DNA of 64,000 nucleotides from Citricoccus sp. K5 (GTDB lineage: Bacteria; Actinomycetota; Actinomycetes; Actinomycetales; Micrococcaceae), in the NCBI RefSeq assembly GCF_902506195.1, contig NZ_LR732817.1, positions 2,695,407-2,759,406 on the forward strand, in the 5' to 3' direction. The first letter of the stretch is position 1, and each line of letters begins with the position of its first letter. Made by a program: the position numbers and the translations under genes. This document shows, piece after piece, positions 1 to 64,000 of this stretch. The notes under the pieces are model-generated. The model worked only from the letters and a program-made list of their open reading frames with translations, ran no database searches and had not been told where the DNA came from.

Positions 1-171
1 TCGACCCATGCGGTAGATCCAGGTACTCCAACACGAAGCCACGCCTTTCAACTGCCGTGAAACCCACCATCACTGCCTCCCTCGGCGCCACCCCAGTGGT
101 GGCTCACACCGAGGTTGACAGAGAGGGTGCCCACGAGTATTCGGGCCACTTTCGACCTGCAGTTGAAGGGG

Positions 172-792
172 TCAGACGGTCTGGACCGCGAGTTCCTCGT
201 CCAGGCGGGGCAGGCGCGGGAACCAGGCGTCGGCGCCGGGCTTGCCGACGTTGACCACCATGAAGGCATTCCAGGTGGTCCCGGCGTTGAAGTCGGCGTC
301 CACGCCGGCGAAGTCCCAGCCGGTCATCGGTCCGGCGGCCAGTCCCTGCGCCCGGACGGCGAGCATGAAGTAACCGGCCGCCAGCCAGGCGTTCTGGCGG
401 GCGATCAGCGCGCGGGCGTCCGCGTCCGTGAACAACTCCTTGCGCTCGGGTGCGTGTGGGAAGAACACCGGAAAGTTCTCGTGCCAGTCAGCGTCCCAGG
501 ACAGCACGGCCACAGCCGGCGCGGCCTCGGTCTTGGGCGCATTGCCGCCGCCGTGGGTCATGAGCCGGGCCCGCTGCTCCGCCGACTGGACCCAGGTGAT
601 GCGCAGCGACTGCAGGTTCATCATGGTCGGGCCCATCTTGGTGAGCTCGTAGATGGCCCGCAGGGTCTCCGCGGAGACCGGCTCGTCCGAGAAGGTGTTG
701 GCCGTGCGGGCGTCATGGAACAGCTGGTCCAGCGCCTTCGGGTCCACGGGCTCCATCGGGGTGGCCTCGGTGTTCAGCACGGTCTCGGTCAC
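172..792 (-). CDS. Nitroreductase family protein, RutE-like (malonic semialdehyde reductase type)
   Basis: The 206-residue protein has the compact single-domain length and opening of the RutE/HadB-type nitroreductases: a DARTANTF segment near residue 27, MGPTMMNLQS near residues 53-62 for FMN/phosphate contact, and a C-terminal NVGKPG turn. Family members use FMN and NAD(P)H to reduce 3-oxopropanoate or quinone/nitro substrates. The start is a GTG preceded by AAGGAGAGA. There are no other rut genes nearby, so a role in pyrimidine breakdown is not supported; a general carbonyl or nitro reductase is equally possible. Confidence 0.75.
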   Translation of the reverse strand: MTETVLNTEATPMEPVDPKALDQLFHDARTANTFSDEPVSAETLRAIYELTKMGPTMMNLQSLRITWVQSAEQRARLMTHGGGNAPKTEAAPAVAVLSWDADWHENFPVFFPHAPERKELFTDADARALIARQNAWLAAGYFMLAVRAQGLAAGPMTGWDFAGVDADFNAGTTWNAFMVVNVGKPGADAWFPRLPRLDEELAVQTV

Positions 793-903
793 GGTCTCTC
801 TCCTTCGGGTCGACGGCGGCGCCGCACCTTCGTCGGAAGGGGCACCAGGAGTGCATAACCGTGGGGCTCGCAGGCGGTATTCCCCGGAAGTGGGCGCTGT
901 GGC

Positions 904-1320
904 CTACGACTCAGCCTCCGGCAGCGACCAGGCCTCCAGCTCCGTGCGCTCGCCCTCCGTCAGAGCCCGCGAGGAGCCCGAACCGTCCAACCAGACCAGG
1001 ATGGAGTCCACCGTGAAGACCGGGCGGCCGTCCTGGATTCCCTGTTGGCGCAGCGTGTAGGACTTGGTACCGATCCTCACCACGGACACCTGCAGGGTGA
1101 TGGCGGGGGCGTACCGGGTCTCGGCGTGGTAGTCGATCTCCTGGCGGGCCACCACGATGCTGCCGCCCTCGCCGCTGCCCTGGCGCTGGGACGCCAGAAA
1201 GGAGTGGAACCGGATCCGTGCCTCCTCGGCCAGGGTCACGATCTTGGCGTTGTTGACGTGGCCCTGCGCGTCCTGGTCGGACCAGCGCAGGTCCATCTCG
1301 ATCTCATATGGCGTGGACAC
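904..1320 (-). CDS. Acyl-CoA thioesterase, hot-dog fold (4HBT)
   Basis: About 138 residues with the 4-hydroxybenzoyl-CoA thioesterase signature near the N-terminus: a WSDQDAQGHVNN segment (Asp-x-x-GHVNN) followed by a hydrophobic helix and RIRFHSFL. It would hydrolyse acyl-CoA esters in the cytoplasm. The GTG at 1320 is chosen because AGGA lies six bases upstream; a second in-frame GTG at 1326 is possible. The reading frame stays open far upstream through the methylase gene, but that stretch is the shadow of the other frame. The gene start overlaps the end of the upstream methylase gene, suggesting translational coupling. Confidence 0.8.
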   Translation of the reverse strand: MSTPYEIEMDLRWSDQDAQGHVNNAKIVTLAEEARIRFHSFLASQRQGSGEGGSIVVARQEIDYHAETRYAPAITLQVSVVRIGTKSYTLRQQGIQDGRPVFTVDSILVWLDGSGSSRALTEGERTELEAWSLPEAES

Positions 1321-2407
1321 TCTCACTCCTGTCACGCAGGTCTCCTGTGGTGGAACTCCTGCCCGCCGCGGCCTGCGCCGCCTCGACCTTCTCGGCCGGC
1401 CCGGCCACGAAGACCAGCTCCGTGTTGCGCAGGTGGGACACCTTCCCGACCTTCTCCCCCGTGGGCGAATGGATGCCGATGCTCGCCCCGACGTACCGCT
1501 TCGAGTCGAAGCCCAGCACGGCCACCGCCTCGTGTCCCGCCTCTTGCAGGGACTGCTCCATGGCATCCGCCGTGATCCACGATTCGTCGTTGTAGGACAC
1601 GATGACCAGCTCGGACCGGATCCGGGTGAGCACATCCGCGAGCGCCGCCGGCATGGTCCTCTTGGAGTTGAAGACGCTACGGGTGTCCTCGTCCCGCACG
1701 TCCACCCGCTTGCAGGCCACCCCGTAGTGCTCCGGCTCGTCCCAACGGACCAAGGTCTCCCAGACATGGTAGTTCGCGTAGTAGCGGTGCTGGTTGTACG
1801 GCGGGTCCACGTAGTAGAGGTCGGCCTGCGGCAGGGTGTCCACCGTGTCCATGACGTCCCCGACCACCACGGCACCCGGCCCGTCCAGCAACGCTGGCAC
1901 CCGCAGCTCCAGGTCCCGCCCCGAGCGCCGGGCCCAGGACTTCAGGTAGGCCATCTGGATGCCCGTGGTGGAATCCACGCGATCAGCGGCTTCGAGCAGG
2001 GAGGTCAGCAGGATCGGGTACCAGTGGGTCCCCGCGTAGTCGTCCTCGATGCGCTCGCGGATCGCGTCGATCCGCATGCCGTTCTGGGGTTGGAAGTAGC
2101 GTGCCTGCTCGCAGAACGTCGCCGTGACATAGCCGCGGGCCGGCGTCGTGCCCTGAAGGTCCGCCAGGATGGCGGTCAGCTCGGTCCGGTCGATGTCCCG
2201 CGCGTCGGTGGCGATGTAGCAGCCGGCGAGCACGCCGGTGTAGGTGGCGCGATCCGAGGCCGTGGTGCGGATGCCCCGGCGCTTGAATTCCTGGGCCACG
2301 CGGGTGGTGCCGGAGAAGAGGTCGACGGCGGTGCGGGCACCGGCCGCTGACGCCATAGCACCCAGCACGGGCACCAACAACCGCTTGGAGCCCAGGTACT
2401 TGATCAT
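1304..2407 (-). CDS. D12-class N6-adenine DNA methyltransferase (solitary)
   Basis: 367 residues. The N-terminus carries MIKYLGSKR and the SAM-binding DLFSGTTRVA motif (residues 29-38, the FxGxG-type motif I), and the catalytic DPPY motif IV is at 201-204, followed by NQHRYYANYHVWETL, typical of the D12/Dam-like class. It would transfer methyl from SAM to adenine N6 in a short DNA target. No restriction endonuclease, specificity subunit or Vsr gene lies beside it; the downstream gene is a thioesterase. It is therefore an orphan methylase, or part of a system split elsewhere. The ATG start is 193 bases from the divergently read YihY gene. Confidence 0.85.
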   Translation of the reverse strand: MIKYLGSKRLLVPVLGAMASAAGARTAVDLFSGTTRVAQEFKRRGIRTTASDRATYTGVLAGCYIATDARDIDRTELTAILADLQGTTPARGYVTATFCEQARYFQPQNGMRIDAIRERIEDDYAGTHWYPILLTSLLEAADRVDSTTGIQMAYLKSWARRSGRDLELRVPALLDGPGAVVVGDVMDTVDTLPQADLYYVDPPYNQHRYYANYHVWETLVRWDEPEHYGVACKRVDVRDEDTRSVFNSKRTMPAALADVLTRIRSELVIVSYNDESWITADAMEQSLQEAGHEAVAVLGFDSKRYVGASIGIHSPTGEKVGKVSHLRNTELVFVAGPAEKVEAAQAAAGRSSTTGDLRDRSESVHAI

Positions 2408-2600
2408 GCATCGAACCTAACCGACCGGTGACCTGCGGCGGGGTAGGCAGGGCCCGCCGGTGCTTTCAGATCCGCCGCAGACAGGACAGGATGGCAGGCA
2501 GGAGAACCAGAACGGTGCAGCCGGCTCGTCGAATGGTGGCACCATGGGCCCCGAGTCGAGGTTCAGCGCACCCGCGCAGACGCAGAGGAGAGGACATCCC

Positions 2601-3737
2601 GTGCCCATCAAGGATCCGATAGACGCAACGATCGACGCGGCCGACTCTCCGGAGCCGGACCACGGCACCAAGCCCGATGATCCTCCCAAGCTCAAGGGAG
2701 CCAGCTGGAAGTACGCCTTCAAACGGGCCCTGAAGGAGTTCGGGACCGACGGCGGCACCGACTTGGCCGCCATGCTCACCTACTACATGGTCCTCTCCCT
2801 GGCCCCGGCATTGCTGGCGATCTTCTCGATCATCACCCTGGTCCTGGCCAACAACGCCGAGACGGTGACCTCGCTCGTCGACGACCTCGTCCAGCAGTAC
2901 GTTCCCTCCGACTACCAGGCGCTCGTGGTCAACCTGGTCGAGACGATGATGAACTCCGCCACCGGCGGCGTGATCGCGTTGGTGATCGGTATCGCGACCG
3001 CCCTGTGGTCCGCCTCGGCCTATGTCAAGGCCTTCTCCCGCTGCCTGAACACCGTCTACGGCGTGGAGGAGGGCCGGGGCCTGGTCAAGCAGCTCGGCAC
3101 CATGCTGCTGACCACCCTCAGCCTGCTGCTCGGGGTGGTGCTCATCTTGGTCTCGCTGGCCTTGAGCCAGACCCTGGTGACCGGGGTGCTGGGCCCCATC
3201 GCGGAACCGCTCGGCCTCAATGACATCCTGACGTTCCTGACGGAGACGTTCCTGCCGATCTGGGCCTGGGTCAAGTGGCCCGTCATCCTGGCGCTCGTGA
3301 TCACCATGATCGCCCTGCTGTACTACCTCGCGCCCAACGTGAAGCAGCCCAAGTTCACCTGGATCGGCATCGGCTCGATCGTCGCGCTCGTCGGCATCGC
3401 CATCGCCGGCGTGGCCCTGTCCATCTACCTGACGCAGTTCGCCGGCTACAGCTCCTACGGGGCCATCGGCACCGTGATGGCTCTGCTCTTCGTGCTCTGG
3501 ATCTTCAACATCGTGCTGCTGCTCGGCGCGGAGGTGGATGCGGAGGTGGAACGCGCACGGCAGCTGCAGGCCGGCATCCGGGCCGAGGAGATGATCCAGC
3601 TCCCGCCGCGGGACACCGTCAAGGTGGAGAAGATGAAGAAGGCCCGGGACCAGCTCGAGGCCGACGGGCGCGTGCTGCGCCTGACCTACGGCGCCGAAGG
3701 CAGCGATGGCCGCGTGGAGCACACCCGCCAGGACTGA
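2601..3737 (+). CDS. YihY/BrkB-family inner membrane protein
   Basis: About 378 residues with a polar N-terminus, the conserved GGTDLAAMLTYYMVLSLAPAL entry into the first helix, five to six further hydrophobic helices up to about residue 320, then a charged cytoplasmic tail. The family (formerly mis-called RNase BN) has no settled function; transport or envelope roles are proposed. The GTG at 2601 is preferred because GAGGAGAGGA lies immediately upstream. The frame is open 47 codons further but that part is low-complexity and lacks a ribosome site. The convergent nuclease gene is separated by a perfect hairpin. Confidence 0.8.
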   Translation: MPIKDPIDATIDAADSPEPDHGTKPDDPPKLKGASWKYAFKRALKEFGTDGGTDLAAMLTYYMVLSLAPALLAIFSIITLVLANNAETVTSLVDDLVQQYVPSDYQALVVNLVETMMNSATGGVIALVIGIATALWSASAYVKAFSRCLNTVYGVEEGRGLVKQLGTMLLTTLSLLLGVVLILVSLALSQTLVTGVLGPIAEPLGLNDILTFLTETFLPIWAWVKWPVILALVITMIALLYYLAPNVKQPKFTWIGIGSIVALVGIAIAGVALSIYLTQFAGYSSYGAIGTVMALLFVLWIFNIVLLLGAEVDAEVERARQLQAGIRAEEMIQLPPRDTVKVEKMKKARDQLEADGRVLRLTYGAEGSDGRVEHTRQD

Positions 3738-3756
3738 CTCTTCCACCTCCCGCTAT

Positions 3757-3788
3757 GCGGGTCATGTCAAACCGTTGACATGACCCGC
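3757..3788. terminator. Convergent hairpin between YihY and nuclease genes
   Basis: A perfect 14-bp inverted repeat (3757-3770 / 3775-3788) with a 4-base loop lies between two genes that end facing each other (3737 and 3801). There is no U-run, so it may act on both strands as a pause or 3' end stabiliser rather than as a textbook intrinsic terminator. Confidence 0.6.
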
Positions 3789-3800
3789 ACAGTTGCGTTC

Positions 3801-5015
3801 TCAGCAGGGTTTCCACGCCTGGCCGCCCGGGGCATAGCAACGGGGTCCCGTATAGCCCGGGAAGTCAGCATCCGTTCCATAACCACTGTTCGACGGCGGC
3901 TGGCGGCGCGGTGTCTCCGGCTGCCTCTCGTTCGAATGGTTGCGCTCTGCCTGGCGAGCGTTCTCCCGTTCGCGGGCCCTGTCAGCCTGCCGCTCAGCTT
4001 CCGCCTCCTGCCGCTCCGCTTCTGCGGCACGGTCCTGCTCCGCTTGACGGGCTTCTTCGGCGGCTCGTTCCTCTGCGGCCTTCTGCTCCGCAACTGCTCG
4101 TTCCTCGGCGGCCTTCTTTTCCGCGGCGGCCTTTTCGGCAGCCAGTTTCTCCTGGGCAGCCTTCTCTGCCGCCACTCGGGCCTCCTCCGCCAGTTCCGCT
4201 TCCTTGGCCAGCAGCTCCTGTTGATAGGCGACCGCAGCCGGCAATGCCACGTCGCTCCTCTTTCTCAACTCCGGGGCCAGTCCGCCATAGGCCCTGGAGA
4301 GGACCACGTGCCCACCCGACTCGACCAGATCCAAAGCCGCTCCCAAGGCCTCACCGGCGGCGATCACCGGAGCAGCCGCTGCGAGCGCTGCGGCCACGCC
4401 GGCTGCGTCTGCGGGGATGGCGGCCGGCAGATCCTCCAAGGGCGGAAGTGCCTCGGCCAGGGCCGGGACGGTGCACTCAACGGCCGCATCGTGAAGACCC
4501 TTGCCGGCCTCCTCCGCCCGTTCCTGCGCCTCGAGAACCTCCGGGTAGAAGCGATCGTTCGGCTCATATAGGACGGCCACCCCCAGGCCGGCTTCTGCCA
4601 CATCGGCGTTGATCAGCGAATCGTCCTTGTAGACACCGGCCAAGGTCCGGTCATATCGGTCCGTGCGTTCGACGTCATAGACGAGCTCGATCTGCTCACC
4701 TGGGGCCAGCAATTCCTCCAGGAACGCCGTGGCTTCCGGACCTAGGCACTGAACGGGCTTCTCCGGGTGCTTGGTCTCCGGCGTATCCACATTCAACAGC
4801 CGGACACGTTGAATCTCTCCGTTGACGTCCGCGTCGATGGTGTCACCGTCGATCACCCGGACCACGGTCGCCCGGTCGCGGTCGTCCGAACCACCGGATT
4901 GCGCCACCGCGACGCCGGTGGCGCCTGCCGCCACGGCCACCACGGCCACCACGGCCACTCCGGTGACCACTTTGGCGGTCACTGATGACCTTGCCCACAA
5001 ACCAGCCATGACCAT
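3801..5015 (-). CDS. Secreted/anchored thermonuclease-family (SNase) protein with long coiled coil
   Basis: 404 residues from an ATG preceded by AGAGGA. One hydrophobic segment (about 14-38) anchors or exports it. The Staphylococcus-nuclease fold follows (about 49-165) with the catalytic set visible: Arg72 in VRLLNVDTPE, Glu80 in DTPET and Arg123 in DRYDRTLAGVY, plus DGDT at 57-60. It would cleave DNA or RNA outside the membrane. Residues about 255-360 are an Ala/Glu/Lys/Gln/Arg-rich heptad region predicted to be a long coiled coil, followed by an Arg-rich stretch and a short tail with two cysteines (RCYAPGGQAWKPC). The coiled coil is unusual for this family and could mediate oligomerisation or wall binding. 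Confidence 0.8.
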   Translation of the reverse strand: MVMAGLWARSSVTAKVVTGVAVVAVVAVAAGATGVAVAQSGGSDDRDRATVVRVIDGDTIDADVNGEIQRVRLLNVDTPETKHPEKPVQCLGPEATAFLEELLAPGEQIELVYDVERTDRYDRTLAGVYKDDSLINADVAEAGLGVAVLYEPNDRFYPEVLEAQERAEEAGKGLHDAAVECTVPALAEALPPLEDLPAAIPADAAGVAAALAAAAPVIAAGEALGAALDLVESGGHVVLSRAYGGLAPELRKRSDVALPAAVAYQQELLAKEAELAEEARVAAEKAAQEKLAAEKAAAEKKAAEERAVAEQKAAEERAAEEARQAEQDRAAEAERQEAEAERQADRARERENARQAERNHSNERQPETPRRQPPSNSGYGTDADFPGYTGPRCYAPGGQAWKPC

Positions 5016-5207
5016 CGAGTCCTCTGTGCGTGCCCCTCCGCATGATGACCACAGCAGCATAGGCGAGCGGCAGGGGACCGCGGCCCCGGCCACTGGAGAT
5101 GACGGGCTCCGCGGACCTCGACGCTGACCCGGCACCTTGCCAAGGAATCCTGTGGAAGATGCCGGGCCGACGTCGTTCCCCCGTCCTGGTGGGGGCAGAA
5201 TGGTGTC

Positions 5208-5645
5208 ATGGCCACCACCCCGGAACAGCCCGCCACCCCCGCCGCCACTACCGCGCCCGCTGCACCCGCCGCACCCCAGAAGACCACCGCGCAGAAGCTC
5301 TTCATCAAGCCCACCGACACCCTGCACCTGGCCGGCGGGCACCAGGGCCTGCACGCGCTCCTGGATCCCCTGCCCGAGGGCGTGAGGCTGACGGACGAGA
5401 TCACGGAGGCCACCGCCGTCGTACTCTTCGCCCAGGACCAGCGATCCCTGGACGGAGTGCTGGACGATTGGCTGGAACCCGCGCTCGGGGCCCGGGTGCT
5501 GTGGATCGGCTATCCGAAGGGCGGCCGATCGGACATCAACCGGGACACCATCTGGAAGGACATCGAGGCCCGTGGGCACACGCTGAACGCCAACATCCCG
5601 CTGTCCGGGGAGTGGTCCTCCGTGCGGGTGAGAACCGCCTCGTAG
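5208..5645 (+). CDS. DUF3052 family protein
   Basis: 145 residues: a disordered Ala/Pro/Thr-rich leader (1-25) followed by the conserved core beginning QKLFIKPTDTL and ending with WIGYPKGGRSDINRDTIW and SGEWSSVRVR. This matches DUF3052, a small cytoplasmic protein widespread in actinobacteria with no established function. It lies just upstream of, and in the same direction as, the next gene (66 bases), and the two could be co-transcribed. The ATG start follows a G-rich ribosome site. Confidence 0.8.
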   Translation: MATTPEQPATPAATTAPAAPAAPQKTTAQKLFIKPTDTLHLAGGHQGLHALLDPLPEGVRLTDEITEATAVVLFAQDQRSLDGVLDDWLEPALGARVLWIGYPKGGRSDINRDTIWKDIEARGHTLNANIPLSGEWSSVRVRTAS

Positions 5646-5711
5646 ACTGGGGGTAGCAGGCCGGTCTGAATTGACCGGAGCACCACACATCAACACTGAG
5701 GGACAGCACCC

Positions 5712-6350
5712 ATGCGCCGAATGTCCGATCCCGCCTACGTCTCCGAAAGCCAAGACCGCCTCCACGGCGAGAACATCGAACCGATCACCCAGCTCTGCGA
5801 TTCCCTGGAGGCCACGGACAAGGGTCCCATCCCGTACGTGGACCCCGCCCTTGACATTGACGAGGCCCGCATCCTGGTCCTCACCTCCGCCCCGGGGCCC
5901 GGCACCGCGTCCGGCTTCCTCTCCCACGAGAACGACGACGACGCCTCCGAGCGTCTGCTGCGTGTCTTCTCCTCGGCGGGCTTGGACCCGAAGTACACCA
6001 TCCCCTGGCTGGTCCACCCCTGGACCCAGGAGGACTACGCCCTGAACCTCACGAAGGAGCGGATCGCCACAGGCGTGAAGCCCTTCAACCGCTTCCTCAA
6101 GCGCGTCCCCCGCGTGGTGGCCATCATCGCCCACGGTGGCGAGTCCCAGAAGCTCATCAAGGCGTTCTCCTCGACCATCGGCGGCTCCGTGCTCTCAGCC
6201 AAAGCCATCAAGGTCTTCAACGCGCCCGCGCTGCACACCCAGAGCGCCAATCGGAAATTCACTCCGGAGGAACTCGAGGACCAGATGGTCGAGACCTACG
6301 GTCAGGCCATGCGCCTGTGCGGCATCCGGCCGCTCGTGAGCGGCAGCTGA
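5712..6350 (+). CDS. Uncharacterised protein resembling the uracil-DNA glycosylase superfamily
   Basis: 212 residues, soluble. The segment ILVLTSAPGPGTASG, then FLSHENDDDASERLLRVF and PWLVHPW, resembles the short UDG-like proteins in which a Gly-Pro-x-T loop is followed by an E-N-D-D motif and a W-x-x-x-P-W motif. AIIAHGGESQKL in the second half fits the region that would carry the leucine-loop histidine. I cannot confirm catalytic residues, so DNA-repair activity is only a suggestion. GAGGGACAG precedes the ATG at 5712. The gene ends two bases before the stop of the opposite-strand cycloisomerase gene. Confidence 0.55.
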   Translation: MRRMSDPAYVSESQDRLHGENIEPITQLCDSLEATDKGPIPYVDPALDIDEARILVLTSAPGPGTASGFLSHENDDDASERLLRVFSSAGLDPKYTIPWLVHPWTQEDYALNLTKERIATGVKPFNRFLKRVPRVVAIIAHGGESQKLIKAFSSTIGGSVLSAKAIKVFNAPALHTQSANRKFTPEELEDQMVETYGQAMRLCGIRPLVSGS

Positions 6351-6352
6351 CC

Positions 6353-7456
6353 TCAGCGGTCGGTGCGGTACCTCGACAGCTTCTCGCCGTCGATCTCCGC
6401 GCCGACGCCCGGCACGTCCCGCACGGAGATGCGTCCGTCAGCGATGGCGATGGGTTCGGCCAGCAGGTCGTCGGACATGTCCAGGAAGTTGGAGAGCTCC
6501 CCGGCCCGGCGGGAGGTGGCCTCGTGAGCCGCGCCGAAAGTCACGGTGGCGAGTGAGCCGACCTGGGTGTCGATCTGGTTGCCCATGGTCACGTCCACGC
6601 CCAGCCCGGTGCACAGCCCCAGGATCTCGGTGGCCTCCGTGAACCCGGACCGGGCGGTCTTGATGCAGATCGCGTTGCAGCCGCCCGAGAGCAGCTCACG
6701 GGAGGCATCTCCGGCCGTGGGGACGGACTCGTCCCCCACCACGGGGATCGGCGACTTCTCGACCAGGCGGCGGCGGCTCATGGCCTCCTTGGCGTCACAC
6801 GGCTCCTCCAACAGGGTCAGGCCCAGACCGTCCGTCTGCTGCAGCACCTGCATGGCCTCATTGGCGCTCCAGCCGCGATTGGCGTCCAGGTAGAGCTCCA
6901 CGTCCGGCCCCAGGCCCTCGCGGAGCACGTGGCAGGCCTCCACGTCCAGGGACAGCGGGCGGCGGCCGACCTTCAGCTTGAAGGTGGTGATGCCGTACTC
7001 CTCGCCGAAGCGCAGTGCCTCGTCCAGCAGCTCCTGGGCCGGCTTGAAGCCGAGCATGTGGGAGACCCGCATCGAGCCGGTCCACCCACCCAACAGCTGG
7101 TGCACTGGCCGCCCCAGCGTCCTGCCGGCCAGGTCCCACAGGGCGATGTCCACGGTGCCCTTGGCGACCTGGTTGTTGATGGTCCGGCGCATCACGGCGT
7201 GGACCTTCTCCCGGTCGAAGGGATCCAGCCCGATGATCTGCGGGGCGAAGACCTCCTCGACGATGTTCTTGATGGACACCTGCGTCTCACCGTAGGTGTA
7301 GGGCCGCGGCGGGGCATCGGCCACCCCGGTGATCCCCTCATCGGTGTGGATCCGCACCAGCACGTGGTCCGCCGTCTCCACGGCACCGGAGGCGAACTTC
7401 AACGGGTGGGTGTACGGGATGGCGTAGGGGATGGCTTCGATGCCGGTGATCTTCAT
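6353..7456 (-). CDS. Enolase-superfamily enzyme, muconate cycloisomerase / dipeptide epimerase-like
   Basis: 367 residues with the complete muconate-lactonising-enzyme subgroup active site: the Lys-x-Lys pair K160/K162 in FKLKVG, metal ligands D191 (LDANRGW), E217 (LLEEPC) and D242 (GDES), and the second base K266 (CIKTAR). Chemistry would be proton abstraction alpha to a carboxylate, as in cis,cis-muconate cycloisomerisation, o-succinylbenzoate synthesis or epimerisation. No catA or catC lies near, so CatB function is unproven. Its start overlaps the stop of the upstream LysR gene by 4 nt (ATGA), so the two are translationally coupled. A divergent carboxylate transporter suggests an organic acid substrate. 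Confidence 0.75.
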   Translation of the reverse strand: MKITGIEAIPYAIPYTHPLKFASGAVETADHVLVRIHTDEGITGVADAPPRPYTYGETQVSIKNIVEEVFAPQIIGLDPFDREKVHAVMRRTINNQVAKGTVDIALWDLAGRTLGRPVHQLLGGWTGSMRVSHMLGFKPAQELLDEALRFGEEYGITTFKLKVGRRPLSLDVEACHVLREGLGPDVELYLDANRGWSANEAMQVLQQTDGLGLTLLEEPCDAKEAMSRRRLVEKSPIPVVGDESVPTAGDASRELLSGGCNAICIKTARSGFTEATEILGLCTGLGVDVTMGNQIDTQVGSLATVTFGAAHEATSRRAGELSNFLDMSDDLLAEPIAIADGRISVRDVPGVGAEIDGEKLSRYRTDR

Positions 7457-8394
7457 GGACGCTCCTGCTGGTCAGGGGACGGAGGATGGACGAGGCCGGG
7501 CTGGCCGTGGCGCACGTCAGACACGGCACGATGGGCGAGCGCCCGGAAGGGCGGGATGAGTCCGGAGCGGCTGCCGTGCTTCCAGGCGATGGCGAGGCCG
7601 ACCTCGGGTGCACTCTCGAGTTCGCGGTAGGCGATGGGGGACGCCGCAGCCCGCCGGGCGCCGTCGGGCACCAGGGCCAGGCCCATGCCCGCACCCACGA
7701 AGGCCAGCAGGGTCGAGGTCTCCGTGGCCTCCTGCACGACGCGCGGGCGGAAGCCCGCCTGCCGGCAGGCCTCGGAAGTGATGGTGGCGACGGCGGACCC
7801 CTGCGGGTAACTCACGAAGTCCTCCCCCGCGAGCTCGGCCAACGGCACGGGGCCGCCGGCGGTGGCCAACCGGTGCTGGGCCGGGAGGGCGACCACGAGG
7901 CTGTCACCCTCGAGGGCGTCGAGCAGCAGTTCCGAGGACTGCACCGGCGGGCGCAGGACGGCGACATCGAGCCGGTTCTCCAGCAGCCCCTGTTCGATCT
8001 GCGGGGTGAGCATCTCCCCCATCACGTGCAGCCGGACCCCAGGCAGCTCGCGCCGGGCCAGCTGCACCACGGCCGGCATGACCCGGTAGGTGGCCGAGCC
8101 GACGAAGCCGACGCGCAGGACGCCCGCGGCGCCGGCACCAACCTCGCGGACGTCCTTGGCCAGAGCCTCGACATCGGCCAGGATCTGCCGGGCCCGCTCC
8201 AGCATGAGCTGCCCGGCATCAGTGAGGTCCACCCGTCGCGTGGTGCGCTCGAAGAGCTTGGTGCCCAGAGTGGTCTCCAGCTGCTTGATCTGCTGTGAGA
8301 GCGGTGGTTGAGCCATGTGCAGCCGCTCGGCCGCCCGCCCGAAATGCCGTTCCTCGGCCACGGCCACGAAATAACGCATCTGGCGCAGGTCCAC
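7453..8394 (-). CDS. LysR-family transcriptional regulator
   Basis: About 313 residues. The winged helix-turn-helix is at the N-terminus (LRQMRYFVAVAEERHFGRAA...LHMAQPPLSQQIKQLE), followed by the two-lobed effector domain. It resembles the CatR/BenM/PcaQ subgroup, which senses muconate-type acids. The GTG at 8394 is chosen for the GAGGGGGTGG upstream and because the HTH starts directly after it; the frame is open 43 codons further without a ribosome site. It precedes and overlaps the cycloisomerase gene and is divergent from a DASS transporter, the classic layout for a LysR activator of both transcripts. Confidence 0.85.
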   Translation of the reverse strand: MDLRQMRYFVAVAEERHFGRAAERLHMAQPPLSQQIKQLETTLGTKLFERTTRRVDLTDAGQLMLERARQILADVEALAKDVREVGAGAAGVLRVGFVGSATYRVMPAVVQLARRELPGVRLHVMGEMLTPQIEQGLLENRLDVAVLRPPVQSSELLLDALEGDSLVVALPAQHRLATAGGPVPLAELAGEDFVSYPQGSAVATITSEACRQAGFRPRVVQEATETSTLLAFVGAGMGLALVPDGARRAAASPIAYRELESAPEVGLAIAWKHGSRSGLIPPFRALAHRAVSDVRHGQPGLVHPPSPDQQERP

Positions 8395-8521
8395 TACGCC
8401 ACCCCCTCTCCGATGCCATCCTGGGCCGGGCCGGCCCGCTCTGCGCCACGCTCGGTGAGCGCGGCATGGTCGATCCAGCGTAGGGATGGCATGACTCACA
8501 AGTGAAAGACCAGTTCGGACC

Positions 8522-8542
8522 ATATTAGAACCCGGGCCATAT
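8522..8542. promoter_or_regulatory. Possible LysR binding site in divergent intergenic region
   Basis: In the 281-base gap between the LysR and transporter genes an AT-rich island carries an ATAT-N13-ATAT dyad and a CCATAT direct repeat spaced 18 bases. LysR boxes are T-N11-A dyads of similar size. It is the only AT-rich stretch of the gap and probably also overlaps promoter elements. Confidence 0.3.
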
Positions 8543-8675
8543 CAATACAGGCCGAATGTGTACTTCTGTCCTGTCATTGATCCGCGTACGGTGTGACAGA
8601 TCACAGATTCAGACGGTTCTCGAGAAGAACCGCTTGACCCCGCTCAACCCGCTCCATCCCCAAGGACCACCCGAG

Positions 8676-10226
8676 ATGACCCAGACCTCTTCCGACGCCC
8701 GCGCGGCCACCACACCGGAACAACCCGAACCCCAGTCAGACGCGCTCGACTCCGGCGGCAAGCGCAATTGGTGGTTGCTGGCCCTGGGACCGGCAGCCGG
8801 CCTGCTGCTGGCTCTGGTGCTGCCGGCATCGTTGTCCTTCGAGGGCCGCGCCGTGGCCGGCTGCGCCCTGTGGATGGCTGTCTGGTGGATGACCGAGGCC
8901 GCGCCCATCCCGGTGACGTCCCTCCTGCCGCTCGTGCTGTTCCCGCTGTTCGGGATGGCACCCATGAAGGACGTGGCCGCACCGTACGCCGATTCGGTCG
9001 TCTTCCTCGTGATGGGCGGCGTGATCCTGGGGCTCGCCACGGAACGGTCCAACCTGCACCTGCGCGTGGCACTGCTGACCATCCGGATGGTCGGCACCAA
9101 GCCCGCGCAGATCGTGTTCGGCCTGATGGCGGCCTCGGCCTTCATCTCCGCCTGGGTGTCCAATACCGCCACCGCCGTCATCATGGTGCCGATCGCCGTC
9201 TCGATCCTGCAGCTGGTGCGCCGCGTCGACCCGGAGGCCGGCGGCAAGCGGTTCGCCGCGTCCATGCTCCTCGGTGTCGCCTACGGCGTGACGATCGGTT
9301 CCACCGCCACCCTGATCGGCCAGCCGCCGATGGCGCTCATGAAGGGTTACCTCATGGAGTCCCACGGCTTCGACCTGCAGTTCGGTCACTGGATGCTGGT
9401 CGGGGTGCCCTGGGCCATCGTCATGCTCGTGATCGCCTGGCTGGTGCTGACCAAGTTCGTGTTCCGTGCCGAGGTCTCCGAGATCCCGGGCGGCAAGCAG
9501 ATGATCAAGGACGAACTGGCCAAGCTCGGCCGGCTGACCACCCCGGAACGCCGTGTGGGCGTCATCTTCCTGCTGGCAATCTTCTTCTGGGTCTTCGTCC
9601 CCTTCATCGCGGACATCCCCGCCGTGGCTTCAGCCCTGCCGTTCCTGGGCACCATCTCGGACACCCAGGTCGCCATGGCCGCCGCCATCGCCTGCTTCCT
9701 CGTACCCGCCGAGAAGCGCTCCGTGGACCCGAACGGCACCGCCCTGCTCCGCTGGTCCGCAGCCAAGGAGATCCCGTGGGGGCTGTTGCTGCTCTTCGGA
9801 GGCGGGCTGTCCCTCTCCGCGATGTTCACGGCCACCGGCTTCTCGGAGTGGCTGGGCGGCCAGGTGGGCGCCCTCAGTGGAGTCCCGACGTGGCTGGTCC
9901 TGCTGATCGTGATCGTGGTGGCGCTGGCCTTGACCGAGCTCACCTCGAACACCGCCACGGCCGCGGCGTTCTTCCCGATCTTCGGCGCCGTGGCCGTGGG
10001 CCTGGGCATGGATCCGCTGTTCATGACCATCGCCGTGACCCTGGCAGTCTGCTCGGCCTACATGCTGCCGGTGGCCACGCCGTCCAACGCAGTGGCGTTC
10101 GGCTCGGGCGAGGTCACGATCAAGCAGATGGTGCGCGCCGGTGTCTGGCTCAACCTGGTCTCGCTGGCGCTGATCATGCTCGTGATGTACACGCTGGTCC
10201 CGTTGGTTTTCCCCGGCGGCATGTGA
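8676..10226 (+). CDS. DASS (SLC13) family sodium/carboxylate symporter
   Basis: 516 residues with about 11-12 hydrophobic segments. The family hallmarks are present: WWMTEAAPIPVTSLLP after the second helix, FISAWVSNTATAVIMVPI (the first SNT motif) and LTELTSNTATAAAFFPIF (the second SNT motif), which bind sodium and a carboxylate. Substrates in this family are di- and tricarboxylates or sulfate-like anions. The ATG at 8676 follows CCCAAGGACC. It is divergent from the LysR-cycloisomerase pair, so a substrate shared with that enzyme, perhaps a muconate-like diacid, is inferred. Confidence 0.85.
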   Translation: MTQTSSDARAATTPEQPEPQSDALDSGGKRNWWLLALGPAAGLLLALVLPASLSFEGRAVAGCALWMAVWWMTEAAPIPVTSLLPLVLFPLFGMAPMKDVAAPYADSVVFLVMGGVILGLATERSNLHLRVALLTIRMVGTKPAQIVFGLMAASAFISAWVSNTATAVIMVPIAVSILQLVRRVDPEAGGKRFAASMLLGVAYGVTIGSTATLIGQPPMALMKGYLMESHGFDLQFGHWMLVGVPWAIVMLVIAWLVLTKFVFRAEVSEIPGGKQMIKDELAKLGRLTTPERRVGVIFLLAIFFWVFVPFIADIPAVASALPFLGTISDTQVAMAAAIACFLVPAEKRSVDPNGTALLRWSAAKEIPWGLLLLFGGGLSLSAMFTATGFSEWLGGQVGALSGVPTWLVLLIVIVVALALTELTSNTATAAAFFPIFGAVAVGLGMDPLFMTIAVTLAVCSAYMLPVATPSNAVAFGSGEVTIKQMVRAGVWLNLVSLALIMLVMYTLVPLVFPGGM

Positions 10227-10276
10227 CCTGAAGGCCCGCGACCCGACCGCGGCGCGCTGGGAGGTGAGACGATCGC

Positions 10277-10936
10277 TCAGCCCAGCGCCGCCGTCGGGGC
10301 CTCGGTCTCGAGCCGCTGGCAGTCCAGCGGTCCGGGTGCGGTGTTGACCCCGTCCGCCGATACGAGGCCCTCGTACTGGGTGCCCATGATGACGTCCACC
10401 GTGGCCTCCTCGCGGGCGTCTGGGAGGTAGACCGAACCCTCGATGTTCCGCTGGACCGCCAGGGATGTGTCCCGTCCCTCTGGTCCGGAGATGATGACGG
10501 CCACCATGTTCGAGGTGGTGAACCCCTTGTTGCCGACTCCGCCGATCACGAACTCACGCTCTTCGAGCGCGTTGGCCACGTCCCCGGCCAGCCCGCCGAG
10601 GTTAGTGCCATTGAAGACCGTCACCGTGGACGCGGTCGAGTAGTCGAATTCCCCCGCCGGGCACAGGAGCGGCTCCTCCGGCGGAGCCGCCTCCCATCCC
10701 GGGATGCTCCAGGACCCCTGCAGCACCTGGTACGCCGTGACGGTCACCCCGGAGACGATGAGCGCGACGATCAGCAGCACGATCGCGTGCCGCCGGTGAC
10801 GCCGGCGGCGGTCCCGCTGCAGGACCTTCGGGTCCACCACCCCGAAATACCGGCCGAGATCGTGCTCCGTGAAGATCCGCCGGCCGTCCGGCTCGCGACG
10901 CGGGTCCACGTTCGGAGGCAACTGAGGGTGGGACAC
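10277..10936 (-). CDS. LytR_C domain membrane protein
   Basis: 219 residues: Arg-rich cytoplasmic head (about 1-50), one transmembrane helix (about 51-68), then an extracellular LytR_C domain that begins STVTVFNGTNLGGLAGDVANAL and continues to about residue 190. This domain is found at the C-terminus of LytR-CpsA-Psr proteins or, as here, alone; standalone versions are common in actinobacteria and of unknown role in cell-wall assembly. The start is GTG with CGAAGGGGG upstream. No LCP catalytic domain is present. Confidence 0.8.
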   Translation of the reverse strand: MSHPQLPPNVDPRREPDGRRIFTEHDLGRYFGVVDPKVLQRDRRRRHRRHAIVLLIVALIVSGVTVTAYQVLQGSWSIPGWEAAPPEEPLLCPAGEFDYSTASTVTVFNGTNLGGLAGDVANALEEREFVIGGVGNKGFTTSNMVAVIISGPEGRDTSLAVQRNIEGSVYLPDAREEATVDVIMGTQYEGLVSADGVNTAPGPLDCQRLETEAPTAALG

Positions 10937-11028
10937 GGGACCCCCTTCGGTGCGCGTGGACAGTAATCAGCACCACATTAGGCGACGGGTCACGGTCTGA
11001 CATCCGATTCGCCCCCTAATCTGGTGGC

Positions 11029-12015
11029 ATGCGCACTGTGCCACCCCTCGGACTGCTCCTGGACGTCGACGGCCCCATCGCCTCGCCCGAGACCCGCCGC
11101 GTGCCGGACGGCATCGTCTCGGCACTGGTCACGCTGGCGGACCGCGGCATCCCCGTGGTCTTCAACACCGGCCGGTCCGCCGACTTCGTGCTGCAGCACG
11201 TGGCCACCCCACTCCTCGCTGCCGGCCTGCCCCGCGATGCCCGGTTCCACGCGGTGTGCGAGAAGGGCGCCGTCCACTTCTCCTTCGCCTCTCTGACCGA
11301 CCTTGCCGCTCCGGCCTCCGGAAGCGCACGGAACGGCGAGACCGGCGAGTATGGTCAGGACCGCACTGGCGATGACCCCGACGCCGGCCTGCCCCGGGCC
11401 ACGCGCGGCCACGGAGTGCCCGCGTGGATGGAGGTCGATGCCGGCATGAGGCTCCCAGTGGACCTGGAGTCCCGCTTGGTCCGGCTGGTGGGCGACTACA
11501 CGGACACCATGTTCTACGACGACACCAAGCTGGCCATGTTCTCGGCCGAGATGAACGTGGGTGAGTCCCCGGAGCGCTACCGGGCAGGTCAGCGTGACTT
11601 CGAGGATCGCGTGGCCGGCCTCCTCGCCGAGGATCGGGCCGCCGACGCGTTCCAGCTGGACTCGACCATCATCTCCTCGGACGTCGAGCATGCCTCCAGT
11701 GGCAAGGACCGGGGCGCGGAGCGCTCCTGGACTCTGATCGCTGCCGACGGGGAACTGCCGATGCGCTGGTTCACCTGCGGGGATTCCCGCACGGACTACG
11801 CCATGGCTGACTGGCTGCAGGCGCGCGGGGCGCCGGTGGTACATGTGGATGTCCGGCACGAGGACGGCATCCCGGAGACCCCGTACCCGGTGATGACCAG
11901 TGAAGACCTGGCCGCTCAGGGCTTCGGGACGGCCGAAGGCCGGCATGAGGAAGCCGGGCAGGCCTTCCTGGAGTGGGTATTAAAGACCACTGGCGCGCCG
12001 AACGCCACCATGTGA
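11029..12015 (+). CDS. HAD-superfamily hydrolase
   Basis: 328 residues. The N-terminal LLLDVDGPIASPE fits HAD motif I (DxD), VFNTGRS fits motif II (T/S), and TCGDSRTDYAMADWL near the C-terminus fits motif IV (GDxxxD). A mid-protein insertion of about 150 residues is rich in acidic residues and resembles the C2-type cap of sugar-phosphate or mannosylglycerate-type phosphatases. It would dephosphorylate a small metabolite in the cytoplasm; the substrate cannot be read. The ribosome site is weak (GGTGG). It is divergent from the LytR_C gene, 92 bases apart. Confidence 0.7.
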   Translation: MRTVPPLGLLLDVDGPIASPETRRVPDGIVSALVTLADRGIPVVFNTGRSADFVLQHVATPLLAAGLPRDARFHAVCEKGAVHFSFASLTDLAAPASGSARNGETGEYGQDRTGDDPDAGLPRATRGHGVPAWMEVDAGMRLPVDLESRLVRLVGDYTDTMFYDDTKLAMFSAEMNVGESPERYRAGQRDFEDRVAGLLAEDRAADAFQLDSTIISSDVEHASSGKDRGAERSWTLIAADGELPMRWFTCGDSRTDYAMADWLQARGAPVVHVDVRHEDGIPETPYPVMTSEDLAAQGFGTAEGRHEEAGQAFLEWVLKTTGAPNATM

Positions 12016-12089
12016 CGAAATGCCGTCACCCGGGGTAGCGCAAGGCAACGTAGAAGCGTGGGCGCCGGCCGGCGTCGTTGACTGGTTCC

Positions 12090-13148
12090 ATGACTTCTGC
12101 GCTCTCTGACGACTCCACCACCACCGGTGCACCGTTGGACATCCCGGTCCTGGACCTGTCCACCATGCGGGCCGCCGACGGCTCGTTCGCCCCGGACTTC
12201 CTGGACCGGTTGCGCCATGCCGCCCACCACGTGGGCTTCTTCCAGATCGTCAACTACGGCGCCGCCGCCGGCCAGGTGGACGACCTGTTCCGCGTCACCG
12301 CCGAATTCTTCGCTCGGCCGGACGAGCAGAAGCTGGCCCTGCACAACCAGAATTCCCCGCACTACCGCGGCTATTCCTCGGTGGGCTCCGAGCGCACCCA
12401 GGGACGCCCGGATTCGCGCGAGCAGATCGACTTCTCCCCGGACCGAGCCCCGGTTCCGGCCGAGCAGATCAAGCCCGGCGAGGAGTACTGGCACCTGCAG
12501 GGCCCCAACCAGTGGCCGGCGGACATGCCTGAACTCGAGCGGGCCGCCATGGACTGGACCAGTCTCATGGATCGCGTCGGCGAGGACCTGTTGAAGGCCC
12601 TGTGCGTTTCCATCGGCTTGGACGAGAACCACTTCGCTGAGCCGTTCGCCGGCGACCGCGCGTGGATGGGCAAGCTGGCCCACTACGTCGGCGGCGTGAA
12701 GGAGGCCGGTACCCAGGGCGTCGGCCTGCATGCCGACTACGGCTTCATCACCCTGTTGCTGCAGGACCTGGTGGGAGGCCTTGAGGTGCGCCCCTACGGG
12801 CAGGACGAGTGGTTGCCTGTCGAGCCGATCCACGGCGCCCTGGTCGTCAACCTCGGCGAGATGCTCGAGGTGGCGACCAACGGTTACCTCATGGCCACCA
12901 TCCACCGGGCCGTCGCCCCGGACGAAGGCGTGGACCGCTATTCCGTGCCGTTCTTCTACTCCCCACGCCTGGACGCGGTGATCGAGCCCGTGGAGCTGCC
13001 GGCCGAGCTGGCCGCCGAGGCCCGCGGCGTCTCCGACGATCCGGACAACCCCATGCTGGCCTCGTTCGGCTCCAACATGCTCAAGGGCTTCGTCCGCGCG
13101 CATCCGAAGGTCACCAAGAAATTCCACCCCGAGCTGGCCGCGAAGTAG
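12090..13148 (+). CDS. Isopenicillin-N-synthase-like Fe(II)/2-oxoglutarate dioxygenase
   Basis: 352 residues. The N-terminal DIOX_N region begins IPVLDLSTM and includes GFFQIVNYG. The jelly-roll domain carries the iron triad His214-x-Asp216 (GLHADYGFITLL) and His272 (ATIHRAV), and the cosubstrate-binding Arg-x-Ser pair at 283-285 (RYS). The protein resembles bacterial and fungal oxidoreductases of the flavanone-3-hydroxylase/IPNS group, which hydroxylate or desaturate small molecules. The ATG at 12090 is used; upstream TTG at 12078 is in frame but unlikely. No strong ribosome site is seen. Substrate unknown; the neighbours give no clue. Confidence 0.8.
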   Translation: MTSALSDDSTTTGAPLDIPVLDLSTMRAADGSFAPDFLDRLRHAAHHVGFFQIVNYGAAAGQVDDLFRVTAEFFARPDEQKLALHNQNSPHYRGYSSVGSERTQGRPDSREQIDFSPDRAPVPAEQIKPGEEYWHLQGPNQWPADMPELERAAMDWTSLMDRVGEDLLKALCVSIGLDENHFAEPFAGDRAWMGKLAHYVGGVKEAGTQGVGLHADYGFITLLLQDLVGGLEVRPYGQDEWLPVEPIHGALVVNLGEMLEVATNGYLMATIHRAVAPDEGVDRYSVPFFYSPRLDAVIEPVELPAELAAEARGVSDDPDNPMLASFGSNMLKGFVRAHPKVTKKFHPELAAK

Positions 13149-13154
13149 GGCCCG

Positions 13155-13613
13155 TTATTCCGGTGCCGCCGCGCGCCGGACGACGTCTGCAAGCCGCTCC
13201 CAGGCCGCCTCGGTCGGATCGATGAGGGCGTAGGAGGTCGGCCAGAAACCATCAGCCTCGTCGAGCGCCGCCTTCGAACTGACACCGAAGGTCGAATAGC
13301 GGTCCTTGTCCATCTGCCCGCTGCGGAAGAAGACCACGACCTTCCCGTCCCGGTTGTACCCGGGCTGACCGTAGTAAAGCTTGGGCGCCAAGTCAGGGGC
13401 GACCGTGGCGACGATCAAGTGCAGCCGTTCCGCCATCTCCCGGTCCCCTTCGGGCATCTGCGCGATCTTCGCGAGAAGGTCCGCTTCGTCGGCAGCCGCC
13501 TTCTTCGCCCCCTTGGCCCGCTTGGCGTCGGCCTTCAGTTCGGCAGCACGCTCCTTCATCGCGGCCCGCTCCTGCGCGGAGAATCCTCCTGGGGTGTCAC
13601 CCTTGGTCGTCAT
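13155..13613 (-). CDS. DUF1801/YdhG-like small protein
   Basis: 152 residues. The Lys/Ala/Glu-rich N-terminal helix (FSAQERAAMKERAAELK) is followed by a compact domain with KLYYGQPGYNRDGKVVVFF and KDRYSTFGV, typical of the DUF1801 (YdhG/Fra-like) fold, sometimes annotated as an iron chaperone in Bacillus. The function in actinobacteria is not established. GAGGAG lies upstream of the ATG. It converges on the dioxygenase gene with only six bases between the stops. Confidence 0.7.
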   Translation of the reverse strand: MTTKGDTPGGFSAQERAAMKERAAELKADAKRAKGAKKAAADEADLLAKIAQMPEGDREMAERLHLIVATVAPDLAPKLYYGQPGYNRDGKVVVFFRSGQMDKDRYSTFGVSSKAALDEADGFWPTSYALIDPTEAAWERLADVVRRAAAPE

Positions 13614-13743
13614 CGTCGCTTCTCCTCGGTCTCACCTGGTTGGTGCCGACCACACTAACGGCGGTGCCGCCCGGCGCGCTTCTCCATTCCTGACTGGTTC
13701 GCCGTGCAAACCAGCGCGCGCTTGAGATCCTCAAGACATGAGA

Positions 13744-13776
13744 AACGGGAGCCCGGCCGATGGCCGGACTCCCGTT
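13744..13776 (-). terminator. Hairpin terminator downstream of tRNA-Ala
   Basis: A 15-bp stem with one mismatch (13744-13758 / 13762-13776) and a 3-base loop lies 35 bases beyond the 3' end of the tRNA. Reading on the minus strand it is followed by TTTCTC, a short U-rich tail. Confidence 0.6.
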
Positions 13777-13810
13777 CAACTGTCACCGATGACTCGACTC
13801 AGGACAAATG

Positions 13811-13883
13811 TGGAGCCTAGGGGAATCGAACCCCTGACCTCTTCATTGCGAACGAAACGCTCTACCAACTGAGCTAAGGCCCC
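13811..13883 (-). tRNA. tRNA-Ala (anticodon CGC)
   Basis: 73 bases fold into a full cloverleaf on the minus strand. The acceptor arm pairs GGGGCCU with AGGCUCC and includes the G3-U70 wobble that identifies alanine tRNAs. The D-arm is GCUC/GAGC, the anticodon loop UUCGCAA gives CGC (reads GCG), and the T-arm is AGGGG UUCGAUU CCCCU. The discriminator is A73; CCA is not encoded. Confidence 0.97.
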
Positions 13884-14109
13884 GCGAATCCCGACGCATC
13901 GCCGGAAGGCGCTCAGCCATCATACTCCGTCACTGCCCACCCTTCGAATTCTCAGACACCCCCGCGCTTTCACGCCCTCCCGCGACCAGCCCAGAGCCGG
14001 CCCGCGACCGCCTGTGAAGACGCTGGAAAATCCTTTCTGACAAGGCGTTTTACTCCAAGATCAGCCACTCGAACTGGTATTGCGGTTGCAAACATGAGAG
14101 ACTTCAGCG

Positions 14110-14306
14110 GTTGGCTTCATCGCCAACGCCGGTGTGAGAGAGCCCAGCAGGGTGCATGGAAACGACATGCAGACCCGCTGAAATGGCTCCCGCCGGAGGC
14201 GGCCAGAAGGGCCGCCGCGAGACCCGAATGGGCCATCGCACGCGGCCCGAGGGGGCCGTCGGTAGCCGGAGACGGCTACGTACCACGGTCCGCGGGGGCC
14301 GAGTAC
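14110..14306 (+). promoter_or_regulatory. Highly structured 5' leader of the SSS symporter gene (candidate cis-regulatory RNA)
   Basis: The 468-base gap between the tRNA (13883) and the symporter start (14352) has no convincing gene. Six consecutive perfect or near-perfect hairpins occur: 14110-14127 (6 bp); 14145-14180 (4+4+5 bp, with single- and two-base bulges); 14198-14216 (7 bp); 14243-14258 (6 bp); 14262-14279 (7 bp closed by a GAGA tetraloop of GNRA type); 14280-14306 (4+6 bp). The last ends about 35 bases before the AAAGGA ribosome site at 14341. The density and tetraloop are unlike random GC-rich spacer. It matches no riboswitch consensus I could recall. Confidence 0.45.
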
Positions 14307-14351
14307 CAGTCCCCGGGCCGCTGTCATTGTCGCCGAGATGAAAGGACCGGG

Positions 14352-16106
14352 ATGCCACCCGCTCAGGAGATCAACCAACTAGGAATCATGGCAGTGGTGT
14401 TACTGCTGGTGCTCTTCTACGGCGGAACCATGTGGATGTCCGTGGGCATCAGCCGGAAGAAGGAGAACGCCGACGGCTACATGACAGCCGGTAACAACAT
14501 CGGATTCGGCATCTCGGCGGCATCGATGACCGCCACCTGGATCTGGGCCTCGTCCATGTACGCGTCCGCCACCGCGGGCTACACGTACGGCATCTCCGGC
14601 CCCATCCACTACGGGCTCTGGGGAGCCCTGATGATCCTCTTCATCTACCCCTTCGGCAAGCGCATCCGCAAGGTTGCCCCGAAGGCCCATACCTTGGCCG
14701 AGGTCATGTACGCACGCCACGGACGGTCCTCCCAGTTGATGCTGGCCGGATCCAACGTCCTGGGGTCACTGATCTCGTTGACCTCCAACTTCATCGCCGG
14801 CGGCGCCCTGATCTCGATGCTGTCCCCGCTGAGCTTCGGTGCGGGCATCGTGATCGTGGCCGCGGGAGTGCTGATGTATACCCTGTGGTCCGGCTTCCGA
14901 GCCTCCGTGCTGACCGACTTCGCCCAGGTGATGTTCATGCTCGGCGCGGCCGTCATCATCATCCCCGTGATCTTCTTCGTGGCCGGCGGACCGGGCATGT
15001 TCGAGGCCGGCGTGGCCGCCGGCAACGTCACCCCTCAGCAGGAGAACTTCTTCTCCTCCGAGGCCTTCATGAACCAGGGTGCCCCGTACATCGCGGCCGT
15101 CCTCGCCTATGCCATCGGCAACCAGACCATCGCGCAGCGCCTGTTCGCCGTGCGGGAGGATCTCATCAAGCCGACCTTCGTGACCGCCACCATCGGCTAC
15201 GGCGGCGCCGTGATCGGCGTCGGCATGCTCGGTGTCATGGCCCTCTACCTGGGCATCGAACCCATGAACGGGGACGTCAACAACCTCATCCCGCAGATGG
15301 CCGGCACCTACCTCGGCCCGATCCTGTTGGGCCTGGCGTTCATCATGATCATCGGCGCCCTGTCCTCCACCGCCGACTCGGACCTGGCCGCCCTATCCTC
15401 CATCGTCATGGCGGACATCTACGGCCAGTCGGTCGGCAAGAAGAAGGCCAACCCGAAGACCATGCTGTTGGTCGGCCGCATCAGCATGATCGTGGCCACG
15501 GGCGCAGGGTTGTATTTCGCCACGGCGCAGTTCAACATCCTCGATCTGCTGGTGTTCGTCGGTGCCCTGTGGGGCTGCCTGGTGTTCCCGGTCATCGCCT
15601 CGTTCTACTGGCCGAAGGTCACCAACGCGGCCTTCTCCGTCTCGGTGCTCGCCGCCCTCGTGGCGTTCCTGCCGGTGCGCTTCGAGTGGATCCCGTTCAC
15701 CGGCGCCCTCGGCTTCAGCGTCGAGCTGTTGGCCACAGTCGGCATCGGCGTGGTGCTGGGCATCATGTCCTTCGGGTTCTTCGGCCTGAAGCCGGCGATC
15801 TGGGTCGGCGGGATCGCCACCGTGGCAGCCGCGCCCTTCACATTCGCCGGGATCTTCACCGACGGTCTCCGCGACTACACCGTGCTCTCCGCCTCGCTGG
15901 TCGCCTACGCGGTGTCCTTCCTGGTCTGCTACCTGATGTCGGTCCGATCCAAGCAGGACTTCGACTTCGACGTCATCAAGGACATCACCGGCGACTTCGA
16001 CCCGGAGACCCCGCAGACAGCCGAGCAGATCGTGGCGGCAGCCGCTGCCGTTAAGGCCTCAGAGGCCTCCGGCGGATCCACCTCGGCCGACTCCCAGCGC
16101 GACTGA
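14352..16106 (+). CDS. Sodium:solute symporter (SSS family)
   Basis: 584 residues with about 13 transmembrane segments. The first helix is followed by DGYMTAGNNIGFGISAASM, the SSS start signature, and the helix-8 region ALSSTADSDLAALSSIVMADIYG carries the conserved Ser/Thr sodium site. Family substrates include urea, proline, acetate and pantothenate; the long form with a soluble Ala/Glu/Ser-rich tail (residues 545-584) resembles urea-active and uncharacterised actinobacterial members. The ATG at 14352 with AAAGGA six to ten bases upstream is chosen over a long upstream open frame that only covers the structured leader. A 43-residue membrane peptide follows after 30 bases. Confidence 0.85.
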   Translation: MPPAQEINQLGIMAVVLLLVLFYGGTMWMSVGISRKKENADGYMTAGNNIGFGISAASMTATWIWASSMYASATAGYTYGISGPIHYGLWGALMILFIYPFGKRIRKVAPKAHTLAEVMYARHGRSSQLMLAGSNVLGSLISLTSNFIAGGALISMLSPLSFGAGIVIVAAGVLMYTLWSGFRASVLTDFAQVMFMLGAAVIIIPVIFFVAGGPGMFEAGVAAGNVTPQQENFFSSEAFMNQGAPYIAAVLAYAIGNQTIAQRLFAVREDLIKPTFVTATIGYGGAVIGVGMLGVMALYLGIEPMNGDVNNLIPQMAGTYLGPILLGLAFIMIIGALSSTADSDLAALSSIVMADIYGQSVGKKKANPKTMLLVGRISMIVATGAGLYFATAQFNILDLLVFVGALWGCLVFPVIASFYWPKVTNAAFSVSVLAALVAFLPVRFEWIPFTGALGFSVELLATVGIGVVLGIMSFGFFGLKPAIWVGGIATVAAAPFTFAGIFTDGLRDYTVLSASLVAYAVSFLVCYLMSVRSKQDFDFDVIKDITGDFDPETPQTAEQIVAAAAAVKASEASGGSTSADSQRD

Positions 16107-16136
16107 CCGTCCGCGACGAACCAGAAAGGAACCACC

Positions 16137-16268
16137 ATGACAACAGTTCTGCTGACTGTGTACATCCTGATGTGGCCCGTGATCGTGGCCTTCGTCCTGT
16201 TCTTCATCGCCCGCGGATTCTTCCGCGACGTCTCGGAGTCCAAGAAGGCGGGCCGCCCGATCATCTGA
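16137..16268 (+). CDS. 43-residue single-helix membrane protein, putative symporter small subunit
   Basis: The peptide starts MTTVLLTVYILMWPVIVAF, continues as one hydrophobic helix to about residue 25, and ends with a charged tail FFRDVSESKKAGRPII. A strong AGAAAGGAACC ribosome site precedes the ATG, 30 bases after the symporter stop, so the two are co-transcribed. Small single-helix partners of this kind are known for NSS transporters (MetS) and are annotated as putative transporter small subunits beside SSS genes. The role is inferred from position and form. It is immediately followed by a strong terminator. Confidence 0.75.
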   Translation: MTTVLLTVYILMWPVIVAFVLFFIARGFFRDVSESKKAGRPII

Positions 16269-16286
16269 TCGGCTTCATCCCCACCA

Positions 16287-16331
16287 ACGACGGCGGCGCG
16301 TCACCTTCAGAAGGTGACGCGCCGGCGTCGT
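16287..16331 (+). terminator. Terminator of symporter operon
   Basis: A 21-bp stem with one mismatch (16287-16307 / 16311-16331), loop CAG, followed by TGTTCGG. It is nearly identical to the hairpin at 23581-23625. Confidence 0.8.
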
Positions 16332-16423
16332 TGTTCGGCCCCTTTGCTTCGCCGTCCATCCCACGCAGGACATCGACGCCCCTAGGATGACTTCCAACCC
16401 GCACCAGGAAGATTCAGGGAGAC

Positions 16424-17122
16424 ATGACCACACGTTCACGCCGAACACCCCGCAACCCACCCCCTGAGGTGGCGCCCCGCACCCCGGCGGAACCGTCCTC
16501 CTGGCGGGATTACCGGCACGATCTCCTGCCACCCCTTCTGAGCAGCGCGCTGAAGAGCTTCACGGGACACGGTTACCACGGCACGACGATCCGTCAGCTG
16601 GCGGAAGGAGCCGGATTGTCCGTGCCCGGGCTTTACCACCACTACCCGTCGAAGCATGCCCTGCTGGTGGCCATCATGTCGCACGCCATGAACGACCTGT
16701 GGGACCGCAGCAACGCCGCTATCGCAGAGGCCGGCGATTCCGTCGCCCTGCAGTTCCACCATCTGGTTGAATGCCTTGTCCTGTTCCACGCCAGCAGACG
16801 GGACCTGGCCTTCATCGCCTTCAGCGAGATCCGCAGCCTGAATCCGGACGCCCGCGAACATCACATCGCCGCCCGCGACCGGCAGCAACGCCTCTTGGAC
16901 GCGATCGTCGACCGCGGAGTCCGAGACGGGGTCTTCACCTCAGAGGATCCGCATCTACTGAGCACCGCAGTGATCACCATGTGCACCGGCGTGTCCCAGT
17001 GGTTCCAGCCCGAGGGAGCCCAAAGCCCTGCGCAACTGGCGGAGAAGTACTGCTTGATTGCCGGCCGCGCCGCCGGCACTACGACCACCTCCGTCGAGCC
17101 ACTGCGGTCGCACCAGCCGTAA
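16424..17122 (+). CDS. TetR-family transcriptional regulator
   Basis: 232 residues. After a disordered 35-residue leader the TetR helix-turn-helix is clear: ALKSFTGHGYHGTTIRQLA followed by GLSVPGLYHHYPSKHALL. The rest is the helical ligand/dimer domain. KstR/FadR-like TetR proteins with this DNA-binding pattern often respond to acyl-CoA thioesters. AGGGAGAC precedes the ATG. It reads in the same direction as the acyl-CoA cassette, 96 bases upstream, and a 20-bp dyad lies in that gap, so it probably represses the cassette. Confidence 0.85.
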   Translation: MTTRSRRTPRNPPPEVAPRTPAEPSSWRDYRHDLLPPLLSSALKSFTGHGYHGTTIRQLAEGAGLSVPGLYHHYPSKHALLVAIMSHAMNDLWDRSNAAIAEAGDSVALQFHHLVECLVLFHASRRDLAFIAFSEIRSLNPDAREHHIAARDRQQRLLDAIVDRGVRDGVFTSEDPHLLSTAVITMCTGVSQWFQPEGAQSPAQLAEKYCLIAGRAAGTTTTSVEPLRSHQP

Positions 17123-17143
17123 CCAAGCCGGGCCGCCACGCTG

Positions 17144-17200
17144 TTGACACATTTCATGAGCTAGATCACACTGGCTGGTACCGAGCGATCGATCGGTCGG
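17144..17200 (+). promoter_or_regulatory. Promoter and TetR operator candidate of the acyl-CoA cassette
   Basis: A perfect TTGACA -35 box is at 17144-17149; the -10 is poor (about CACACT at 17167). A 20-bp inverted repeat with one mismatched pair, CCGAGCGATC/GATCGGTCGG, occupies 17181-17200, just ahead of the first start codon at 17219. Size and symmetry suit a TetR dimer. Confidence 0.55.
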
Positions 17201-17218
17201 CATGGGAACCGAACGCCG

Positions 17219-18907
17219 ATGACCAGAAATGAGCCAAGCATGGAAACCACGGCAACCCACCGTTGGGCCGGCCTCTACCCCCAGGGGGTCGGTGCCACCC
17301 ACGTGGTCACCGCAGCATCCCTCGCTGAAGCGTGGCGCCTCCGGGTCGCGTCCAATCCGGGCAGCAAGGCCATTGCCTACTTCGATGGCGAACTGACGGC
17401 GCGCGAGGTCGATGAGCTCTCCGATGCCTTGGCCGTCGCCCTGGCCGACCGGGGCGTCTCCCACGGGGACCGCATCGGAATCCAGCTGCAGAACATCCCG
17501 CAGTACGCTCTCGCGCTGGTGGCCCTGTGGAAGCTCGGTGCCATCGGCGTGCTCCTCAATCCGATGTACCAGGGCCGAGAACTGCGGCACCTCATCGACG
17601 ACTCCGGTGCCCGAGGCCTGATCGTCGACGATCTCCTCTACGCCGGCACGGCCGACACCGCCCAGGAGAGCTCCGTGGAGTGGATCATCTCCACCTCCGG
17701 GCGAGCCTTCCAGACACGCAATGATCCACGTGTCTTCTCCCCGGGCGAGCGGGGCAGGACCTCCCCGGACGGGGACCTGGTCATGCTTCTGGAGCAGTTC
17801 TCGGGCCAGGCCCCGGCACCCCTGGAACTCAGCCAAGATGATGTCGCGCTGCTGACCTACACGTCCGGAACCACCGGCCCGCCCAAGGGCGCGATGAACA
17901 CCCACGGCAACATCCTGAACGTCGCCGAGACCACGGCCTCCTGGATGGGGCTGGCCCCCGAAGACGCAGTGCTGGCCGTGGCACCCCTGTTCCACATCAC
18001 CGGCGCCGTGATCGACGCAGTCACGCCGCTACTGCACGACACCACCTTGGTGCTGGTCAACCGGACCCAGCCCGAGGTGGTGGTGGATGCCTTCAAGGAG
18101 CACGGCGTCACGTGCACCACCGGCTCGATCACGGTCTTCAACGCCATCGAGCGGGTTGACGTGGCCACTGCGGCGCATTTCTCCTCCACCAAGAACTTGT
18201 ATTCGGGTGGCGCCCCGATCCCCCCGTCCACCGTGGAGAAGTTCGAGCGGCGCTTCGGGCAGTACATCCACAACATCTTCGGGATGACCGAAACCACCTC
18301 CGCCGTCATCGCGGTCCCCCCTGGGACCAGGGCTCCCGTGGACCCGTCCAGTGGAAGCCTGTCCATCGGCTTGCCGATGCCGAACATCGAGGCTCGAATT
18401 ATCGACCCGGACGGCAAGCCGCTCCTGGCCGGCGAGCAGGGCGAACTTGAACTCTCCGGCCCGCAGATCGTGCCGGGCTACTGGAACAACCCGGAGGCCA
18501 CGGAACACGCCATGCCGGGCGGTCGATTGCGCACCGGCGACGTGTCCATCATGGACGAGGACGGTTGGGTGTACATCGTTGACCGCCTGAAGGACCAGAT
18601 CAACGTCTCCGGTTACAAGGTCTGGCCCCGCGAGGTCGAGGACATCCTCTACGAACACCCGGCCGTGTTCGAGGCCGCCGTGGTCGGCGCGCCGGACGAG
18701 TACAGGGGCGAGACGGTGGTCGCCTACGTCACCGTCCGTGGCGGGACTGAAGTGACGGAGCAGGAGATCATCGACTTCGCCAAGTCGCGCCTGGCCGCCT
18801 ACAAGTACCCGCGCAACGTCCACATCATCGACGACCTCCCCAAGACCCAGACGGGGAAGATCCGCCGCCGCGCCCTGCGTGACGGCCTGAAGGAAGGCCA
18901 CCAGTGA
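17219..18907 (+). CDS. Acyl-CoA synthetase (AMP-forming), LvaE-like by context
   Basis: 562 residues of the ANL superfamily: P-loop LTYTSGTTGPPKGAM near residue 220, FGMTETTSAV, the hinge GRLRTGDVSIMDEDGW followed by VDRLKDQINVSGYKVWP, and the catalytic lysine in TQTGKIRRRAL (Lys547). It would activate a carboxylic acid to its CoA thioester with ATP. It is the first gene of a run in which the next start overlaps its stop by 4 nt (GTGA). A second ATG at 17240 is possible; neither has a strong ribosome site. Together with the following SDR, ACAD and kinase genes it matches the LvaE position in levulinate catabolism. Confidence 0.85.
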   Translation: MTRNEPSMETTATHRWAGLYPQGVGATHVVTAASLAEAWRLRVASNPGSKAIAYFDGELTAREVDELSDALAVALADRGVSHGDRIGIQLQNIPQYALALVALWKLGAIGVLLNPMYQGRELRHLIDDSGARGLIVDDLLYAGTADTAQESSVEWIISTSGRAFQTRNDPRVFSPGERGRTSPDGDLVMLLEQFSGQAPAPLELSQDDVALLTYTSGTTGPPKGAMNTHGNILNVAETTASWMGLAPEDAVLAVAPLFHITGAVIDAVTPLLHDTTLVLVNRTQPEVVVDAFKEHGVTCTTGSITVFNAIERVDVATAAHFSSTKNLYSGGAPIPPSTVEKFERRFGQYIHNIFGMTETTSAVIAVPPGTRAPVDPSSGSLSIGLPMPNIEARIIDPDGKPLLAGEQGELELSGPQIVPGYWNNPEATEHAMPGGRLRTGDVSIMDEDGWVYIVDRLKDQINVSGYKVWPREVEDILYEHPAVFEAAVVGAPDEYRGETVVAYVTVRGGTEVTEQEIIDFAKSRLAAYKYPRNVHIIDDLPKTQTGKIRRRALRDGLKEGHQ

Positions 18908-19674
18908 CCCACGTCAACGATCTGCAAGGAAAGACGGCCATCGTCACCGGGGCGAGCCGCGGCATCGGCCTGGGCATCGTCCAGGAGCTGGTGGCCCGCG
19001 GCGCGAAGGTCTGCCTCACGGCCCGGACGCCGGAGCCCCTCGACGAGGCCGTCCGATCCCTCCCTGAGGGCTCAGCGATCTCCGTGGCCGGCAAATCTCA
19101 TAATCCCGAGCACCGGCAGCAGGTCCTGGATACGGTGGCCCGGGAGTTCGGTGGCCTGGACATCCTGGTCAACAATGCCGGCATCAACCCGGTGTACGGG
19201 CCCCTCGCCGAGCTGGACCTGGATGCGGCCCGGAAGGTCTTCGAGGTCAATGTCTTCGGGACCCTGGCGTGGGTCCAGGCGGTGCTGAGGCATCCGGAGT
19301 TGGCGTTCCGGGAGCGTGGCGGACGGATTGTGAACCTGTCCTCCGTGACCGGTGAGACGCCCTCCACCGGCATCGGTCTCTATGGCATCAGCAAGGCGGC
19401 CGTGTCCCATCTGACCCGAACGCTCGCGGTCGAGCTGGGACCGGAGATCCGTGTGAACGCGGTGGCCCCGGCCGTGGTCAAGACCGATTTCGCCAAGGCC
19501 CTCTACGAGGGCAAGGAGGACGAGGTCGCCAGCCAGTACCCACTGGGCCGTCTCGGCACTCCACAGGACATCGCACAGGCCGTGGGCTATCTGGTGTCCG
19601 ACGAGTCCTCCTGGGTCACCGCCCAGGTGATCAACCTCGACGGCGGCCTGATCACCGCCGGCGGCACGGCCTGA
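18904..19674 (+). CDS. Short-chain dehydrogenase/reductase (SDR), LvaD-like by context
   Basis: 256 residues, classical SDR: cofactor loop TGASRGIG (15-22), NNAG (90-93), catalytic Ser146/147, Tyr160 and Lys164 (YGISK), and the C-terminal DGGLITAGG. An Arg after the second strand (LTARTPE) suggests NADP(H). It starts on a GTG overlapping the ligase stop by 4 nt. In the Pseudomonas levulinate route an SDR reduces the 4-oxoacyl-CoA and may also oxidise the 3-hydroxyacyl-CoA; that role is inferred here from gene company only. Confidence 0.85.
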   Translation: MTHVNDLQGKTAIVTGASRGIGLGIVQELVARGAKVCLTARTPEPLDEAVRSLPEGSAISVAGKSHNPEHRQQVLDTVAREFGGLDILVNNAGINPVYGPLAELDLDAARKVFEVNVFGTLAWVQAVLRHPELAFRERGGRIVNLSSVTGETPSTGIGLYGISKAAVSHLTRTLAVELGPEIRVNAVAPAVVKTDFAKALYEGKEDEVASQYPLGRLGTPQDIAQAVGYLVSDESSWVTAQVINLDGGLITAGGTA

Positions 19675-19771
19675 CCCCGTCCCGGACCGACGCCACACCC
19701 GCCCGACTCCCACAGCCCCCGGCTCCCGGCCCCCAGCCGGAGCGCCGCACCAGGACCGAAGGACTTTCACC

Positions 19772-21034
19772 ATGACCCCAGAAGCCACCATCACCCGGCA
19801 AAACCAACAGACCGTCGAACAGCTCCGTCTCAAGGTCCGCGCCTTCATCCATGAGCACGTGATCCCGGCTGAACCGCGCCCCGGTGAGGAGCTCGACCGC
19901 GCCACCCTGCGGCGCCTGCAGGAGGCTGCCAAGGCCGCCGGAGTGTTCGCGCCACATGTCGGCGTCGAGTTCGGCGGGCAGGGCCTGTCGATCGAGCACT
20001 GGTCACCGGTGTTCCAGGAGGCCGGCTACTCCCCCATCGGCCCATCCGTCCTGAACTGCATGGCCCCGGATGAGGGCAACATGCACATGCTGGAGCTGAT
20101 CGCCACCACGGAGCAGAAGGAACGGTTCCTCGTCCCACTCGCCCAGGGGCGGACCCGATCCTGCTTCGGCATGACGGAACCGCACCCTGGCGCCGGGTCA
20201 GATCCCGCCGCCCTCATGGCCACCGCACGCCGCGAGAGTGGCCAGTGGATCCTCAACGGCCACAAGCGGTTCTCCTCGGGGGCACACGGCGCCGGCTTCT
20301 GCATCTTCATGGCCGAGGCCGAGGCCACTGACTCCACCGCATCAGGCGCCACCATGTTCCTCGTGGACATGGACCATCCAGGGGTGCGGATCGGCGAGTC
20401 CATCCACACCATCGACAGGGCCATCGTCGGCGGCCATCCGCATCTCTACTTCGAGGATGTCAGGGTCACGGACGATGCCGTACTCGGCGAGGTCGGCCGC
20501 GGCAATGAGTACGCGCAGGTGCGGTTGGGGCCGGCCCGGCTGACCCACTGCATGCGCTGGCTCGGGCTGGCGCGCCGGTCCCTGGACATCGCCCTGGACC
20601 GGGCGGAGCGCCGCGAGCTCTTCGGTGCCGAGCTCTATACGCTCGGCCTGGCCCAGGAACTCATCGCCCAGTGCGAGATCGACATCGAGACGTCGGACGC
20701 CATCATCACCAAGACAGCCCTTCTTCTGGAGGAGGACTTCAAGAAGGGGTCCAATATGTCCTCCATCGCCAAGGTGTACTGCTCGGAGGCCGTCAACAGG
20801 GTCATCGACCGGTGCATCCAGATCTGTGGCGGAGACGGCGTGTCCGACGGCCTGCCCTTGGCCCAGTACCTCAACGAGGTCCGGCCCTTCCGGATCTATG
20901 ACGGCTCCACCGAGACCCACAAGTTCGCCATCTCCCGCCGCGCCTCCTCCCGGCGACGCAAGGACGTCCAGGCCGGCGCCCGTTATCAAGGCGACGCCGT
21001 CATCCGGCAGGCACAGGCCGGGGGTGGGCACTGA
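19772..21034 (+). CDS. ACAD10/11-like acyl-CoA dehydrogenase family protein (LvaC-like)
   Basis: 420 residues. Unlike beta-oxidation dehydrogenases it carries the ACAD10/11 hallmarks: NCMAPDEGNMHML, RSCFGMTEP, RLGPARLTHCMRWLG and VIDRCIQICGGDGVSDGLPL. At the position where ordinary medium-chain enzymes have the catalytic Glu (YEGT), this protein reads YDGST, so simple dehydrogenation is doubtful. ACAD11 and bacterial LvaC act on 4-phosphoryl-acyl-CoA made by a partner kinase. The ATG has GAAGGA upstream. The start of the kinase gene overlaps its stop by one base, a tight pairing that mirrors the kinase-ACAD fusion in animals. Confidence 0.8.
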   Translation: MTPEATITRQNQQTVEQLRLKVRAFIHEHVIPAEPRPGEELDRATLRRLQEAAKAAGVFAPHVGVEFGGQGLSIEHWSPVFQEAGYSPIGPSVLNCMAPDEGNMHMLELIATTEQKERFLVPLAQGRTRSCFGMTEPHPGAGSDPAALMATARRESGQWILNGHKRFSSGAHGAGFCIFMAEAEATDSTASGATMFLVDMDHPGVRIGESIHTIDRAIVGGHPHLYFEDVRVTDDAVLGEVGRGNEYAQVRLGPARLTHCMRWLGLARRSLDIALDRAERRELFGAELYTLGLAQELIAQCEIDIETSDAIITKTALLLEEDFKKGSNMSSIAKVYCSEAVNRVIDRCIQICGGDGVSDGLPLAQYLNEVRPFRIYDGSTETHKFAISRRASSRRRKDVQAGARYQGDAVIRQAQAGGGH

Positions 21035-22131
21035 TGACCACCGTGACCCAGTCCCGTCCCGACGGCCTGGAGGTCGTGGCGACCGCAGCAGAAGCCCAAC
21101 GGATGTCAACACCACCGTTGCTGGTGGTGGACGTTGTGACCGAGTTCCTCGATCAGCAGGCCCTCGGCACCGGCCCTCTGTCCTGGGAACGCATCGGTGA
21201 CGGCCAGTCCAACATCACCTACCGGCTCCGCCGCGGGGCGGAGACGTTCGTGCTGCGCCGCGGCCCGCGGCCGCCATTGCCCAAGTCCACCCATGACATG
21301 GTCCGAGAGGCCCGCATCCAGCGGCTGCTCGGCGAACAGGGCGTCCCGGTGCCGACCATCCTGGCCATCTGCGAGGACGAATCGCTGCTCGGCGTCCCCT
21401 TCTACATCATGTCGTTTCTGCAGGGCATGGTCATCACCGACTCAGTCCCTCCTGTCCTGGATGCGCCGGTGCAGCGGGGGGAGACCAGCCGCTCTGTGGT
21501 GGACACGCTGAGCCAGTTGCACTCCGTGGATGTCACCACGGGCGAGCTGTCCGGATTGGGGCGGCCCGAGGGATACCTGAAGCGTCAGGTCCAGCGGTTC
21601 GCCGCCCTCTGGGATGTCAACACCACCCGCCAGTTGCCCCAGGTGCACCGAATCGCCGCCTGGCTGGAAGCCAACCTTCCGGAAACCCAGAAATCCTCCC
21701 TGGTCCACGGCGACTACCGCATGGGAAACCTCATGTTCGCCGACGAAGCCCCGGCCACCGTGATCGGCATCCTCGACTGGGAGATGTCCACCCTCGGCGA
21801 CCCCCTGGCGGACCTCGGTTACCTGACAGCCACGTACACCGAAGCCGGTGATGTGCCCACGGTCATGGAACTCACCCCGGTCACCGCGGAACCCGGCTTC
21901 CTGACGAGGAAGCAGATCGTGACGAGGTACGCCGACCACAGCGGCCTCGATGTCTCCGCCCTGCCCTGGTACGAGACCCTCGCACTGTGGAAGTCCTCGA
22001 TCTTCTGTGAGGCGATCTACACCCGTTGGCTCAAGGGCGAGCGCCCCCATGACACGACCTTCGGGCCCTCCCTCGAAGCCGGCATCCCGGCGCTACTGGA
22101 CCGGGCCGAGTCCTTCATGGGCCGGCTCTAA
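21034..22131 (+). CDS. Aminoglycoside-phosphotransferase-fold acyl-CoA kinase (ACAD10/11 kinase-like, LvaA-like)
   Basis: 365 residues with the APH kinase core: SNITYRL and FVLRRGP in the N-lobe, the catalytic VHGDYRMGNLMF (HGD, near residues 227-230) and the metal-binding GILDWEMSTLGDPLADLGYL. The GVPFYIMSFLQG and PLPKSTHDM.REARIQ segments are those of the ACAD10/11 kinase domain rather than of antibiotic kinases. It would phosphorylate the 4-hydroxyl of a hydroxyacyl-CoA. It is adjacent to the ACAD-like gene with ATGA-type coupling. Antibiotic resistance is unlikely. The small LvaB partner known from Pseudomonas is not seen here. Confidence 0.8.
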   Translation: MTTVTQSRPDGLEVVATAAEAQRMSTPPLLVVDVVTEFLDQQALGTGPLSWERIGDGQSNITYRLRRGAETFVLRRGPRPPLPKSTHDMVREARIQRLLGEQGVPVPTILAICEDESLLGVPFYIMSFLQGMVITDSVPPVLDAPVQRGETSRSVVDTLSQLHSVDVTTGELSGLGRPEGYLKRQVQRFAALWDVNTTRQLPQVHRIAAWLEANLPETQKSSLVHGDYRMGNLMFADEAPATVIGILDWEMSTLGDPLADLGYLTATYTEAGDVPTVMELTPVTAEPGFLTRKQIVTRYADHSGLDVSALPWYETLALWKSSIFCEAIYTRWLKGERPHDTTFGPSLEAGIPALLDRAESFMGRL

Positions 22132-22211
22132 CCGCAACCGGCACCATCCGTTCCCCGCCCCTCCCAACCCTCCTGATTTCTCCCGACTCATCGGACTCGA
22201 AGGAGCCCACC

Positions 22212-23552
22212 ATGACCTCACCACGCCAGACGTCTCCGGTCCTGACGCCGGCCGACACGGCAGTTCCCCGACAGTCGTCCGGTTCGAAGGTGCGCTCCAT
22301 GTGGGCCAGCACCGTCGGCAACGTACTTGAGTGGTACGAATGGAGTGCCTACGCGGTCTTCGCCCCCTTCATCGCCGCCGTGATGTTCAATCCGGACAAC
22401 CCCGTCTCGGCCCTGTTGTCCACGCTGGCAGTGTTCGCCGTCGGGTTCCTGATGCGTCCTTTGGGAGGCATCATCTTCGGCCGCATCGCGGACAAGAGAG
22501 GCCGCAAGTTCGTCCTGATCACCACCATGCTGGTCATGGCCGGCGGCAGCCTGGTCATCGGCCTGATGCCGACCTACGAGAGCCTCGGTGTATGGGCTTC
22601 GGTCATCCTCCTGCTGGCCCGCATGGCCCAGGGCTTTGCCCACGGCGGCGAATCGGCTACGGCCAACACCTATGTGGCGGAGATCGCCCCCCACCATCGC
22701 CGCGGTCAGTGGGGCAGCATCGTGTTCGTGGCGATCTTCGCCGGTTCGGTGCTCGCCTACACCGTTGGCGGCACCATCACCGCCACGCTGAGCGAGACCG
22801 CCGTCGGCGAATGGGGCTGGCGCATCCCGTTCATCCTCGGCGCCTTCCTAGCTCTGGCCGCCCTCTACCTCCGTAAGGGCATGGAGGAAAGCGACGTCTA
22901 CCACGAGGTCAAGGAAGCCGCGGAGGCCGCCCAGGCCAGCGATGTCCCCGTCGCCCCGCTGCCGCGCAAGCAGGTCACCCGCGCCATCATCCTCATGGTC
23001 GCCATGACCTCCGGCATCACGGCCGCGCACTACACATGGACGTCGTACGCCTCGACCTACGCCATCACCCAGCAGGGCATGTCCGCCAACAGCGCCTACT
23101 GGGTGACCGTCGTCGCCCAACTCCTGGCTCTGGGGTCCCTACCGTTGTGGGGGCGCCTCTCGGACAAGGTCGGCCGCCGCCCCGTGCTGCTGTGCTTCGC
23201 CGGACTGATGGTCCTGCTCCAGTTCCCGCTGATGACCATGATCAACGCCGAGCCATGGACCTTGTTGGTCGCATCGACCGTCGCCTTGGTCGTGGTGGCC
23301 ATGTCCGGCGCCCTGCTCTCCGCGGTACTGTCCGAGAACTTCCCCACGAGGATTCGAACCCAGGGCATCGGCTTCGCCTACTCCGTGTCTGTGGCCGTCT
23401 TCGGCGGCACCGCTCCGTACCTCAACGCCCAACTCATCGAGTGGGGCGTGGGTTGGATGTCCAACCTCTACATCATGGTGCTGTGCGTGGCCACCGCCAT
23501 CGCCGTCTATATGCTCAAGGAGACCAAGGGCATCGACCTCAAGGATGCCTGA
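22212..23552 (+). CDS. MFS transporter, metabolite:H+ symporter (MHS) type
   Basis: 446 residues, 12 predicted helices. The start VGNVLEWYEWSAYAVFAPFIA and the loop GRIADKRGRKFVL are hallmarks of the MHS group (ShiA, ProP, KgtP, PcaT relatives), as is ARMAQGFAHGGESATA. It likely imports the carboxylic acid used by the cassette. CGAAGGAG precedes the ATG. It is the last gene before a perfect 21-bp terminator. Confidence 0.85.
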   Translation: MTSPRQTSPVLTPADTAVPRQSSGSKVRSMWASTVGNVLEWYEWSAYAVFAPFIAAVMFNPDNPVSALLSTLAVFAVGFLMRPLGGIIFGRIADKRGRKFVLITTMLVMAGGSLVIGLMPTYESLGVWASVILLLARMAQGFAHGGESATANTYVAEIAPHHRRGQWGSIVFVAIFAGSVLAYTVGGTITATLSETAVGEWGWRIPFILGAFLALAALYLRKGMEESDVYHEVKEAAEAAQASDVPVAPLPRKQVTRAIILMVAMTSGITAAHYTWTSYASTYAITQQGMSANSAYWVTVVAQLLALGSLPLWGRLSDKVGRRPVLLCFAGLMVLLQFPLMTMINAEPWTLLVASTVALVVVAMSGALLSAVLSENFPTRIRTQGIGFAYSVSVAVFGGTAPYLNAQLIEWGVGWMSNLYIMVLCVATAIAVYMLKETKGIDLKDA

Positions 23553-23580
23553 CCGGCAAGGCGCAGAACAGCCCTCAATC

Positions 23581-23625
23581 ACGACGGCGGCGCGTCACCT
23601 TCACAAGGTGACGCGCCGCCGTCGT
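23581..23625. terminator. Convergent terminator of the acyl-CoA cassette
   Basis: A perfect 21-bp stem (23581-23601 / 23605-23625), loop CAC, followed by TGTTCTGG on the plus strand. It lies between the MFS stop and the stop of the opposite DUF456 gene and is nearly identical to the hairpin at 16287. Confidence 0.85.
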
Positions 23626-23637
23626 TGTTCTGGCGCC

Positions 23638-24138
23638 TCAGCGGTTGAGGAAGTGCACCAGGGTGCCGATGGCGAAGGATGAGGCGGCCAGCGAGGCGCA
23701 GCCGAACTCCACGAGGATGCCGAGTCCCATGGACTTCAGCGCCTCCCAGGAGGAGCGCGCGGCGGCCCTGAGATCCCGCCGCCGGGCGAACTCCGCCGTC
23801 AGCAGGCCCACGGCGAAGCCGACGAAAAGCCCGATCACGGGGATGACGAACATGCCCACGATCGCGCACACCACGCCCACCAGGACGGGGCCGTTGGGGA
23901 TCTGTTCGCGTTTCATCTTCCGGCCGGTCAGTACTGCTGACGCGCTCAGGCCGGCGATGGCCAGACCCGAACCGATGATCGCGGCGGTCCAGGCGGCGGG
24001 CGAGCCGAGGATCCAGGCCCAGCCGATGAGCGTGAGGACGGTCAGGATGGAGCCGGGCAGGATCGGGATGATGGTGCCGAGCACGGCTACGATCAACAGC
24101 AGCCCGGCGATGACGGTGGTGATGATCTCGTAGTCCAC
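23638..24138 (-). CDS. DUF456 family membrane protein
   Basis: 166 residues with four to five hydrophobic stretches in Gly-rich pairs, including GTIIPILPGS (residues 22-30) and LFVGFAVGLLTAEFARRRD, both typical of DUF456. The polypeptide starts at GTG 24138; the frame is open upstream but that portion is antisense to the alanine dehydrogenase gene. Function unknown. The gene is divergent from ald with 63 bases between starts. Confidence 0.75.
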   Translation of the reverse strand: MDYEIITTVIAGLLLIVAVLGTIIPILPGSILTVLTLIGWAWILGSPAAWTAAIIGSGLAIAGLSASAVLTGRKMKREQIPNGPVLVGVVCAIVGMFVIPVIGLFVGFAVGLLTAEFARRRDLRAAARSSWEALKSMGLGILVEFGCASLAASSFAIGTLVHFLNR

Positions 24139-24201
24139 ATGCCCAGTATGGTGCCGGAATCGCCCCTCCCCGAAACGGGCCCAGCAGGCTAACGTCGAAT
24201 C

Positions 24202-25341
24202 ATGCTGATCGGCGTCCCCACTGAAATCAAGAACAACGAGTTCCGCGTCGGCCTCACCCCCGTCGGCGTCACGGAGCTCGTCCACCACCAGCACGAGGTC
24301 ATGGTCCAGTCCGGGGCCGGGCTCGGCTCGGGCACCCCGGACGAGGACTACCGGCAGGCCGGAGCCCGCATCGTGTCCACGGCCGAGGAGATCTGGGACC
24401 AGGCCGACCTGGTGCTCAAGGTCAAAGAGCCGGTGGGGCCGGAATGGCAGCTGATGCGCCGGGGGCAGACGCTGTTCACCTACCTGCATCTGGCCGCCGA
24501 TCCGAAACTCACCCACGCCGTACTCGAGTCCGGTACCACCGCGATCGCCTACGAGACCGTCACCCGCGGCCCCGCCCTGCCGCTGCTGGCCCCCATGAGC
24601 CAGGTCGCCGGACGCCTAGCTCCCCTGGCCGGCGCCTACCACCTGACCCAGGCCCAGGGCGGCTCCGGCATCCTGATGAGCGGCGTGCCCGGAACCCGGC
24701 GGGCCCGCGTGGCGGTGATCGGGGCCGGCGTCGCCGGAGAGGCCGCCGCCGTGGTCGCCGCCGGCATGGGCGCCGACGTGACGGTGCTGGACATCAACCT
24801 CAACCGCCTCACCGAACTGGACACCGCGCACCAGGGGCGGTTGCACACGCTGGCCTCCTCGAAGATGCACATCGCCGAGACAGTGGCGGATGCCGACCTG
24901 GTGATCGGCTCGGTGCTCATCCCCGGTGCGGCCGCCCCCAAGCTGGTCACCGCGGACATGGTGGCGTCCATGCGCCCCGGCTCGGTGCTCGTGGACATCG
25001 CGATCGACCAGGGCGGCTGCTTCGAGAACTCCCGGCCCACCACCCACCAGGAGCCGACCTTCCGGGTGGGTGAGCAGATCTACTACTGCGTGGCCAACAT
25101 CCCCGGGGCCGTTCCCCAGACCTCGACGGCGGCGCTCACCAACGCCACGCTGCCCTACATCCTGCGGATCGCCGACCACGGCTGGCGTGAGGCCCTCGCC
25201 GCGGACGAGGGGCTGCTGTCCGGGCTGAACGCCCACGAGGGCGTCCTCACCCACCCGGGGGTCACCGACGCCGTGGCCGGGCCGCTGGGGCTGGACCCGC
25301 AGCTGGACTACCGGCCGGCGTCGGACGTGGTGTCCGCCTGA
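24202..25341 (+). CDS. ald: Alanine dehydrogenase
   Basis: 379 residues, the usual length. The start MLIGVPTEIKNNEFRVG is diagnostic; Arg15, Lys75 (KVKEP) and His96 (YLHLA) sit at the canonical substrate-binding and catalytic positions. The NAD-binding loop is GAGVAG in VAVIGAGVAGEAA. It catalyses reversible NAD-dependent oxidative deamination of L-alanine to pyruvate and ammonia. Its 3' end overlaps the convergent DedA-like gene by 34 bases. No ald regulator (AldR/Lrp) is adjacent. Confidence 0.95.
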   Translation: MLIGVPTEIKNNEFRVGLTPVGVTELVHHQHEVMVQSGAGLGSGTPDEDYRQAGARIVSTAEEIWDQADLVLKVKEPVGPEWQLMRRGQTLFTYLHLAADPKLTHAVLESGTTAIAYETVTRGPALPLLAPMSQVAGRLAPLAGAYHLTQAQGGSGILMSGVPGTRRARVAVIGAGVAGEAAAVVAAGMGADVTVLDINLNRLTELDTAHQGRLHTLASSKMHIAETVADADLVIGSVLIPGAAAPKLVTADMVASMRPGSVLVDIAIDQGGCFENSRPTTHQEPTFRVGEQIYYCVANIPGAVPQTSTAALTNATLPYILRIADHGWREALAADEGLLSGLNAHEGVLTHPGVTDAVAGPLGLDPQLDYRPASDVVSA

Positions 25342-25853
25342 ACCTGGGCCGCCTGGCGGGCCCTGCGATCGTCACGCGAGGCGCGCAACCGAGCGAGGCC
25401 ACCCGTACGCCAGAGGATCAGCACCACGACGCCGGCCAGCACCAGGACCAGCGCAAGCAGCGCCACCGGGCTGGCCAGGGCCGTGGTGATGACCGCCCAG
25501 ACGACGGCCATGCCGATGGTCCCGTAGATGATGCCCCAGATCAGGGATCCGAGCAGGGCGGCGGGGATGAACCGGCGCCAACGCATGCGGGTCACGCCGG
25601 CCGTGGCGATGACAGCGGTCTGGATGCCCACGGTCAGGAAGCAGAAGGGGATGGCCCAGGGACCCCAGCGGTCGATGAACCGCATGGCGCGCAGGTAGAC
25701 CGGGCCGGACATGTAGCGGCGCAGGGCGGTGTGCTCGGCCCCGGCGGCGATCCCCCGGCCGAGGGCGTAGGTGGCGGTGGAGCGGCACAGGGCGCCGCCC
25801 CAGAACAGAAGGATGGCCCAGACCAGCGGCAGAGAGGCGATCCAGTCCATCAT
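25308..25853 (-). CDS. DedA/VTT-domain-like membrane protein
   Basis: 181 residues with four hydrophobic segments. The central RFIDRWGPWAIPFCFLTVGIQTAVIATAG followed by MRWRRFIPAALLGSLIWGIIYGTIG follows the SNARE-associated (VTT/DedA) pattern of a re-entrant loop with the conserved Gly-x-Arg/Gln-T region, although the usual Arg is Gln here. DedA proteins act in lipid translocation or membrane homeostasis. The C-terminal tail is charged. The end overlaps ald on the other strand, an unusual convergent overlap. Confidence 0.65.
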   Translation of the reverse strand: MMDWIASLPLVWAILLFWGGALCRSTATYALGRGIAAGAEHTALRRYMSGPVYLRAMRFIDRWGPWAIPFCFLTVGIQTAVIATAGVTRMRWRRFIPAALLGSLIWGIIYGTIGMAVVWAVITTALASPVALLALVLVLAGVVVLILWRTGGLARLRASRDDRRARQAAQVQADTTSDAGR

Positions 25854-25893
25854 GGGGCAAGTCTAGGCGCCAGCCTCGTCTAGGCTCAGGGGT

Positions 25894-26619
25894 ATGAGTC
25901 AGACGCGAACCGCCCGACGCCCGCTCCTTGCCACTGCGGCCCTGACCGCCGTGCTGTCCCTCTGCCTGACCGCCTGCGGACCGGGCGGCGGCGAGGCCTC
26001 CGAGAGTCCCACCGCCACCCCGAGTGACACTGCCAGCGCCAGCGCCAGCGCGTCGGCCACGGCGTCGATGCCGGCAACGGAGTCAGCGTCGCCGAGCGAT
26101 ACTGCCACCCGTTCCCCCTCGGCCAGTTCGACCCCGTCCGGTTCCCCCTCCGCTGCACCGTCCGGCTCTGCGTCCGCCTCGGAGACCCCCCAGGGTGCCA
26201 CGGAGGCCACCGTGTACTGGGTGGCGATGGACAACCTCGAGGGCATCGAGTTCCCGGGGTGTGGAGACAGCAGCCTGATGGAGTCCACCGCCCCGGTCTC
26301 GGGCGCCGGAGCCGTGGGTGACCCGTCCTTCGTGGAAGCCGGCCTCCAGGTGCTGCTGGACCAGACCGAGTACGAGGTCGGCTCCGGGCTGAGCAACTCG
26401 CTCTACCAGTCCGAGCTCGAGGTCACGGAGGTCTCCATCTCCGGCGACACCGTGACCGTGGACCTGACCGGCACCCCGGTCTCCTCCGGCACCTGCGACG
26501 ATCCGCGCATCATCGCCCAGCTGGAGAACACCGCCCTGGCCAATGCCGGCGTCTACACCGCCGAGATCCTCCTCGACGGCACCCCGATCCAGGAGGCCAT
26601 GAGCCAGAAGGGCTCCTGA
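25894..26619 (+). CDS. GerMN-domain lipoprotein
   Basis: 241 residues. A signal peptide ends in the lipobox LTAC with Cys28. Residues 30-105 are a Ser/Thr/Ala/Pro linker of low complexity. The folded part (about 107-235) has TVYWVAMDN, a central YQSELEVTEVSISGDTVTVDL and the final AEILLDGTPI, the pattern of GerMN (sporulation/germination GerM-like) domains, found in actinobacterial LpqB-type and other cell-surface lipoproteins. The role is unknown. A paralogue lies at 29878. Confidence 0.7.
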   Translation: MSQTRTARRPLLATAALTAVLSLCLTACGPGGGEASESPTATPSDTASASASASATASMPATESASPSDTATRSPSASSTPSGSPSAAPSGSASASETPQGATEATVYWVAMDNLEGIEFPGCGDSSLMESTAPVSGAGAVGDPSFVEAGLQVLLDQTEYEVGSGLSNSLYQSELEVTEVSISGDTVTVDLTGTPVSSGTCDDPRIIAQLENTALANAGVYTAEILLDGTPIQEAMSQKGS

Positions 26620-26650
26620 CCGCGGGACGGGACTGTGGGGATGGCTCCGG

Positions 26651-27286
26651 TCAGCGGATCACGCGCTCCAGGAAGTAGCGGTGGAAGGACCAGTCCCCAG
26701 TGACCTCCGGGTGGAAGCTCGTGGCGAGCAGACGGCCCTGCCGGACGGCCACGGGGACCTCCCCGGCCGGGTGCTCCGGATTCTCTGAGCGCGACGCCGG
26801 CACACTCGCCAGCACCTGCACGTCCGGTCCCGCGCGCAGCACCGCGGGGGCCCTGATGAAGACGGCGTGCACAGGGTCACCGGAGACCTCCGGCACCTCG
26901 AGGGCGGTCTCAAAGGACTCCACCTGCCCGCCGAAGGCATTGCGCTGCACGGTGATGTCCAGACCGCCGAAGCTCTGCTGCCCCACGATCGGGTTGGCGA
27001 TCTCCTCGGCCAGCATGATCATCCCGGCGCACGTGCCGTAGACGGGCAGGCCCTCCCCGATCGCCTGCCCGATGGCCGGGGCCACGCCGAGCAGCCGGGA
27101 GAGCTTGTCCATCACGGAGGACTCCCCGCCGGGGATGACCAGGCCGTCCAGCCCGGCCAGGTCCGTGGCTGAACGCACCGGGCGGACGCGCGCGCCGAGC
27201 GCGGTCAGCACCCGCACGTGTTCGGCCACATCCCCCTGGAGGGCGAAGACGCCGACGAGGCTCCCTGCGTTGTGCCCACCGCTCAC
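26651..27286 (-). CDS. pdxT: Pyridoxal 5'-phosphate synthase glutaminase subunit PdxT
   Basis: About 211 residues. Class I glutamine amidotransferase features: GVFALQGDVAEH, IPGGESSVM (51-59), nucleophile Cys86 in GTCAGMI, and the His-Glu pair in SFHPEVTGD near the C-terminus. It supplies ammonia to PdxS for PLP formation from ribose 5-phosphate and glyceraldehyde 3-phosphate. The GTG at 27286 is chosen because it lies just before the conserved start and after the pdxS stop; the longer open frame overlaps pdxS. The gene is 49 bases downstream of pdxS in the same operon. Confidence 0.92.
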   Translation of the reverse strand: MSGGHNAGSLVGVFALQGDVAEHVRVLTALGARVRPVRSATDLAGLDGLVIPGGESSVMDKLSRLLGVAPAIGQAIGEGLPVYGTCAGMIMLAEEIANPIVGQQSFGGLDITVQRNAFGGQVESFETALEVPEVSGDPVHAVFIRAPAVLRAGPDVQVLASVPASRSENPEHPAGEVPVAVRQGRLLATSFHPEVTGDWSFHRYFLERVIR

Positions 27287-27335
27287 CGGTGCATCGTCCG
27301 GCCCAGGGCCCGGACCCGCACCGTCAGGCGAGTGG

Positions 27336-28328
27336 TCACCAACCGCGGTCGGCGAGGCGGTGCGGGGCGGGCAGGTCGCCGACGTTGATGCCGACCATCG
27401 CCTCGCCGAGACCGCGGGAGGCCTCGGCGACCGCGCCGGCGTCGTTGTACTGGGCCGTGGCGCGCACGATCGCGGCGGCACGGGCCGCGGGGTTGCCGGA
27501 CTTGAAGATGCCCGAGCCCACGAAGACGCCGTCCGCGCCGAGCTGCATCATCAGCGCGGCATCGGCGGGCGTGGCCACCCCACCGGCGGTGAAGAGCACC
27601 ACGGGCAGCGCGCCTTCGCGGGCCACCTCGGCCACGAGTTCGTAGGGTGCCTGAAGCTCCTTGGCGGCCACGTACAGCTCGTCCTTGCTCAGTGCGGACA
27701 GCTTCGCGATCTCACCGCGGATGGTGCGGATGTGCTTGACGGCCTCGGAGACATCCCCGGTGCCGGCCTCGCCCTTGGAACGGATCATGGCCGCGCCCTC
27801 GGTGATGCGGCGCAGGGCCTCACCGAGGTTGGTGGCGCCGCAGACGAAGGGGACGGTGAAGTCCCACTTGTCGATGTGGTTGATGTAGTCCGCCGGGGAG
27901 AGGACCTCGGACTCGTCGATGTAGTCGACCTTGAGCGCCTCCAGGACCTGGGCCTCCACGAAGTGGCCGATGCGGGCCTTGGCCATGACCGGGATGGAGA
28001 CGGCCTCGACGATCCCGTCGATCAGGTCTGGATCGGACATGCGGGCCACGCCGCCCTGGGCGCGGATATCCGCGGGGACGCGTTCGAGGGCCATGACGGC
28101 CACGGCGCCGGCGTCCTCAGCGATCTTGGCCTGCTCGGCTGTGACCACGTCCATGATCACGCCGCCCTTGAGCATGTCCGCCAGTCCGCGCTTCACGCGG
28201 GCGGTGCCGGTGCGGGGCGAGCCCTGTCCGGAATCGGCGATGGAGCCCGGCGCCGGGGTGGAGGCGTCTGAGGTGTAGGAACCGATGGAGGACTCGGTGG
28301 GCTCAGTGGATTCAGGGGTGTTGTTCAT
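27336..28328 (-). CDS. pdxS: Pyridoxal 5'-phosphate synthase lyase subunit PdxS
   Basis: 330 residues; the core (about 44-330) matches PdxS, with an extra 40-residue Ser/Thr-rich N-terminal extension. [36 protein letters not shown], the first catalytic lysine in VMAKARIGH (Lys117) and the second in MIRSKGE (Lys185) are present. It condenses ribose 5-phosphate, glyceraldehyde 3-phosphate and ammonia to PLP in a 12-mer with PdxT. AAAGGAACACC precedes the ATG. Confidence 0.95.
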
Positions 28329-28467
28329 GGTGTTCCTTTGCGGGTGCGGCTGGCCGGGGTGGAGGGGATCACACCGGTGCTCTCGGGAGAGAATCTACCT
28401 GCCCCAGGACCGGGTGCGGCGTGTTCGATGTTCGCCGGTGACGAAGCGTGACGCCCGGCTGGAGGTC

Positions 28468-29313
28468 TCAGGCGTTCCAGAGCCCGTAGGAATCGGCCAG
28501 GTCGGCGATTTTCTGTGCGCGGGCCAGGCGGGGCAGATAGGAGCCATCGCCCACGGAGGCCCCGGCCTGGTGGGCCTGCAGCATGTCCACGGCCCAGGAG
28601 ACCTCGTCCTCGGACGGGGACAGGGCCAGGTTGATGGATTCGACCTGCTCGCGGTTGAGGCACAGGCGCCCGGTCATGCCCATGGACTGGGTGGTGCGGG
28701 AGGACTCGACCACCGTGGCGTTGTTGTCCGCCGCGCCGGGAGGTCCGTCGATCGCGCCGGGCAGCTTGCCCACGCGGGAGGCGATGACCAGCCGCGAGCG
28801 CGCATAGGCCATGGCCATCGGGTCGTCCGAGATGCCGGTGTCCTTGCGGAAGTCATTGGTGCCGAAGGCCAGGCGGAACGTCCCCGGGGCCTTGGCCACG
28901 GCGGTCGCGTTGTCCAGCCCGACGGCCGTCTCGATCAGGGCGATCACGGGGGTCCCGGCACGCAGGCGCATGGCGGTCAGCGTGACCTGCTCGGGCTCCT
29001 CGGCCAGGGCCAGCATGACGCCGCGCAGCCCCTCGGCGCCGGACAGGGCATCCAGGTCCTGCTGCCAGTCATCGGTGTCGATCCCGTTGATCCTGACCCA
29101 CGCGGACATGCCGCCGTTGAGTGCCTCCACCACGTTGGCGCGCGCGGCATCCTTCTTGTCGGCCGGGACGGCCGCCTCCATGTCGAACAGCACCGAGTCC
29201 GCCTCGGAGGCGAGCCCAGGGGCGAAATCCTCCGGCTTCGCCGCGTTCACCAGCAGCCAGGAACGGCTCAACTTGGCGGGCAGGGCGGCGGCACGACGGT
29301 TACGCAAGGGCAT
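28468..29313 (-). CDS. HpcH/HpaI aldolase family CoA-ester lyase (CitE/malyl-CoA lyase-like)
   Basis: About 281 residues of the CitE-like fold: SRSWLLVNAAKPEDF at the start, SVLFDMEAAVP (Asp/Glu for Mg), WVRINGIDT (the RxN motif), ALIETAVGL (Glu) and RLAFGTNDFRKD (the D/FGxxD motif). Such proteins cleave or hydrolyse beta-hydroxyacyl-CoA esters such as malyl- or citramalyl-CoA. No citrate lyase alpha or gamma subunit is present, so a free-standing lyase or thioesterase is likely. The ATG at 29313 has TGGGATCC upstream; the longer frame is antisense shadow. Confidence 0.75.
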   Translation of the reverse strand: MPLRNRRAAALPAKLSRSWLLVNAAKPEDFAPGLASEADSVLFDMEAAVPADKKDAARANVVEALNGGMSAWVRINGIDTDDWQQDLDALSGAEGLRGVMLALAEEPEQVTLTAMRLRAGTPVIALIETAVGLDNATAVAKAPGTFRLAFGTNDFRKDTGISDDPMAMAYARSRLVIASRVGKLPGAIDGPPGAADNNATVVESSRTTQSMGMTGRLCLNREQVESINLALSPSEDEVSWAVDMLQAHQAGASVGDGSYLPRLARAQKIADLADSYGLWNA

Positions 29314-29371
29314 GGATCCCAGCCTACCCGCGCACCGGACGCCCCGGGTAAGCCTGGCTAGGGTTGGGCTC

Positions 29372-29857
29372 ATGGCCGAAGAGATCCCCATCCTCACCCG
29401 CAGCTCGACCTTCGGACCGCTCGACGAGGACGAGCGGAAGATCCTGACCGGCATCCCCGGACTTCGCGGCACCCCCGGCCTCGCGGCGGCCGGCTCCCCT
29501 GCGCCCGCCGGAGAGCCGAGCACGACGCCGGACGCCACGGTGGTGCTGGACGGCACCACGGTGCGGCTCGGGCCGGCGGCCACCGCGGCGGTGCTCGAGC
29601 TGCTCGGCCGGCTCGCCTCGGGCGCCGCGGTGACCGTGTCCGAGCAGGACCGGTGGCTGAACACCTCACAGGCGGCACGGCTGGCCGGGATCTCCAACAC
29701 CTATCTGCGCCAACTGGCGGACCGCGGTGAGATCCCGGTGACGTACCGGGGGACGCACCGGCGGATCCACCCCGATGACGTCCTCGCGTGGGTGCGGCAA
29801 CGTGGCAGCGGCGAGGCGGGGACGGCGGAGTACGATAGTCAGGATTCCCCGCCGTAG
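29372..29857 (+). CDS. Excisionase/MerR-type helix-turn-helix protein
   Basis: 161 residues. The C-terminal third is an excisionase-family HTH: LNTSQAARLAGISNTYLRQLADRGEIPVTYRGTHRRIHPDDVLAWV. The N-terminal half is variable with a PDATVVLDGTTVRLGPAATAAVLELL segment. In actinobacteria such proteins are frequently the antitoxin-like partner of a PIN-domain toxin, but the downstream gene here is a lipoprotein and no PIN gene exists nearby. It may be an orphan regulator. The ATG is weakly supported by GGGTTGGG. Confidence 0.7.
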   Translation: MAEEIPILTRSSTFGPLDEDERKILTGIPGLRGTPGLAAAGSPAPAGEPSTTPDATVVLDGTTVRLGPAATAAVLELLGRLASGAAVTVSEQDRWLNTSQAARLAGISNTYLRQLADRGEIPVTYRGTHRRIHPDDVLAWVRQRGSGEAGTAEYDSQDSPP

Positions 29858-29877
29858 CCCTGCCGTTCAGGAGATCC

Positions 29878-30636
29878 ATGACCTCGCGACGCCGACCGGA
29901 CCACACGTCCGGCCACCCGGCCCTGCGCCGGACCGCCGCGGGACTGACCGCCGCTCTGGCCGCCGTCGTGCTCGCCGGGTGCTCGTTCTTCCCCTCCTCC
30001 AACGAGACACCGACCGACCAGGACGGCACGGCTCTCCCCGAGGCGAACGCGAACGGCTATGCGGAACTGCCGCTGTACTTCGTGGCCCTGAGCGGAGACT
30101 TCCCCCCGGCGACCACGGGCCGGGACGTCGCCTGCCAGGACCTGCTGGTCCGCGCCTCGTCCGTGCCCGTCAAGACGGAGGACCGGGTGGGTACCGCGGT
30201 CGGCTTCCTGATCGACGACGAGCAGTACAGCCACGGTGACCCGGCCATCACCAACTCCCTGGACCCGTCCGAGGACGGCCTGCAGTACTCCTCCAGCCGC
30301 GTGGAGGGCGACACCGTGACGGTGGAGCTGACCGGGGACGTGGTGACCCGAAGCCAGTGCGAGTCGTTCCGCATCCGGGCGCAGCTCAACCGCACTGCCG
30401 CAACGGCGGCCGGTGTGGAGAACGCGGAGGTCTTGGTGGACGGCGTCCGGATCGAGGAGATCCTCGGCCTGCCCGAGCTGGAGTTGGGTGAGGAGTTCAC
30501 CACTCCGGCGGACGAGCCGGCGCCCGGCGAGGGCGCGGACAGCGGGGAGGGAGCCGCGCCCGAGGACGGAACCGGCGAGACCGACGAGATGGACGAGATC
30601 GGCGATCCCAACCAACTCAATGGCACTCAGGGCTGA
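29878..30636 (+). CDS. GerMN-domain lipoprotein (paralogue of the gene at 25894)
   Basis: 252 residues. Signal peptide with lipobox LAGC (Cys35), a short linker, then a GerMN-like domain with LPLYFVALS, SLDPSEDGLQYSSSRVEGDTVTVELTGDV and VENAEVLVDGVRI, followed by an acidic Gly/Glu/Asp-rich tail (about 205-252). The order of motifs matches the lipoprotein encoded at 25894, so they are distant paralogues. CAGGAG precedes the ATG. Function unknown; attached to the outer face of the membrane. Confidence 0.7.
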   Translation: MTSRRRPDHTSGHPALRRTAAGLTAALAAVVLAGCSFFPSSNETPTDQDGTALPEANANGYAELPLYFVALSGDFPPATTGRDVACQDLLVRASSVPVKTEDRVGTAVGFLIDDEQYSHGDPAITNSLDPSEDGLQYSSSRVEGDTVTVELTGDVVTRSQCESFRIRAQLNRTAATAAGVENAEVLVDGVRIEEILGLPELELGEEFTTPADEPAPGEGADSGEGAAPEDGTGETDEMDEIGDPNQLNGTQG

Positions 30637-30756
30637 TCTGGACTGATCTGAGCCGTTGCGGGGTTGATCCTGAGCTGGCCCAGCACGGCTCGAGTCCCGC
30701 TCCGGCCTGCCGCCATCCCTTCCGCCGCGACTCGACCCGTTGTTAGCATCGGCCCC

Positions 30757-31971
30757 ATGGCCGACCCTTCAGCATTCCTTTCAGACCGTGCGCGCGGCGT
30801 GAAGCAGTCGGCGGTGCGTGATGTCTTCGACCTCGCCATGACCCCCGGAGTCGTCTCCCTGGCCGGGGGCAACCCCTGGCTGGACGACCTGCCCTTGGCC
30901 GACCTCGGCACCATCGCCGAGGAACTCGTCGCCCGGCAGGGCCATCTCAGCCTGCAGTACGGCGCGGGCCAGGGCACCCCGGAATTGCGTGACGCGGTCT
31001 GTTCGGTGATGGCCGCTGACGGGATCGCGGGCGCGGATCCGGAGCACGTGGTCATCACGCCGGGCTCCCAGGCCGCGATCGACACCGCGGCGCGCATGCT
31101 CGGGAACCCGGGGGACGTCGTCGTGGTGGAGGACCCCACGTTCGTGGGCGCCCTGAACACCTTCAACACGTGGGAACTGGACGCCGTATCCACCCCCACC
31201 GATGAGGAGGGTCTGATCCCCGCTCTGCTGCGCACCACCCTGCAGCAGCTGCGCGCCGCCGGACGCCGGGTCGCCTTCCTCTACACGATCCCCTCCTACG
31301 CGAACCCCTCTGGGGCGCTCATGCCGGCCGAGCGGCGAGAGGAGGTCGCCCGGATCTGCCGCGAGGAGGGCGTCCTCATCGTGGAGGACAACGCCTACGG
31401 TCAGCTCGGCTTCGAGGACGGCCCGGTGGCCCCGATCGCCGCGGCCCACCGCGACCAGGTCATCTACCTCGGCACCGTCTCCAAGATCTTCTCCCCCGGC
31501 GTGCGCATCGGCTGGGCGCTGGTGCCGCCGGCGCTGCTGCGCGAGTTCTACCTCTCGGCAGAGTCGGCCTTCGTCTGCCCGCCGGTGTTCAGCCAGATGC
31601 TCTCCACGGCGTTCCTCACCCGGTTCGACTGGCAGGCCCACGTGGCCCGCTGCACTGCCGAGTACGCCCTCCGCTGTGACGCCCTGGTGGACGAGATGGA
31701 ACAGTCCCTGGATCCGCGCGTGACCTGGACCCGGCCGGCTGGCGGCTTCTTCGTCTGGTCGCGGATGCCGGACGGGCTGGACACGCTGCCCCTGATGCAC
31801 GCGGCGGCGGAGGCCGGAGTCGTGTTCGTCCCGGGCGGAGCCTTCACGCCCGACGCCGGCCCCCACCCCCACTTCCGGCTCGCCTTCTCCTTCGTGGCAC
31901 CGGAGACGCTGCGCGAGGGCGTCCGGCGGCTGGCTCCGGTGCTCAACGGGGCGTTGCCCGGCACCCCGTGA
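30757..31971 (+). CDS. PLP-dependent aminotransferase, class I/II (2-aminoadipate/aromatic type)
   Basis: 404 residues of fold-type I. The N-terminal SLAGGNPW, the cofactor phosphate region TPGSQAAIDT (101-110), DPTFVG, YTIPSYANPSG, the EDNAYGQLGF segment and the Schiff-base lysine Lys243 in GTVSKIFSPGVRIGW are clear, and the C-terminal FRLAFSF carries the carboxylate-binding Arg. It resembles LysN/ARO8-like and MocR-type catalytic domains without the DNA-binding half. Likely substrates are aromatic or branched amino acids. The ATG at 30757 is used; no strong ribosome site. Could use PLP from the neighbouring pdxST, but that is only proximity. Confidence 0.85.
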   Translation: MADPSAFLSDRARGVKQSAVRDVFDLAMTPGVVSLAGGNPWLDDLPLADLGTIAEELVARQGHLSLQYGAGQGTPELRDAVCSVMAADGIAGADPEHVVITPGSQAAIDTAARMLGNPGDVVVVEDPTFVGALNTFNTWELDAVSTPTDEEGLIPALLRTTLQQLRAAGRRVAFLYTIPSYANPSGALMPAERREEVARICREEGVLIVEDNAYGQLGFEDGPVAPIAAAHRDQVIYLGTVSKIFSPGVRIGWALVPPALLREFYLSAESAFVCPPVFSQMLSTAFLTRFDWQAHVARCTAEYALRCDALVDEMEQSLDPRVTWTRPAGGFFVWSRMPDGLDTLPLMHAAAEAGVVFVPGGAFTPDAGPHPHFRLAFSFVAPETLREGVRRLAPVLNGALPGTP

Positions 31972-32160
31972 TCGACACGCCTGGGGCGCACCGTGACTCC
32001 TCTTCCGTTGTGACACCCGGCGTCACCTGGTGCTCTGCAGCCCTATGGACATAGGTATATGACTCGCGGACCGTTACAGTGGTGCGGATCACCGCTTCGT
32101 CTGGGGCAGCAGCCCGGGGCAGCAGACCACAGCCGGGCGTCCGGTAGGAAGGATGACCAC

Positions 32161-32787
32161 ATGTCCCTGCGCAATGCGCTGCTGGCCCTGCTCACCGTGG
32201 AGCCCATGACCGGCTATGACCTGGCCAAGCGCTTCGGCTCCTCCGTGGGCAACGTGTGGCACGCCCCCGATTCGCAGATCTACCCGGAACTGCGCCGGAT
32301 GCTGCAGGACGGGCTGCTGGAGTCCGAGGAGGTCCCCTGGGGCCGCAAGGGACGGAAGATCGAGTACACCATCACCGAGCAGGGCCGAGTGGCCTTCGGC
32401 GAGTGGATGGACTCAGACCTGCAGTGGACCCGGGACCGAGACCCCATGCACCTGCGGGCCGCCTACTTCGAATACGCCACCCCGGACCGCGCCCGCGACC
32501 AGTTGATGGCCTACCGGGAGCACATCCTGCAGCTCCGCGGTCAGTGGCAGCAGCAGATCGACGAGGTCATCGCCGGCACCTCGGAGACCCTCAACCGCCG
32601 GCTCGAGACCGTCCCCGCCTCCCAGCACCGCCGCACGACCGCCTTCAAGAGGTTCACCTACGAGGGCCTCGTGGACCGGGCGGACGCGGAGATCGCTTGG
32701 GCCGAGCGGGGGCTGAAGCTCCTGGACGAGTTGGACGACCTCGATGCGCAGGACGAGCTGGGCGCCTTGAGCACCCAGGACGCCTAA
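32161..32787 (+). CDS. PadR-family transcriptional regulator
   Basis: 208 residues. The N-terminal winged helix is typical: RNALLALLTVEPMTGYDLAKRFG, then IYPELRRMLQDGLLESEEVP and ITEQGRVAFGEW. The C-terminal helical dimerisation domain is of the long PadR-s1/Vir type. PadR proteins often sense phenolic acids such as p-coumarate. GTAGGAAGGA lies ahead of the ATG. The gene ends three bases before the stop of the convergent O-demethylase gene; given the aromatic genes next door, control of that demethylase is plausible but unproven. Confidence 0.85.
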   Translation: MSLRNALLALLTVEPMTGYDLAKRFGSSVGNVWHAPDSQIYPELRRMLQDGLLESEEVPWGRKGRKIEYTITEQGRVAFGEWMDSDLQWTRDRDPMHLRAAYFEYATPDRARDQLMAYREHILQLRGQWQQQIDEVIAGTSETLNRRLETVPASQHRRTTAFKRFTYEGLVDRADAEIAWAERGLKLLDELDDLDAQDELGALSTQDA

Positions 32788-32789
32788 CC

Positions 32790-34172
32790 TCAGCCGTTGT
32801 CCCGGTACCGGGTCCGCGCGTACTCCTGATAGGGGGCCGGGGCCACGGTGGCGCGGATCCTCACCTGCCGATGGCCCTGATCCACCTGGGGCTTGCGGGA
32901 GACCGGGTCCTCGCCCCAGACGACCTCGACCTCCTCGCCGTCCTCGATGGTCGCGTCCAGGGTGGCCAGGGACATGTACAGCTGAGGGAAGGCCACGTAG
33001 CCGGCGTCCGTGGAGATGCCCACCTGTTGCGATCCTCGCACCACCTCGTCCATCTGATAGAAGCCGTACCGTGCCTTCGGGAAGTCCAGGTACTTGGCCG
33101 GGGTTCCCTCCTCGAGCTGGGATTTCACGACGCCGGCCACGTCATCCGCGTTCCACAGCAGCGTGACCTTGCGCCGGGTCTGGTTCTCGGCATGCCGCTC
33201 CAGGGCCTCGCGGCCATGGAAGTCATGGTCGAACCGCACCGAGCGGCCCAGCCCGTAGTCATAGGGCGTGGCGTAGTAGTCCTCCACGTTCTCGGAGTAG
33301 AGAGAGCCACCGATCGACCCGGCCCGGGCCGCAGGTAGCCACTGCCGGTATTCGGCGAAGTCGTCACCGAAGATCGCGGGGAACGGCGTGGGGATCCAGC
33401 CGGACTCCAGGGGCGAGCTGGAATAGGCCTTGGCCCCCACCAGGCGAAGACCGAACTCCTGGCCGGCCTCCACCAAGGCCGCGTGGACGGCCTCATGGTC
33501 CGCCCAGGGCCCGTAGAACTCGAATCCGGGCTGGCCGGCCATCCCGTGGCGCAGGGCCTTCACCGTGCGACCGGCGATCTGCACCTCGGCGATGTGGAAG
33601 AACTTCACCTCCGGCACGGGGCCACGGAACACCTTCTCCATGACCCGGTCCGCCTCCGGACCCTGGAGTTCGTAGCGGTAGAGGGTGGGCGGACCGGAGC
33701 GCATGTTCGAGTTCGGGTCCAGCCGGTGGTGCACGTCCCGGCCGGCTGCCTGCGCCTTCTCCACGGTGAACCGCACCCAGTCGATGAGGATGTGGTGCCC
33801 CACGAGCACCAGGCCCTCGTGCCCCTCGGAGTGGTAGAACAGGATGCCGTCCCCGATCAGGTAACCGTCCTGGTTGACGGAGATCAGCTGCTTGGCCACC
33901 CCCGGCCGGAAGGTGGCGAACGTGTTCGGGGAGATGGACGCCAGCAGCGGCAGGAGATCAGCTCCGCCCAGGAACAGCTGGGTCATGTGGTGGGACTGGT
34001 CCATCAGCGCCACGGTGGTACGCCAGGCCCGCTGTTCGTCGCGCCAATTGGTGAACTCCGGGGTGATGGGGAACGTGATGGACGGCCAGTCCTGGTTGCG
34101 CAGGAACTCGACGGGGCTCCCAGTCCTCTCAATGGCCTGGGCGAGTGATTCGGTGGCTTCGGTCTGTGACAT
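32790..34172 (-). CDS. Tetrahydrofolate-dependent O-demethylase, LigM/DesA-like (GcvT family)
   Basis: 460 residues with a GcvT-type aminomethyltransferase fold. EFTNWRDEQRAWRTTVALMDQSHHM, the ALRHGMAGQPGFEFYGP segment, SSPLESGWIPTPFPAIF and VEDYYATPYDYGLGRSV follow, block by block, the Sphingobium vanillate/syringate demethylases LigM and DesA as I recall them. These transfer the methoxyl methyl of vanillate (giving protocatechuate) or syringate to THF. The ATG at 34172 follows TCGGGAGGATC. The neighbouring cou-like and pca genes would supply vanillate and consume protocatechuate. A DmdA-like (DMSP demethylase) role is the main alternative. Confidence 0.75.
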   Translation of the reverse strand: MSQTEATESLAQAIERTGSPVEFLRNQDWPSITFPITPEFTNWRDEQRAWRTTVALMDQSHHMTQLFLGGADLLPLLASISPNTFATFRPGVAKQLISVNQDGYLIGDGILFYHSEGHEGLVLVGHHILIDWVRFTVEKAQAAGRDVHHRLDPNSNMRSGPPTLYRYELQGPEADRVMEKVFRGPVPEVKFFHIAEVQIAGRTVKALRHGMAGQPGFEFYGPWADHEAVHAALVEAGQEFGLRLVGAKAYSSSPLESGWIPTPFPAIFGDDFAEYRQWLPAARAGSIGGSLYSENVEDYYATPYDYGLGRSVRFDHDFHGREALERHAENQTRRKVTLLWNADDVAGVVKSQLEEGTPAKYLDFPKARYGFYQMDEVVRGSQQVGISTDAGYVAFPQLYMSLATLDATIEDGEEVEVVWGEDPVSRKPQVDQGHRQVRIRATVAPAPYQEYARTRYRDNG

Positions 34173-34334
34173 CGTGATGATCCTCCCGATCGGGACGGGC
34201 CTCGATCCCCCCGGACAGTCGTCAGGGGGGTCCACGAGGCCGATGCGTCCAACCTAGACACGACGGCCGGTCAGCGAAACCGGTGTTCCCCTTGAAAGGA
34301 AAAGCATCCCCGGGGCTGGTCGGATGATGTCACA

Positions 34335-34348
34335 GTGATGGCCATCAC
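34335..34348. promoter_or_regulatory. Perfect 14-bp palindrome between demethylase and binding-protein genes
   Basis: GTGATGGCCATCAC is a perfect dyad, flanked by ACA on the left and AC on the right, in the 234-base divergent gap. It sits about 60 bases before the binding-protein start and about 160 before the demethylase start. It is a candidate operator; the cognate regulator is unknown (PadR at 32161 is one candidate). Confidence 0.45.
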
Positions 34349-34406
34349 ACCGCCCACCCGGACGGGGTGACGTCATCCCCGACCGCTCACCGCCTAGGAG
34401 CCACCC

Positions 34407-35435
34407 ATGGCCATGACTCGCCGCATCACCCGCACCGCGCTCACCACCATGACCACCCTCGCTGCCGCAGGACTGTTGCTGACGGGCTGTTCCGGCGGCA
34501 GCCCGAGCGGGACTGACTCCTCGGCTCCCGCCGAGAATGCCGCTGCCGGCACCGAGGAACTGACGCCGGTGACCGTCGGCCTGCTGCCCATCGCAACCTC
34601 GGCCGCCGTCCCCCTGGGCATCGACGAGGGGATCTTCGAGAAACATGGACTCGACGTGACCATCCAGCAGGGCCAGGGCGGCGCGGCCCTCCTGCCGGCC
34701 GTCTCCAGCGGCACGGTCGAGTTCGCCGTCGGGAACCCGCAATCCATCCTGCTGGCCAACAGCCAGGGTCTGGACATCAAGATCATCGCCGGCTACTCGA
34801 CCAGCTACGAGAACGTCGACGACCCAGAGGACCAGGCCCCCAGCGGAGTCATCGCGCTCGAGGAGTCCGGCATCTCCTCCTGGGCGGACCTCGAAGGCAA
34901 GCGCGTGGCCGTCAACACGCTGAACACACAGGGCCACCTGACCATCATGCAGTCCGTGGAGGCGGACGGCGGCGATCCCGAGCAGGTGGAATTCACGGAG
35001 ATCGGGTTCCCGGACCAGTTGGCCCAGCTCGAGCAGGGAAACATCGACGCCGCCTGGATCCCGGAGCCGTTCCTCAGCCAGGGCCGCGCCCAGGAGGGCA
35101 TCCAGTTCATCGGCGACTCACTGCGCGCCATCGACGGGCTGTACTCGATGGTGACCTTCACGAACGGCGACTACGCCGAGGCGAACCCGGAGGTGGTGGC
35201 GGCCTTCCGGGACGCCACCACGGAATCCACCGAGCTGGCCATGGCGGACGAGGACGCCTTCCGGGAGGCCATCGTCGACTACACCGGCATGGACGCCGCG
35301 GTGGTGGACTCGCTCAATCTGGAGTACCTCTCCGGAGAGCTCGACCGCACCATCCTCGAGGACCTCAGCGCCACCGCCCACAAGTTCGGCTTCCTGGACT
35401 CCGAGCCAGACCTAGACCAGACCATCCTGGACTGA
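34407..35435 (+). CDS. NitT/TauT-type ABC substrate-binding lipoprotein (copy 1)
   Basis: 342 residues. Signal peptide with lipobox LLTGC (Cys28), a Ser/Ala-rich spacer, then an SsuA/THI5-like periplasmic-binding fold: TPVTVGLLPIATSAAVPLGIDEGIFEKHGL, GGAALLPAVSSGTVEFAVGNP, LEGKRVAVNTLNTQGHLTIM and GNIDAAWIPEPFL. TAGGAGCC precedes the ATG. No permease or ATPase gene accompanies it. Two relatives occur at 37271 and 38996. In this aromatic-acid neighbourhood an aromatic carboxylate is a likely ligand. Terminated by the hairpin at 35465. Confidence 0.85.
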   Translation: MAMTRRITRTALTTMTTLAAAGLLLTGCSGGSPSGTDSSAPAENAAAGTEELTPVTVGLLPIATSAAVPLGIDEGIFEKHGLDVTIQQGQGGAALLPAVSSGTVEFAVGNPQSILLANSQGLDIKIIAGYSTSYENVDDPEDQAPSGVIALEESGISSWADLEGKRVAVNTLNTQGHLTIMQSVEADGGDPEQVEFTEIGFPDQLAQLEQGNIDAAWIPEPFLSQGRAQEGIQFIGDSLRAIDGLYSMVTFTNGDYAEANPEVVAAFRDATTESTELAMADEDAFREAIVDYTGMDAAVVDSLNLEYLSGELDRTILEDLSATAHKFGFLDSEPDLDQTILD

Positions 35436-35464
35436 ACCCAGGGAACCGCGGGCACCACCCGGAG

Positions 35465-35501
35465 GCGGCCCCGAGCCGGCAGGTTGCCGGCTCGGGGCCG
35501 C
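35465..35501. terminator. Convergent terminator
   Basis: A perfect 17-bp stem (35465-35481 / 35485-35501) with loop GGT separates the binding-protein gene from the stop of the opposite CoA-ligase gene at 35508. Confidence 0.8.
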
Positions 35502-35507
35502 GGACGG

Positions 35508-37064
35508 TCAGCCGAACTGCCGTCGCAGATCCGGCTTGCGGATCTTGCCGGAGGCAGTGCGGGGCATCTCCTCGGTGAACACCACGGACTTGGGGATCTT
35601 GTAGCGGGCCAGCTTGCCGTTGAGATGCCCGATGACCTGCTCCTCGGTCAGCTCGTGCCCCCCACGGACCACGATCACGGCCTTGGGCACCTCACCCCAT
35701 TTCTCGTCCGGGACGCCGATCACGGCCACCGCCGCCACCGCCTCCAGCTGGGAGATCTCCTGCTCCACCTGGGCCGGATAGATGTTCTCGCCGCCGGAGA
35801 TGATCATGTCCTTGAGGCGGTCGGAGATGAACACGAACCCCTCCTCATCCCGGTAGCCCATGTCCCCAGTCTTCAGCCAGCTGCCGTCCTCGGCCTCCAC
35901 GAAGGAATCCCTGGTGGCGTCCTCACGGTTCCAATAGGCCTTGATGACGTTGGGACCCTGGACCTGGATCTCGCCGACCTCGCCGGGAGCGCAGACCTGG
36001 CCCATCGGGTCCACGATCCGCACGAAGGTGTGGAACTGCTGCAGCCCGGAGGAACCCTGCTTGGGCCGGGAGTACCGGGCCGGCAGGGTGGTGGCCCCCG
36101 GGGACGTCTCGGTCATCCCGTAGCCGTTGGTGAAGGACAGCCCCTTCTTCTCGTAGGCCTCCAGCACGCGCAGCGGCACGGCGGAACCGCCACAGGTCAG
36201 GTTGCGCAGCGAGGAGATGTCCGCCGACTCCCAGTCCGGATGCTCGGCCAGCAGTTGGTAGGTGGTCGGCACCCCGGAGATGAAGGTGGCCCGGTACTTC
36301 TCGATCAGCTCGAGGACGCGGCCGGGCTCGAACCGCGGCTCCAGGACCAGGGTGCCGCCCTTGAGCAGGGTCGGCAGCGCGCCCATGCCCAGCGAGGCCA
36401 CGTGGAACATCGGCGCGATCATCAGGGACACCGAGTCGGACATGATGTCCATGTCCGTGATGACGTTGAAGCTGTTCCACGTCAGGTTCCCGTGGGTGAG
36501 CATGGCACCCTTGGGCTTGCCGGTGGTGCCGGAGGTGTAGAGGATGATCGCCAGGTCGTCGAGACCCACGGCCACGTCCGCTCGGACGGGTTCACCGCCG
36601 GCCAGCAGCTGCTCGTAGTCGACCGCCTCCAGGTCCCCGTCCCGGCGCTCGGCCCGCACCGGGGTGCCGTCCTGCACCAGGGCCAGGAGCCCGACGCCGG
36701 TCCCCCGGCTTCCCGCGACCGCCAGCGGCTCCATGGTCGCCGAGGCCAGGAGCACGGTGGAGCCCGAGTCGTTGAGAGCGAAGGTGATCTCCGGAGGCGC
36801 CAGGCGGGTGTTGAGGGGCACGAACACCGCACCGAGAGAGCCGACGGCGAACAGCGCCTCAAGGAACGAGGGGTAGTTCTCGCCGAGGTAGGCCACGCGA
36901 TCACCCTGCCGCACGCCGCGCTGCGAGAGAGCATCCGCCAGCCGGTCGATGCGGACGGCCCAGTCGTCATACGTCAGCTCGCCAGCGGCGCTGATGACGG
37001 CGACGTTCCCGGCGGACTTGATGCGACGGCGGTGGATCCAGTCTCCGATTCCACGGTTGATCAT
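35508..37064 (-). CDS. Acyl-CoA synthetase, CouL-like (hydroxycinnamate-CoA ligase candidate)
   Basis: 518 residues, ANL superfamily: IILYTSGTTGKPKGAML, NGYGMTETSP, LKTGDMGYRDEEGFVFISDRLKDMIISGGENIYP and the catalytic lysine in TASGKIRKPDL (Lys507). It would form an aryl- or acyl-CoA with ATP. AGGAG precedes the ATG. The gene is monocistronic with its own TTGA-N5-TCAA operator at 37144, the same motif that precedes the hydratase, SDR and MFS genes, so it belongs to the same regulon; in Rhodococcus the comparable ligase is CouL. Medium-chain fatty acid activation is the alternative. Confidence 0.8.
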   Translation of the reverse strand: MINRGIGDWIHRRRIKSAGNVAVISAAGELTYDDWAVRIDRLADALSQRGVRQGDRVAYLGENYPSFLEALFAVGSLGAVFVPLNTRLAPPEITFALNDSGSTVLLASATMEPLAVAGSRGTGVGLLALVQDGTPVRAERRDGDLEAVDYEQLLAGGEPVRADVAVGLDDLAIILYTSGTTGKPKGAMLTHGNLTWNSFNVITDMDIMSDSVSLMIAPMFHVASLGMGALPTLLKGGTLVLEPRFEPGRVLELIEKYRATFISGVPTTYQLLAEHPDWESADISSLRNLTCGGSAVPLRVLEAYEKKGLSFTNGYGMTETSPGATTLPARYSRPKQGSSGLQQFHTFVRIVDPMGQVCAPGEVGEIQVQGPNVIKAYWNREDATRDSFVEAEDGSWLKTGDMGYRDEEGFVFISDRLKDMIISGGENIYPAQVEQEISQLEAVAAVAVIGVPDEKWGEVPKAVIVVRGGHELTEEQVIGHLNGKLARYKIPKSVVFTEEMPRTASGKIRKPDLRRQFG

Positions 37065-37143
37065 GCGTTCCTACTCCTCGCGGCGGTATGGCGTGCGGCT
37101 GTTGTGCGGCGGACCACACTCACCCTCATTGTGCGCCATTCCA

Positions 37144-37156
37144 TTGAGTATTTCAA
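37144..37156. promoter_or_regulatory. MarR-type operator, TTGA-N5-TCAA
   Basis: TTGAGTATTTCAA followed by CGATTGTGG, 80 bases upstream of the CoA-ligase start. It matches sites at 43845, 43918 and 44648, and in its flank also 40581. Confidence 0.6.
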
Positions 37157-37195
37157 CGATTGTGGAGAACATTCGTACGACTGGACCCCAGGAAA

Positions 37196-37237
37196 CGACG
37201 CCGGCCCCACCCCGAGGACTGGGCGGGGCCGGCGTCG
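37196..37237. terminator. Hairpin downstream of binding-protein copy 2
   Basis: A perfect 13-bp stem (37196-37208 / 37225-37237) around a 16-base loop, with the recurrent CGACGCCGGC core. It lies 34 bases past the stop of the gene at 37271, read on the minus strand, just ahead of the ligase operator. Confidence 0.7.
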
Positions 37238-37270
37238 CACAACAGCATGAACGGCTCGAGGGGCGCCGGA

Positions 37271-38272
37271 CTACTGGACGATCAGGTCCTCGGTCGCCGG
37301 GATGGCGTCGATCAGGCCCGAATCCAGGGACAGCTCGGCGATCTTCTCGAGGGAGGCGATGTCATGCTCCTGCGGGAAACTCGGCATCGTGAGCTCGTCG
37401 ATCACGTCCTGCTCGAGCGAGGTGTAGCTCGGCAGCACGGCCTTGGCCAGGTCCGGATTGTCCGTGGCGAACTGCTGGGACTCCTTCATCGCGGCGGTGA
37501 ACGCGTCCACCAGCTCCGGGTCCTGCTCGATCTTCTGGTCCGTGGTGAAGTAGGCGGCGATCGAGAGGTCCGGCACGGGCTCGGCGTACTGGCCGTAGAC
37601 GCGCTGGGCGCCGGCGGCCTCGGCCAGGGTCACGAACGGCTCCACTGCGCCGATGGCGTCCACGTTGCCGGCCTCCAGCTGGGCGACCATGTCCGGGAAG
37701 GCCATCTCGACATACTCGATGGACTCCGGGTCCCCGCCCTCCTGCTTCATGCCCTCGGAGATCACGGAATCGTTGATGTTGTTCAGGGTGTTCACGGCGA
37801 TCCGCTTGCCCTCGAGATCGGCCAGGGAAGTCGCGTCGGAGTCCGCCGGGACCATGACGTGGGCGAAGTCGTCCTCACCGTCACCGGTGGTCTGCGGGCC
37901 GGTGGCCACGATCTTCAGCGGCAGGCCGGCGTCGCGCCCGATGATCAGGGAGGTGACGTTGGAGAAGCCGAAGTCCATCTGCCCCGACTGGACGGCCGGC
38001 ACGATCGCGGCACCGCCCTGGGCCAGGGTCAGGGTGACGTCGAGGCCATGCTCCTCGAAGATGCCCTCCTCCACGCCCAGGTAGATCGGGGCGACATCGA
38101 CGATCGGGATGACGCCGACCTCGATGGGGGTCAGCTCGCCAGCCGCGGCCGGTTCGGATCCCTCTGCGGGGGCGGTGGTGGTGCCGTCCCCGGTCGGTGA
38201 CCCCGAACCGCAGGCGGTCAGGGCCAGTAGGGCGGCAGCGCTGACGGCAGCCACGCGAAGTTTCCTCATCAT
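37271..38272 (-). CDS. NitT/TauT-type ABC substrate-binding lipoprotein (copy 2)
   Basis: 333 residues. Lipobox LTAC (Cys21), then the same architecture as copies 1 and 3: TPIEVGVIPIVDVAPIYLGVEEGIFEEHGLDV, GGAAIVPAVQSGQMDFGFSNV, LEGKRIAVNTLNNINDS and GNVDAIGAVEPF. The ligand-facing stretch after the first strand differs from copies 1 and 3, suggesting a different ligand. CAGGAGC precedes the ATG at 38272. The start region is shared with a divergent MarR gene and contains two dyads. No permease or ATPase nearby. Confidence 0.85.
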   Translation of the reverse strand: MMRKLRVAAVSAAALLALTACGSGSPTGDGTTTAPAEGSEPAAAGELTPIEVGVIPIVDVAPIYLGVEEGIFEEHGLDVTLTLAQGGAAIVPAVQSGQMDFGFSNVTSLIIGRDAGLPLKIVATGPQTTGDGEDDFAHVMVPADSDATSLADLEGKRIAVNTLNNINDSVISEGMKQEGGDPESIEYVEMAFPDMVAQLEAGNVDAIGAVEPFVTLAEAAGAQRVYGQYAEPVPDLSIAAYFTTDQKIEQDPELVDAFTAAMKESQQFATDNPDLAKAVLPSYTSLEQDVIDELTMPSFPQEHDIASLEKIAELSLDSGLIDAIPATEDLIVQ

Positions 38273-38384
38273 GATGGTGCTCCTGGAAGGCAATGTGCGA
38301 GATGGCACCGGCCGGGGGTGGACGGATGCCTGTAATGTGAGACACAGCCTAGTCAGCCGTGATCCCGGCAGACAAGAGATTTTC

Positions 38385-38407
38385 ATGATTTTGTCAACAA
38401 TATTGTT
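38385..38407. promoter_or_regulatory. Divergent operator region: degenerate TTGA-N5-TCAA site and AACAATATTGTT dyad
   Basis: 38385-38397 reads ATGATTTTGTCAA, one base off the TTGA-N5-TCAA consensus. It overlaps a perfect 12-bp palindrome AACAATATTGTT at 38396-38407, the only strongly AT-rich stretch between the binding-protein gene and the MarR gene at 38444. It probably serves the local MarR protein. Confidence 0.5.
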
Positions 38408-38443
38408 TGTCACCCAGATCGCGGCGCGTCAGGAGGCTCGACG

Positions 38444-38890
38444 ATGAACGGAACCGAGACCGAACTGGCCCCTCCCCAGGTGTTCCGCAGCCTCGCCGTG
38501 CGCCGCCTGCTGAGCCTGCACGGCCAGCTCTGGACCGAGCACGTCTCCACGGAGAACACGAGCATCCAGTTCGGTCTCCTGCTCTGCCTCGCCCGATCGG
38601 AGTCCGGCCTCAGCCAGACCGAGATCGCCGCCCAGCTCGCCGTGGACAAGGCCTCCCTGACCGAGCTCGTCAGCCGCATGGCCTCACGTGGACTGGTCAG
38701 CGTTCACCGGGACGTCCGGGACGGCCGCCGCCGCGTGGCCACCCTGACAGATGCAGGGCATGAACTGCTTCAGGAGCTGTACGGGCCGGCCCTGGAGGTC
38801 AACCGCCGGCTCTTCACGCCGCTGACCGAGACCGAGTGCGAGCAGTTGATGGGCTTGCTGGAGAGGGTCCTCGCCGAGCACCCTGCCTGA
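38444..38890 (+). CDS. MarR-family transcriptional regulator (first)
   Basis: 148 residues. Winged helix: LARSESGLSQTEIAAQLAVDKASLTELVSRMASRGLV followed by the wing DVRDGRRRVATLTDAGHELL, with flanking dimer helices. AGGAGGCTCGACG is an excellent ribosome site. It is divergent from binding-protein copy 2, with an AT-rich palindrome between them, so autoregulation and control of that gene are likely. MarR proteins in aromatic catabolism sense phenolic acids or their CoA esters. Confidence 0.85.
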   Translation: MNGTETELAPPQVFRSLAVRRLLSLHGQLWTEHVSTENTSIQFGLLLCLARSESGLSQTEIAAQLAVDKASLTELVSRMASRGLVSVHRDVRDGRRRVATLTDAGHELLQELYGPALEVNRRLFTPLTETECEQLMGLLERVLAEHPA

Positions 38891-38914
38891 GGCGGACCAG
38901 GTCAAACCTCACAG

Positions 38915-38960
38915 CACAGCACAGCGCCCCGGACCACACGGTCCGGGGCGCTGTGCTGTG
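38915..38960. terminator. Bidirectional terminator
   Basis: A perfect 21-bp stem (38915-38935 / 38940-38960) with loop ACAC between the convergent stops of the MarR gene (38890) and binding-protein copy 3 (38996). Confidence 0.85.
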
Positions 38961-38995
38961 AACGTGAGGGGCCGGCGTCGGGCCCGCCACAGGCG

Positions 38996-40003
38996 TTACT
39001 GGATGAACAGCTTCGCGGGGTCCGGAGCCTCACCGATGAAGCCGTACTTCACGGCCAGCTCGGCCGTCTTGTTGAGCTGATCGGTGCGGATCTCGCCGCT
39101 GAGCTCTTCCATCTTGAGATTCTGGGCAACCTCTTCCGGCAGGTCGATGAACTCCGGCAGCAGGGCACGGGTGCCCTCCGGGTCCTCCTCAGAGGCGGCC
39201 AGCGCCTCGGTCATCGCGGCCGCGAAGTCCGCCACGACCTCCGGGTTCTCCTCGGCGTAGGCCCCCGAGGTGAAGGTCACCATGGTGGGCATGCCGGGGA
39301 TGGCGTCCTGGAAGGAGTAGCCGACGAGTGCGTTGGCCTCATCGGCGAGCACACTGGTCAGGAACGGCTCCGGCACCCAGATGGCGTCCACATTGCCCTG
39401 CTCCAACTGGGCCGGCATGTCCGGGAACGGCATCTCGTTGAACTCGAGGGCCTCCGGGTCTGCCCCGGCCTCCTCGGCGTCGTTCATGATGGTCAGGTCC
39501 CCCAGGGTCCGCAGGGCGTTGACGGAGGTGACCTTGCCCTCGAGGTCCGCATAGTCCTCGATGCCGCTGTCCGCCCGCGTCACCACCCCGGCGATGTCAT
39601 CGCCCTCGGCCAGCGAGTTGGAGTACCCGGCGGCGATGCGCATGTCCAGGCCTTGATCCACAGCGGTCATCACGGACAGCGGGTTGCCCACGCCGAACGT
39701 GATCTGCTGGTTGGAGACGGCTGGCAGCATGGCGGCACCGGCATTCTGGGTCGAGAGCTCGACCTCGAAGCCGTGCTCCTCGAAGATGCCGTTCTCAATG
39801 CCGTACTGGACGCCCACCGAGGGGGCGATCGGCAGCACGCCGACAGTCACCGGGGTGAGCTCTCCGGAGGCGGCGCCCCCCTCGGAGGCGCCGGCCGACG
39901 TTGAGCCGCCACCCTCACCGGTCGGCGAGCCCGAACCACAGCCGGTGAGGGCCAGGCCCGCCACGGCGGCGGTGGCCATGAGGGATGCGAACTTCTTGTT
40001 CAT
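38996..40003 (-). CDS. NitT/TauT-type ABC substrate-binding lipoprotein (copy 3)
   Basis: 335 residues. Lipobox LTGC (Cys22), Gly/Ser/Ala linker, then TPVTVGVLPIAPSVGVQYGIENGIFEEHGFEV, GAAMLPAVSNQQITFGVGNP, LEGKVTSVNALRTLGDLTIM and GNVDAIWVPEPFL. It is clearly closer to copy 1 than to copy 2. It follows the MaoC gene on the same strand after 63 bases, with a 7-bp hairpin at 40023-40042 in the gap that could tune read-through. Likely delivers a substrate to an ABC permease encoded outside the window. Confidence 0.85.
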   Translation of the reverse strand: MNKKFASLMATAAVAGLALTGCGSGSPTGEGGGSTSAGASEGGAASGELTPVTVGVLPIAPSVGVQYGIENGIFEEHGFEVELSTQNAGAAMLPAVSNQQITFGVGNPLSVMTAVDQGLDMRIAAGYSNSLAEGDDIAGVVTRADSGIEDYADLEGKVTSVNALRTLGDLTIMNDAEEAGADPEALEFNEMPFPDMPAQLEQGNVDAIWVPEPFLTSVLADEANALVGYSFQDAIPGMPTMVTFTSGAYAEENPEVVADFAAAMTEALAASEEDPEGTRALLPEFIDLPEEVAQNLKMEELSGEIRTDQLNKTAELAVKYGFIGEAPDPAKLFIQ

Positions 40004-40066
40004 GGATTTCTCCTGGGTTCGTGCCCGGCGGGGGTGCCGGGCTGCGAGAGCCTGAGTGCGGGTGCC

Positions 40067-40540
40067 TCAGGCGTAGAAGCGGGACAGGAATGTCGCGACG
40101 ACCGCGGGGCGCTCCTGGCCTTCGATCTCGATCGTGCCGTCAGCCACCAGGTGCAGGCCGTTGCCCTTGACCTCGGAGACCTCCTTGACGGTGATCTGCA
40201 TGCGGATGCGGGATCCGACCTTCACCGGGGAGGTGAAGCGGACCTTGTCGAGCCCGTAGTTGACCTTGGTCTTGACGCCGGAGACGTCGAACAGCTCGGA
40301 CCAGAACGGGATGATCAGGGACAGGGTGAGGAAGCCGTGGGCGATCGGGGCACCGAAGGGGCCGTCCTTGGCCCGCTCGGGATCGGTGTGGATCCACTGG
40401 TGGTCATCGGTGGCATCTGCGAAGGTGTCGATCATCTGCTGGGTGACCTCGCGCCACTCGGTGACACCCAGGTCCGTCCCGGCGAGGTTCTTGACCTCGT
40501 CGAAGGGGACGACGGTCTTGGCGGTGGTGGTTTCGCTCAT
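40067..40540 (-). CDS. MaoC-like enoyl-CoA hydratase, CouM-like
   Basis: 157 residues, single hot-dog domain. The (R)-hydratase motif is present: FADATDDHQWIHTDPERA with catalytic Asp46 and His51 (D-x4-H), then GPFGAPIAHGFLTLSL. It would hydrate an enoyl-CoA such as hydroxycinnamoyl-CoA. AAAGGAGAAGAACACC precedes the ATG. Its own copy of the recurrent dyad (40581) lies 41 bases upstream of the start, separating it from the ACAD gene before it. Confidence 0.85.
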   Translation of the reverse strand: MSETTTAKTVVPFDEVKNLAGTDLGVTEWREVTQQMIDTFADATDDHQWIHTDPERAKDGPFGAPIAHGFLTLSLIIPFWSELFDVSGVKTKVNYGLDKVRFTSPVKVGSRIRMQITVKEVSEVKGNGLHLVADGTIEIEGQERPAVVATFLSRFYA

Positions 40541-40580
40541 GGTGTTCTTCTCCTTTGAACTGTGTTCTACATCACAATAG

Positions 40581-40593
40581 TTGGAAAATGCAA
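40581..40593. promoter_or_regulatory. MarR-type operator, variant TTGG-N5-GCAA
   Basis: TTGGAAAATGCAA keeps the 4-5-4 spacing. Read on the minus strand the flank is CCAACTATTGTG, which aligns with TCAACGATTGTG next to the 37144 site. It sits in the hydratase promoter. Confidence 0.5.
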
Positions 40594-40646
40594 TGGTCTC
40601 GGCCGATCAGTGATGAATTCGTGACCGTGTACTCGGGATGGACGGG

Positions 40647-41840
40647 CTAGACGAAGGCGCCGACGCCGGTGATGGCGCGCCCGACGATCAGGGCGTTGAC
40701 CTCATGGGTGCCCTCGTAGGAGTAGACAGCCTCCGCATCCGCGTGGAAACGAGCGACGTCGGTGTCCAGGGTGATGCCGTTGCCGCCGCAGACCTCGCGG
40801 GCCAGCGCCACCGTCTCCCGCAGCCGCAGGGCGGTGAACATCTTGGCCAGTGCCGAGTTCTCGTCCTTGTAGGTGCCGGCAGCCTGCTGTTCGGTCAGCT
40901 GCACCACCATGCCCAGCGAGGCAGTGAGGTTGCCGAGCATCGTCGCCAGCTTCTCCTGGATCAGCTGGAACCCGGCGATCGGCCGGCCGAACTGCTCCCG
41001 CGAGCGGACGTAGCGCAGGGCGGCCTCGAAGGCACCGGCCTGGGCGCCGGTGGCCATCCAGGCGACATCCGAGCGCATGCTGCGCAGGCACCGGCTGACG
41101 TCCTTGAAGGAGTTGATCCCCTGAAGCCGGTCCACCTCCTCCACCCGCACGTCCGTGTAGGTGATGTGCGCGTTCTGCATGATGCGCAGGCTGGCCTTGT
41201 TCCGGATCAGCTCCAGCGTCACGCCCTCGGCCTCACGCGGGACGAGGAAGCACTTGACCTCACCGTCCGCCTCGTCCCGGGCGAAGGTGGCCATCACGTC
41301 CGACTCGAAGGCCCCGCCGATCCAGCGCTTGGCTCCGTTGATCAGCCAGGACCCGTCCTGCTGGCGCCGCGCCGAGGTGGCCAGCCCGCCGGCCACATCC
41401 GAGCCGTGGTCCGGCTCGGTGAGGGCGAAGACACCGGTCAGGGAGTAGTCCACGATCTTCGGATCCAGCTGCGCCACCTGCTCCGCGGAGCCACCCAGCC
41501 GCACCGCGGTGCGGAACAGCCCGGCCTGCGCGTTGAAGTAGGTGCAGACGTTCAGGTCGGTCCGCGCGAGTTCGAAGTTCCGGAAGCCCGTGAGGATGTC
41601 CCGGATGGGCTCGCCGGCAGTCTTCAGTGCCGGCGGGTCCATCAGCTTCAGGTCACGCAGGGGCTGGCGGATCTCGTCCGGGAACGTCGCCGCATCCCAG
41701 TGCTCATTGAGGTACGGCTTGACCTGCTCGTCGAGGACGGTGACCAGTTCCGACAGCACGGACCGCTCGGCCTCGGTGAGGCGCTCGGCGAAGCCATATA
41801 GGTCAGACGGGGTCACAGTCCCGGTCACGGGTTCACGCAT
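40647..41840 (-). CDS. Acyl-CoA dehydrogenase (glutaryl-CoA-dehydrogenase-like subgroup)
   Basis: 397 residues with the ACAD flavin fold: GVFALTEPDHGSDV, NGAKRWIGGAF, REQFGRPIAGFQLIQEKLA, AREVCGGNGI and the catalytic Glu region YSYEGTHEVNALIVGRAITG. The last block resembles the glutaryl-CoA dehydrogenase branch. It would oxidise an acyl-CoA with FAD; in this operon dihydrocinnamoyl-CoA to cinnamoyl-CoA is a reasonable guess. The ATG overlaps the stop of the upstream amidohydrolase gene by 8 bases, so they are coupled. Confidence 0.85.
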   Translation of the reverse strand: MREPVTGTVTPSDLYGFAERLTEAERSVLSELVTVLDEQVKPYLNEHWDAATFPDEIRQPLRDLKLMDPPALKTAGEPIRDILTGFRNFELARTDLNVCTYFNAQAGLFRTAVRLGGSAEQVAQLDPKIVDYSLTGVFALTEPDHGSDVAGGLATSARRQQDGSWLINGAKRWIGGAFESDVMATFARDEADGEVKCFLVPREAEGVTLELIRNKASLRIMQNAHITYTDVRVEEVDRLQGINSFKDVSRCLRSMRSDVAWMATGAQAGAFEAALRYVRSREQFGRPIAGFQLIQEKLATMLGNLTASLGMVVQLTEQQAAGTYKDENSALAKMFTALRLRETVALAREVCGGNGITLDTDVARFHADAEAVYSYEGTHEVNALIVGRAITGVGAFV

Positions 41841-42810
41841 CCTGGGCCCCGGCGGTGGAGGCGGAGCCTGCGGTGGAGCCCAGGCCGAGCAGCCGAACGG
41901 CGTTGTCCTTGAGGATCAGCGGCCGGACCTCGTCCTTCAGGGGCAGGTCCGCGAAGGCCCGCATCCACTTCTCCGCCGTGATGAGCGGGAAGTCGGTACC
42001 GAACAGCACCTTGCGGGACAGCACGTTGTTGGACTGGCGTACGAGCGACTCCGGGAAGTACTTCGGCGACCAGCCCGAGAGGTCGATGTACACGTTCGCC
42101 TTGTGGGTGGCGATCGAGTTCGCCTCGTCCTGCCACGGCACCGAGGGGTGGGCCATGATGATCGGCAGGTTCGGGTGGTCCGCCGCCACCTCGTCCAGCA
42201 ACAGCGGATTCGAGAACTTGAGCTTGATGCCGCGGCCTCCCGGCAGCCCGGCACCCATGCCGTTCTGGCCGGTGTGGAAGATGCACGGCAGCCCGATCTG
42301 CTCGAGCTCGGACCACAGGGGGCGGAACTGCTCGTCCGAGGGGTCGAAGCCCTGGACGGAGGGGTGGAACTTGAAGCCGCGCACCCCCAGCACATCGGCC
42401 TGGCGGCGGGCCTCGATCAGCGCCGCAGGACCCTTCCGGGGGTCCACGGAGCCGAACGGGATCAGCACGTCGTTGTTCCGGGCGCAGCCGGCCACCAGGT
42501 CGTCGATGGAGTTCGGCGCGTGGTCCATCTGGGTGCTGGCATCCACGGTGAAGACCACCGCAGCCATCTTCTGTTCGCGGTAGATCTCACCGATCCGGTC
42601 GATCGAGGGGGTGCGCTCCTCGGCCTTGAAGTACTTCGAGGAGGCTTCCATGACGTCCTCCGGCATGGACACGTGCCCGCAGTCGTCCACTTCCAGGTGC
42701 ACGTGCATGTCGATGGCGGTCACCGCCTCGACGTCCACCCGGCACTCGAAGCGGATGGGATTCCCGCCACTCCCGGTGTTCTCGGCGTTGGCGCTCATGC
42801 CGGCGTTCAC
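41833..42810 (-). CDS. Amidohydrolase-2 family hydrolase, CouO-like
   Basis: About 325 residues. The metal-binding HxH is at AIDMHVHLE (His36, His38), followed by a His in CIFHTGQNG, IIMAHPSVPW and the Asp of LFGTDFPL, the amidohydrolase-2 (ACMSD/LigI/LigJ) set. In Rhodococcus hydroxycinnamate breakdown an enzyme of this superfamily (CouO) cleaves the beta-keto intermediate; the same family also includes ring-acid decarboxylases and hydratases. The GTG at 42810 overlaps the SDR stop by 4 nt; ATG 42798 is an alternative. Coupled on both sides, so it acts with the SDR and ACAD. Confidence 0.8.
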   Translation of the reverse strand: MNAGMSANAENTGSGGNPIRFECRVDVEAVTAIDMHVHLEVDDCGHVSMPEDVMEASSKYFKAEERTPSIDRIGEIYREQKMAAVVFTVDASTQMDHAPNSIDDLVAGCARNNDVLIPFGSVDPRKGPAALIEARRQADVLGVRGFKFHPSVQGFDPSDEQFRPLWSELEQIGLPCIFHTGQNGMGAGLPGGRGIKLKFSNPLLLDEVAADHPNLPIIMAHPSVPWQDEANSIATHKANVYIDLSGWSPKYFPESLVRQSNNVLSRKVLFGTDFPLITAEKWMRAFADLPLKDEVRPLILKDNAVRLLGLGSTAGSASTAGAQDA

Positions 42811-43736
42811 TTCGCGGTCTCGGGCTGCAGCTCGGCCGGCAGCTCCGGCATCTTCTCACCCACGGACTGCAAGTTGGACTCGAGGAGCGCCTTGCCCTCG
42901 GCGAGCATGGTCCCGTAGTCCCAACCGCCATCGTGGAACTCGGTGGCCACGGGCTCCGGGTGGGACCAGACCTGCAGTCGGTCGCCGCCGACGCCGATGG
43001 CCTGGCCGGTGATTCCGGCGGCCTCCTCCGAGGACAGGAAGGCGATGACGCCGGCCACGTCCTGGGCCGGCCCGAAGCCGAGCTCCTTGCGGAAGAACTC
43101 CGGCATGGCCTCGCCGCGCTCGTCCGCCTCGACGGCCGCCTTGAAGAACGGGATGGTCTTGGTCATGGCGGTGGCGGCCACCGGGATGACGGCGTTGACG
43201 GAGACGCCGGCCTTCTTCATCTCCATCGCCCAGGTGCGGACCATGCCCACGATCCCGGCCTTGGCGGCGGCGTAGTTGGTCTGTCCGAAGTTGCCGCGCT
43301 GGCCGGTCGGGGAGCCGATCGTGACGATGCGGCCGGCGACGCCGTTCTCCTTGAAGTAGGCGTAGGCGGAGCGGACACACGTGAAGGTGCCCTTGACGTG
43401 CACGTTGATGACCAGGTCGAAGTCCTCGTCAGTCATCTTCAGCAGGGACTTGTCCCGCAGGATGCCGGCGTTGGTGACCAGGATGTCCAGGCCTCCGAAG
43501 GTGTCCACGGCGGTCTTGACCAGCAGGTCGGCAGTCTCGGAGGAGCCGACGGGGGCCACCACAGCTGCAGCCTTGCCTCCGGCCTCGGTGATCGAGGCGA
43601 CGGCGGAGTCGGCGATCTCCTGGTTCACGTCATTGATGATGACCGACGCGCCCTGGCGAGCCAGTTCCTGCGCGTAGGCGAGGCCGAGGCCCGCTCCGGA
43701 TCCGGTGACGATGGCTACCTTGCCGTTCAGGGACAT
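42807..43736 (-). CDS. Short-chain dehydrogenase, CouN-like (hydroxyacyl-CoA dehydrogenase type)
   Basis: 309 residues. Classical SDR motifs TGSGAGLG (11-18), an Asp at the end of strand 2 (NDVNQE) indicating NAD preference, TNAG (88-91), Ser142, Tyr155 and Lys159 (YAAAKAG). The extra 50-residue C-terminal extension resembles the SDR domain of multifunctional peroxisomal enzyme 2, which oxidises (R)-3-hydroxyacyl-CoA and pairs with MaoC-type hydratases, as here. GGAGAACCC precedes the ATG. It leads an operon SDR-amidohydrolase-ACAD. The promoter carries the MarR-type dyads at 43845 and 43918. Confidence 0.85.
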   Translation of the reverse strand: MSLNGKVAIVTGSGAGLGLAYAQELARQGASVIINDVNQEIADSAVASITEAGGKAAAVVAPVGSSETADLLVKTAVDTFGGLDILVTNAGILRDKSLLKMTDEDFDLVINVHVKGTFTCVRSAYAYFKENGVAGRIVTIGSPTGQRGNFGQTNYAAAKAGIVGMVRTWAMEMKKAGVSVNAVIPVAATAMTKTIPFFKAAVEADERGEAMPEFFRKELGFGPAQDVAGVIAFLSSEEAAGITGQAIGVGGDRLQVWSHPEPVATEFHDGGWDYGTMLAEGKALLESNLQSVGEKMPELPAELQPETAK

Positions 43737-43844
43737 GGGTTCTCCTTGCGTGATGGGGGTTCAGATCGGAGGATCGGAACGATGCTCGGGTACTACGGTG
43801 CAAACGCCCCTAGGCGCTTCTGGAGTCCATGACATCCCATACCG

Positions 43845-43857
43845 TTGAGAAAGTCAA
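43845..43857. promoter_or_regulatory. MarR-type operator, TTGAGAAAGTCAA
   Basis: First of two TTGA-N5-TCAA dyads in the divergent SDR/MarR gap. Its 13 bases are identical to the reverse complement of the site at 44648 before the MFS gene. Confidence 0.65.
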
Positions 43858-43917
43858 TGATGTACATTCACTAGCAGCACTCTGGATCCGGCCGCCACAG
43901 GGGTTGCGCCGCTACAC

Positions 43918-43930
43918 TTGAACAAATCAA
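43918..43930. promoter_or_regulatory. MarR-type operator, TTGAACAAATCAA
   Basis: Second dyad in the same gap, 28 bases ahead of the MarR start at 43959. The flank CGATG matches that of the 37144 site (CGATT). Confidence 0.65.
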
Positions 43931-43958
43931 CGATGTGACGAACGGTTGCGAGAAACGC

Positions 43959-44525
43959 ATGTCTACTTCCACTGACAAGGCCCCCCACGGCTCTGCCGCT
44001 ACGGCTAGCGCCGCCGCCGCAACCTCCGCCCCCACCGCGTCCACGCCAGAGGTCAGCGGTGGCGCTGGCGACACGGCTGGCGAAGTGACGGACGGGATCG
44101 AGCGATTCCTGGGCTCCAACGTGGCCGAGCAGATCCACTTCCTGACTTCGCGCGCCCGCGGCCGCGGCATCAGCCACGCCAATCACCAGCTGGAGGGACT
44201 GGACCTGAAGGTCCGCCAATTCTCGGTGCTCTCCCTGGCCGCCAGTGGGCAGAACCCGTCTCAGCGTGAGATGGGAGAGTTCCTGGCCTTGGACCCCAGC
44301 CAGATCGTCGCCCTCGTGGACAACCTCGAGCAGCGCGGCGCCGTCCTGCGGGAGACCGACCCTCGGGACCGGCGCTCCAAGATCATCGTCGCCACGGATG
44401 CCGGCCGCGACCTCCACGCCCGGGCCCTGCAGATCCTGGAGGACTCGGAGGACTACACCCTCTCCACCCTGTCCCCGCGCGAGCGCAAGCAGCTGCGCTC
44501 CCTGTTGCTCAAGATCGCCTTCTAG
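43959..44525 (+). CDS. MarR-family transcriptional regulator (second), CouR-like
   Basis: 188 residues: an Ala/Ser/Thr-rich disordered leader (about 45), then the MarR domain with LKVRQFSVLSLAASG, NPSQREMGEFLALDPSQIVALVDNLEQRGAV and the wing ETDPRDRRSKIIVATDAG. The ATG at 43959 is preferred (GCGAGAAACGC upstream); GTG 43935 is in frame. It is divergent from the SDR operon with two dyads between and is followed by the MFS gene, which has the same dyad. In Rhodococcus CouR, a MarR protein, is released from DNA by hydroxycinnamoyl-CoA; the same logic is inferred. Confidence 0.85.
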   Translation: MSTSTDKAPHGSAATASAAAATSAPTASTPEVSGGAGDTAGEVTDGIERFLGSNVAEQIHFLTSRARGRGISHANHQLEGLDLKVRQFSVLSLAASGQNPSQREMGEFLALDPSQIVALVDNLEQRGAVLRETDPRDRRSKIIVATDAGRDLHARALQILEDSEDYTLSTLSPRERKQLRSLLLKIAF

Positions 44526-44543
44526 TACCGCACCCGCCTCTCA

Positions 44544-44600
44544 CGACGTCGGCCACGCACCCTGGGTTCACAGCCCCCGCGCGAGGCCGGCGTCGTTTTG
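44544..44600 (+). terminator. Terminator of the second MarR gene
   Basis: A 12-bp stem with one G-U pair (44544-44555 / 44586-44597) around a 30-base loop, ending in TTTT. Core ACGACGYCGGCC. Confidence 0.65.
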
Positions 44601-44647
44601 GCGCGCCCGACACGGCTATTGATCCACAGGCGTGAACAACTCAATGG

Positions 44648-44660
44648 TTGACTTTCTCAA
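44648..44660. promoter_or_regulatory. MarR-type operator, TTGACTTTCTCAA
   Basis: TTGA-N5-TCAA dyad about 100 bases ahead of the MFS start; reverse complement identical to the 43845 site. Adjacent AT-rich sequence (TTTCATATACGTA) probably holds the promoter. Confidence 0.65.
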
Positions 44661-44761
44661 TTGAAATGTGTTTCATATACGTATCGTGTTGCAGGTCACA
44701 GCAGGGCCGGGACACCGTCCAGCACGAACCGCACTTCCCCCGTCCAGACTGGAGCACCCCC

Positions 44762-46117
44762 ATGTCCACCGACACCACCACGGCCGCCGCGCCGGACCTG
44801 GAGTCGCTCGACCCGGCCACCAAGCGCCGAGAGTCCCGCCGCGTCATCCTCTCGAGCTATCTCGGCTCGACGATCGAGTTCTACGACTTCCTGCTCTACG
44901 CCTCCGCCTCGGCGCTGGTGTTCCCCACGGTCTTCTTCACCGGCCTGGATCCGTTGGCCGGCGCCATCGCCTCCTACGGCACCTTCGCCGCCGGCTACCT
45001 CGCCCGTCCTCTCGGCGGGGCGATCTTCGGCCACTTCGGGGACAAGCTCGGCCGCAAGAAGATGCTGGTGCTGTCCATGCTCATCATGGGCGTGGCCTCC
45101 ACCCTGATCGGCCTGGTGCCCGGTGCCGCGACGATCGGCGGCTGGGGCGCGGTCATGCTCGTCTTCCTGCGCGTCTGCCAGGGCATCGCGGTCGGCGGTG
45201 AGTGGGGCGGAGCCGCCCTGATGGCCCTGGAGCACTCCGAGGGCGGCAAGCGCGGCTTCGCAGCCTCCTTCACCAACGCCGGCGCCCCCACCGGCGCCGC
45301 CCTGGGCACCTTCGTCCTCGGCACGTTCTCCGCCGTCCTCCCGCAGGAGGAGTTCCTGTCCTGGGGCTGGCGGGTGCCGTTCCTGCTGTCCTTCGCCCTG
45401 CTGATCGTCGGCATGGTCATCCGCGCCAAGATCAGCGAGTCCCCGATCTTCGAGGCCGCCGCCGCCCAGGCCGAGGCCTCCGGCGAGAAGCGGAGGCTGC
45501 CGATCTGGGAGGTCCTGCGCCGGCCCAAGGCCCTGCTCCTGACCATGTTCGCCGGCGCCAGCGGGTTCGGGCTGCAGGTGCTGCTGTCCACCTTCGCCGT
45601 CCAGTACTCCACGGATGCCGGAACCGAGCGCTCCTCGGTGCTCTACGCCTTCGCCCTGGCCTCGATCTTCTCGATCTTCTTCGTGGTCTGGTTCGGGCAC
45701 CTCTCCGACCGCTTCGGCCGCCGCCCGGTCATGATCGCCGGACTGTTCCTGTTCGTCGGGTTCCTGTTCCCGCTGTTCGGCATGCTCACCTCCACGAACT
45801 GGTTGGTGCTGCTGCTGGCCTTCACCATCGCCCTGGGCCTGCACGGCATGATCTACGGCCCGCTGGCCGCCTTCATCGCCGAGCAGTTCGGCACCGGATC
45901 GCGCTACACCGGCGCCTCCCTGGGTTACCAGCTGGCGACCCTGCTCGGTGCCGGCTTCACCCCCACCATCCTGGCCACCCTGTACGCGGGCCCCGGCGGC
46001 GGCACCTCGATCGTGCCGGTGGCCGTGTTCCTGGGCGCCATGGCCGTGGTCTCCATCATCGCCCTGGTGCTGACCCGCGAGTCCAAGGACCACGACCTCA
46101 CCACCCACGAGCACTGA
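44762..46117 (+). CDS. MFS transporter, CouT-like (MHS/AAHS type)
   Basis: 451 residues, 12 helices. LGSTIEFYDFLLYASASALVF, GHFGDKLGRKKMLVLSM and RVCQGIAVGGEWGGAALMA are metabolite:proton symporter hallmarks. GGAGCACCCCC lies ahead of the ATG at 44762; the frame is open upstream only through the promoter region. The shared operator and neighbours point to uptake of the aromatic acid degraded by the cou-like genes. Followed by a perfect 24-bp hairpin. Confidence 0.85.
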   Translation: MSTDTTTAAAPDLESLDPATKRRESRRVILSSYLGSTIEFYDFLLYASASALVFPTVFFTGLDPLAGAIASYGTFAAGYLARPLGGAIFGHFGDKLGRKKMLVLSMLIMGVASTLIGLVPGAATIGGWGAVMLVFLRVCQGIAVGGEWGGAALMALEHSEGGKRGFAASFTNAGAPTGAALGTFVLGTFSAVLPQEEFLSWGWRVPFLLSFALLIVGMVIRAKISESPIFEAAAAQAEASGEKRRLPIWEVLRRPKALLLTMFAGASGFGLQVLLSTFAVQYSTDAGTERSSVLYAFALASIFSIFFVVWFGHLSDRFGRRPVMIAGLFLFVGFLFPLFGMLTSTNWLVLLLAFTIALGLHGMIYGPLAAFIAEQFGTGSRYTGASLGYQLATLLGAGFTPTILATLYAGPGGGTSIVPVAVFLGAMAVVSIIALVLTRESKDHDLTTHEH

Positions 46118-46140
46118 CCCCGTTTCGAGGACAGAGAAGA

Positions 46141-46191
46141 ACAGAACGACGCCGGCTGCGCACCCAGGGTGCGCAGCCGGCGTCGTTCTGT
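46141..46191. terminator. Perfect 24-bp convergent hairpin
   Basis: Stem 46141-46164 / 46168-46191, loop CAG, containing the ACGACGCCGGC core, between the MFS stop and the opposite-strand monooxygenase stop at 46256. Confidence 0.85.
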
Positions 46192-46255
46192 GGGCTGGGC
46201 CTGAAGTCGGCCCTCTGGCCGGCGATCGGAGTCGAACCGAGCGATCAGGTCCGGG

Positions 46256-47695
46256 TCAGGCGGTCGGGGTTTCCTCACCCCGGACGTCCCCCGGTGCCGG
46301 GACCTCGGGCGTGCCGGCGCCGCGGACCGCCTTCTCGACGTCCGTCTCCTCCGGGGTCGAGAGGTAGCGCTCGAGGGAGTCATCCAGTTCCTGCAGCCAC
46401 GTGGTGTGGTGCTCGGCGGCCAGGGAACCGGTCATCACAGAGCGGTAGGGCTTGTCCCGGTAGGTCAGGATGTTCTTCTTCTTGTCGTCCTTCCAGGCCA
46501 GGAAGATCCGCACCACCTCGTCCAGGTCGAACATCGGGTAGTCGGTGGCCTCGATCAGGTCCCGGATGTACTCGGCCTGGAAGCGCACGGCATCGGCGTC
46601 GCCACCGACCCCCTGGAAACGCTGGTGCCAGTCCTGCAGGTGCTCGGCGCGCTCCGCGGCGGTGGGCAGCTCGGCACGGCCCATGATGAGGTCACGGACA
46701 TACCAGGCCTGCGCGTCGAACATGTTGAAGGTGAACCACTGGTCCTGGGCGCCCAGGTAGTAGACCTTCGGGTTCCCCTGCCACACCACTCCCCGGTACA
46801 GCCCCGCCGGGTAGATGTTGTTGCCGGACTGCAGGGCGAGGTCCGAGGGCAGGAACGGGTACTTGTGCAGGTAGCCCGTGCACAGGATCACCGCGTCGAA
46901 CTCGCGGGTCTCGCCGTTGGAGAAGTGCGCCGTGCTTCCCTCGAATCGCTCGAGGAGCGGCAGCTCCTCCATACCCTCCGGCCAGTCGTAGCCCATGGGG
47001 CCGGACCGGTAGGACATGGTCACCGAGCGGGCACCCATCTTGAACGCCTGCACGCCGATGTCCTCGGCCGAGTAGGACGCACCGATCAGCAGCACGCGCT
47101 GGTCCGCCAGCTTCTCTGCGCCGCGGAAGTCATGCGCGTGGTGCAGGGTGCCGGGGAACGTCTCGATGCCCTGGAACTCCGGGACATGCGGGAAGGAGAA
47201 GTGCCCGGTGGCCACGATGACGCGGTCGAACTCGGAGGATGTGGTCCGGTGGTTCTTCAGGTCCTCCACGGTGACGGTGAAGATGTCCCGGTCCTCATGG
47301 TGCTCGACCCAGCGGACCGCCGTGGAGAACCGGACCTTGTCCTTGACGTTCGTCGTCCGGACCCGGCCGTCGATGTAGTCCCACAAGACCTCACGCGGCG
47401 GGTAGGAGGAGATCGGGCGGCCGAAGTGCTCGTCAAAGGTGTACTCGGCGAACTCGAGCGCCTCCTTCGGGCCGTTCGACCACAGGTTGCGGTACATCGA
47501 GGAGTGCACGGGCTCGCCGTACTGGTCGATGCCCGAACGCCAGTCATAGTTCCACTGACCGCCCCAGTCATCCTGCTTCTCGTAGGCGACGACCTCCGGG
47601 ATCTCCTCCCCCGCCCGTTCGGCGGACTCGAAGGCCCGCAGTGCGGCGATGCCGCTCGGTCCAGCTCCAATGATCGCGATGCGCTGTCTAGCCAC
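46256..47695 (-). CDS. tmm: Flavin-containing monooxygenase, trimethylamine monooxygenase-like
   Basis: 479 residues. FAD motif GAGPSG (10-15), FMO fingerprint FPGTLHHAHDF (180-190), NADPH loop GASYSA (205-210) and VILCTGY are in order. Beyond the generic FMO pattern it carries blocks I recognise from bacterial Tmm of Methylophaga/Methylocella: MYRNLWSNGPKEALEFAEYTF, SYPPREVLWDYI, SYSAEDIG and WFTFNMFDAQAWYVRDLIMG. Tmm oxidises trimethylamine to its N-oxide with NADPH and O2; related enzymes accept other amines, sulfides and indole. The gene stands alone between strong hairpins at 46141 and 47931. No Tdm or dmm genes are present, so the physiological substrate is open. Confidence 0.8.
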   Translation of the reverse strand: MARQRIAIIGAGPSGIAALRAFESAERAGEEIPEVVAYEKQDDWGGQWNYDWRSGIDQYGEPVHSSMYRNLWSNGPKEALEFAEYTFDEHFGRPISSYPPREVLWDYIDGRVRTTNVKDKVRFSTAVRWVEHHEDRDIFTVTVEDLKNHRTTSSEFDRVIVATGHFSFPHVPEFQGIETFPGTLHHAHDFRGAEKLADQRVLLIGASYSAEDIGVQAFKMGARSVTMSYRSGPMGYDWPEGMEELPLLERFEGSTAHFSNGETREFDAVILCTGYLHKYPFLPSDLALQSGNNIYPAGLYRGVVWQGNPKVYYLGAQDQWFTFNMFDAQAWYVRDLIMGRAELPTAAERAEHLQDWHQRFQGVGGDADAVRFQAEYIRDLIEATDYPMFDLDEVVRIFLAWKDDKKKNILTYRDKPYRSVMTGSLAAEHHTTWLQELDDSLERYLSTPEETDVEKAVRGAGTPEVPAPGDVRGEETPTA

Positions 47696-47930
47696 AGCTT
47701 CCCTTCCGGCCGGCGACGGCCTTGCTCATTCCTCGACGGGAGCCGGCGGAAGCGTCGAACACGGGCGCCACATCGGCGCGCCTCGGCCTCAACACCGGAT
47801 CCTCACATCCACCCCGAGCAGCGTCCGCACCGACGTTCCGCGCCGGCCTTCACTGACCCACCACCCAGGGTGCGGCGCCCAGGCTGGGCGCACTCAAGGT
47901 GCTTACTTTAGCAAACAGGCCTGGACCACA
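47696..47930. other. Upstream region of the monooxygenase gene, no coding sequence seen
   Basis: The gap between the monooxygenase start and pcaJ end is 336 bases. No supported ORF. It contains nested dyads (GCGCCCA-GGC-TGGGCGC at 47874-47890) and a short AT-rich run (CTTACTTTAGCAAAC, about 47902-47916), the likeliest promoter area for the minus-strand gene, then the hairpin at 47931. Confidence 0.4.
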
Positions 47931-47975
47931 GCACGACGCCGGCCACGCACCTTGGGTGCGTGGCCGGCGTCGTGC
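47931..47975. terminator. Terminator of the pca operon
   Basis: Perfect 21-bp stem (47931-47951 / 47955-47975), loop TTG, with the ACGACGCCGGCC core, 56 bases beyond the pcaJ stop on the minus strand. Confidence 0.8.
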
Positions 47976-48031
47976 AGGGGGGGCCGGTGATGTCCCGGCG
48001 GGGTCAGGACGAGGGCGTCAGGGGTGGCGGG

Positions 48032-48715
48032 TCAGGCCCCGACCGTCTCGAAGGTGACCTCGGGGTGCGCCTCGCGGAGCTCCTCGAGGGTGATGCCGTG
48101 GAGCTCGCGGACCTTGACCACACCGGAGGAATCCAGCAGCAGCACGGCCTTGTCCGAGTAGATGCGGGACACGCAGCCCACCCCGGTCAGGGGGAAGGTG
48201 CACTCGGGCAGCAGCTTGACGTCGCCCTTCTTGGTGAAGAGGTCCATCATCACGTAGGTGTCCTTGGCGCCGATCGCCAGGTCCATGGCGCCGCCCACGG
48301 CCGGGATGGCACCGGGCTTGCCGGTGGACCAGTTGGCCAGGTCACCCCGGGCGGAGACCTGGTAGGCGCCCAGCACGCAGACGTCCAGATGGCCGCCGCG
48401 CATCATGGCGAAGGAGTCGGCGTGGTGGAAATAGCTCGCCCCCGGCAGCTCGGTCACGGGGATCTTGCCGGCATTGATCAGGTCACCGTCGATCTGGTCC
48501 CCGGTGGCCTGCGGGCCGAAGCCGAGCATGCCGTTCTCGGTGTGCAGCGTGACCTTCTTCTCCGGGGAGAGGTAGTTGGACACGGTGGTCGGCTGGCCGA
48601 TGCCGAGGTTCACGAACGAACCCGGCTGGATGTCCTCGGCGATGACCTGGGCCAGCTCGTCCTGGGTCAACGGGGCGTCGGTGCGGCGGATCTCGCTCAT
48701 CTCGCTCATCCTCAC
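48032..48715 (-). CDS. pcaJ: 3-oxoadipate CoA-transferase subunit B
   Basis: 227 residues. Class I CoA-transferase beta subunit: VNLGIGQPT, the catalytic glutamate Glu60 in LHTENGMLGFGP, and MRGGHLDVCVLGAYQVS. With PcaI it moves CoA from succinyl-CoA to 3-oxoadipate. The GTG at 48715 overlaps the pcaI stop by 4 nt; ATG 48709 is an alternative. Context (pcaF upstream) supports the 3-oxoadipate role over acetoacetate. Confidence 0.88.
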   Translation of the reverse strand: MRMSEMSEIRRTDAPLTQDELAQVIAEDIQPGSFVNLGIGQPTTVSNYLSPEKKVTLHTENGMLGFGPQATGDQIDGDLINAGKIPVTELPGASYFHHADSFAMMRGGHLDVCVLGAYQVSARGDLANWSTGKPGAIPAVGGAMDLAIGAKDTYVMMDLFTKKGDVKLLPECTFPLTGVGCVSRIYSDKAVLLLDSSGVVKVRELHGITLEELREAHPEVTFETVGA

Positions 48716-49473
48716 TTCTCGGCGGCCAGCTCGGCCGCGGTCTTGGTGGCCAGGCAGGGCTTGGGCTGGCCGGCGGCGAGGGCTTCGCGCTCCTCGCGCT
48801 CCTTCACGCCGGACTCGGTCGGGATCCCGACGACGGTGTCCACGTAGATGCCCGGGGTCACCACGTGCTCCGGGTTCAGCGACTCCTCGAGGACCTCGTC
48901 CACCTGCACGATCGTGTGGGCGGCGGCGGTGGCCATGACCGGTCCGAAGTTGCGGGCGGTCTTGCGGTACACGAGGTTGCCGGAGGGGTCCGCCGCGTAG
49001 GCCTTGATCAGGGCGAAGTCGCCGCGGATCGGGGACTCCAGCACGTAGTGCCTGCCGTCGATCTCGCGGACCTCCTTGCCCTCGGCCAGCTGGGTTCCGT
49101 AGCCGGTGGGGCTGAAGAAGCCGCCGATGCCGGCCCCGGCGGCCCGCATGCGCTCGGCCAGGTTGCCCTGCGGGACGAGCTCGAGCTCGATCTCTCCGGC
49201 ACGGTACGCCTCGTCGAAGTGCCAGGAATCGGACTGGCGCGGGAAGGAGCAGATGATCTTGGCGACCCGCCGTTCCTTGATCAGCAGGGCCAGGCCGGCG
49301 TCGGCCTGACCGGCGTTGTTGTTCACCACGGTCAGGCCGGTGGCACCGGAATCCATCAGGGCGTCGATCAGCTCCATCGGCTGGCCGGCATTGCCGAATC
49401 CACCGATCAGCACCGTGGCGCCGTCGGTGATCCGGGAGACGGCCTGGGCGGCCGAGTCCACGAACTCAAGCAT
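48712..49473 (-). CDS. pcaI: 3-oxoadipate CoA-transferase subunit A
   Basis: 253 residues. Alpha-subunit marks: ATVLIGGFGNAGQPMELIDAL, NNAGQADAGLALLI, the RMRAAGAGIGGFFSPTGYGT loop and SPIRGDFALIKAYAAD. It forms the heterotetramer with PcaJ. CAAGGAGGAACG precedes the ATG at 49473. A 24-bp perfect inverted repeat lies 35 bases upstream of the start, between it and pcaF. Confidence 0.88.
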   Translation of the reverse strand: MLEFVDSAAQAVSRITDGATVLIGGFGNAGQPMELIDALMDSGATGLTVVNNNAGQADAGLALLIKERRVAKIICSFPRQSDSWHFDEAYRAGEIELELVPQGNLAERMRAAGAGIGGFFSPTGYGTQLAEGKEVREIDGRHYVLESPIRGDFALIKAYAADPSGNLVYRKTARNFGPVMATAAAHTIVQVDEVLEESLNPEHVVTPGIYVDTVVGIPTESGVKEREEREALAAGQPKPCLATKTAAELAAEK

Positions 49474-49507
49474 CGTTCCTCCTTGTAGCGGGGATGAGAG
49501 GGGTGTG

Positions 49508-49568
49508 GTCTTCAGTCGACTTGGGGTGGGTGTTGGGCTCCCAGACCCACCCCAAGTCGACTGAAGAC
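49508..49568. repeat. Perfect 24-bp inverted repeat between pcaF and pcaI
   Basis: Arms 49508-49531 and 49545-49568 are exact reverse complements around a 13-base loop. The arm contains GTCGACTTGGGGTGGGT. There is no U-run. It does not share the CGACGCCGGC core of the other hairpins and looks like a REP/MITE-type insertion or an mRNA-stabilising element within the operon. Confidence 0.8.
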
Positions 49569-49582
49569 GTGAGGGGGTGAGG

Positions 49583-50803
49583 TCAGCGGGCGTTGACGTT
49601 CTCGAGGACCACGGCGAGGCCCTGGCCCACACCGATGCACAGCGCGGCGACGCCCCAGCGGTCGCCGGAGGCCTCGAGGCGGCGGGCCAGGGTGCCGAGC
49701 ACGCGGGCGCCGGAGGCTCCGAGCGGGTGGCCGATGGCGATGGCCCCGCCCCACGTGTTGACGATGTCCAGGTCCACGCCCCAGGCGTCCGTGCAGGCCA
49801 GCGACTGGGCGGCGAAGGCCTCGTTGAGCTCCACCGCTGCGATGTCCTCCCACGTGATGCCGGCTCGCTCGATCGCCTGGTTGACGGCGTCCACCGGGGC
49901 GTAGCCGAAGTACTGCGGCTCGTTGGCGGCGGCGGCGCGGCCGGCGATGCGGGCGAGCGGCTGCAGGCCGAGGATGTCCGAGGCCTTCTCCGAACCGAGC
50001 CAGGCCGCGGAGGCACCGTCGTTCATCGGGGAGGCGTTGCCGGCGGTGACCATGCCGTTCTCCTTGCGGAACACGGTGCGCAGGCCGGACAGGGACTCGG
50101 CGGTGGAGTCGGGCCGGATGGTCTCGTCCCGGGTCAGGTCCACGTCCGGGACCTGCACGGTCAGGTTGCCATACTTGCCCTCGTCCCAGGCCTTCGCGGC
50201 CAGCTGGTGCGAGTTCGCCGCGAACTCGTCCATGCGCTCACGGGTGATGCCGTACTTCTCCCGCAGCTGCTCGGTGGCCTCGCCGAGGGAGACGGTCCAT
50301 TCCTTCGGCATGTTCTTGTTGATCAGGCGCCAGCCGAGAGTGGTGTTGGCCAGCTCGAGGTTGTGCATGGGGAAGGGGCGCTCGGTCTTGGGCAGCACCC
50401 AGGGAGCGCGGGACATGGACTCGACGCCGCCGATGAGCATGACGTCGGCCTCGCCCACGTTGATCTGGCGGGAGGCGATGATGGCGGCGTCCAGCGAGGA
50501 GCCGCACAGGCGGTTCACGGTGGTGCCGGGAATCGAGGTGGGCAGGCCGGCCAGCAGGGTGGCCATGCGGGCGACGTTGCGGTTCTCCTCGCCGGCGCCG
50601 TTGGCGTTGCCGAAGACGACCTCATCGATCTGCTCGGCCCCGGACGCGCCTGCGGCGGCCAGCTTCGGGGCGCGCTTGACGGACTCGGCCACCACGAGGG
50701 CGGCGAGGTCGTCCGGGCGGGTCTTGGCCAGCGCCCCGCCGACCTTGCCGAAGGGGGTGCGGACGGCATCGTAGAGGTAGGCGTCCTGGAATTGGGTGCT
50801 CAT
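49583..50803 (-). CDS. pcaF: Beta-ketoadipyl-CoA thiolase
   Basis: 406 residues. Thiolase signatures: active-site Cys100 (VNRLCGSSLDA), GGVESMSRAPWVLPK, NEAFAAQSLA, His359 (IGHPLGASGAR) and Cys389 (CIGVGQG). It splits 3-oxoadipyl-CoA into succinyl-CoA and acetyl-CoA. GAAAGGACC precedes the ATG. It sits 11 bases after the pcaC stop, so it belongs to the pca operon. Confidence 0.9.
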   Translation of the reverse strand: MSTQFQDAYLYDAVRTPFGKVGGALAKTRPDDLAALVVAESVKRAPKLAAAGASGAEQIDEVVFGNANGAGEENRNVARMATLLAGLPTSIPGTTVNRLCGSSLDAAIIASRQINVGEADVMLIGGVESMSRAPWVLPKTERPFPMHNLELANTTLGWRLINKNMPKEWTVSLGEATEQLREKYGITRERMDEFAANSHQLAAKAWDEGKYGNLTVQVPDVDLTRDETIRPDSTAESLSGLRTVFRKENGMVTAGNASPMNDGASAAWLGSEKASDILGLQPLARIAGRAAAANEPQYFGYAPVDAVNQAIERAGITWEDIAAVELNEAFAAQSLACTDAWGVDLDIVNTWGGAIAIGHPLGASGARVLGTLARRLEASGDRWGVAALCIGVGQGLAVVLENVNAR

Positions 50804-50814
50804 GCGGGGTCCTT

Positions 50815-51264
50815 TCAGAGGTCCTTGCCGGCGGCCAGGTCCTCGTCCACTTGGGCGAAGACCTCCTGGGCCAGCTTGAAGGCGATGTTGGCGGCGGGAA
50901 CGGAGGAGTAGATGGCGGTCTGGAGCAAGATCTCCTTGATCTCGTCCCGGCTCAGGCCGTTGCGCAGGGCCGCGCGGAGGTGCATGGCGGCCTCCTCCCA
51001 GTATCCCCCCGAGACCATCGCGGAGATGGTGACGGCCGAGCGCATCCGGCGGTCCAGGCCGGGGCGGGTCCAGATGGTGCCCCAGGCGTAGCGCGTGATG
51101 AGGTTCTGGAAGTCCTCGGTGGTCTCGTCCTTGTTGGCCTCGGCCCGGTCCACGTGGGCGGTGCCGAGGACCTCGCGGCGCACGGCCATGCCGGCGTCGT
51201 AGACCTCCTGGGAGGTGCGGTCCATCTGGTGTCCCACCGGCTGACCGGTCTGGTTCTCACTCAT
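50815..51264 (-). CDS. pcaC: 4-carboxymuconolactone decarboxylase
   Basis: 149 residues of the AhpD-like fold: YDAGMAVRREVLGTAHVDRAEAN, FQNLITRYAWGTIWTRPGLDRRMRS, and LRAALRNGLSRDEIKEILLQTAIYSSVPAANIAF. It converts 4-carboxymuconolactone to 3-oxoadipate enol-lactone. Its ATG overlaps the pcaD stop by 4 nt. In many actinobacteria pcaD and pcaC are one fused gene (pcaL) in this same order; here they are separate. Confidence 0.92.
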   Translation of the reverse strand: MSENQTGQPVGHQMDRTSQEVYDAGMAVRREVLGTAHVDRAEANKDETTEDFQNLITRYAWGTIWTRPGLDRRMRSAVTISAMVSGGYWEEAAMHLRAALRNGLSRDEIKEILLQTAIYSSVPAANIAFKLAQEVFAQVDEDLAAGKDL

Positions 51265-52067
51265 GCGGTGAAGGCCTCCTTGAGGATGGTTGCGGTCTCG
51301 GCGGGCTTCTCGATCGGCGCCTGGTGAGCCACGTTCTCCAGTACATGGGCCTGACCGGAGGCGACGCCGGCCGCGATCGCCTCGCCGTCCGCCGGCGGGC
51401 AGACGCCGTCCTCGGCCCCGTGGAGGGCCACGATCGGGACGGTGATCTCCCCGAGGCGCTCGCGCACGTCGAAGCCGCCGAGGGCCTCGCAGAGCCGGGC
51501 ATAGGAGAAGCGGTCGGCCTCCTGCAGGGTGTGCAGCAGTCGGGTGGTGCGCTCGGCGTGCTGCTCGATGAACCCCTGGGCGAACCACTTCTCGGCGGAG
51601 CCGGCCACCATGGACGGGGTGCCGGCGGCCTCCACGAAGGTGGCGCGCTCCTGCCAGGCCTCGGTCTGGCCGATCTTCGCGGCCGAGCAGATCACGGCGA
51701 TGCCGTCGAACAGGTCACCGTGGTCCAGGCCGAGCTGCAGGGCGACCGCACCGTTGATGGAGACGCCGGCGTAGTAGACCTTGGCCCCGGCCGGGATGGT
51801 CCCGGCCGCGTGCTGGGCCTTCACCAGGTCGGCCACGGCGTTGGCCAGGTCCGCCATGGCGATCGGCTCGTTGTGGGCCGGGGACTGGCCGTGGCCGGGC
51901 AGGTCCCAGCCGATGACCTGGAAGCGGTCCGCCAACTCGTTGGCGGCCTCCGCCCAGAGGGCCTGGACGCCGGTGCCCAGGCCGGCCCCCACGAACAGGA
52001 CGTCCTTGTCCGGGGTGGCCTCGCCCTCGCCGGCGAGGCGGATGGCGGTGATCTCTGGTGTGCTCAC
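51261..52067 (-). CDS. pcaD: 3-oxoadipate enol-lactonase
   Basis: About 268 residues, alpha/beta hydrolase. GWDLPGHGQSP, the nucleophile elbow GVSING (Ser103), the acid region ALHGAEDGVCPP and His in VAHQAP form the triad. It hydrolyses the enol-lactone to 3-oxoadipate. The GTG at 52067 is chosen because GGAG lies just upstream and it overlaps the pcaB stop by 4 nt; ATG 52079 is possible. Confidence 0.9.
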   Translation of the reverse strand: MSTPEITAIRLAGEGEATPDKDVLFVGAGLGTGVQALWAEAANELADRFQVIGWDLPGHGQSPAHNEPIAMADLANAVADLVKAQHAAGTIPAGAKVYYAGVSINGAVALQLGLDHGDLFDGIAVICSAAKIGQTEAWQERATFVEAAGTPSMVAGSAEKWFAQGFIEQHAERTTRLLHTLQEADRFSYARLCEALGGFDVRERLGEITVPIVALHGAEDGVCPPADGEAIAAGVASGQAHVLENVAHQAPIEKPAETATILKEAFTA

Positions 52068-53722
52068 GTGGTGCTCCATTCTGCGAAATTGCGGTACTCG
52101 GCGACGAGGCGGTCCACCAGGGTGGTGGCCTCGCCGGTGTAGTTGGCCGGGTCCAGCAGGCCGTCCAGCTCGGCGTCCGAGACGGTGTCCGGCAGGGCGG
52201 CGCGCAGCAGGCTCCGGAAGTCGTTCCCCTGCTGCTGGCCATCCTGCTGGCCGTGCTGTGATTCCAGACTGCGGTCCACGATCTCCTGCAACCGCTCTTT
52301 GCCCGAACGGGACGTGCCCGAACCGGATTGGCCGGAGCCGGCCCTGCCGCCACTCTCCGGGCCGCTCTCCTCGAGGAGCGGGGCGAGCTCGACCATGAGC
52401 CGCTCGGAGACCAGCAGGGGGCCCACGCGATTCAGGTTCTCGGCCATGCGGTCCGTGTTGACGCGCAGGCCGGAGACGAGTTCCGCCGTCCGGGCGGCGG
52501 CTCCCCCGGCGGTGCGCATCAGCTGGCGCAGGGCAGGCCACTCGGCGTGCCAGGCCCCGTCCGGGCGTTCCTCGTTGGCGGCGCCGGCGGCGGTGAGGAC
52601 CTGCGCGAGCGTGCCGGGGGCGCCGAGTGCGCCGGCGTGGATCATCACGGACAGCACGGGGTTCTGCTTGTGCGGCATCGCGGAGGACCCGCCGCGGCCC
52701 GCGACCAGCGGCTCACCGAGTTCACCGTTCTCGATCCGGGCGGAGATCAGCACGTCATTGGCGATCTTCCCGCAGGCCGCCACCACATCGGCCAGCGCTG
52801 CGGCCAGCCCGGTGATGGGCATGCGGTTGGTCTGCCACGGTCCAGCGGGAGCCTTCAGGCCGAGTCGCTGAGCCAGCTCCTCGACGAGGGTGAAGGCATC
52901 GGTGCCGGCGTCCAGTGTCCCGGCGGCGCGGGCTGTGGCCACGCGGCCGGACAGGGCGGCCATGGTGCCCGCGGCGCCGCCCCACTGGATCGGCAGTTCC
53001 GCGGTGGCGGCCTCGAGCCGGCGGCCGGCCTGGGCCAGTCCGGACATCCAGCCGGCGGCGCGCAGGCCGAAGGTGGAGGGCAGGGAGTGCTGCGCCAGCG
53101 AGCGGGCCACCATGGGGGTCGCCCGGTGCTCCGTGGCCATCGCGGCCAGGGATCCGACGGCGGCGCGGAGGTCCGCCAGGACCGTCCCGGCGACCTGGGC
53201 GGCCATCCTCATCATGGCGGTGTCCATGATGTCCTGGCTGGTCGCACCCACGTGGATGGCGGAGGAGACCCCGGGCTCGGTGGGGGCGGCCTGCGCGGCC
53301 CGGGCCCGCATGGCCTTGAGCGCCGGGATCAGGACGTTTCCGCCGTTCTGGCCGGCGTGGGCGAGCCCGATCAGGTCGTAGTCGGCGAGGTGGCGCGGGT
53401 CGGCGGCCTCGGCGGCGGCCTCGGCCTGGCCGGCGGTGACCATCCCGTGCTGGGCGAGGACCGCGGTCCACGCGGCCTCGACCTGCAGCAGGTGGAGCAG
53501 GTAGTTCGCGTCCGAGGACTGGACCACCGCGGTGGTTCCGGAGGACAGCGGGTCCAGCAGGCCGGCGTCGGCCTCCGCGGCCAGCGCCGTCAGTCCCGGC
53601 GCTCCGGACAACCCGTCCGAACCGATTGAACCGATTGAACCGATTGAACCGATTGAACCGTCAGATCCGGCTGCACCGGACGCGGTGGCCTGGTGTTCTG
53701 ACGGCGACGCGGGCGTGGACAT
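52064..53722 (-). CDS. pcaB: 3-carboxy-cis,cis-muconate cycloisomerase
   Basis: 552 residues, fumarase/aspartase superfamily. The signature GSSAMPHKQNP and the helical core with HVGATSQDIMDTA are present, and ALAQHSLPSTFG-type helices follow. It lactonises 3-carboxymuconate. It is about 100 residues longer than the usual 450, owing to an N-terminal Ser/Gly/Ala tail that contains a GSI tripeptide repeated four times and a C-terminal Gly/Ser/Gln-rich insert. CCAGGAGAG precedes the ATG. Confidence 0.88.
   Translation of the reverse strand: MSTPASPSEHQATASGAAGSDGSIGSIGSIGSIGSDGLSGAPGLTALAAEADAGLLDPLSSGTTAVVQSSDANYLLHLLQVEAAWTAVLAQHGMVTAGQAEAAAEAADPRHLADYDLIGLAHAGQNGGNVLIPALKAMRARAAQAAPTEPGVSSAIHVGATSQDIMDTAMMRMAAQVAGTVLADLRAAVGSLAAMATEHRATPMVARSLAQHSLPSTFGLRAAGWMSGLAQAGRRLEAATAELPIQWGGAAGTMAALSGRVATARAAGTLDAGTDAFTLVEELAQRLGLKAPAGPWQTNRMPITGLAAALADVVAACGKIANDVLISARIENGELGEPLVAGRGGSSAMPHKQNPVLSVMIHAGALGAPGTLAQVLTAAGAANEERPDGAWHAEWPALRQLMRTAGGAAARTAELVSGLRVNTDRMAENLNRVGPLLVSERLMVELAPLLEESGPESGGRAGSGQSGSGTSRSGKERLQEIVDRSLESQHGQQDGQQQGNDFRSLLRAALPDTVSDAELDGLLDPANYTGEATTLVDRLVAEYRNFAEWSTT
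53621..53656 (-). repeat. 9-bp tandem repeat inside pcaB (4 copies)
   Basis: Four exact copies of accgattga (plus-strand reading) encode repeated Gly-Ser-Ile in the PcaB N-terminal tail; a fifth, diverged unit follows. Copy-number change would stay in frame. Confidence 0.9.
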
Positions 53723-53771
53723 CGGGGGAGCTCTCCTGGGGTGGTGGGGTTGTTTCTAGGCTATCCGCACC

Positions 53772-53833
53772 GATGGCCCGGCGGGCCTTTGCGTCCGTTC
53801 TCGTCACGGAGGCGCGGGTCCCGCCGGGCCATC
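53772..53833. repeat. 14-bp inverted repeat between pcaG and pcaB
   Basis: Arms 53772-53785 and 53820-53833 are exact reverse complements (GATGGCCCGGCGGG) around a 34-base loop, within the 159-base gap. It could attenuate read-through from pcaHG into pcaB or protect the pcaHG mRNA. Confidence 0.6.
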
Positions 53834-53881
53834 AGGCGGCGGCGTGCCGGGTGGTGCCGGCACTCATCCTTCGGAACCGGA

Positions 53882-54523
53882 TCAGTCGTGCACCGGGTAC
53901 TCGATGCCGGGAAACTGCAGGAAGACGGTCTCCTTCTCGCCCTGCAGGTGGATGTCGAACCGCAGGGTGCCATCGGCCTCACGCTCGGCGATCAGCGTCT
54001 GGCGGCGGTCCGCCTCCACGGAGGAGAGCAGCGCGTCCTTCTCGAGGGCGGCGGTGTCCTCCGGCAGGTAGATCCGGGTGTGCAGCTTGTTCATCAGGCC
54101 GCGGGCGAAGACCACCACGTGGATGAACGGTGCCTTGCCCTCTTCCGTGGGCCCCGGGTTGACGGTGGAGAACGTGTAGGTGCCCACGTTGTCCGCGGTG
54201 GCCCGTCCCCAGCCGGTGAAGGTCCAGCCGTCGCGGACCAGGGAGCCGGTCTCCTGGGGGATCTGCCCGTTCTCGTCGGCCTGCCAGATCTCGATCATGG
54301 CGTCCGGGATCGGGTCCCCGGCGCCGTCATAGACGGTGCCGGTCAGGCGCACGGCCTTCGGGCTGGCCGGGTTCACCAGGTGCTGGCCGTCCCGGAAGGG
54401 GATGTGGACGTTCTCGTACCCGGAGGCGTAGCCGAAGAACGGGCCGATGGTCTGGCCCGGGGTAGCCACCAGCTTCTCGCTCCCGTCGCGTGCCGCGGCC
54501 AACTGGTTCTGATCAATGCGCAT
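53882..54523 (-). CDS. pcaG: Protocatechuate 3,4-dioxygenase alpha subunit
   Basis: 213 residues. TPGQTIGPFFGYA at the start and LTGTVYDGAGDPIPDAMIEIWQADENG, FTGWGRATAD, FIHVVVFARGLMNKLHTRIYLP are the alpha-subunit blocks. The iron ligands of the beta subunit are absent, as expected (His/Tyr positions are replaced). With PcaH it cleaves protocatechuate to 3-carboxymuconate. Its start overlaps the pcaH end by 11 bases. Confidence 0.93.
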   Translation of the reverse strand: MRIDQNQLAAARDGSEKLVATPGQTIGPFFGYASGYENVHIPFRDGQHLVNPASPKAVRLTGTVYDGAGDPIPDAMIEIWQADENGQIPQETGSLVRDGWTFTGWGRATADNVGTYTFSTVNPGPTEEGKAPFIHVVVFARGLMNKLHTRIYLPEDTAALEKDALLSSVEADRRQTLIAEREADGTLRFDIHLQGEKETVFLQFPGIEYPVHD

Positions 54524-55346
54524 CGGTGTCGCCCTCCATCCAGGTACGGTTGCTGCCGGTCAGGACGATGTCCCAGTAGTAGCCGGTGTTCCACTCGTGC
54601 GTGGAGACGTTGTGGTCGTACGTAGCGACCAGGCGGTCGCGGGCCTTCTGGTCCGTGATCGACTGGTAGATCGGGTCCAGGCTGAACAGCGGATCGCCCG
54701 GGAAGTACATCTGGGTGATCATGCGCTGGGTGAAGTCCGTGCCGAACAGCGAGAAGTGGATGTGCGCCGGACGCCACGCGTTGTGGTGGTTCTTCCACGG
54801 GTACGGCGCCGGCTTGATGGTGGTGAACTCGTAGAAGCCCTTGTCATCGGTGATGGTGCGGCCCACACCGGTGAAGTTGGGGTCCAGCGGCGCCGGGTGC
54901 TGATCGCGCTTGTGCACGTAGCGGCCGGAGGCGTTCGCCTGCCAGATCTCCACCAGCTGGTTGCGCACCGGGCGGCCGTCGCCGTCCAGCACGCGGCCAC
55001 GGACCACCATGCGTTCGCCCAGCGGCTCGCCGTTGCCCTGGACGGTCAGGTCGGACTCCAGGGTGTGGACGTCCCGGTGGCCGAAGGCCGGGGACCACAG
55101 CTCGATGGTCTCCGGGTCGGTGTGGTGCATGTCCTTGGTGGGGTGGCGCAGCAGGGAGCTGCGGTACGGCGGGAAGTTCACGCGCGGCTGGGTCTCCCCG
55201 GACGCCGAGTCGTGGATGTCCTTGATCTCGGCGCTGATGGTCTCCTGGGAGTCCTGCGTCGCGGCGGGGTCGAGCACGTGGCTGTTGTCAAAGGTCTCAT
55301 CGTCCTCGACGACGGGACCGGTGTTCTCGGTGATGTCATTGCTCAC
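54513..55346 (-). CDS. pcaH: Protocatechuate 3,4-dioxygenase beta subunit
   Basis: 277 residues. The Fe(III) ligands are visible: Tyr143 (GRYVHK), Tyr182 (APYPW), His195 and His197 (RPAHIHFS). The segment LVEIWQANASGRY and DPNFTGVGRTITD are diagnostic for PcaH. A 55-residue acidic N-terminal extension precedes the usual start. The GTG at 55346 follows GAAAGGAGC; the frame is open upstream but without a ribosome site. Confidence 0.95.
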   Translation of the reverse strand: MSNDITENTGPVVEDDETFDNSHVLDPAATQDSQETISAEIKDIHDSASGETQPRVNFPPYRSSLLRHPTKDMHHTDPETIELWSPAFGHRDVHTLESDLTVQGNGEPLGERMVVRGRVLDGDGRPVRNQLVEIWQANASGRYVHKRDQHPAPLDPNFTGVGRTITDDKGFYEFTTIKPAPYPWKNHHNAWRPAHIHFSLFGTDFTQRMITQMYFPGDPLFSLDPIYQSITDQKARDRLVATYDHNVSTHEWNTGYYWDIVLTGSNRTWMEGDTDAH

Positions 55347-55418
55347 GGGCTGCTCCTTTCTACGGTTCTGGTTCTGCAGTGGGCGGATTGGTGGACGGTG
55401 GTGCGGTGAGGAGCCCGG

Positions 55419-55470
55419 GCCCGACGTCGGCCGGTCCCCTCCAGCGCCGGCCCGCGGGCCGGCGTCGGGC
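55419..55470 (-). terminator. Hairpin after pobA
   Basis: 14-bp stem with one G-U pair (55419-55432 / 55457-55470), core CCGACGYCGGCC, six bases beyond the pobA stop. It separates pobA from the pcaHG transcript. Confidence 0.65.
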
Positions 55471-55475
55471 ACCGG

Positions 55476-56717
55476 TCAGGCGTGCGGCCAGCCGGTGTAC
55501 GACTCGGCCAGGTACTGCTGGCCGTAGCGCGAGGAGGTGACGGTCTCGAGCTCACCGAGGGCGCGCTTGGTCTCGAACGGGTGGGCGTCCTTGCGGGTGT
55601 GGAGCATGGACGTCATCCAGTAGGAGAAGTTCTGGGCCTTCCAGACGCGTTTCAGGGCGGTCTCGGAGTAACCGTCCAGCAGCTCGCGGGAGCCGGTGGC
55701 GTAGAACGAGTCCAGAGCCTCGAACAGCACCTTGATGTCCGCGAACGCCAGGTTCAGGCCCTTGGCCCCGGTCGGCGGGACGGTATGCGCGGCGTCCCCG
55801 GCCAGGAACATGTTGCCGTGGCTCATGGGCTCGCGGACGAAGGAGCGGAAGCCGAGCACCGTCTTGTCGAAGATCGGGCCGGTCTTGAGCTGGAAGCCGT
55901 CCGGGCCGTCCACGCGCTTCTGCAATTCCGACCAGATCCGGTCGTCCGACCAGTCCTCGGTCCTCTCCGCCGGATCGCACTGGAAGTACATCCGCTGGAC
56001 GTTCGCGGAGCGCTGGGAGATCAGGGCGAAGCCGTGCGGGGAGTTCGCGTAGATCAGTTCCGGCGAGGACTTCGGGGCCTCGGTCAGGATGCCGAACCAG
56101 GCGAAGGGGTACTCGATCTTGAAGTCCTGGTGTCCCTGTTCCTGGCCCACGGCGCGGCGGCAGAAGGAGCGGGAGCCGTCAGCGCCCACGAGGACGTCGC
56201 AGTGGACCTCGTGGACGGCATCCGGGTCGGCACCGGCAGAGACGTCCTTGTAGCGGATCTTCGGGGTGTCCGACTTCAGGTCCGCCACCTCGATGACCGC
56301 GGATTCGTAGCGGATGTCACCGCCGTCCCGCTTCCGGGCCGCGGCCAGGTCGATGAACACCTCGTTCTGAGCGTACAGGGTGACCGTGGCGTCCACGAGG
56401 TCCGGGAAGTTCAGCGGGTGGGACTCCCCGTTGAAGCGCAGGTCGATGCCCTCGTGCTCGTCACCGTGGGTCAGCACGCGGCCGTCCACGCCGGACTCCG
56501 TCAGCATCTTCACCGCCTGCTGTTCCAGGATTCCCGCGCGGTGGGTGTTCTTGATGGTCTCCTGGTCCCGCAGTTCGATGACCACATTGTCGATGCCCTG
56601 CTTCGCCAGCAGGTGGGAGAGCAGGAGCCCGGCGGGGCCGCCTCCGACGATGCCCACCTTCGTCCGGGTGAGCTGTGGTGTATCTGCCCTATCGGCGCTG
56701 CCTGCGCTGGCTGCCAT
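55476..56717 (-). CDS. pobA: 4-hydroxybenzoate 3-monooxygenase
   Basis: 413 residues. Class A flavoprotein hydroxylase: VGIVGGGPAGLLLSHLLAKQG (FAD), RAGILEQQAVKML, VGADGSRSFCRRAV (DG motif) and MFLAGDAAHTVPPTGAKGLNLAFAD (GD motif). It converts 4-hydroxybenzoate to protocatechuate with NAD(P)H and O2. AAGGAG precedes the ATG at 56717. It is preceded by an IclR regulator with a 17-bp palindrome between them. Confidence 0.95.
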   Translation of the reverse strand: MAASAGSADRADTPQLTRTKVGIVGGGPAGLLLSHLLAKQGIDNVVIELRDQETIKNTHRAGILEQQAVKMLTESGVDGRVLTHGDEHEGIDLRFNGESHPLNFPDLVDATVTLYAQNEVFIDLAAARKRDGGDIRYESAVIEVADLKSDTPKIRYKDVSAGADPDAVHEVHCDVLVGADGSRSFCRRAVGQEQGHQDFKIEYPFAWFGILTEAPKSSPELIYANSPHGFALISQRSANVQRMYFQCDPAERTEDWSDDRIWSELQKRVDGPDGFQLKTGPIFDKTVLGFRSFVREPMSHGNMFLAGDAAHTVPPTGAKGLNLAFADIKVLFEALDSFYATGSRELLDGYSETALKRVWKAQNFSYWMTSMLHTRKDAHPFETKRALGELETVTSSRYGQQYLAESYTGWPHA

Positions 56718-56852
56718 TCCAACTCCTTCGTTGTGCGGGGATCCGCGGCCGGGCCGGGGACTCATCCTGCGGGACGTCGTCAAGGCCGCGGGCTGCGGGG
56801 CCGGGCCTTCTGCCACCAGTGTGATGGAGCGTACAGACGATTGGCGGATCAA

Positions 56853-56869
56853 TTCTCACTGAGTGAGAA
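56853..56869. promoter_or_regulatory. 17-bp palindrome in the pobA promoter, IclR operator candidate
   Basis: TTCTCACT-G-AGTGAGAA is a perfect dyad in the 170-base gap between the IclR-family gene and pobA, about 135 bases ahead of pobA, adjoining the 3' end of the regulator gene. Confidence 0.55.
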
Positions 56870-56887
56870 GGATGACCGCGATGCAGG

Positions 56888-57769
56888 TCACTCCCCGGTG
56901 CCCGGCAGCGCCACGGGCGGGTGCTGAGGGAACACCGTGTCCGACGCCGGCATGGCCGCCTGGGGGCCCAACGCGCGGCTGATGCCGCGAGCCGCGGCGA
57001 GCAGCATCGGAGCCAGGCCGGGACGGAATTCCGAGGAGCGGGGCACCACCACACCGAGTGCCGCCACGGCATGGCCCTCTGGCGAGAGGACCGGCACGGC
57101 GACGCCGGTGGATTCCGAGTCGATCTGCCCGTCCACTGAGGCCCAGCCCTGGCGGCGGGTCTCCGCCAGTTGCAGGCGCAGTTCGGGCTCGGTGGGGTTG
57201 ACCACCCCGCGGGCGTTGCCGGGGCCGGCGTCGTGCCCCGGACCACCCACCGGGGCGCCGAGTTCCGCGGCGTGGTCGGCGAGGAAGGATTCCGTGACGT
57301 GGCGCCGGGCGAAAGCCATCAGCACGAGCCCGAGCGAGGTGGTGAACGTGGGCATGCGGCCGGCGATGGTGGCCTGGTTGGGCACGGCTCCGCGCGCGGA
57401 GAGCCGCTCGAGGACCAACACGCCGTGGGCGTCCAGCACCGCGATCTGCGTGTGTTGTCGCAGCACGGCCTGGACGTCGTCCATGTACGGCATGGCGGCC
57501 TGGCGCAAGGAGGTCCCGGGCGAGGAGCGCGAGGCCAGTTCCCACAGTTTCATCCCGGGCCGGACGTCACCGTCCGAGCGTTCCAGCAGTCCGGCCGAGG
57601 TGAGCCGGTCCACCCAGCGGTAGGCGGTGGGCAGGGGGATGGCCGCGCGTCGGGCGAGGGCGGCAATCGAGAGTGTGGATCGCTCGGCGTCAAAGGCGCC
57701 GAGGATCCGGATCAACCGGTCCAGGGTGCTGTCCCCTTCCGACCGCCTGCTTCCGGGGCTCTCCGTCAT
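56888..57769 (-). CDS. IclR-family regulator, PcaR/PobR-like
   Basis: 293 residues. N-terminal HTH: STLDRLIRILGAFDAERSTLSIAALARRAAIPLPTAYRWVDRLTSAGLLE; C-terminal GAF-like effector domain with RLSARGAVPNQATIAGRMPTFTTSLGLVLMAF and GWASVDGQIDSESTGVAVPVLS. IclR proteins such as PobR and PcaR control 4-hydroxybenzoate and protocatechuate genes. It reads in the same direction as pobA and immediately precedes it. The ribosome site is weak (GGTAGG). Confidence 0.85.
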   Translation of the reverse strand: MTESPGSRRSEGDSTLDRLIRILGAFDAERSTLSIAALARRAAIPLPTAYRWVDRLTSAGLLERSDGDVRPGMKLWELASRSSPGTSLRQAAMPYMDDVQAVLRQHTQIAVLDAHGVLVLERLSARGAVPNQATIAGRMPTFTTSLGLVLMAFARRHVTESFLADHAAELGAPVGGPGHDAGPGNARGVVNPTEPELRLQLAETRRQGWASVDGQIDSESTGVAVPVLSPEGHAVAALGVVVPRSSEFRPGLAPMLLAAARGISRALGPQAAMPASDTVFPQHPPVALPGTGE

Positions 57770-57778
57770 GGTGTGAGC

Positions 57779-58069
57779 CTACCGAGGTCGGCGTCCGCCC
57801 TGCGCTCCACGGGCCAGCGTCGCGTCGTCCGCGCGGGCACCGTCCACGCCGTCGGCCATGACGTCCGATGGCCGCGTCGCAGGCCGGGTGCGCGTCGGGC
57901 CGGGGCCCGGTACCGGACCGTCGGCGTGGCGGCACCAGCGTTCACGTTCGCCGTCCGACAGGTCCTCCCAGGCCGGCGCCGGCGGCTGGCCCAGTCCAGG
58001 CAACAGCGCCATCCGCCGCTCATAGAGCGCACGGCCGGCCTGCTCCCGGACTCCGAAATCAATGGTCAC
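57779..58069 (-). CDS. Small hypothetical protein
   Basis: 96 residues from a GTG with GGGA upstream. The N-terminal half (DFGVREQAGRALYERRMALL, WEDLSDGERERWCRHADG) looks like a genuine soluble helix pair with Trp/Arg/Glu pattern seen in small actinobacterial proteins; the C-terminal half is low-complexity Pro/Arg/Gly. It ends nine bases upstream of the IclR start. No function can be assigned. Confidence 0.5.
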   Translation of the reverse strand: MTIDFGVREQAGRALYERRMALLPGLGQPPAPAWEDLSDGERERWCRHADGPVPGPGPTRTRPATRPSDVMADGVDGARADDATLARGAQGGRRPR

Positions 58070-58112
58070 ATCCCGATTTTAGCCCCTGCGGCCGGCTTTC
58101 CGCTCAGGACCG

Positions 58113-59336
58113 TCAGGACTTTCGACTTCGGTACCAGCGCTGCCCAGCGGATGAGGCCGTGGTGGTCATCCATTCCAGCGGACCCTGGGACCGCTCCGTG
58201 ACATTGCGCCAGAGCACCACGAACAGCAGAGCCAGGCCCACCTGCAGCCAGAACGAGATGTACGGGGTCTCCTGCAGCAGTCCTGTCGCCAGGAAGATCA
58301 GGTGGGTCACGTAGAGAGTGAGCGTCATGGATCCGACCAGGGCCAGCGGCCGGAGCCACTGCCCGATCCGCTGACCCAGCCAGAGCATGGCCCCCAGGCA
58401 GGCCAGGGCCCAGCCGAGGGTGTTGAGGACCTCCACGGGGGTCTCCGAGTACGGTGACAGCATCAGCAGCCACCAGCCCGAGTTGATGTCCGGGGTGGTG
58501 AACTCCAGCCCCCAGGTCAGTGACCGCACCAGCTCGTCCTCCGTCAGCCCGGGCGTGGTCGCAAGGACCCGGTCGAACCCGCCGAGGACCTCGATGGACA
58601 ACCACGAGACCAGCCAGGTGGCCAGTGACATGGTCAGGCCCACCACCATCAGCCTGAGGTGGGTGTCCCGCAGGGTCAGGTTGAACCGTCCGACGGCGAG
58701 GCCGGCGAAGAGGAAGGCGGACCACGCCAGGACGGGGTAGGTGCCGGTGACCAGGAGTGCGGCGATCGTGCCGTCCGGCTGGGCGACGATGGACCCGAGC
58801 GATGGGTCGTAACCGTCCAGGTTCGGCATGGCGTTGCCGACGAGGTGGATGAACAACGTCCCCGCCAGCGCGAACACACCGGCCACGGTGGCGATCATCG
58901 GCGCGGGCGCTCCGAGCAGCGGTATGGCCATGAGGAACATGACACCGTAGTAGGTCAGGATGATGCCGGCCGGCGGGTCGAGGATCGCCAGCATCAGCCC
59001 GATGACGATGAGCACCACGGCCCGGATGGCGATGCCGACCCGCTTGGCCGCCAGGGCCTCGCCGGTCACCGGCTTGTTGCCACCGGTCATCAGCGCCAGG
59101 GAGACGCCAGCCAGGAACGTGAACAAGGCCGCCGAGATGCCGGAGCCGATCTCCCAGATCAGGGTGGTCTCCCCGGCCTCGGTGCTCTCGGGCAGGACGT
59201 GGATGGCGATCATGCCGATCAGTGCGAGCCCGCGGGCTGCATCGAGGCCGACGATCCGCCTCGACCGGCGTGGCGCGGCAGTCACGGCCCCGTCCTGGGT
59301 GCCGATTCGATCCGCTGGTCCGTCCGTCGAGGTCAC
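58113..59336 (-). CDS. Multi-pass membrane acyltransferase-like protein (HGSNAT/DUF418-type)
   Basis: About 407 residues with 10 or so hydrophobic helices. RRIVGLDAARGLALIGMIAIHVLP is the signature of the heparan-alpha-glucosaminide N-acetyltransferase-like and DUF418/DUF1624 membrane acyltransferase families, with the conserved membrane His (IHVLP). Such proteins acylate extracytoplasmic or membrane substrates. The GTG at 59336 overlaps the stop of the DapA-like gene by 4 nt, so it is translationally coupled to the NRPS operon and may modify or help export its product. Confidence 0.7.
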   Translation of the reverse strand: MTSTDGPADRIGTQDGAVTAAPRRSRRIVGLDAARGLALIGMIAIHVLPESTEAGETTLIWEIGSGISAALFTFLAGVSLALMTGGNKPVTGEALAAKRVGIAIRAVVLIVIGLMLAILDPPAGIILTYYGVMFLMAIPLLGAPAPMIATVAGVFALAGTLFIHLVGNAMPNLDGYDPSLGSIVAQPDGTIAALLVTGTYPVLAWSAFLFAGLAVGRFNLTLRDTHLRLMVVGLTMSLATWLVSWLSIEVLGGFDRVLATTPGLTEDELVRSLTWGLEFTTPDINSGWWLLMLSPYSETPVEVLNTLGWALACLGAMLWLGQRIGQWLRPLALVGSMTLTLYVTHLIFLATGLLQETPYISFWLQVGLALLFVVLWRNVTERSQGPLEWMTTTASSAGQRWYRSRKS

Positions 59337-60355
59337 CGGCCGACCTGTCCGACCGTGGCCTCTGCGGGAAGCCATCCGGTGGGCACCCGGGCGGGATCCG
59401 CCGGCGCGCCCATCTCGGTGACGGTTCCGGCCAGGACGTGGCGCAGCTCGCGCCGCTGTTCCTCGGTCAGATCCACCAGTGGCAGGCGCACTGGTCCGCC
59501 CGGCAGCCCCAGGTCACCCAGGGCGGCCTTGGCCGACGCGGCACCGGGGGCCCAGAACATCCCGCGGAAGATCGGCATGAGGTGGCGGTGCAGCGCCAGG
59601 GCCTCCGCGTTCCGGCCGTGGACGTGATGCTGCAACAGCTGGGTGAGCTGGTCACCCACCACGTGGCCGACCACCGACACGAAACCAGTGGCCCCCACGG
59701 ACAGCCAAGGCAGGTTCAGCGCATCGTCACCCGAGTAGTACGCCAGGTGTGTCTGCCCCATGACCTCGGTGGCCCCCTCGAGGTCGCCCTTGGCCTCCTT
59801 GACGGCCAGGATGCGTGGGTGCCGTGCGGCGGCCAGGACCGTCTCGGTCTCGATCGCGATGCCGGTGCGCTTGGGGATGTCGTAGATCATCACCGGGAGC
59901 TTGGTGGCATCGGCCACGGCCAGCAGGTGCCTCAGCAGTCCGGTCTGACCGGGGCAGGAGTAATAGGGCGCCACGACGAGCAGTCCGTCAGCCCCTGCCG
60001 AGGCCGCCTCCTTGGCCAGCTTGATGCTGTGGGCCGTACTCCCGGCCCCGACGCCGGCGATCACTTTGCCACCGTGGGCCGCGGCACCCTGCTTGGCGGC
60101 GCGGATGGCCCGGGACTTCTCCCGGTCGGTGGTGGAGATGGACTCACCGGTGGTGCCGTTGACCACCACGGAATCGTTCCAGCCATCGCGGGTCAGCCAG
60201 GCAGCCAGCCGTTCCGTGCCCCGTTCGTCCAGCCGGCCGGCGTGGTCGAACGGCGTCACCATGGCGGTGATGACCCGGCCGAACGCGGCGGAGGCCGCGT
60301 TCGGGGCGTTGGCGGTGGTCGAGTCGGTGTCTAACCTGTCGGGAACCATGCTCAT
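59333..60355 (-). CDS. DapA-family aldolase (4-hydroxy-tetrahydrodipicolinate synthase-like)
   Basis: 340 residues. N-acetylneuraminate lyase/DHDPS fold: NGTTGES (66-72), Tyr158 and Arg163 in YDIPKRTG, and Schiff-base Lys186 in AVKEAKGD. In lysine synthesis DapA condenses pyruvate with aspartate semialdehyde. The 25-residue N-terminal extension and divergent C-terminus suggest a secondary, pathway-dedicated copy. Its ATG overlaps the NRPS stop by 4 nt, so supply of lysine/diaminopimelate to the NRPS is a natural inference; other family aldolases are possible. Confidence 0.8.
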   Translation of the reverse strand: MSMVPDRLDTDSTTANAPNAASAAFGRVITAMVTPFDHAGRLDERGTERLAAWLTRDGWNDSVVVNGTTGESISTTDREKSRAIRAAKQGAAAHGGKVIAGVGAGSTAHSIKLAKEAASAGADGLLVVAPYYSCPGQTGLLRHLLAVADATKLPVMIYDIPKRTGIAIETETVLAAARHPRILAVKEAKGDLEGATEVMGQTHLAYYSGDDALNLPWLSVGATGFVSVVGHVVGDQLTQLLQHHVHGRNAEALALHRHLMPIFRGMFWAPGAASAKAALGDLGLPGGPVRLPLVDLTEEQRRELRHVLAGTVTEMGAPADPARVPTGWLPAEATVGQVGR

Positions 60356-63300
60356 CGTGCTTGCCCTTCAGTCGTGGTGGTGCGGTTGATCGGATCGGTG
60401 CGCAGGGAGCCGGACGGGACGGGGTCCGACGGGGCGGGAGCGGCCACGGAAGGGCCGGCTGACGCGGTCCACTTCCGGTCCCAGCGGCTGATGGGATTGC
60501 CGGCCCAGCGCCCGTGGGCCGGGACGGTCTCCTGGGCCATGACCAACGAGCCGGGACCCACGGTCGCGCCGTCTTCGACGACGCTGCCGGGCAGCAGCAC
60601 GCTGTTCGGGCCCAGGGTGGAGCGATCCTCCATCCGGACGGGGTCAATCCGCATGATGCGGTCGTGGAACAGGTGGGTCTGGAGCACAGTGCCCCGATTG
60701 ATGCTGACCCCGTGGCCGATCTCGATGACGTCGAACTCCGGCAGCCACCAGGTCTCGCACCACACGCGGCGGCCGACCTTCGCTCCCATGAGCCGCAGCC
60801 AGATGTTGAGCATCGGTGTGCCCAGGCTCATCCGGACCAGCCCGGGCACCGCCAGGGACTCGGAGAACACGTCCGCGAGCTCGTTCCGCCAGATGAAGCT
60901 GGTCCACAGGGCGTGCCGCCCGGGCTTGAACCGCCCGACCAAGGCCCACTTGGCGACCAGGGCGATGGCGCAGGCCACGGTGCTGCTGGCGAGCATCACC
61001 AGCCCTGACAGTGCCACCGCGGCCCAGAATCCGCCGTTGTCCAGGATCTCGGAGATGACCCAGACGGCGGCCAGGGCCAGCCAGGCCGCGATCATGAATG
61101 GCAGGAGGCGGAAGGCCTCCACGGCCGCACGGGCGGCGACGAGCTTCGTGGGAGGGTCATAGGTCAATCCGGAGTCAGCGCCGTCGACCGGCCGGGGCAG
61201 CTCGACGGCTGGGCGGCCGAAGAAGTTGGATGCCTCCGGCATGTCCCGCGGAGCCGAGGAGAGCACGGCCACGAGGGAGCGGTCCGGCACGTTGCGGTCC
61301 GGCCCGACGACGGCCGAGTTGCCGACGAAGGACCGGCTCCCCACGGAGGACGGGCCCACGTGCATCCACCCCCGGCGAACCCGTGCGGAGGTGCCCATCG
61401 AGTGATCGGCCATGAAGGACCTGTCACCCAGGACGGTCAGGTGCGGGATCGACTCCAGCGTCGAGATCTCCACGTGGCGTCCCACCCGGGCACCGAGGAG
61501 TCGGAACCACAGCGGGGTCAGGACGCTGGCATAGATCGGATAGACCGCGATGAGGGTCTTGGCCAGCAACAGGTTGCTGAGCCACACCGCCCAGCCGGCG
61601 GCCGAATGCAACGGGTGCATTCCGGGAACGATCAGCCGGGACAGCAATCGGACCGTCCCCGCGACCAGGGACAGGAAGGTCAGCACCGTGATCACAGCGA
61701 ACACGGGCACCAGCGCGGCCAGGGCCCACAGCACGTCAGAGAGCAGTGTCAGCTGCTGGAGCTGAACGGTCCACATCACCACGAGGGATCCCGGCACCAC
61801 CGACACCATCGGCAGCAGGCCCATGCCGAACAGGGACACCGGAAAGAGCAGCTGGATCCCACGGCGCCCGTGATGGGGCCGCGCGGCCACCGGCCACTCG
61901 TCACCGGCCTGGCCGATGTACTCCATCTGCGAGCCGGCCCAGCGTTCACCAGCCGGGATCAGGCCGGAGACCACGGTCCCGGGATCGACCTCGGCGTTCT
62001 CCCCCAGGCACGCGCCGTCCATGAGCACGGATCGGGTGCCCACGCGGGCCCCCGTGCCGATCTCCAGCGCGCCGACGTGAAGGTGATCGCCGTCCAGCCA
62101 ATGCCCTCCCAGGTCGGCCTCGTACTCGATCGACGCGCAGGCGCCGACGCTCATCAGGCCGGTGACCGGCGGCATGGCATCCAGGTGGACGTCCCGGCCG
62201 ATCCGGTTGCCGAGCAGACGGGCATAGGTGATGCCCCAGGAGGTCCCCATGATCGGTTCCAGCTTGCCGAAGGTCACGATCCGTTCGGCGGTCCAGATCC
62301 TCAGGTGGACCGCCCCGCCCCGCGGATAGGTCCCGGGCGCGATCCCGGCGGTCAGCAGCCGCGATGCCGCCGCCGCGAACACGATCCGTGAGGGCAGGCT
62401 GAACAGCACGGCCCATGCGGTGATCAGGATCCACACCGGCGGATTGGGCACCCACAGGGTCGGGAAGGGTGCCACGTTGTACAGGACCCAGCACACGATG
62501 CCGATGCCGGTCAGGTACCGCAGACCGGTGATCCCGTAGAGACCCAGGATGACGGGAAGCTGGACCAGCCCCGTCCACCACGGGGTGGGTTCGAGCTCGC
62601 GCTCCTCGTCCTCGCCGGACTCCAGGCCTTCCAGGTGCGCAGCAAGCGCTCCCAGGGTGGGGTGGGCGTAGATGTCCGCGATGGACACGTCCGGGTACTG
62701 GCCGCGCAGCTTCCCGACGAGATGGGCCGCCGCCAGGCTGGCTCCACCCGAGGCGAAGAAGTCGCTGTCCCCATCCAGTGGAAGAGGGCCGAGCAGCTCA
62801 GCCCACAGGTCGGCGATCCAGCCCTCGGTCCCGCTCAGCTGGTGCCCCGAACCGTCGGCCTGCTGCACCGGCCAGGGCAGGGCCTTGCGGTCCACCTTGC
62901 CGGAGGTCTTCAGTGGCAACTCGTCCATGACGGCCAGCGCCGGCACCAATTGGGCCGGAAGCTGCTCGGCCAAACGGCGCCGCAGTGCGGCCAGGTCCAG
63001 GGTGGTTCCCGGCTCAGGCAACAGGTATCCGGCCAGGACCTTGTTCCCGCTCGGGGTGGACTGCACGGCGGCGGCGCCGGCGGCCACGCCGGGCAGGCGG
63101 CTCAGGGTGTCATCGATCTCACCGAGTTCGATGCGGCGGCCGCCGAGCTTGATCTGGTCGTCCACGCGACCGGCGAAGAGCAGCCCGTCGGGTTCGGCGA
63201 CCACGAGGTCGCCGCTGCGGTAGGCGCGCTCCCAACCCAGAGCCGGCATGGGGGCGTACTTCTCGGCGTCCTTGTCTGCGTCCAGATATCGTCCCAGCCC

Positions 63301-64000
63301 GACGCCGCCGATGATGAGCTCACCGGTCTCGCCCCACCGGACCGGATTGCCCTCGGAGTCGACGACGGCCAGCTCCCACCCCCGCAGCGGCAGCCCGATT
63401 GACACCGGGCTGTCCGCGTCCAGCGCGGCGCCGCAGGCGATGACGGTTGCCTCGGTCGGGCCGTAGGTGTTCCACAGTTCCCGCCCCGGGCCGGCCAGCC
63501 GCGTCACGAGTTCACCCGGCAGGGCCTCACCGCCGAAGATCAGCAGGCGGATGTTGTCCAGAGCCTCCTGCGGCCACATGGCCGCCAGGGTGGGCACAGT
63601 GGAGACAGCGGTGATGCGCCGTTCGACCAGCCAGGGGCCGAGGTCCTCACCGGAACGGACGAGTGAGCGTGGCGCCGGCACCAGGCAGGCACCGCTGCGC
63701 CAGGCCAGCCACATCTCCTCACATGAGGCGTCGAACGCCACCGACAGTCCGGCCAGTACCCGGTCTCCCCGCGTCAGCGGCTCGCCCTCGAGGAACATCT
63801 GCGCCTCGGCGTCAGCCCAGGCCGCAGCGGACCGGTGGGTGATGGCCACGCCCTTGGGCTTGCCCGTGGAGCCCGACGTGAAGATGATCCACGCGTCGTC
63901 CTCCGGATGCGGCTCGGGAGCCCCGCCCACCGTGGCCACGCCCGGCCGGGCCGAAATCGTCAGGCCCTCGGTCACGACGGCGCACACCCTGGCCTCGGCC
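60352..64000 (-). CDS. Pls/PosA-type single-module NRPS (poly-amino-acid synthetase), 5' end outside window
   Basis: The frame is open through the window edge; 1211+ residues are visible (numbering from the codon at 63987). Order: adenylation domain with A3 TSGSTGKPKG, NTYGPTEAT, YRSGD, KLGGRRIELGEI and A10 TSGKVDRKAL; carrier domain with DSDFFASGGASL (Ser417 for phosphopantetheine); then three transmembrane blocks (about 472-545, 711-785, 950-1017), each followed by a soluble left-handed-beta-helix-like acyltransferase module (about 575-690, 825-930, 1055-1170). There is no condensation or thioesterase domain. This is the layout of epsilon-polylysine synthetase Pls. Residues aligned to the ten-position code read D86 A87 E90 S129 I150 G152 T174 V182 I183 K364, lysine-like. 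Confidence 0.85.
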   Translation of the reverse strand, partial: AEARVCAVVTEGLTISARPGVATVGGAPEPHPEDDAWIIFTSGSTGKPKGVAITHRSAAAWADAEAQMFLEGEPLTRGDRVLAGLSVAFDASCEEMWLAWRSGACLVPAPRSLVRSGEDLGPWLVERRITAVSTVPTLAAMWPQEALDNIRLLIFGGEALPGELVTRLAGPGRELWNTYGPTEATVIACGAALDADSPVSIGLPLRGWELAVVDSEGNPVRWGETGELIIGGVGLGRYLDADKDAEKYAPMPALGWERAYRSGDLVVAEPDGLLFAGRVDDQIKLGGRRIELGEIDDTLSRLPGVAAGAAAVQSTPSGNKVLAGYLLPEPGTTLDLAALRRRLAEQLPAQLVPALAVMDELPLKTSGKVDRKALPWPVQQADGSGHQLSGTEGWIADLWAELLGPLPLDGDSDFFASGGASLAAAHLVGKLRGQYPDVSIADIYAHPTLGALAAHLEGLESGEDEERELEPTPWWTGLVQLPVILGLYGITGLRYLTGIGIVCWVLYNVAPFPTLWVPNPPVWILITAWAVLFSLPSRIVFAAAASRLLTAGIAPGTYPRGGAVHLRIWTAERIVTFGKLEPIMGTSWGITYARLLGNRIGRDVHLDAMPPVTGLMSVGACASIEYEADLGGHWLDGDHLHVGALEIGTGARVGTRSVLMDGACLGENAEVDPGTVVSGLIPAGERWAGSQMEYIGQAGDEWPVAARPHHGRRGIQLLFPVSLFGMGLLPMVSVVPGSLVVMWTVQLQQLTLLSDVLWALAALVPVFAVITVLTFLSLVAGTVRLLSRLIVPGMHPLHSAAGWAVWLSNLLLAKTLIAVYPIYASVLTPLWFRLLGARVGRHVEISTLESIPHLTVLGDRSFMADHSMGTSARVRRGWMHVGPSSVGSRSFVGNSAVVGPDRNVPDRSLVAVLSSAPRDMPEASNFFGRPAVELPRPVDGADSGLTYDPPTKLVAARAAVEAFRLLPFMIAAWLALAAVWVISEILDNGGFWAAVALSGLVMLASSTVACAIALVAKWALVGRFKPGRHALWTSFIWRNELADVFSESLAVPGLVRMSLGTPMLNIWLRLMGAKVGRRVWCETWWLPEFDVIEIGHGVSINRGTVLQTHLFHDRIMRIDPVRMEDRSTLGPNSVLLPGSVVEDGATVGPGSLVMAQETVPAHGRWAGNPISRWDRKWTASAGPSVAAPAPSDPVPSGSLRTDPINRTTTTEGQAR

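Follow-up and report, generated by a model that had tools for sequence, protein, structure and literature searches.

An Ile-9 branch of Pls/PosA-family synthetases with DapA and a membrane acyltransferase as partner genes in Citricoccus sp. K5 and related actinobacteria

Introduction

Polyamino acid synthetases of the Pls type, among them the Streptomyces enzyme (7wew A domain) and Corynebacterium variabile Pls, combine an adenylation (A) domain, a carrier (T) domain and three tandem acyltransferase-like modules with transmembrane segments (PMC8117764). Pockets that are "identical or highly similar" have been taken as lysine-specific, coryneform Pls homologues have so far been grouped together as probable lysine enzymes, and the published Pls operons carry a peptidase gene (PMC8117764). 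According to the available part of PMC10522769, position 2 of the specificity code is Ala in lysine enzymes, Met in PosA and Phe in Dap/Dab enzymes; Ala-2 is tied to lysine length and Glu-3 to the side-chain amine, which in PosA is also contacted by Ser313, the equivalent of code position 9. Precursor genes adjoin the synthetase in the gamma-PLDAB/PDDAB loci (dat, ask; PMC8117764) and in that of epsilon-poly-beta-lysine (lysine 2,3-aminomutase; PMC10522769), and overexpression of dapA has been used by engineers to raise epsilon-polylysine (epsilon-PL) yield (PMC8506220), as far as the available parts of these sources go.

Here we describe a unit of three genes, Pls-DapA-TmAT, in Citricoccus sp. 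K5, located in a stretch of 64,000 nucleotides (the window). It is a polymer machine of known kind, and the branch with DapA and TmAT helpers is a new variant. Its synthetase has Ile at code position 9 (Ile-9), where the Streptomyces enzyme has Val (Val-9). Judged from sequence, Ile-9 Pls is the branch whose partner is TmAT, a pattern newly found here. Unlike the published Pls operons with a peptidase gene (PMC8117764), the partners are DapA and TmAT, and the supply gene is dapA, unlike those of the gamma-PLDAB/PDDAB and epsilon-poly-beta-lysine loci in the available descriptions (PMC8117764; PMC10522769).

Layout and conservation of the unit

All three genes were found on the minus strand, as the initial annotation had described them (Table 1). 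TmAT is followed by an IclR-type regulator, with no peptidase gene in that place. The proposed coupling by 4-nt overlaps holds for Pls/DapA (ATGA); for DapA/TmAT the overlap is 4 nt (GTGA) from the GTG start and 43 nt from the ATG start. Beyond position 64000, where the initial annotation had advised looking, the Pls gene proved whole (L009:3759-7898, 1379 aa, A domain complete; its start would be window position 64491), and this complete frame rules out a window-edge artefact. A scan for consensus promoters and terminators found none.

Table 1. Features of the Pls-DapA-TmAT unit (window positions)
Feature	Position	Strand	Details
Pls/PosA-family synthetase	60352..64000	-	cut by window edge, residues 165-1379 inside; TIGR02353 (Pls/PosA NRPS terminal domain) 603.4 bits vs cut-off 423.1, profile positions 33-695 of 695
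Adenylation domain, code DAESIGTVIK	62860..64000	-	residues about 59-544, part before 165 outside window
Code position 9 codon, residue 351	63439..63441	-	Ile here; Val in 7wew and paralogue P0004
Carrier (T) domain	62632..62820	-	residues 558-620; PF00550 3.5e-11; SGGASL phosphopantetheine motif
C-terminal polymerising region	60457..62592	-	residues 634-1345; AlphaFold2 model mabd2df29faca
dapA, 4-hydroxy-tetrahydrodipicolinate synthase (P0002)	59333..60355	-	340 aa; genome's second DapA
TmAT-superfamily membrane acyltransferase (P0003)	58113..59336	-	PF07786; 407 aa (start GTG 59336) or 420 aa (start ATG 59375)

A survey of gene order in Micrococcaceae, also suggested at the outset, found Pls-DapA-TmAT again in named genomes of Citricoccus, Arthrobacter, Paeniglutamicibacter and Nesterenkonia. 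To the extent that the ORF starts are clear, the genes there are closely spaced or overlap slightly. This recurrence across genera excludes chance as the source of the arrangement. Among 72,556 plasmid records, 200 had a Pls match, all below 60% identity and none a close copy of the operon Pls. The unit had been thought undescribed, and the literature searched, with most subscription journals outside its scope, contained no description of it or of an Ile-9 Pls branch with DapA and TmAT helpers.

The synthetase and its specificity code

By family membership, the operon Pls belongs with the Pls/PosA homopoly(amino acid) synthetases. Its Pfam matches were AMP-binding, PP-binding and Hexapep (Hexapep_2 stayed under its cut-off), and no condensation or thioesterase domain was among them. 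The A domain is 65% identical to the 7wew chain over 474 aligned positions (phmmer E 7.2e-189), and the C-terminal region is 45% identical to that of a Kitasatospora aureofaciens relative (L097). In the AlphaFold2 model of the latter region (mean pLDDT 86.5, pTM 0.88), the secondary structure, read by eye, repeats three times, each repeat having long helices and then a beta-helix-like part rich in strands. Foldseek matched the beta-helix-like part to GlmU and other hexapeptide acetyltransferases, weakly and over part of the model (best E 5.9e-4, five matches at E<=0.001). The Pls-type architecture predicted earlier, with one A and one T domain, three helix blocks, three acyltransferase-like modules and no C or TE domain, agrees with these matches and with the model.

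Alignment with the 7wew chain gave the same pocket code as the earlier reading, DAESIGTVIK. A further Pls of this genome (P0004) has exactly the 7wew code (DAESIGTVVK in both), whereas the operon Pls misses an exact match at position 9; the other nine residues, Ala-2 and Glu-3 included, are kept. From the code, lysine is the most likely monomer. Of the lysine homopolymer first proposed, the synthetase type and lysine as the likeliest monomer hold up; the further view that this is simply the organism's epsilon-PL synthetase does not, because P0004 carries the code of the Streptomyces enzyme, which makes the operon Pls a divergent paralogue. We know of no Ile-9 Pls with a demonstrated product, leaving aside the confirmed C. 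variabile enzyme, which may belong to either class.

A second, probably dedicated DapA

P0002 scored 252 bits against TIGR00674 (dapA equivalog; cut-off 206) and keeps equivalents of all six residues that we take, in both sequence and role, to be catalytic in E. coli DapA (T44, T45, Y107, Y133, R138 and K161), which confirms the DapA-like gene as DapA. In the linked relatives, T45 is replaced by Asn in L081 and falls on N bases in L185. That P0002 is the organism's sole DapA was ruled out by a housekeeping copy (L041, at G000:C1:767557), to which it is 40% identical. Compared with Mycobacterium tuberculosis DapA (1xxx), P0002 is 49% identical with the same catalytic residues, and both have Asp/Lys where E. 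coli has His53/His56; unlike 1xxx, it is Pls-coupled and a second DapA.

In a tree of 23 linked and 9 housekeeping DapAs with 1xxx (E. coli DapA, L043, L044, L045 and the G228 copy, which has N bases, were left out), the Pls-linked DapAs formed one clade apart from the housekeeping ones (support 100/99), with long branches meeting at 1xxx. Two DapA loci (E<=1e-40) were found in 23 of the 25 genomes examined; the two single-DapA genomes (G095, G030) are those with a Pls-TmAT operon without DapA. L083 and L189 lie inside the DapA branch of the Pls tree, yet are without DapA. The lysine-supply role suggested earlier is supported by sequence, and DapA would boost the flux of lysine to Pls.

The membrane acyltransferase

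P0003 matched PF07786 (HGSNAT_cat) with 39 bits against a cut-off of 22. Of 39 distinct TmAT proteins, 38 have D45 and R48 (DxxR, TMH1), all have F85 and G90 (FxxxxG, TMH2), 38 have R118 (TMH3) and all have Y355 (TMH9); the motifs were placed in helices by eye on an AlphaFold2 model. For the Gly that the superfamily has in TMH6, several conserved glycines are candidates. Foldseek of this model found HGSNAT (E 6.8e-5, TMq 0.49), and all nine matches at E<=0.001 were HGSNAT. These motifs and the fold match are those of the TmAT superfamily (HGSNAT, YeiB/DUF418, AT3) as set out in the available part of PMC12423673. According to the same part, His at the x10 place after DxxR is the AT3 state and Asn that of HGSNAT; all 39 proteins have the His (His59, DxxRx10H, TMH1), not the Asn of the narrow HGSNAT family, so that P0003 is unlike HGSNAT here even though its Pfam match is HGSNAT_cat. 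PF01757 (AT3/Acyl_transf_3) gave no match for P0003 and stayed under its cut-off of 31 in the two Corynebacterium TmAT relatives scanned (26.3 and 23.8 bits). Unlike the TmAT proteins known from the available part of PMC12423673, P0003 adjoins a polyamino acid synthetase.

The third gene had been expected to encode a membrane acyltransferase that modifies or exports the product. Motifs and fold bear out the acyltransferase; an export role is without support, since members of the TmAT superfamily move acyl groups across the membrane. As a point against the mechanism proposed below, the operon TmATs are not one clade, as other TmATs, including those of the same genome, nest among them (5 changes), and the TMH1 His is common to two of the three own-genome paralogues.

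Partner genes of the Ile-9 and Val-9 branches

Position 9 was compared across 122 loci (our own two, the best 80 of at least 594 candidates and 40 hand-picked, mostly for high identity), a non-random set that gave 114 distinct loci after removal of repeats, some still near-identical; a gene was counted as downstream if its tblastn match started from 300 nt before to 6 kb after the Pls end. In this set, which includes the best 80 of at least 594, TmAT was found downstream of Pls at 37 of the 39 distinct Ile-9 loci versus 2 of 75 Val-9 loci, and an M1 peptidase gene was present in 66 of the 75; the P values of this comparison take no account of relatedness among loci. Of the two Ile-9 loci that lack TmAT, L089 is a rearranged metagenome contig and L170 a contig end; L170 was also left out of the Pls tree, which was built from 61 of 97 non-redundant rows. 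In Corynebacterium, where 78 of 101 genomes gave a match, a check of 30 fetched loci, each with roughly 1.5 kb of flanking sequence, showed TmAT after Pls in 12/12 Ile-9 loci versus 0/18 Val-9 loci. Eleven of the 12 were new; the remaining one, L242, lies in the same genome as L093, which the first set had included. Two of the 18 Val-9 loci had the M1 peptidase gene, and the other 16 had none of the three neighbour genes (DapA, TmAT, M1) in the flank.

In Micrococcaceae, DapA stands between Pls and TmAT, and in Kocuria and Corynebacterium TmAT comes directly after Pls where DapA is absent. Of the two partners, TmAT is the steadier one across the Ile-9 branch, and DapA occurs in part of it only. 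In a reverse test, the best 29 matches of a TmAT profile all lay at a Pls operon (28 by eye from coordinates; the other is G173), with the profile built from Pls-linked TmATs and the cut at 29 chosen after the list was inspected; the 30th (G258:C1:2682887) is about 14 kb from that genome's operon TmAT, and lower matches were mixed. Beside Kitasatospora and Streptomyces Pls (L138, L112, L095, L109, L097, L139), Pfam found no peptidase in the one mechanically chosen open frame at each. The M1 peptidase is not equated with PldII, as the available part of PMC9223678 describes PldII with two zinc ions.

Proposed mechanism and alternatives

Considering the families, pocket code, DapA residues, TmAT motifs and fold, conserved gene order and linked-DapA clade, as shown by sequence or predicted model, we regard it as rather probable that Pls makes a lysine isopeptide polymer, supplied by a dedicated DapA and acylated outside the cell by TmAT. 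The A domain of the membrane-bound, single-module Pls would activate L-lysine and load the carrier domain, and the three C-terminal acyltransferase-like modules would join lysines via their side-chain amines into a short cationic polymer of presumed isopeptide linkage. When the operon is on, the coupled extra DapA may pull aspartate semialdehyde into the lysine branch. TmAT would use cytosolic acyl-CoA as donor and transfer its acyl group to an acceptor outside the cell. The most likely acceptor would be the polymer's amino groups, either during synthesis or after export; a producer-protecting wall glycan is less likely. Tentatively, the two Pls types may even be old actinobacterial paralogues with different products, one making epsilon-polylysine and the Ile-9/TmAT one a lysine polymer outside the cell that is acylated and partly masked in charge; in Micrococcaceae a dedicated DapA would feed its synthesis.

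It is also conceivable, if somewhat unlikely, that the polymer is plain epsilon-polylysine and that TmAT protects the producer by acylating an outer wall glycan or a teichoic polymer and thereby lowering how much of the secreted polycation the producer binds. Carbohydrates are the usual acceptors of TmAT proteins, although AT3 proteins also perform the final acylation of some natural products after export (PMC12423673, available in part). TmAT paralogues occur away from any Pls, and TmAT relatives adjoin distant synthetases with Phe at code position 2; the latter, in favour of the main reading, suggests a link to polycation synthesis in general, and association with two code types is expected of generic resistance. 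On the other hand, the Val-9 paralogue P0004, with the 7wew code, has no TmAT within 6 kb downstream or close upstream, and the 4-nt overlaps are a tight coupling that suggests a product-specific step without proving one. In 4 of 9 loci examined, TmAT paralogues stand divergent beside housekeeping dapA, which points to a possible TmAT role in lysine or wall metabolism rather than in the polymer, and some other reason may keep the pair together. That DapA and TmAT are mere neighbours, unrelated to the polymer, is nevertheless very improbable, given that gene order is conserved with the genes closely spaced or slightly overlapping, that the linked DapAs form one clade and that TmAT comes straight after Pls in genera where DapA is missing.

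The monomer might instead be a compound close to lysine, for example ornithine or a modified lysine, with Ile-9 as its mark. Because position 9 differs from 7wew and its PosA equivalent touches the side-chain amine (PMC10522769, available in part), a changed preference is possible, and Ile was found in 44 of 47 TmAT-linked loci versus Val in 73 of 75 loci without TmAT (122-locus set including the best 80 of at least 594; the 73/75 count does not choose the Val class by position 9, as a circular 73/73 would). We consider such a monomer improbable, since position 2 is the Ala of lysine enzymes, not the Met of PosA or the Phe of Dap/Dab enzymes, the neighbouring DapA yields a lysine precursor, and in Nesterenkonia, Val-9 occurs in members of the same branch that are accompanied by both DapA and TmAT.

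Implications

If there are two Pls classes with different partners, genome-mining calls need splitting, and the product of the second class may be a different polymer that carries acyl groups. An acyl-modified epsilon-polylysine from the Pls/TmAT pair would, if true, be a new natural polymer class, and the pair would answer how a cell tunes the charge of its own polycation. A Pls with its own DapA would offer a natural precedent for the engineered dapA overexpression reported in the available part of PMC8506220. Val or Ile at code position 9, together with the neighbour gene, gives a simple, testable class rule. An M1 peptidase gene lies within 6 kb downstream in 7 distinct Pls-DapA-TmAT loci, which favours the main reading. 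Nesterenkonia and the Arthrobacter pullicola group have DapA, TmAT and the M1 peptidase side by side, so that one neighbour type does not rule out the other.

Organization of the operon

The operon lies on the minus strand of a 3.88 Mb genome, and the initial annotation, which had placed a Pls-like gene, a DapA gene and a gene for a multi-pass membrane protein there in this order, was correct as a whole. We take the operon to comprise three genes. The remainder of the Pls gene, expected beyond the window edge, is present and makes the gene complete. Four-nucleotide overlaps had been proposed at both junctions; the one between Pls and DapA (ATGA) is confirmed, and that between DapA and the acyltransferase holds when a GTG start is taken (GTGA). 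In relatives (loci L080 and L181), the second junction is likewise a 4-nt overlap. Citricoccus zhacaiensis is the nearest named genome among the matches listed for the operon, with 95% identity across the whole synthetase, and the synthetase occurs at at least 94% identity in three of the eight genomes of the genus examined, our own included.

Directly downstream, the minus-strand genes at window 48712-57769 resemble a protocatechuate/4-hydroxybenzoate (beta-ketoadipate) catabolic cluster with an IclR-type regulator, the names coming from translations read by eye except for the regulator, which was named by search and scores under the cut-off of the PcaR model.

Coordinates of the operon, its flanking genes and the second Pls locus
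Feature	Location	Strand	Remark
Pls-like synthetase P0001	window 64000-60352	minus	whole gene 1379 aa, extends past window edge
DapA P0002	window 60355-59333	minus	second gene
Multi-pass membrane protein P0003	window 58113-59336 or 59375, by start chosen	minus	third gene
Divergent gene upstream of operon	L009:8042-9187		YkuD match below threshold
IclR-type regulator P0010 downstream of operon	window 56888-57769
Second Pls of the genome, P0004	L010:7945-12093 = G000:C1:1786944-1791092	plus	code as 7wew
M1-family peptidase gene	L010:12090-13634		overlaps P0004 end by 4 nt

The synthetase and its predicted substrate

P0001 belongs to the Pls/PosA family, as had been proposed: it scores 603 bits against TIGR02353 (cut-off 423) and contains A and T domains. 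Its A domain is 65% identical to that of the Streptomyces epsilon-PL synthetase (7wew), and alignment with this structure returned the code already read by the first annotator, DAESIGTVIK, against DAESIGTVVK in 7wew. According to the available portions of PMC10522769, code position 2 is Ala in lysine enzymes, Met for ornithine and Phe for Dap/Dab, and the side-chain amine is bound by Glu-3 and also contacted by the residue at position 9 (Ser313 of PosA). Because the code of P0001 has Ala-2 and Glu-3, lysine is the best prediction for the monomer, with a reservation on Ile-9, given the amine contact at that position. The suggestion of a lysine polymer thus stands as a prediction, and we regard the operon as a novel form of polylysine operon. 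In the AlphaFold2 model, the C-terminal 712 residues form three successive units, a helix block with a beta-helix-like part after it, with weak, partial Foldseek matches to GlmU and hexapeptide acetyltransferases.

The membrane acyltransferase

TmAT enzymes take acyl groups from cytosolic acyl-CoA and transfer them to acceptors on the outer side. P0003 scores 39 bits against PF07786 (cut-off 22). The His at the x10H place of DxxRx10H (His59) is kept in all 39 distinct operon TmATs, as are F85, G90, Y355 and H358, and D45, R48 and R118 are kept in 38 of 39. Its AlphaFold2 model (pLDDT 86.3, pTM 0.85) matched HGSNAT alone among solved structures at E<=0.001 (9/9, TMq 0.47-0.52). In PMC12423673, as far as available, DxxR, FxxxxG, an Arg in TMH3 and a Tyr in TMH9 mark the superfamily, and TMH1 carries His in AT3 and Asn in HGSNAT. 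P0003 shares the TMH1 His with AT3, whereas HGSNAT has Asn at that place. On account of these motif residues and the HGSNAT-only fold matches, we class P0003 as a TmAT protein that combines marks of HGSNAT and AT3.

Two classes of Pls and their neighbours

We aligned 122 Pls loci (our own two, 80 from named genomes, being the best 80 of 594 candidates, and 40 hand-picked) and read the code and downstream genes of each; 114 loci were left once repeats were removed. A TmAT gene lies downstream in 37 of the 39 loci with Ile at position 9, alone in 22, with DapA in 10, and with DapA and an M1 peptidase in five; the two without neighbours (L089 and L170) each have a damaged context. The 75 Val-9 loci comprise 66 with an M1 peptidase gene, seven with neither and two, both Nesterenkonia, with DapA, TmAT and M1 peptidase. 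In a Corynebacterium sample of 30 loci, TmAT was found at 12/12 Ile-9 loci (11 new; L242 is from the same genome as L093 of the first set) and 0/18 Val-9 loci, only 2/18 of the latter being followed by an M1 gene. Ten of the 12 genomes holding these Ile-9 loci have at least two Pls-family matches.

A tree of 61 Pls rows, built by a quick method with SH-aLRT as sole support, contains a long branch (0.37, SH-aLRT 100) that splits the TmAT-linked rows and L089 from all others, including Kitasatospora, Streptomyces and P0004. DapA-bearing rows cluster inside the TmAT-linked side with two DapA-less rows and L089, the key forks there having SH-aLRT 90 and 92. If L089 is scored as having neither TmAT nor DapA, TmAT and position 9 each take two changes on the tree and DapA takes four. 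Beyond the A domain, positions 659, 980, 984, 1030 and 1268 distinguish the TmAT-linked rows from the Val-9 rows at >=90%; position 351 (code position 9) also does, the Val rows having been selected by it.

The linked DapA

P0002 exceeds the dapA equivalog cut-off and keeps the catalytic residues. It has Asp and Lys at the places of His53 and His56 in the lysine site of E. coli DapA, as does M. tuberculosis DapA; DapAs with Asp/Lys there may escape feedback by lysine. The 23 linked DapA rows group in a single clade (100/99), separate from nine housekeeping DapAs and the M. tuberculosis enzyme (1xxx), with a long-branch warning at 1xxx. Of the 25 genomes examined that have a Pls of the TmAT class, 23 carry a pair of DapA loci at E<=1e-40 (the linked copy of G228 is a fragment), and the single-DapA genomes, G095 and G030, are those with Pls-TmAT without DapA. 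From this distribution, DapA seems to have entered a pre-existing Pls-TmAT pair and, given a single entry, to have been lost at least twice.

Proposed function and the role of the acyltransferase

In the proposed mechanism, the coupled DapA would help to make lysine, which would be adenylated, loaded onto the carrier domain and polymerised at the membrane, and the TmAT would acylate an outside acceptor, most likely, we infer, the polymer amines. The main rival is that the TmAT serves wall protection rather than polymer acylation. Across 295 genomes of the family, the 29 best TmAT matches are all located at Pls operons, unlike the 30th, in a test that is partly circular and whose cut was placed after the list was seen. 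On the other hand, a TmAT paralogue stands divergently beside housekeeping dapA in four of nine loci (our own, L041, and L222, L223 and L224; absent in L225-L229), which speaks against a pure polymer link. By coordinates the arrangement also occurs in G231, G285, G292, G212 and G182.

TmAT relatives also adjoin distant synthetases, about 28% identical to P0001 and carrying FDFSVEE, a motif that has Phe at code position 2; this was seen at four loci (L230-L233) of two genomes (G175 and G162). Three of these loci have a divergent arrangement (with a further frame interposed in L233); in L232 the genes are co-directional and an M28 peptidase gene comes after them. Of five TmATs there, three have Asn at the TMH1 place and one has His (L230a, ~4.5 kb from Pls), the text pattern having matched elsewhere in that of L232; our genome's three paralogues have two His and one Asn. 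In a quick TmAT tree, which carries long-branch warnings, the operon proteins do not group as a single clade, and the others nest among them (five changes, four forced by starred branches).

Relation to described clusters and second Pls genes

As reported in the available portions of PMC8117764, epsilon-PL was obtained from a C. variabile Pls expressed in S. coelicolor M145 under the S. albulus pls promoter, a peptidase partner was shown, and homologues from Arthrobacter, Glutamicibacter, Micrococcus and others have pockets that equal or closely resemble those of confirmed Pls. Its results, discussion and bioinformatics sections make no mention of DapA or membrane acyltransferase partners, or of two classes; the partner there is a peptidase, whereas here they are DapA and TmAT. 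PMC11078813, in its available part, gives numbers of NAPAA clusters for Micrococcaceae but no gene-level detail. A search of largely open-access literature, judged by titles, abstract starts and the papers cited here, found no description of a Pls-DapA-TmAT unit.

P0004 is perhaps the organism's ordinary epsilon-PL synthetase; its A domain is 66% identical, and its C-terminal part 40% identical, to that of P0001. In Paeniglutamicibacter antarcticus (L081:2211-15091), a DapA/TmAT-type Pls stands head to head with another Pls, beyond which lies an M1 peptidase gene. The most complete cluster observed is that of L085 and L190-L193, where Pls-DapA-TmAT is followed by an M1 peptidase gene and a second, divergent TmAT gene lies ahead of Pls. 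The TmAT-adjacent Pls of G173:C5 (L234:5296-9212) matched as two pieces and appears to be frameshifted in that genome, since the matches lie in different frames. A TnpB-family (IS605) gene (L112:13564-14832) lies just 3' of a Streptomyces Pls.
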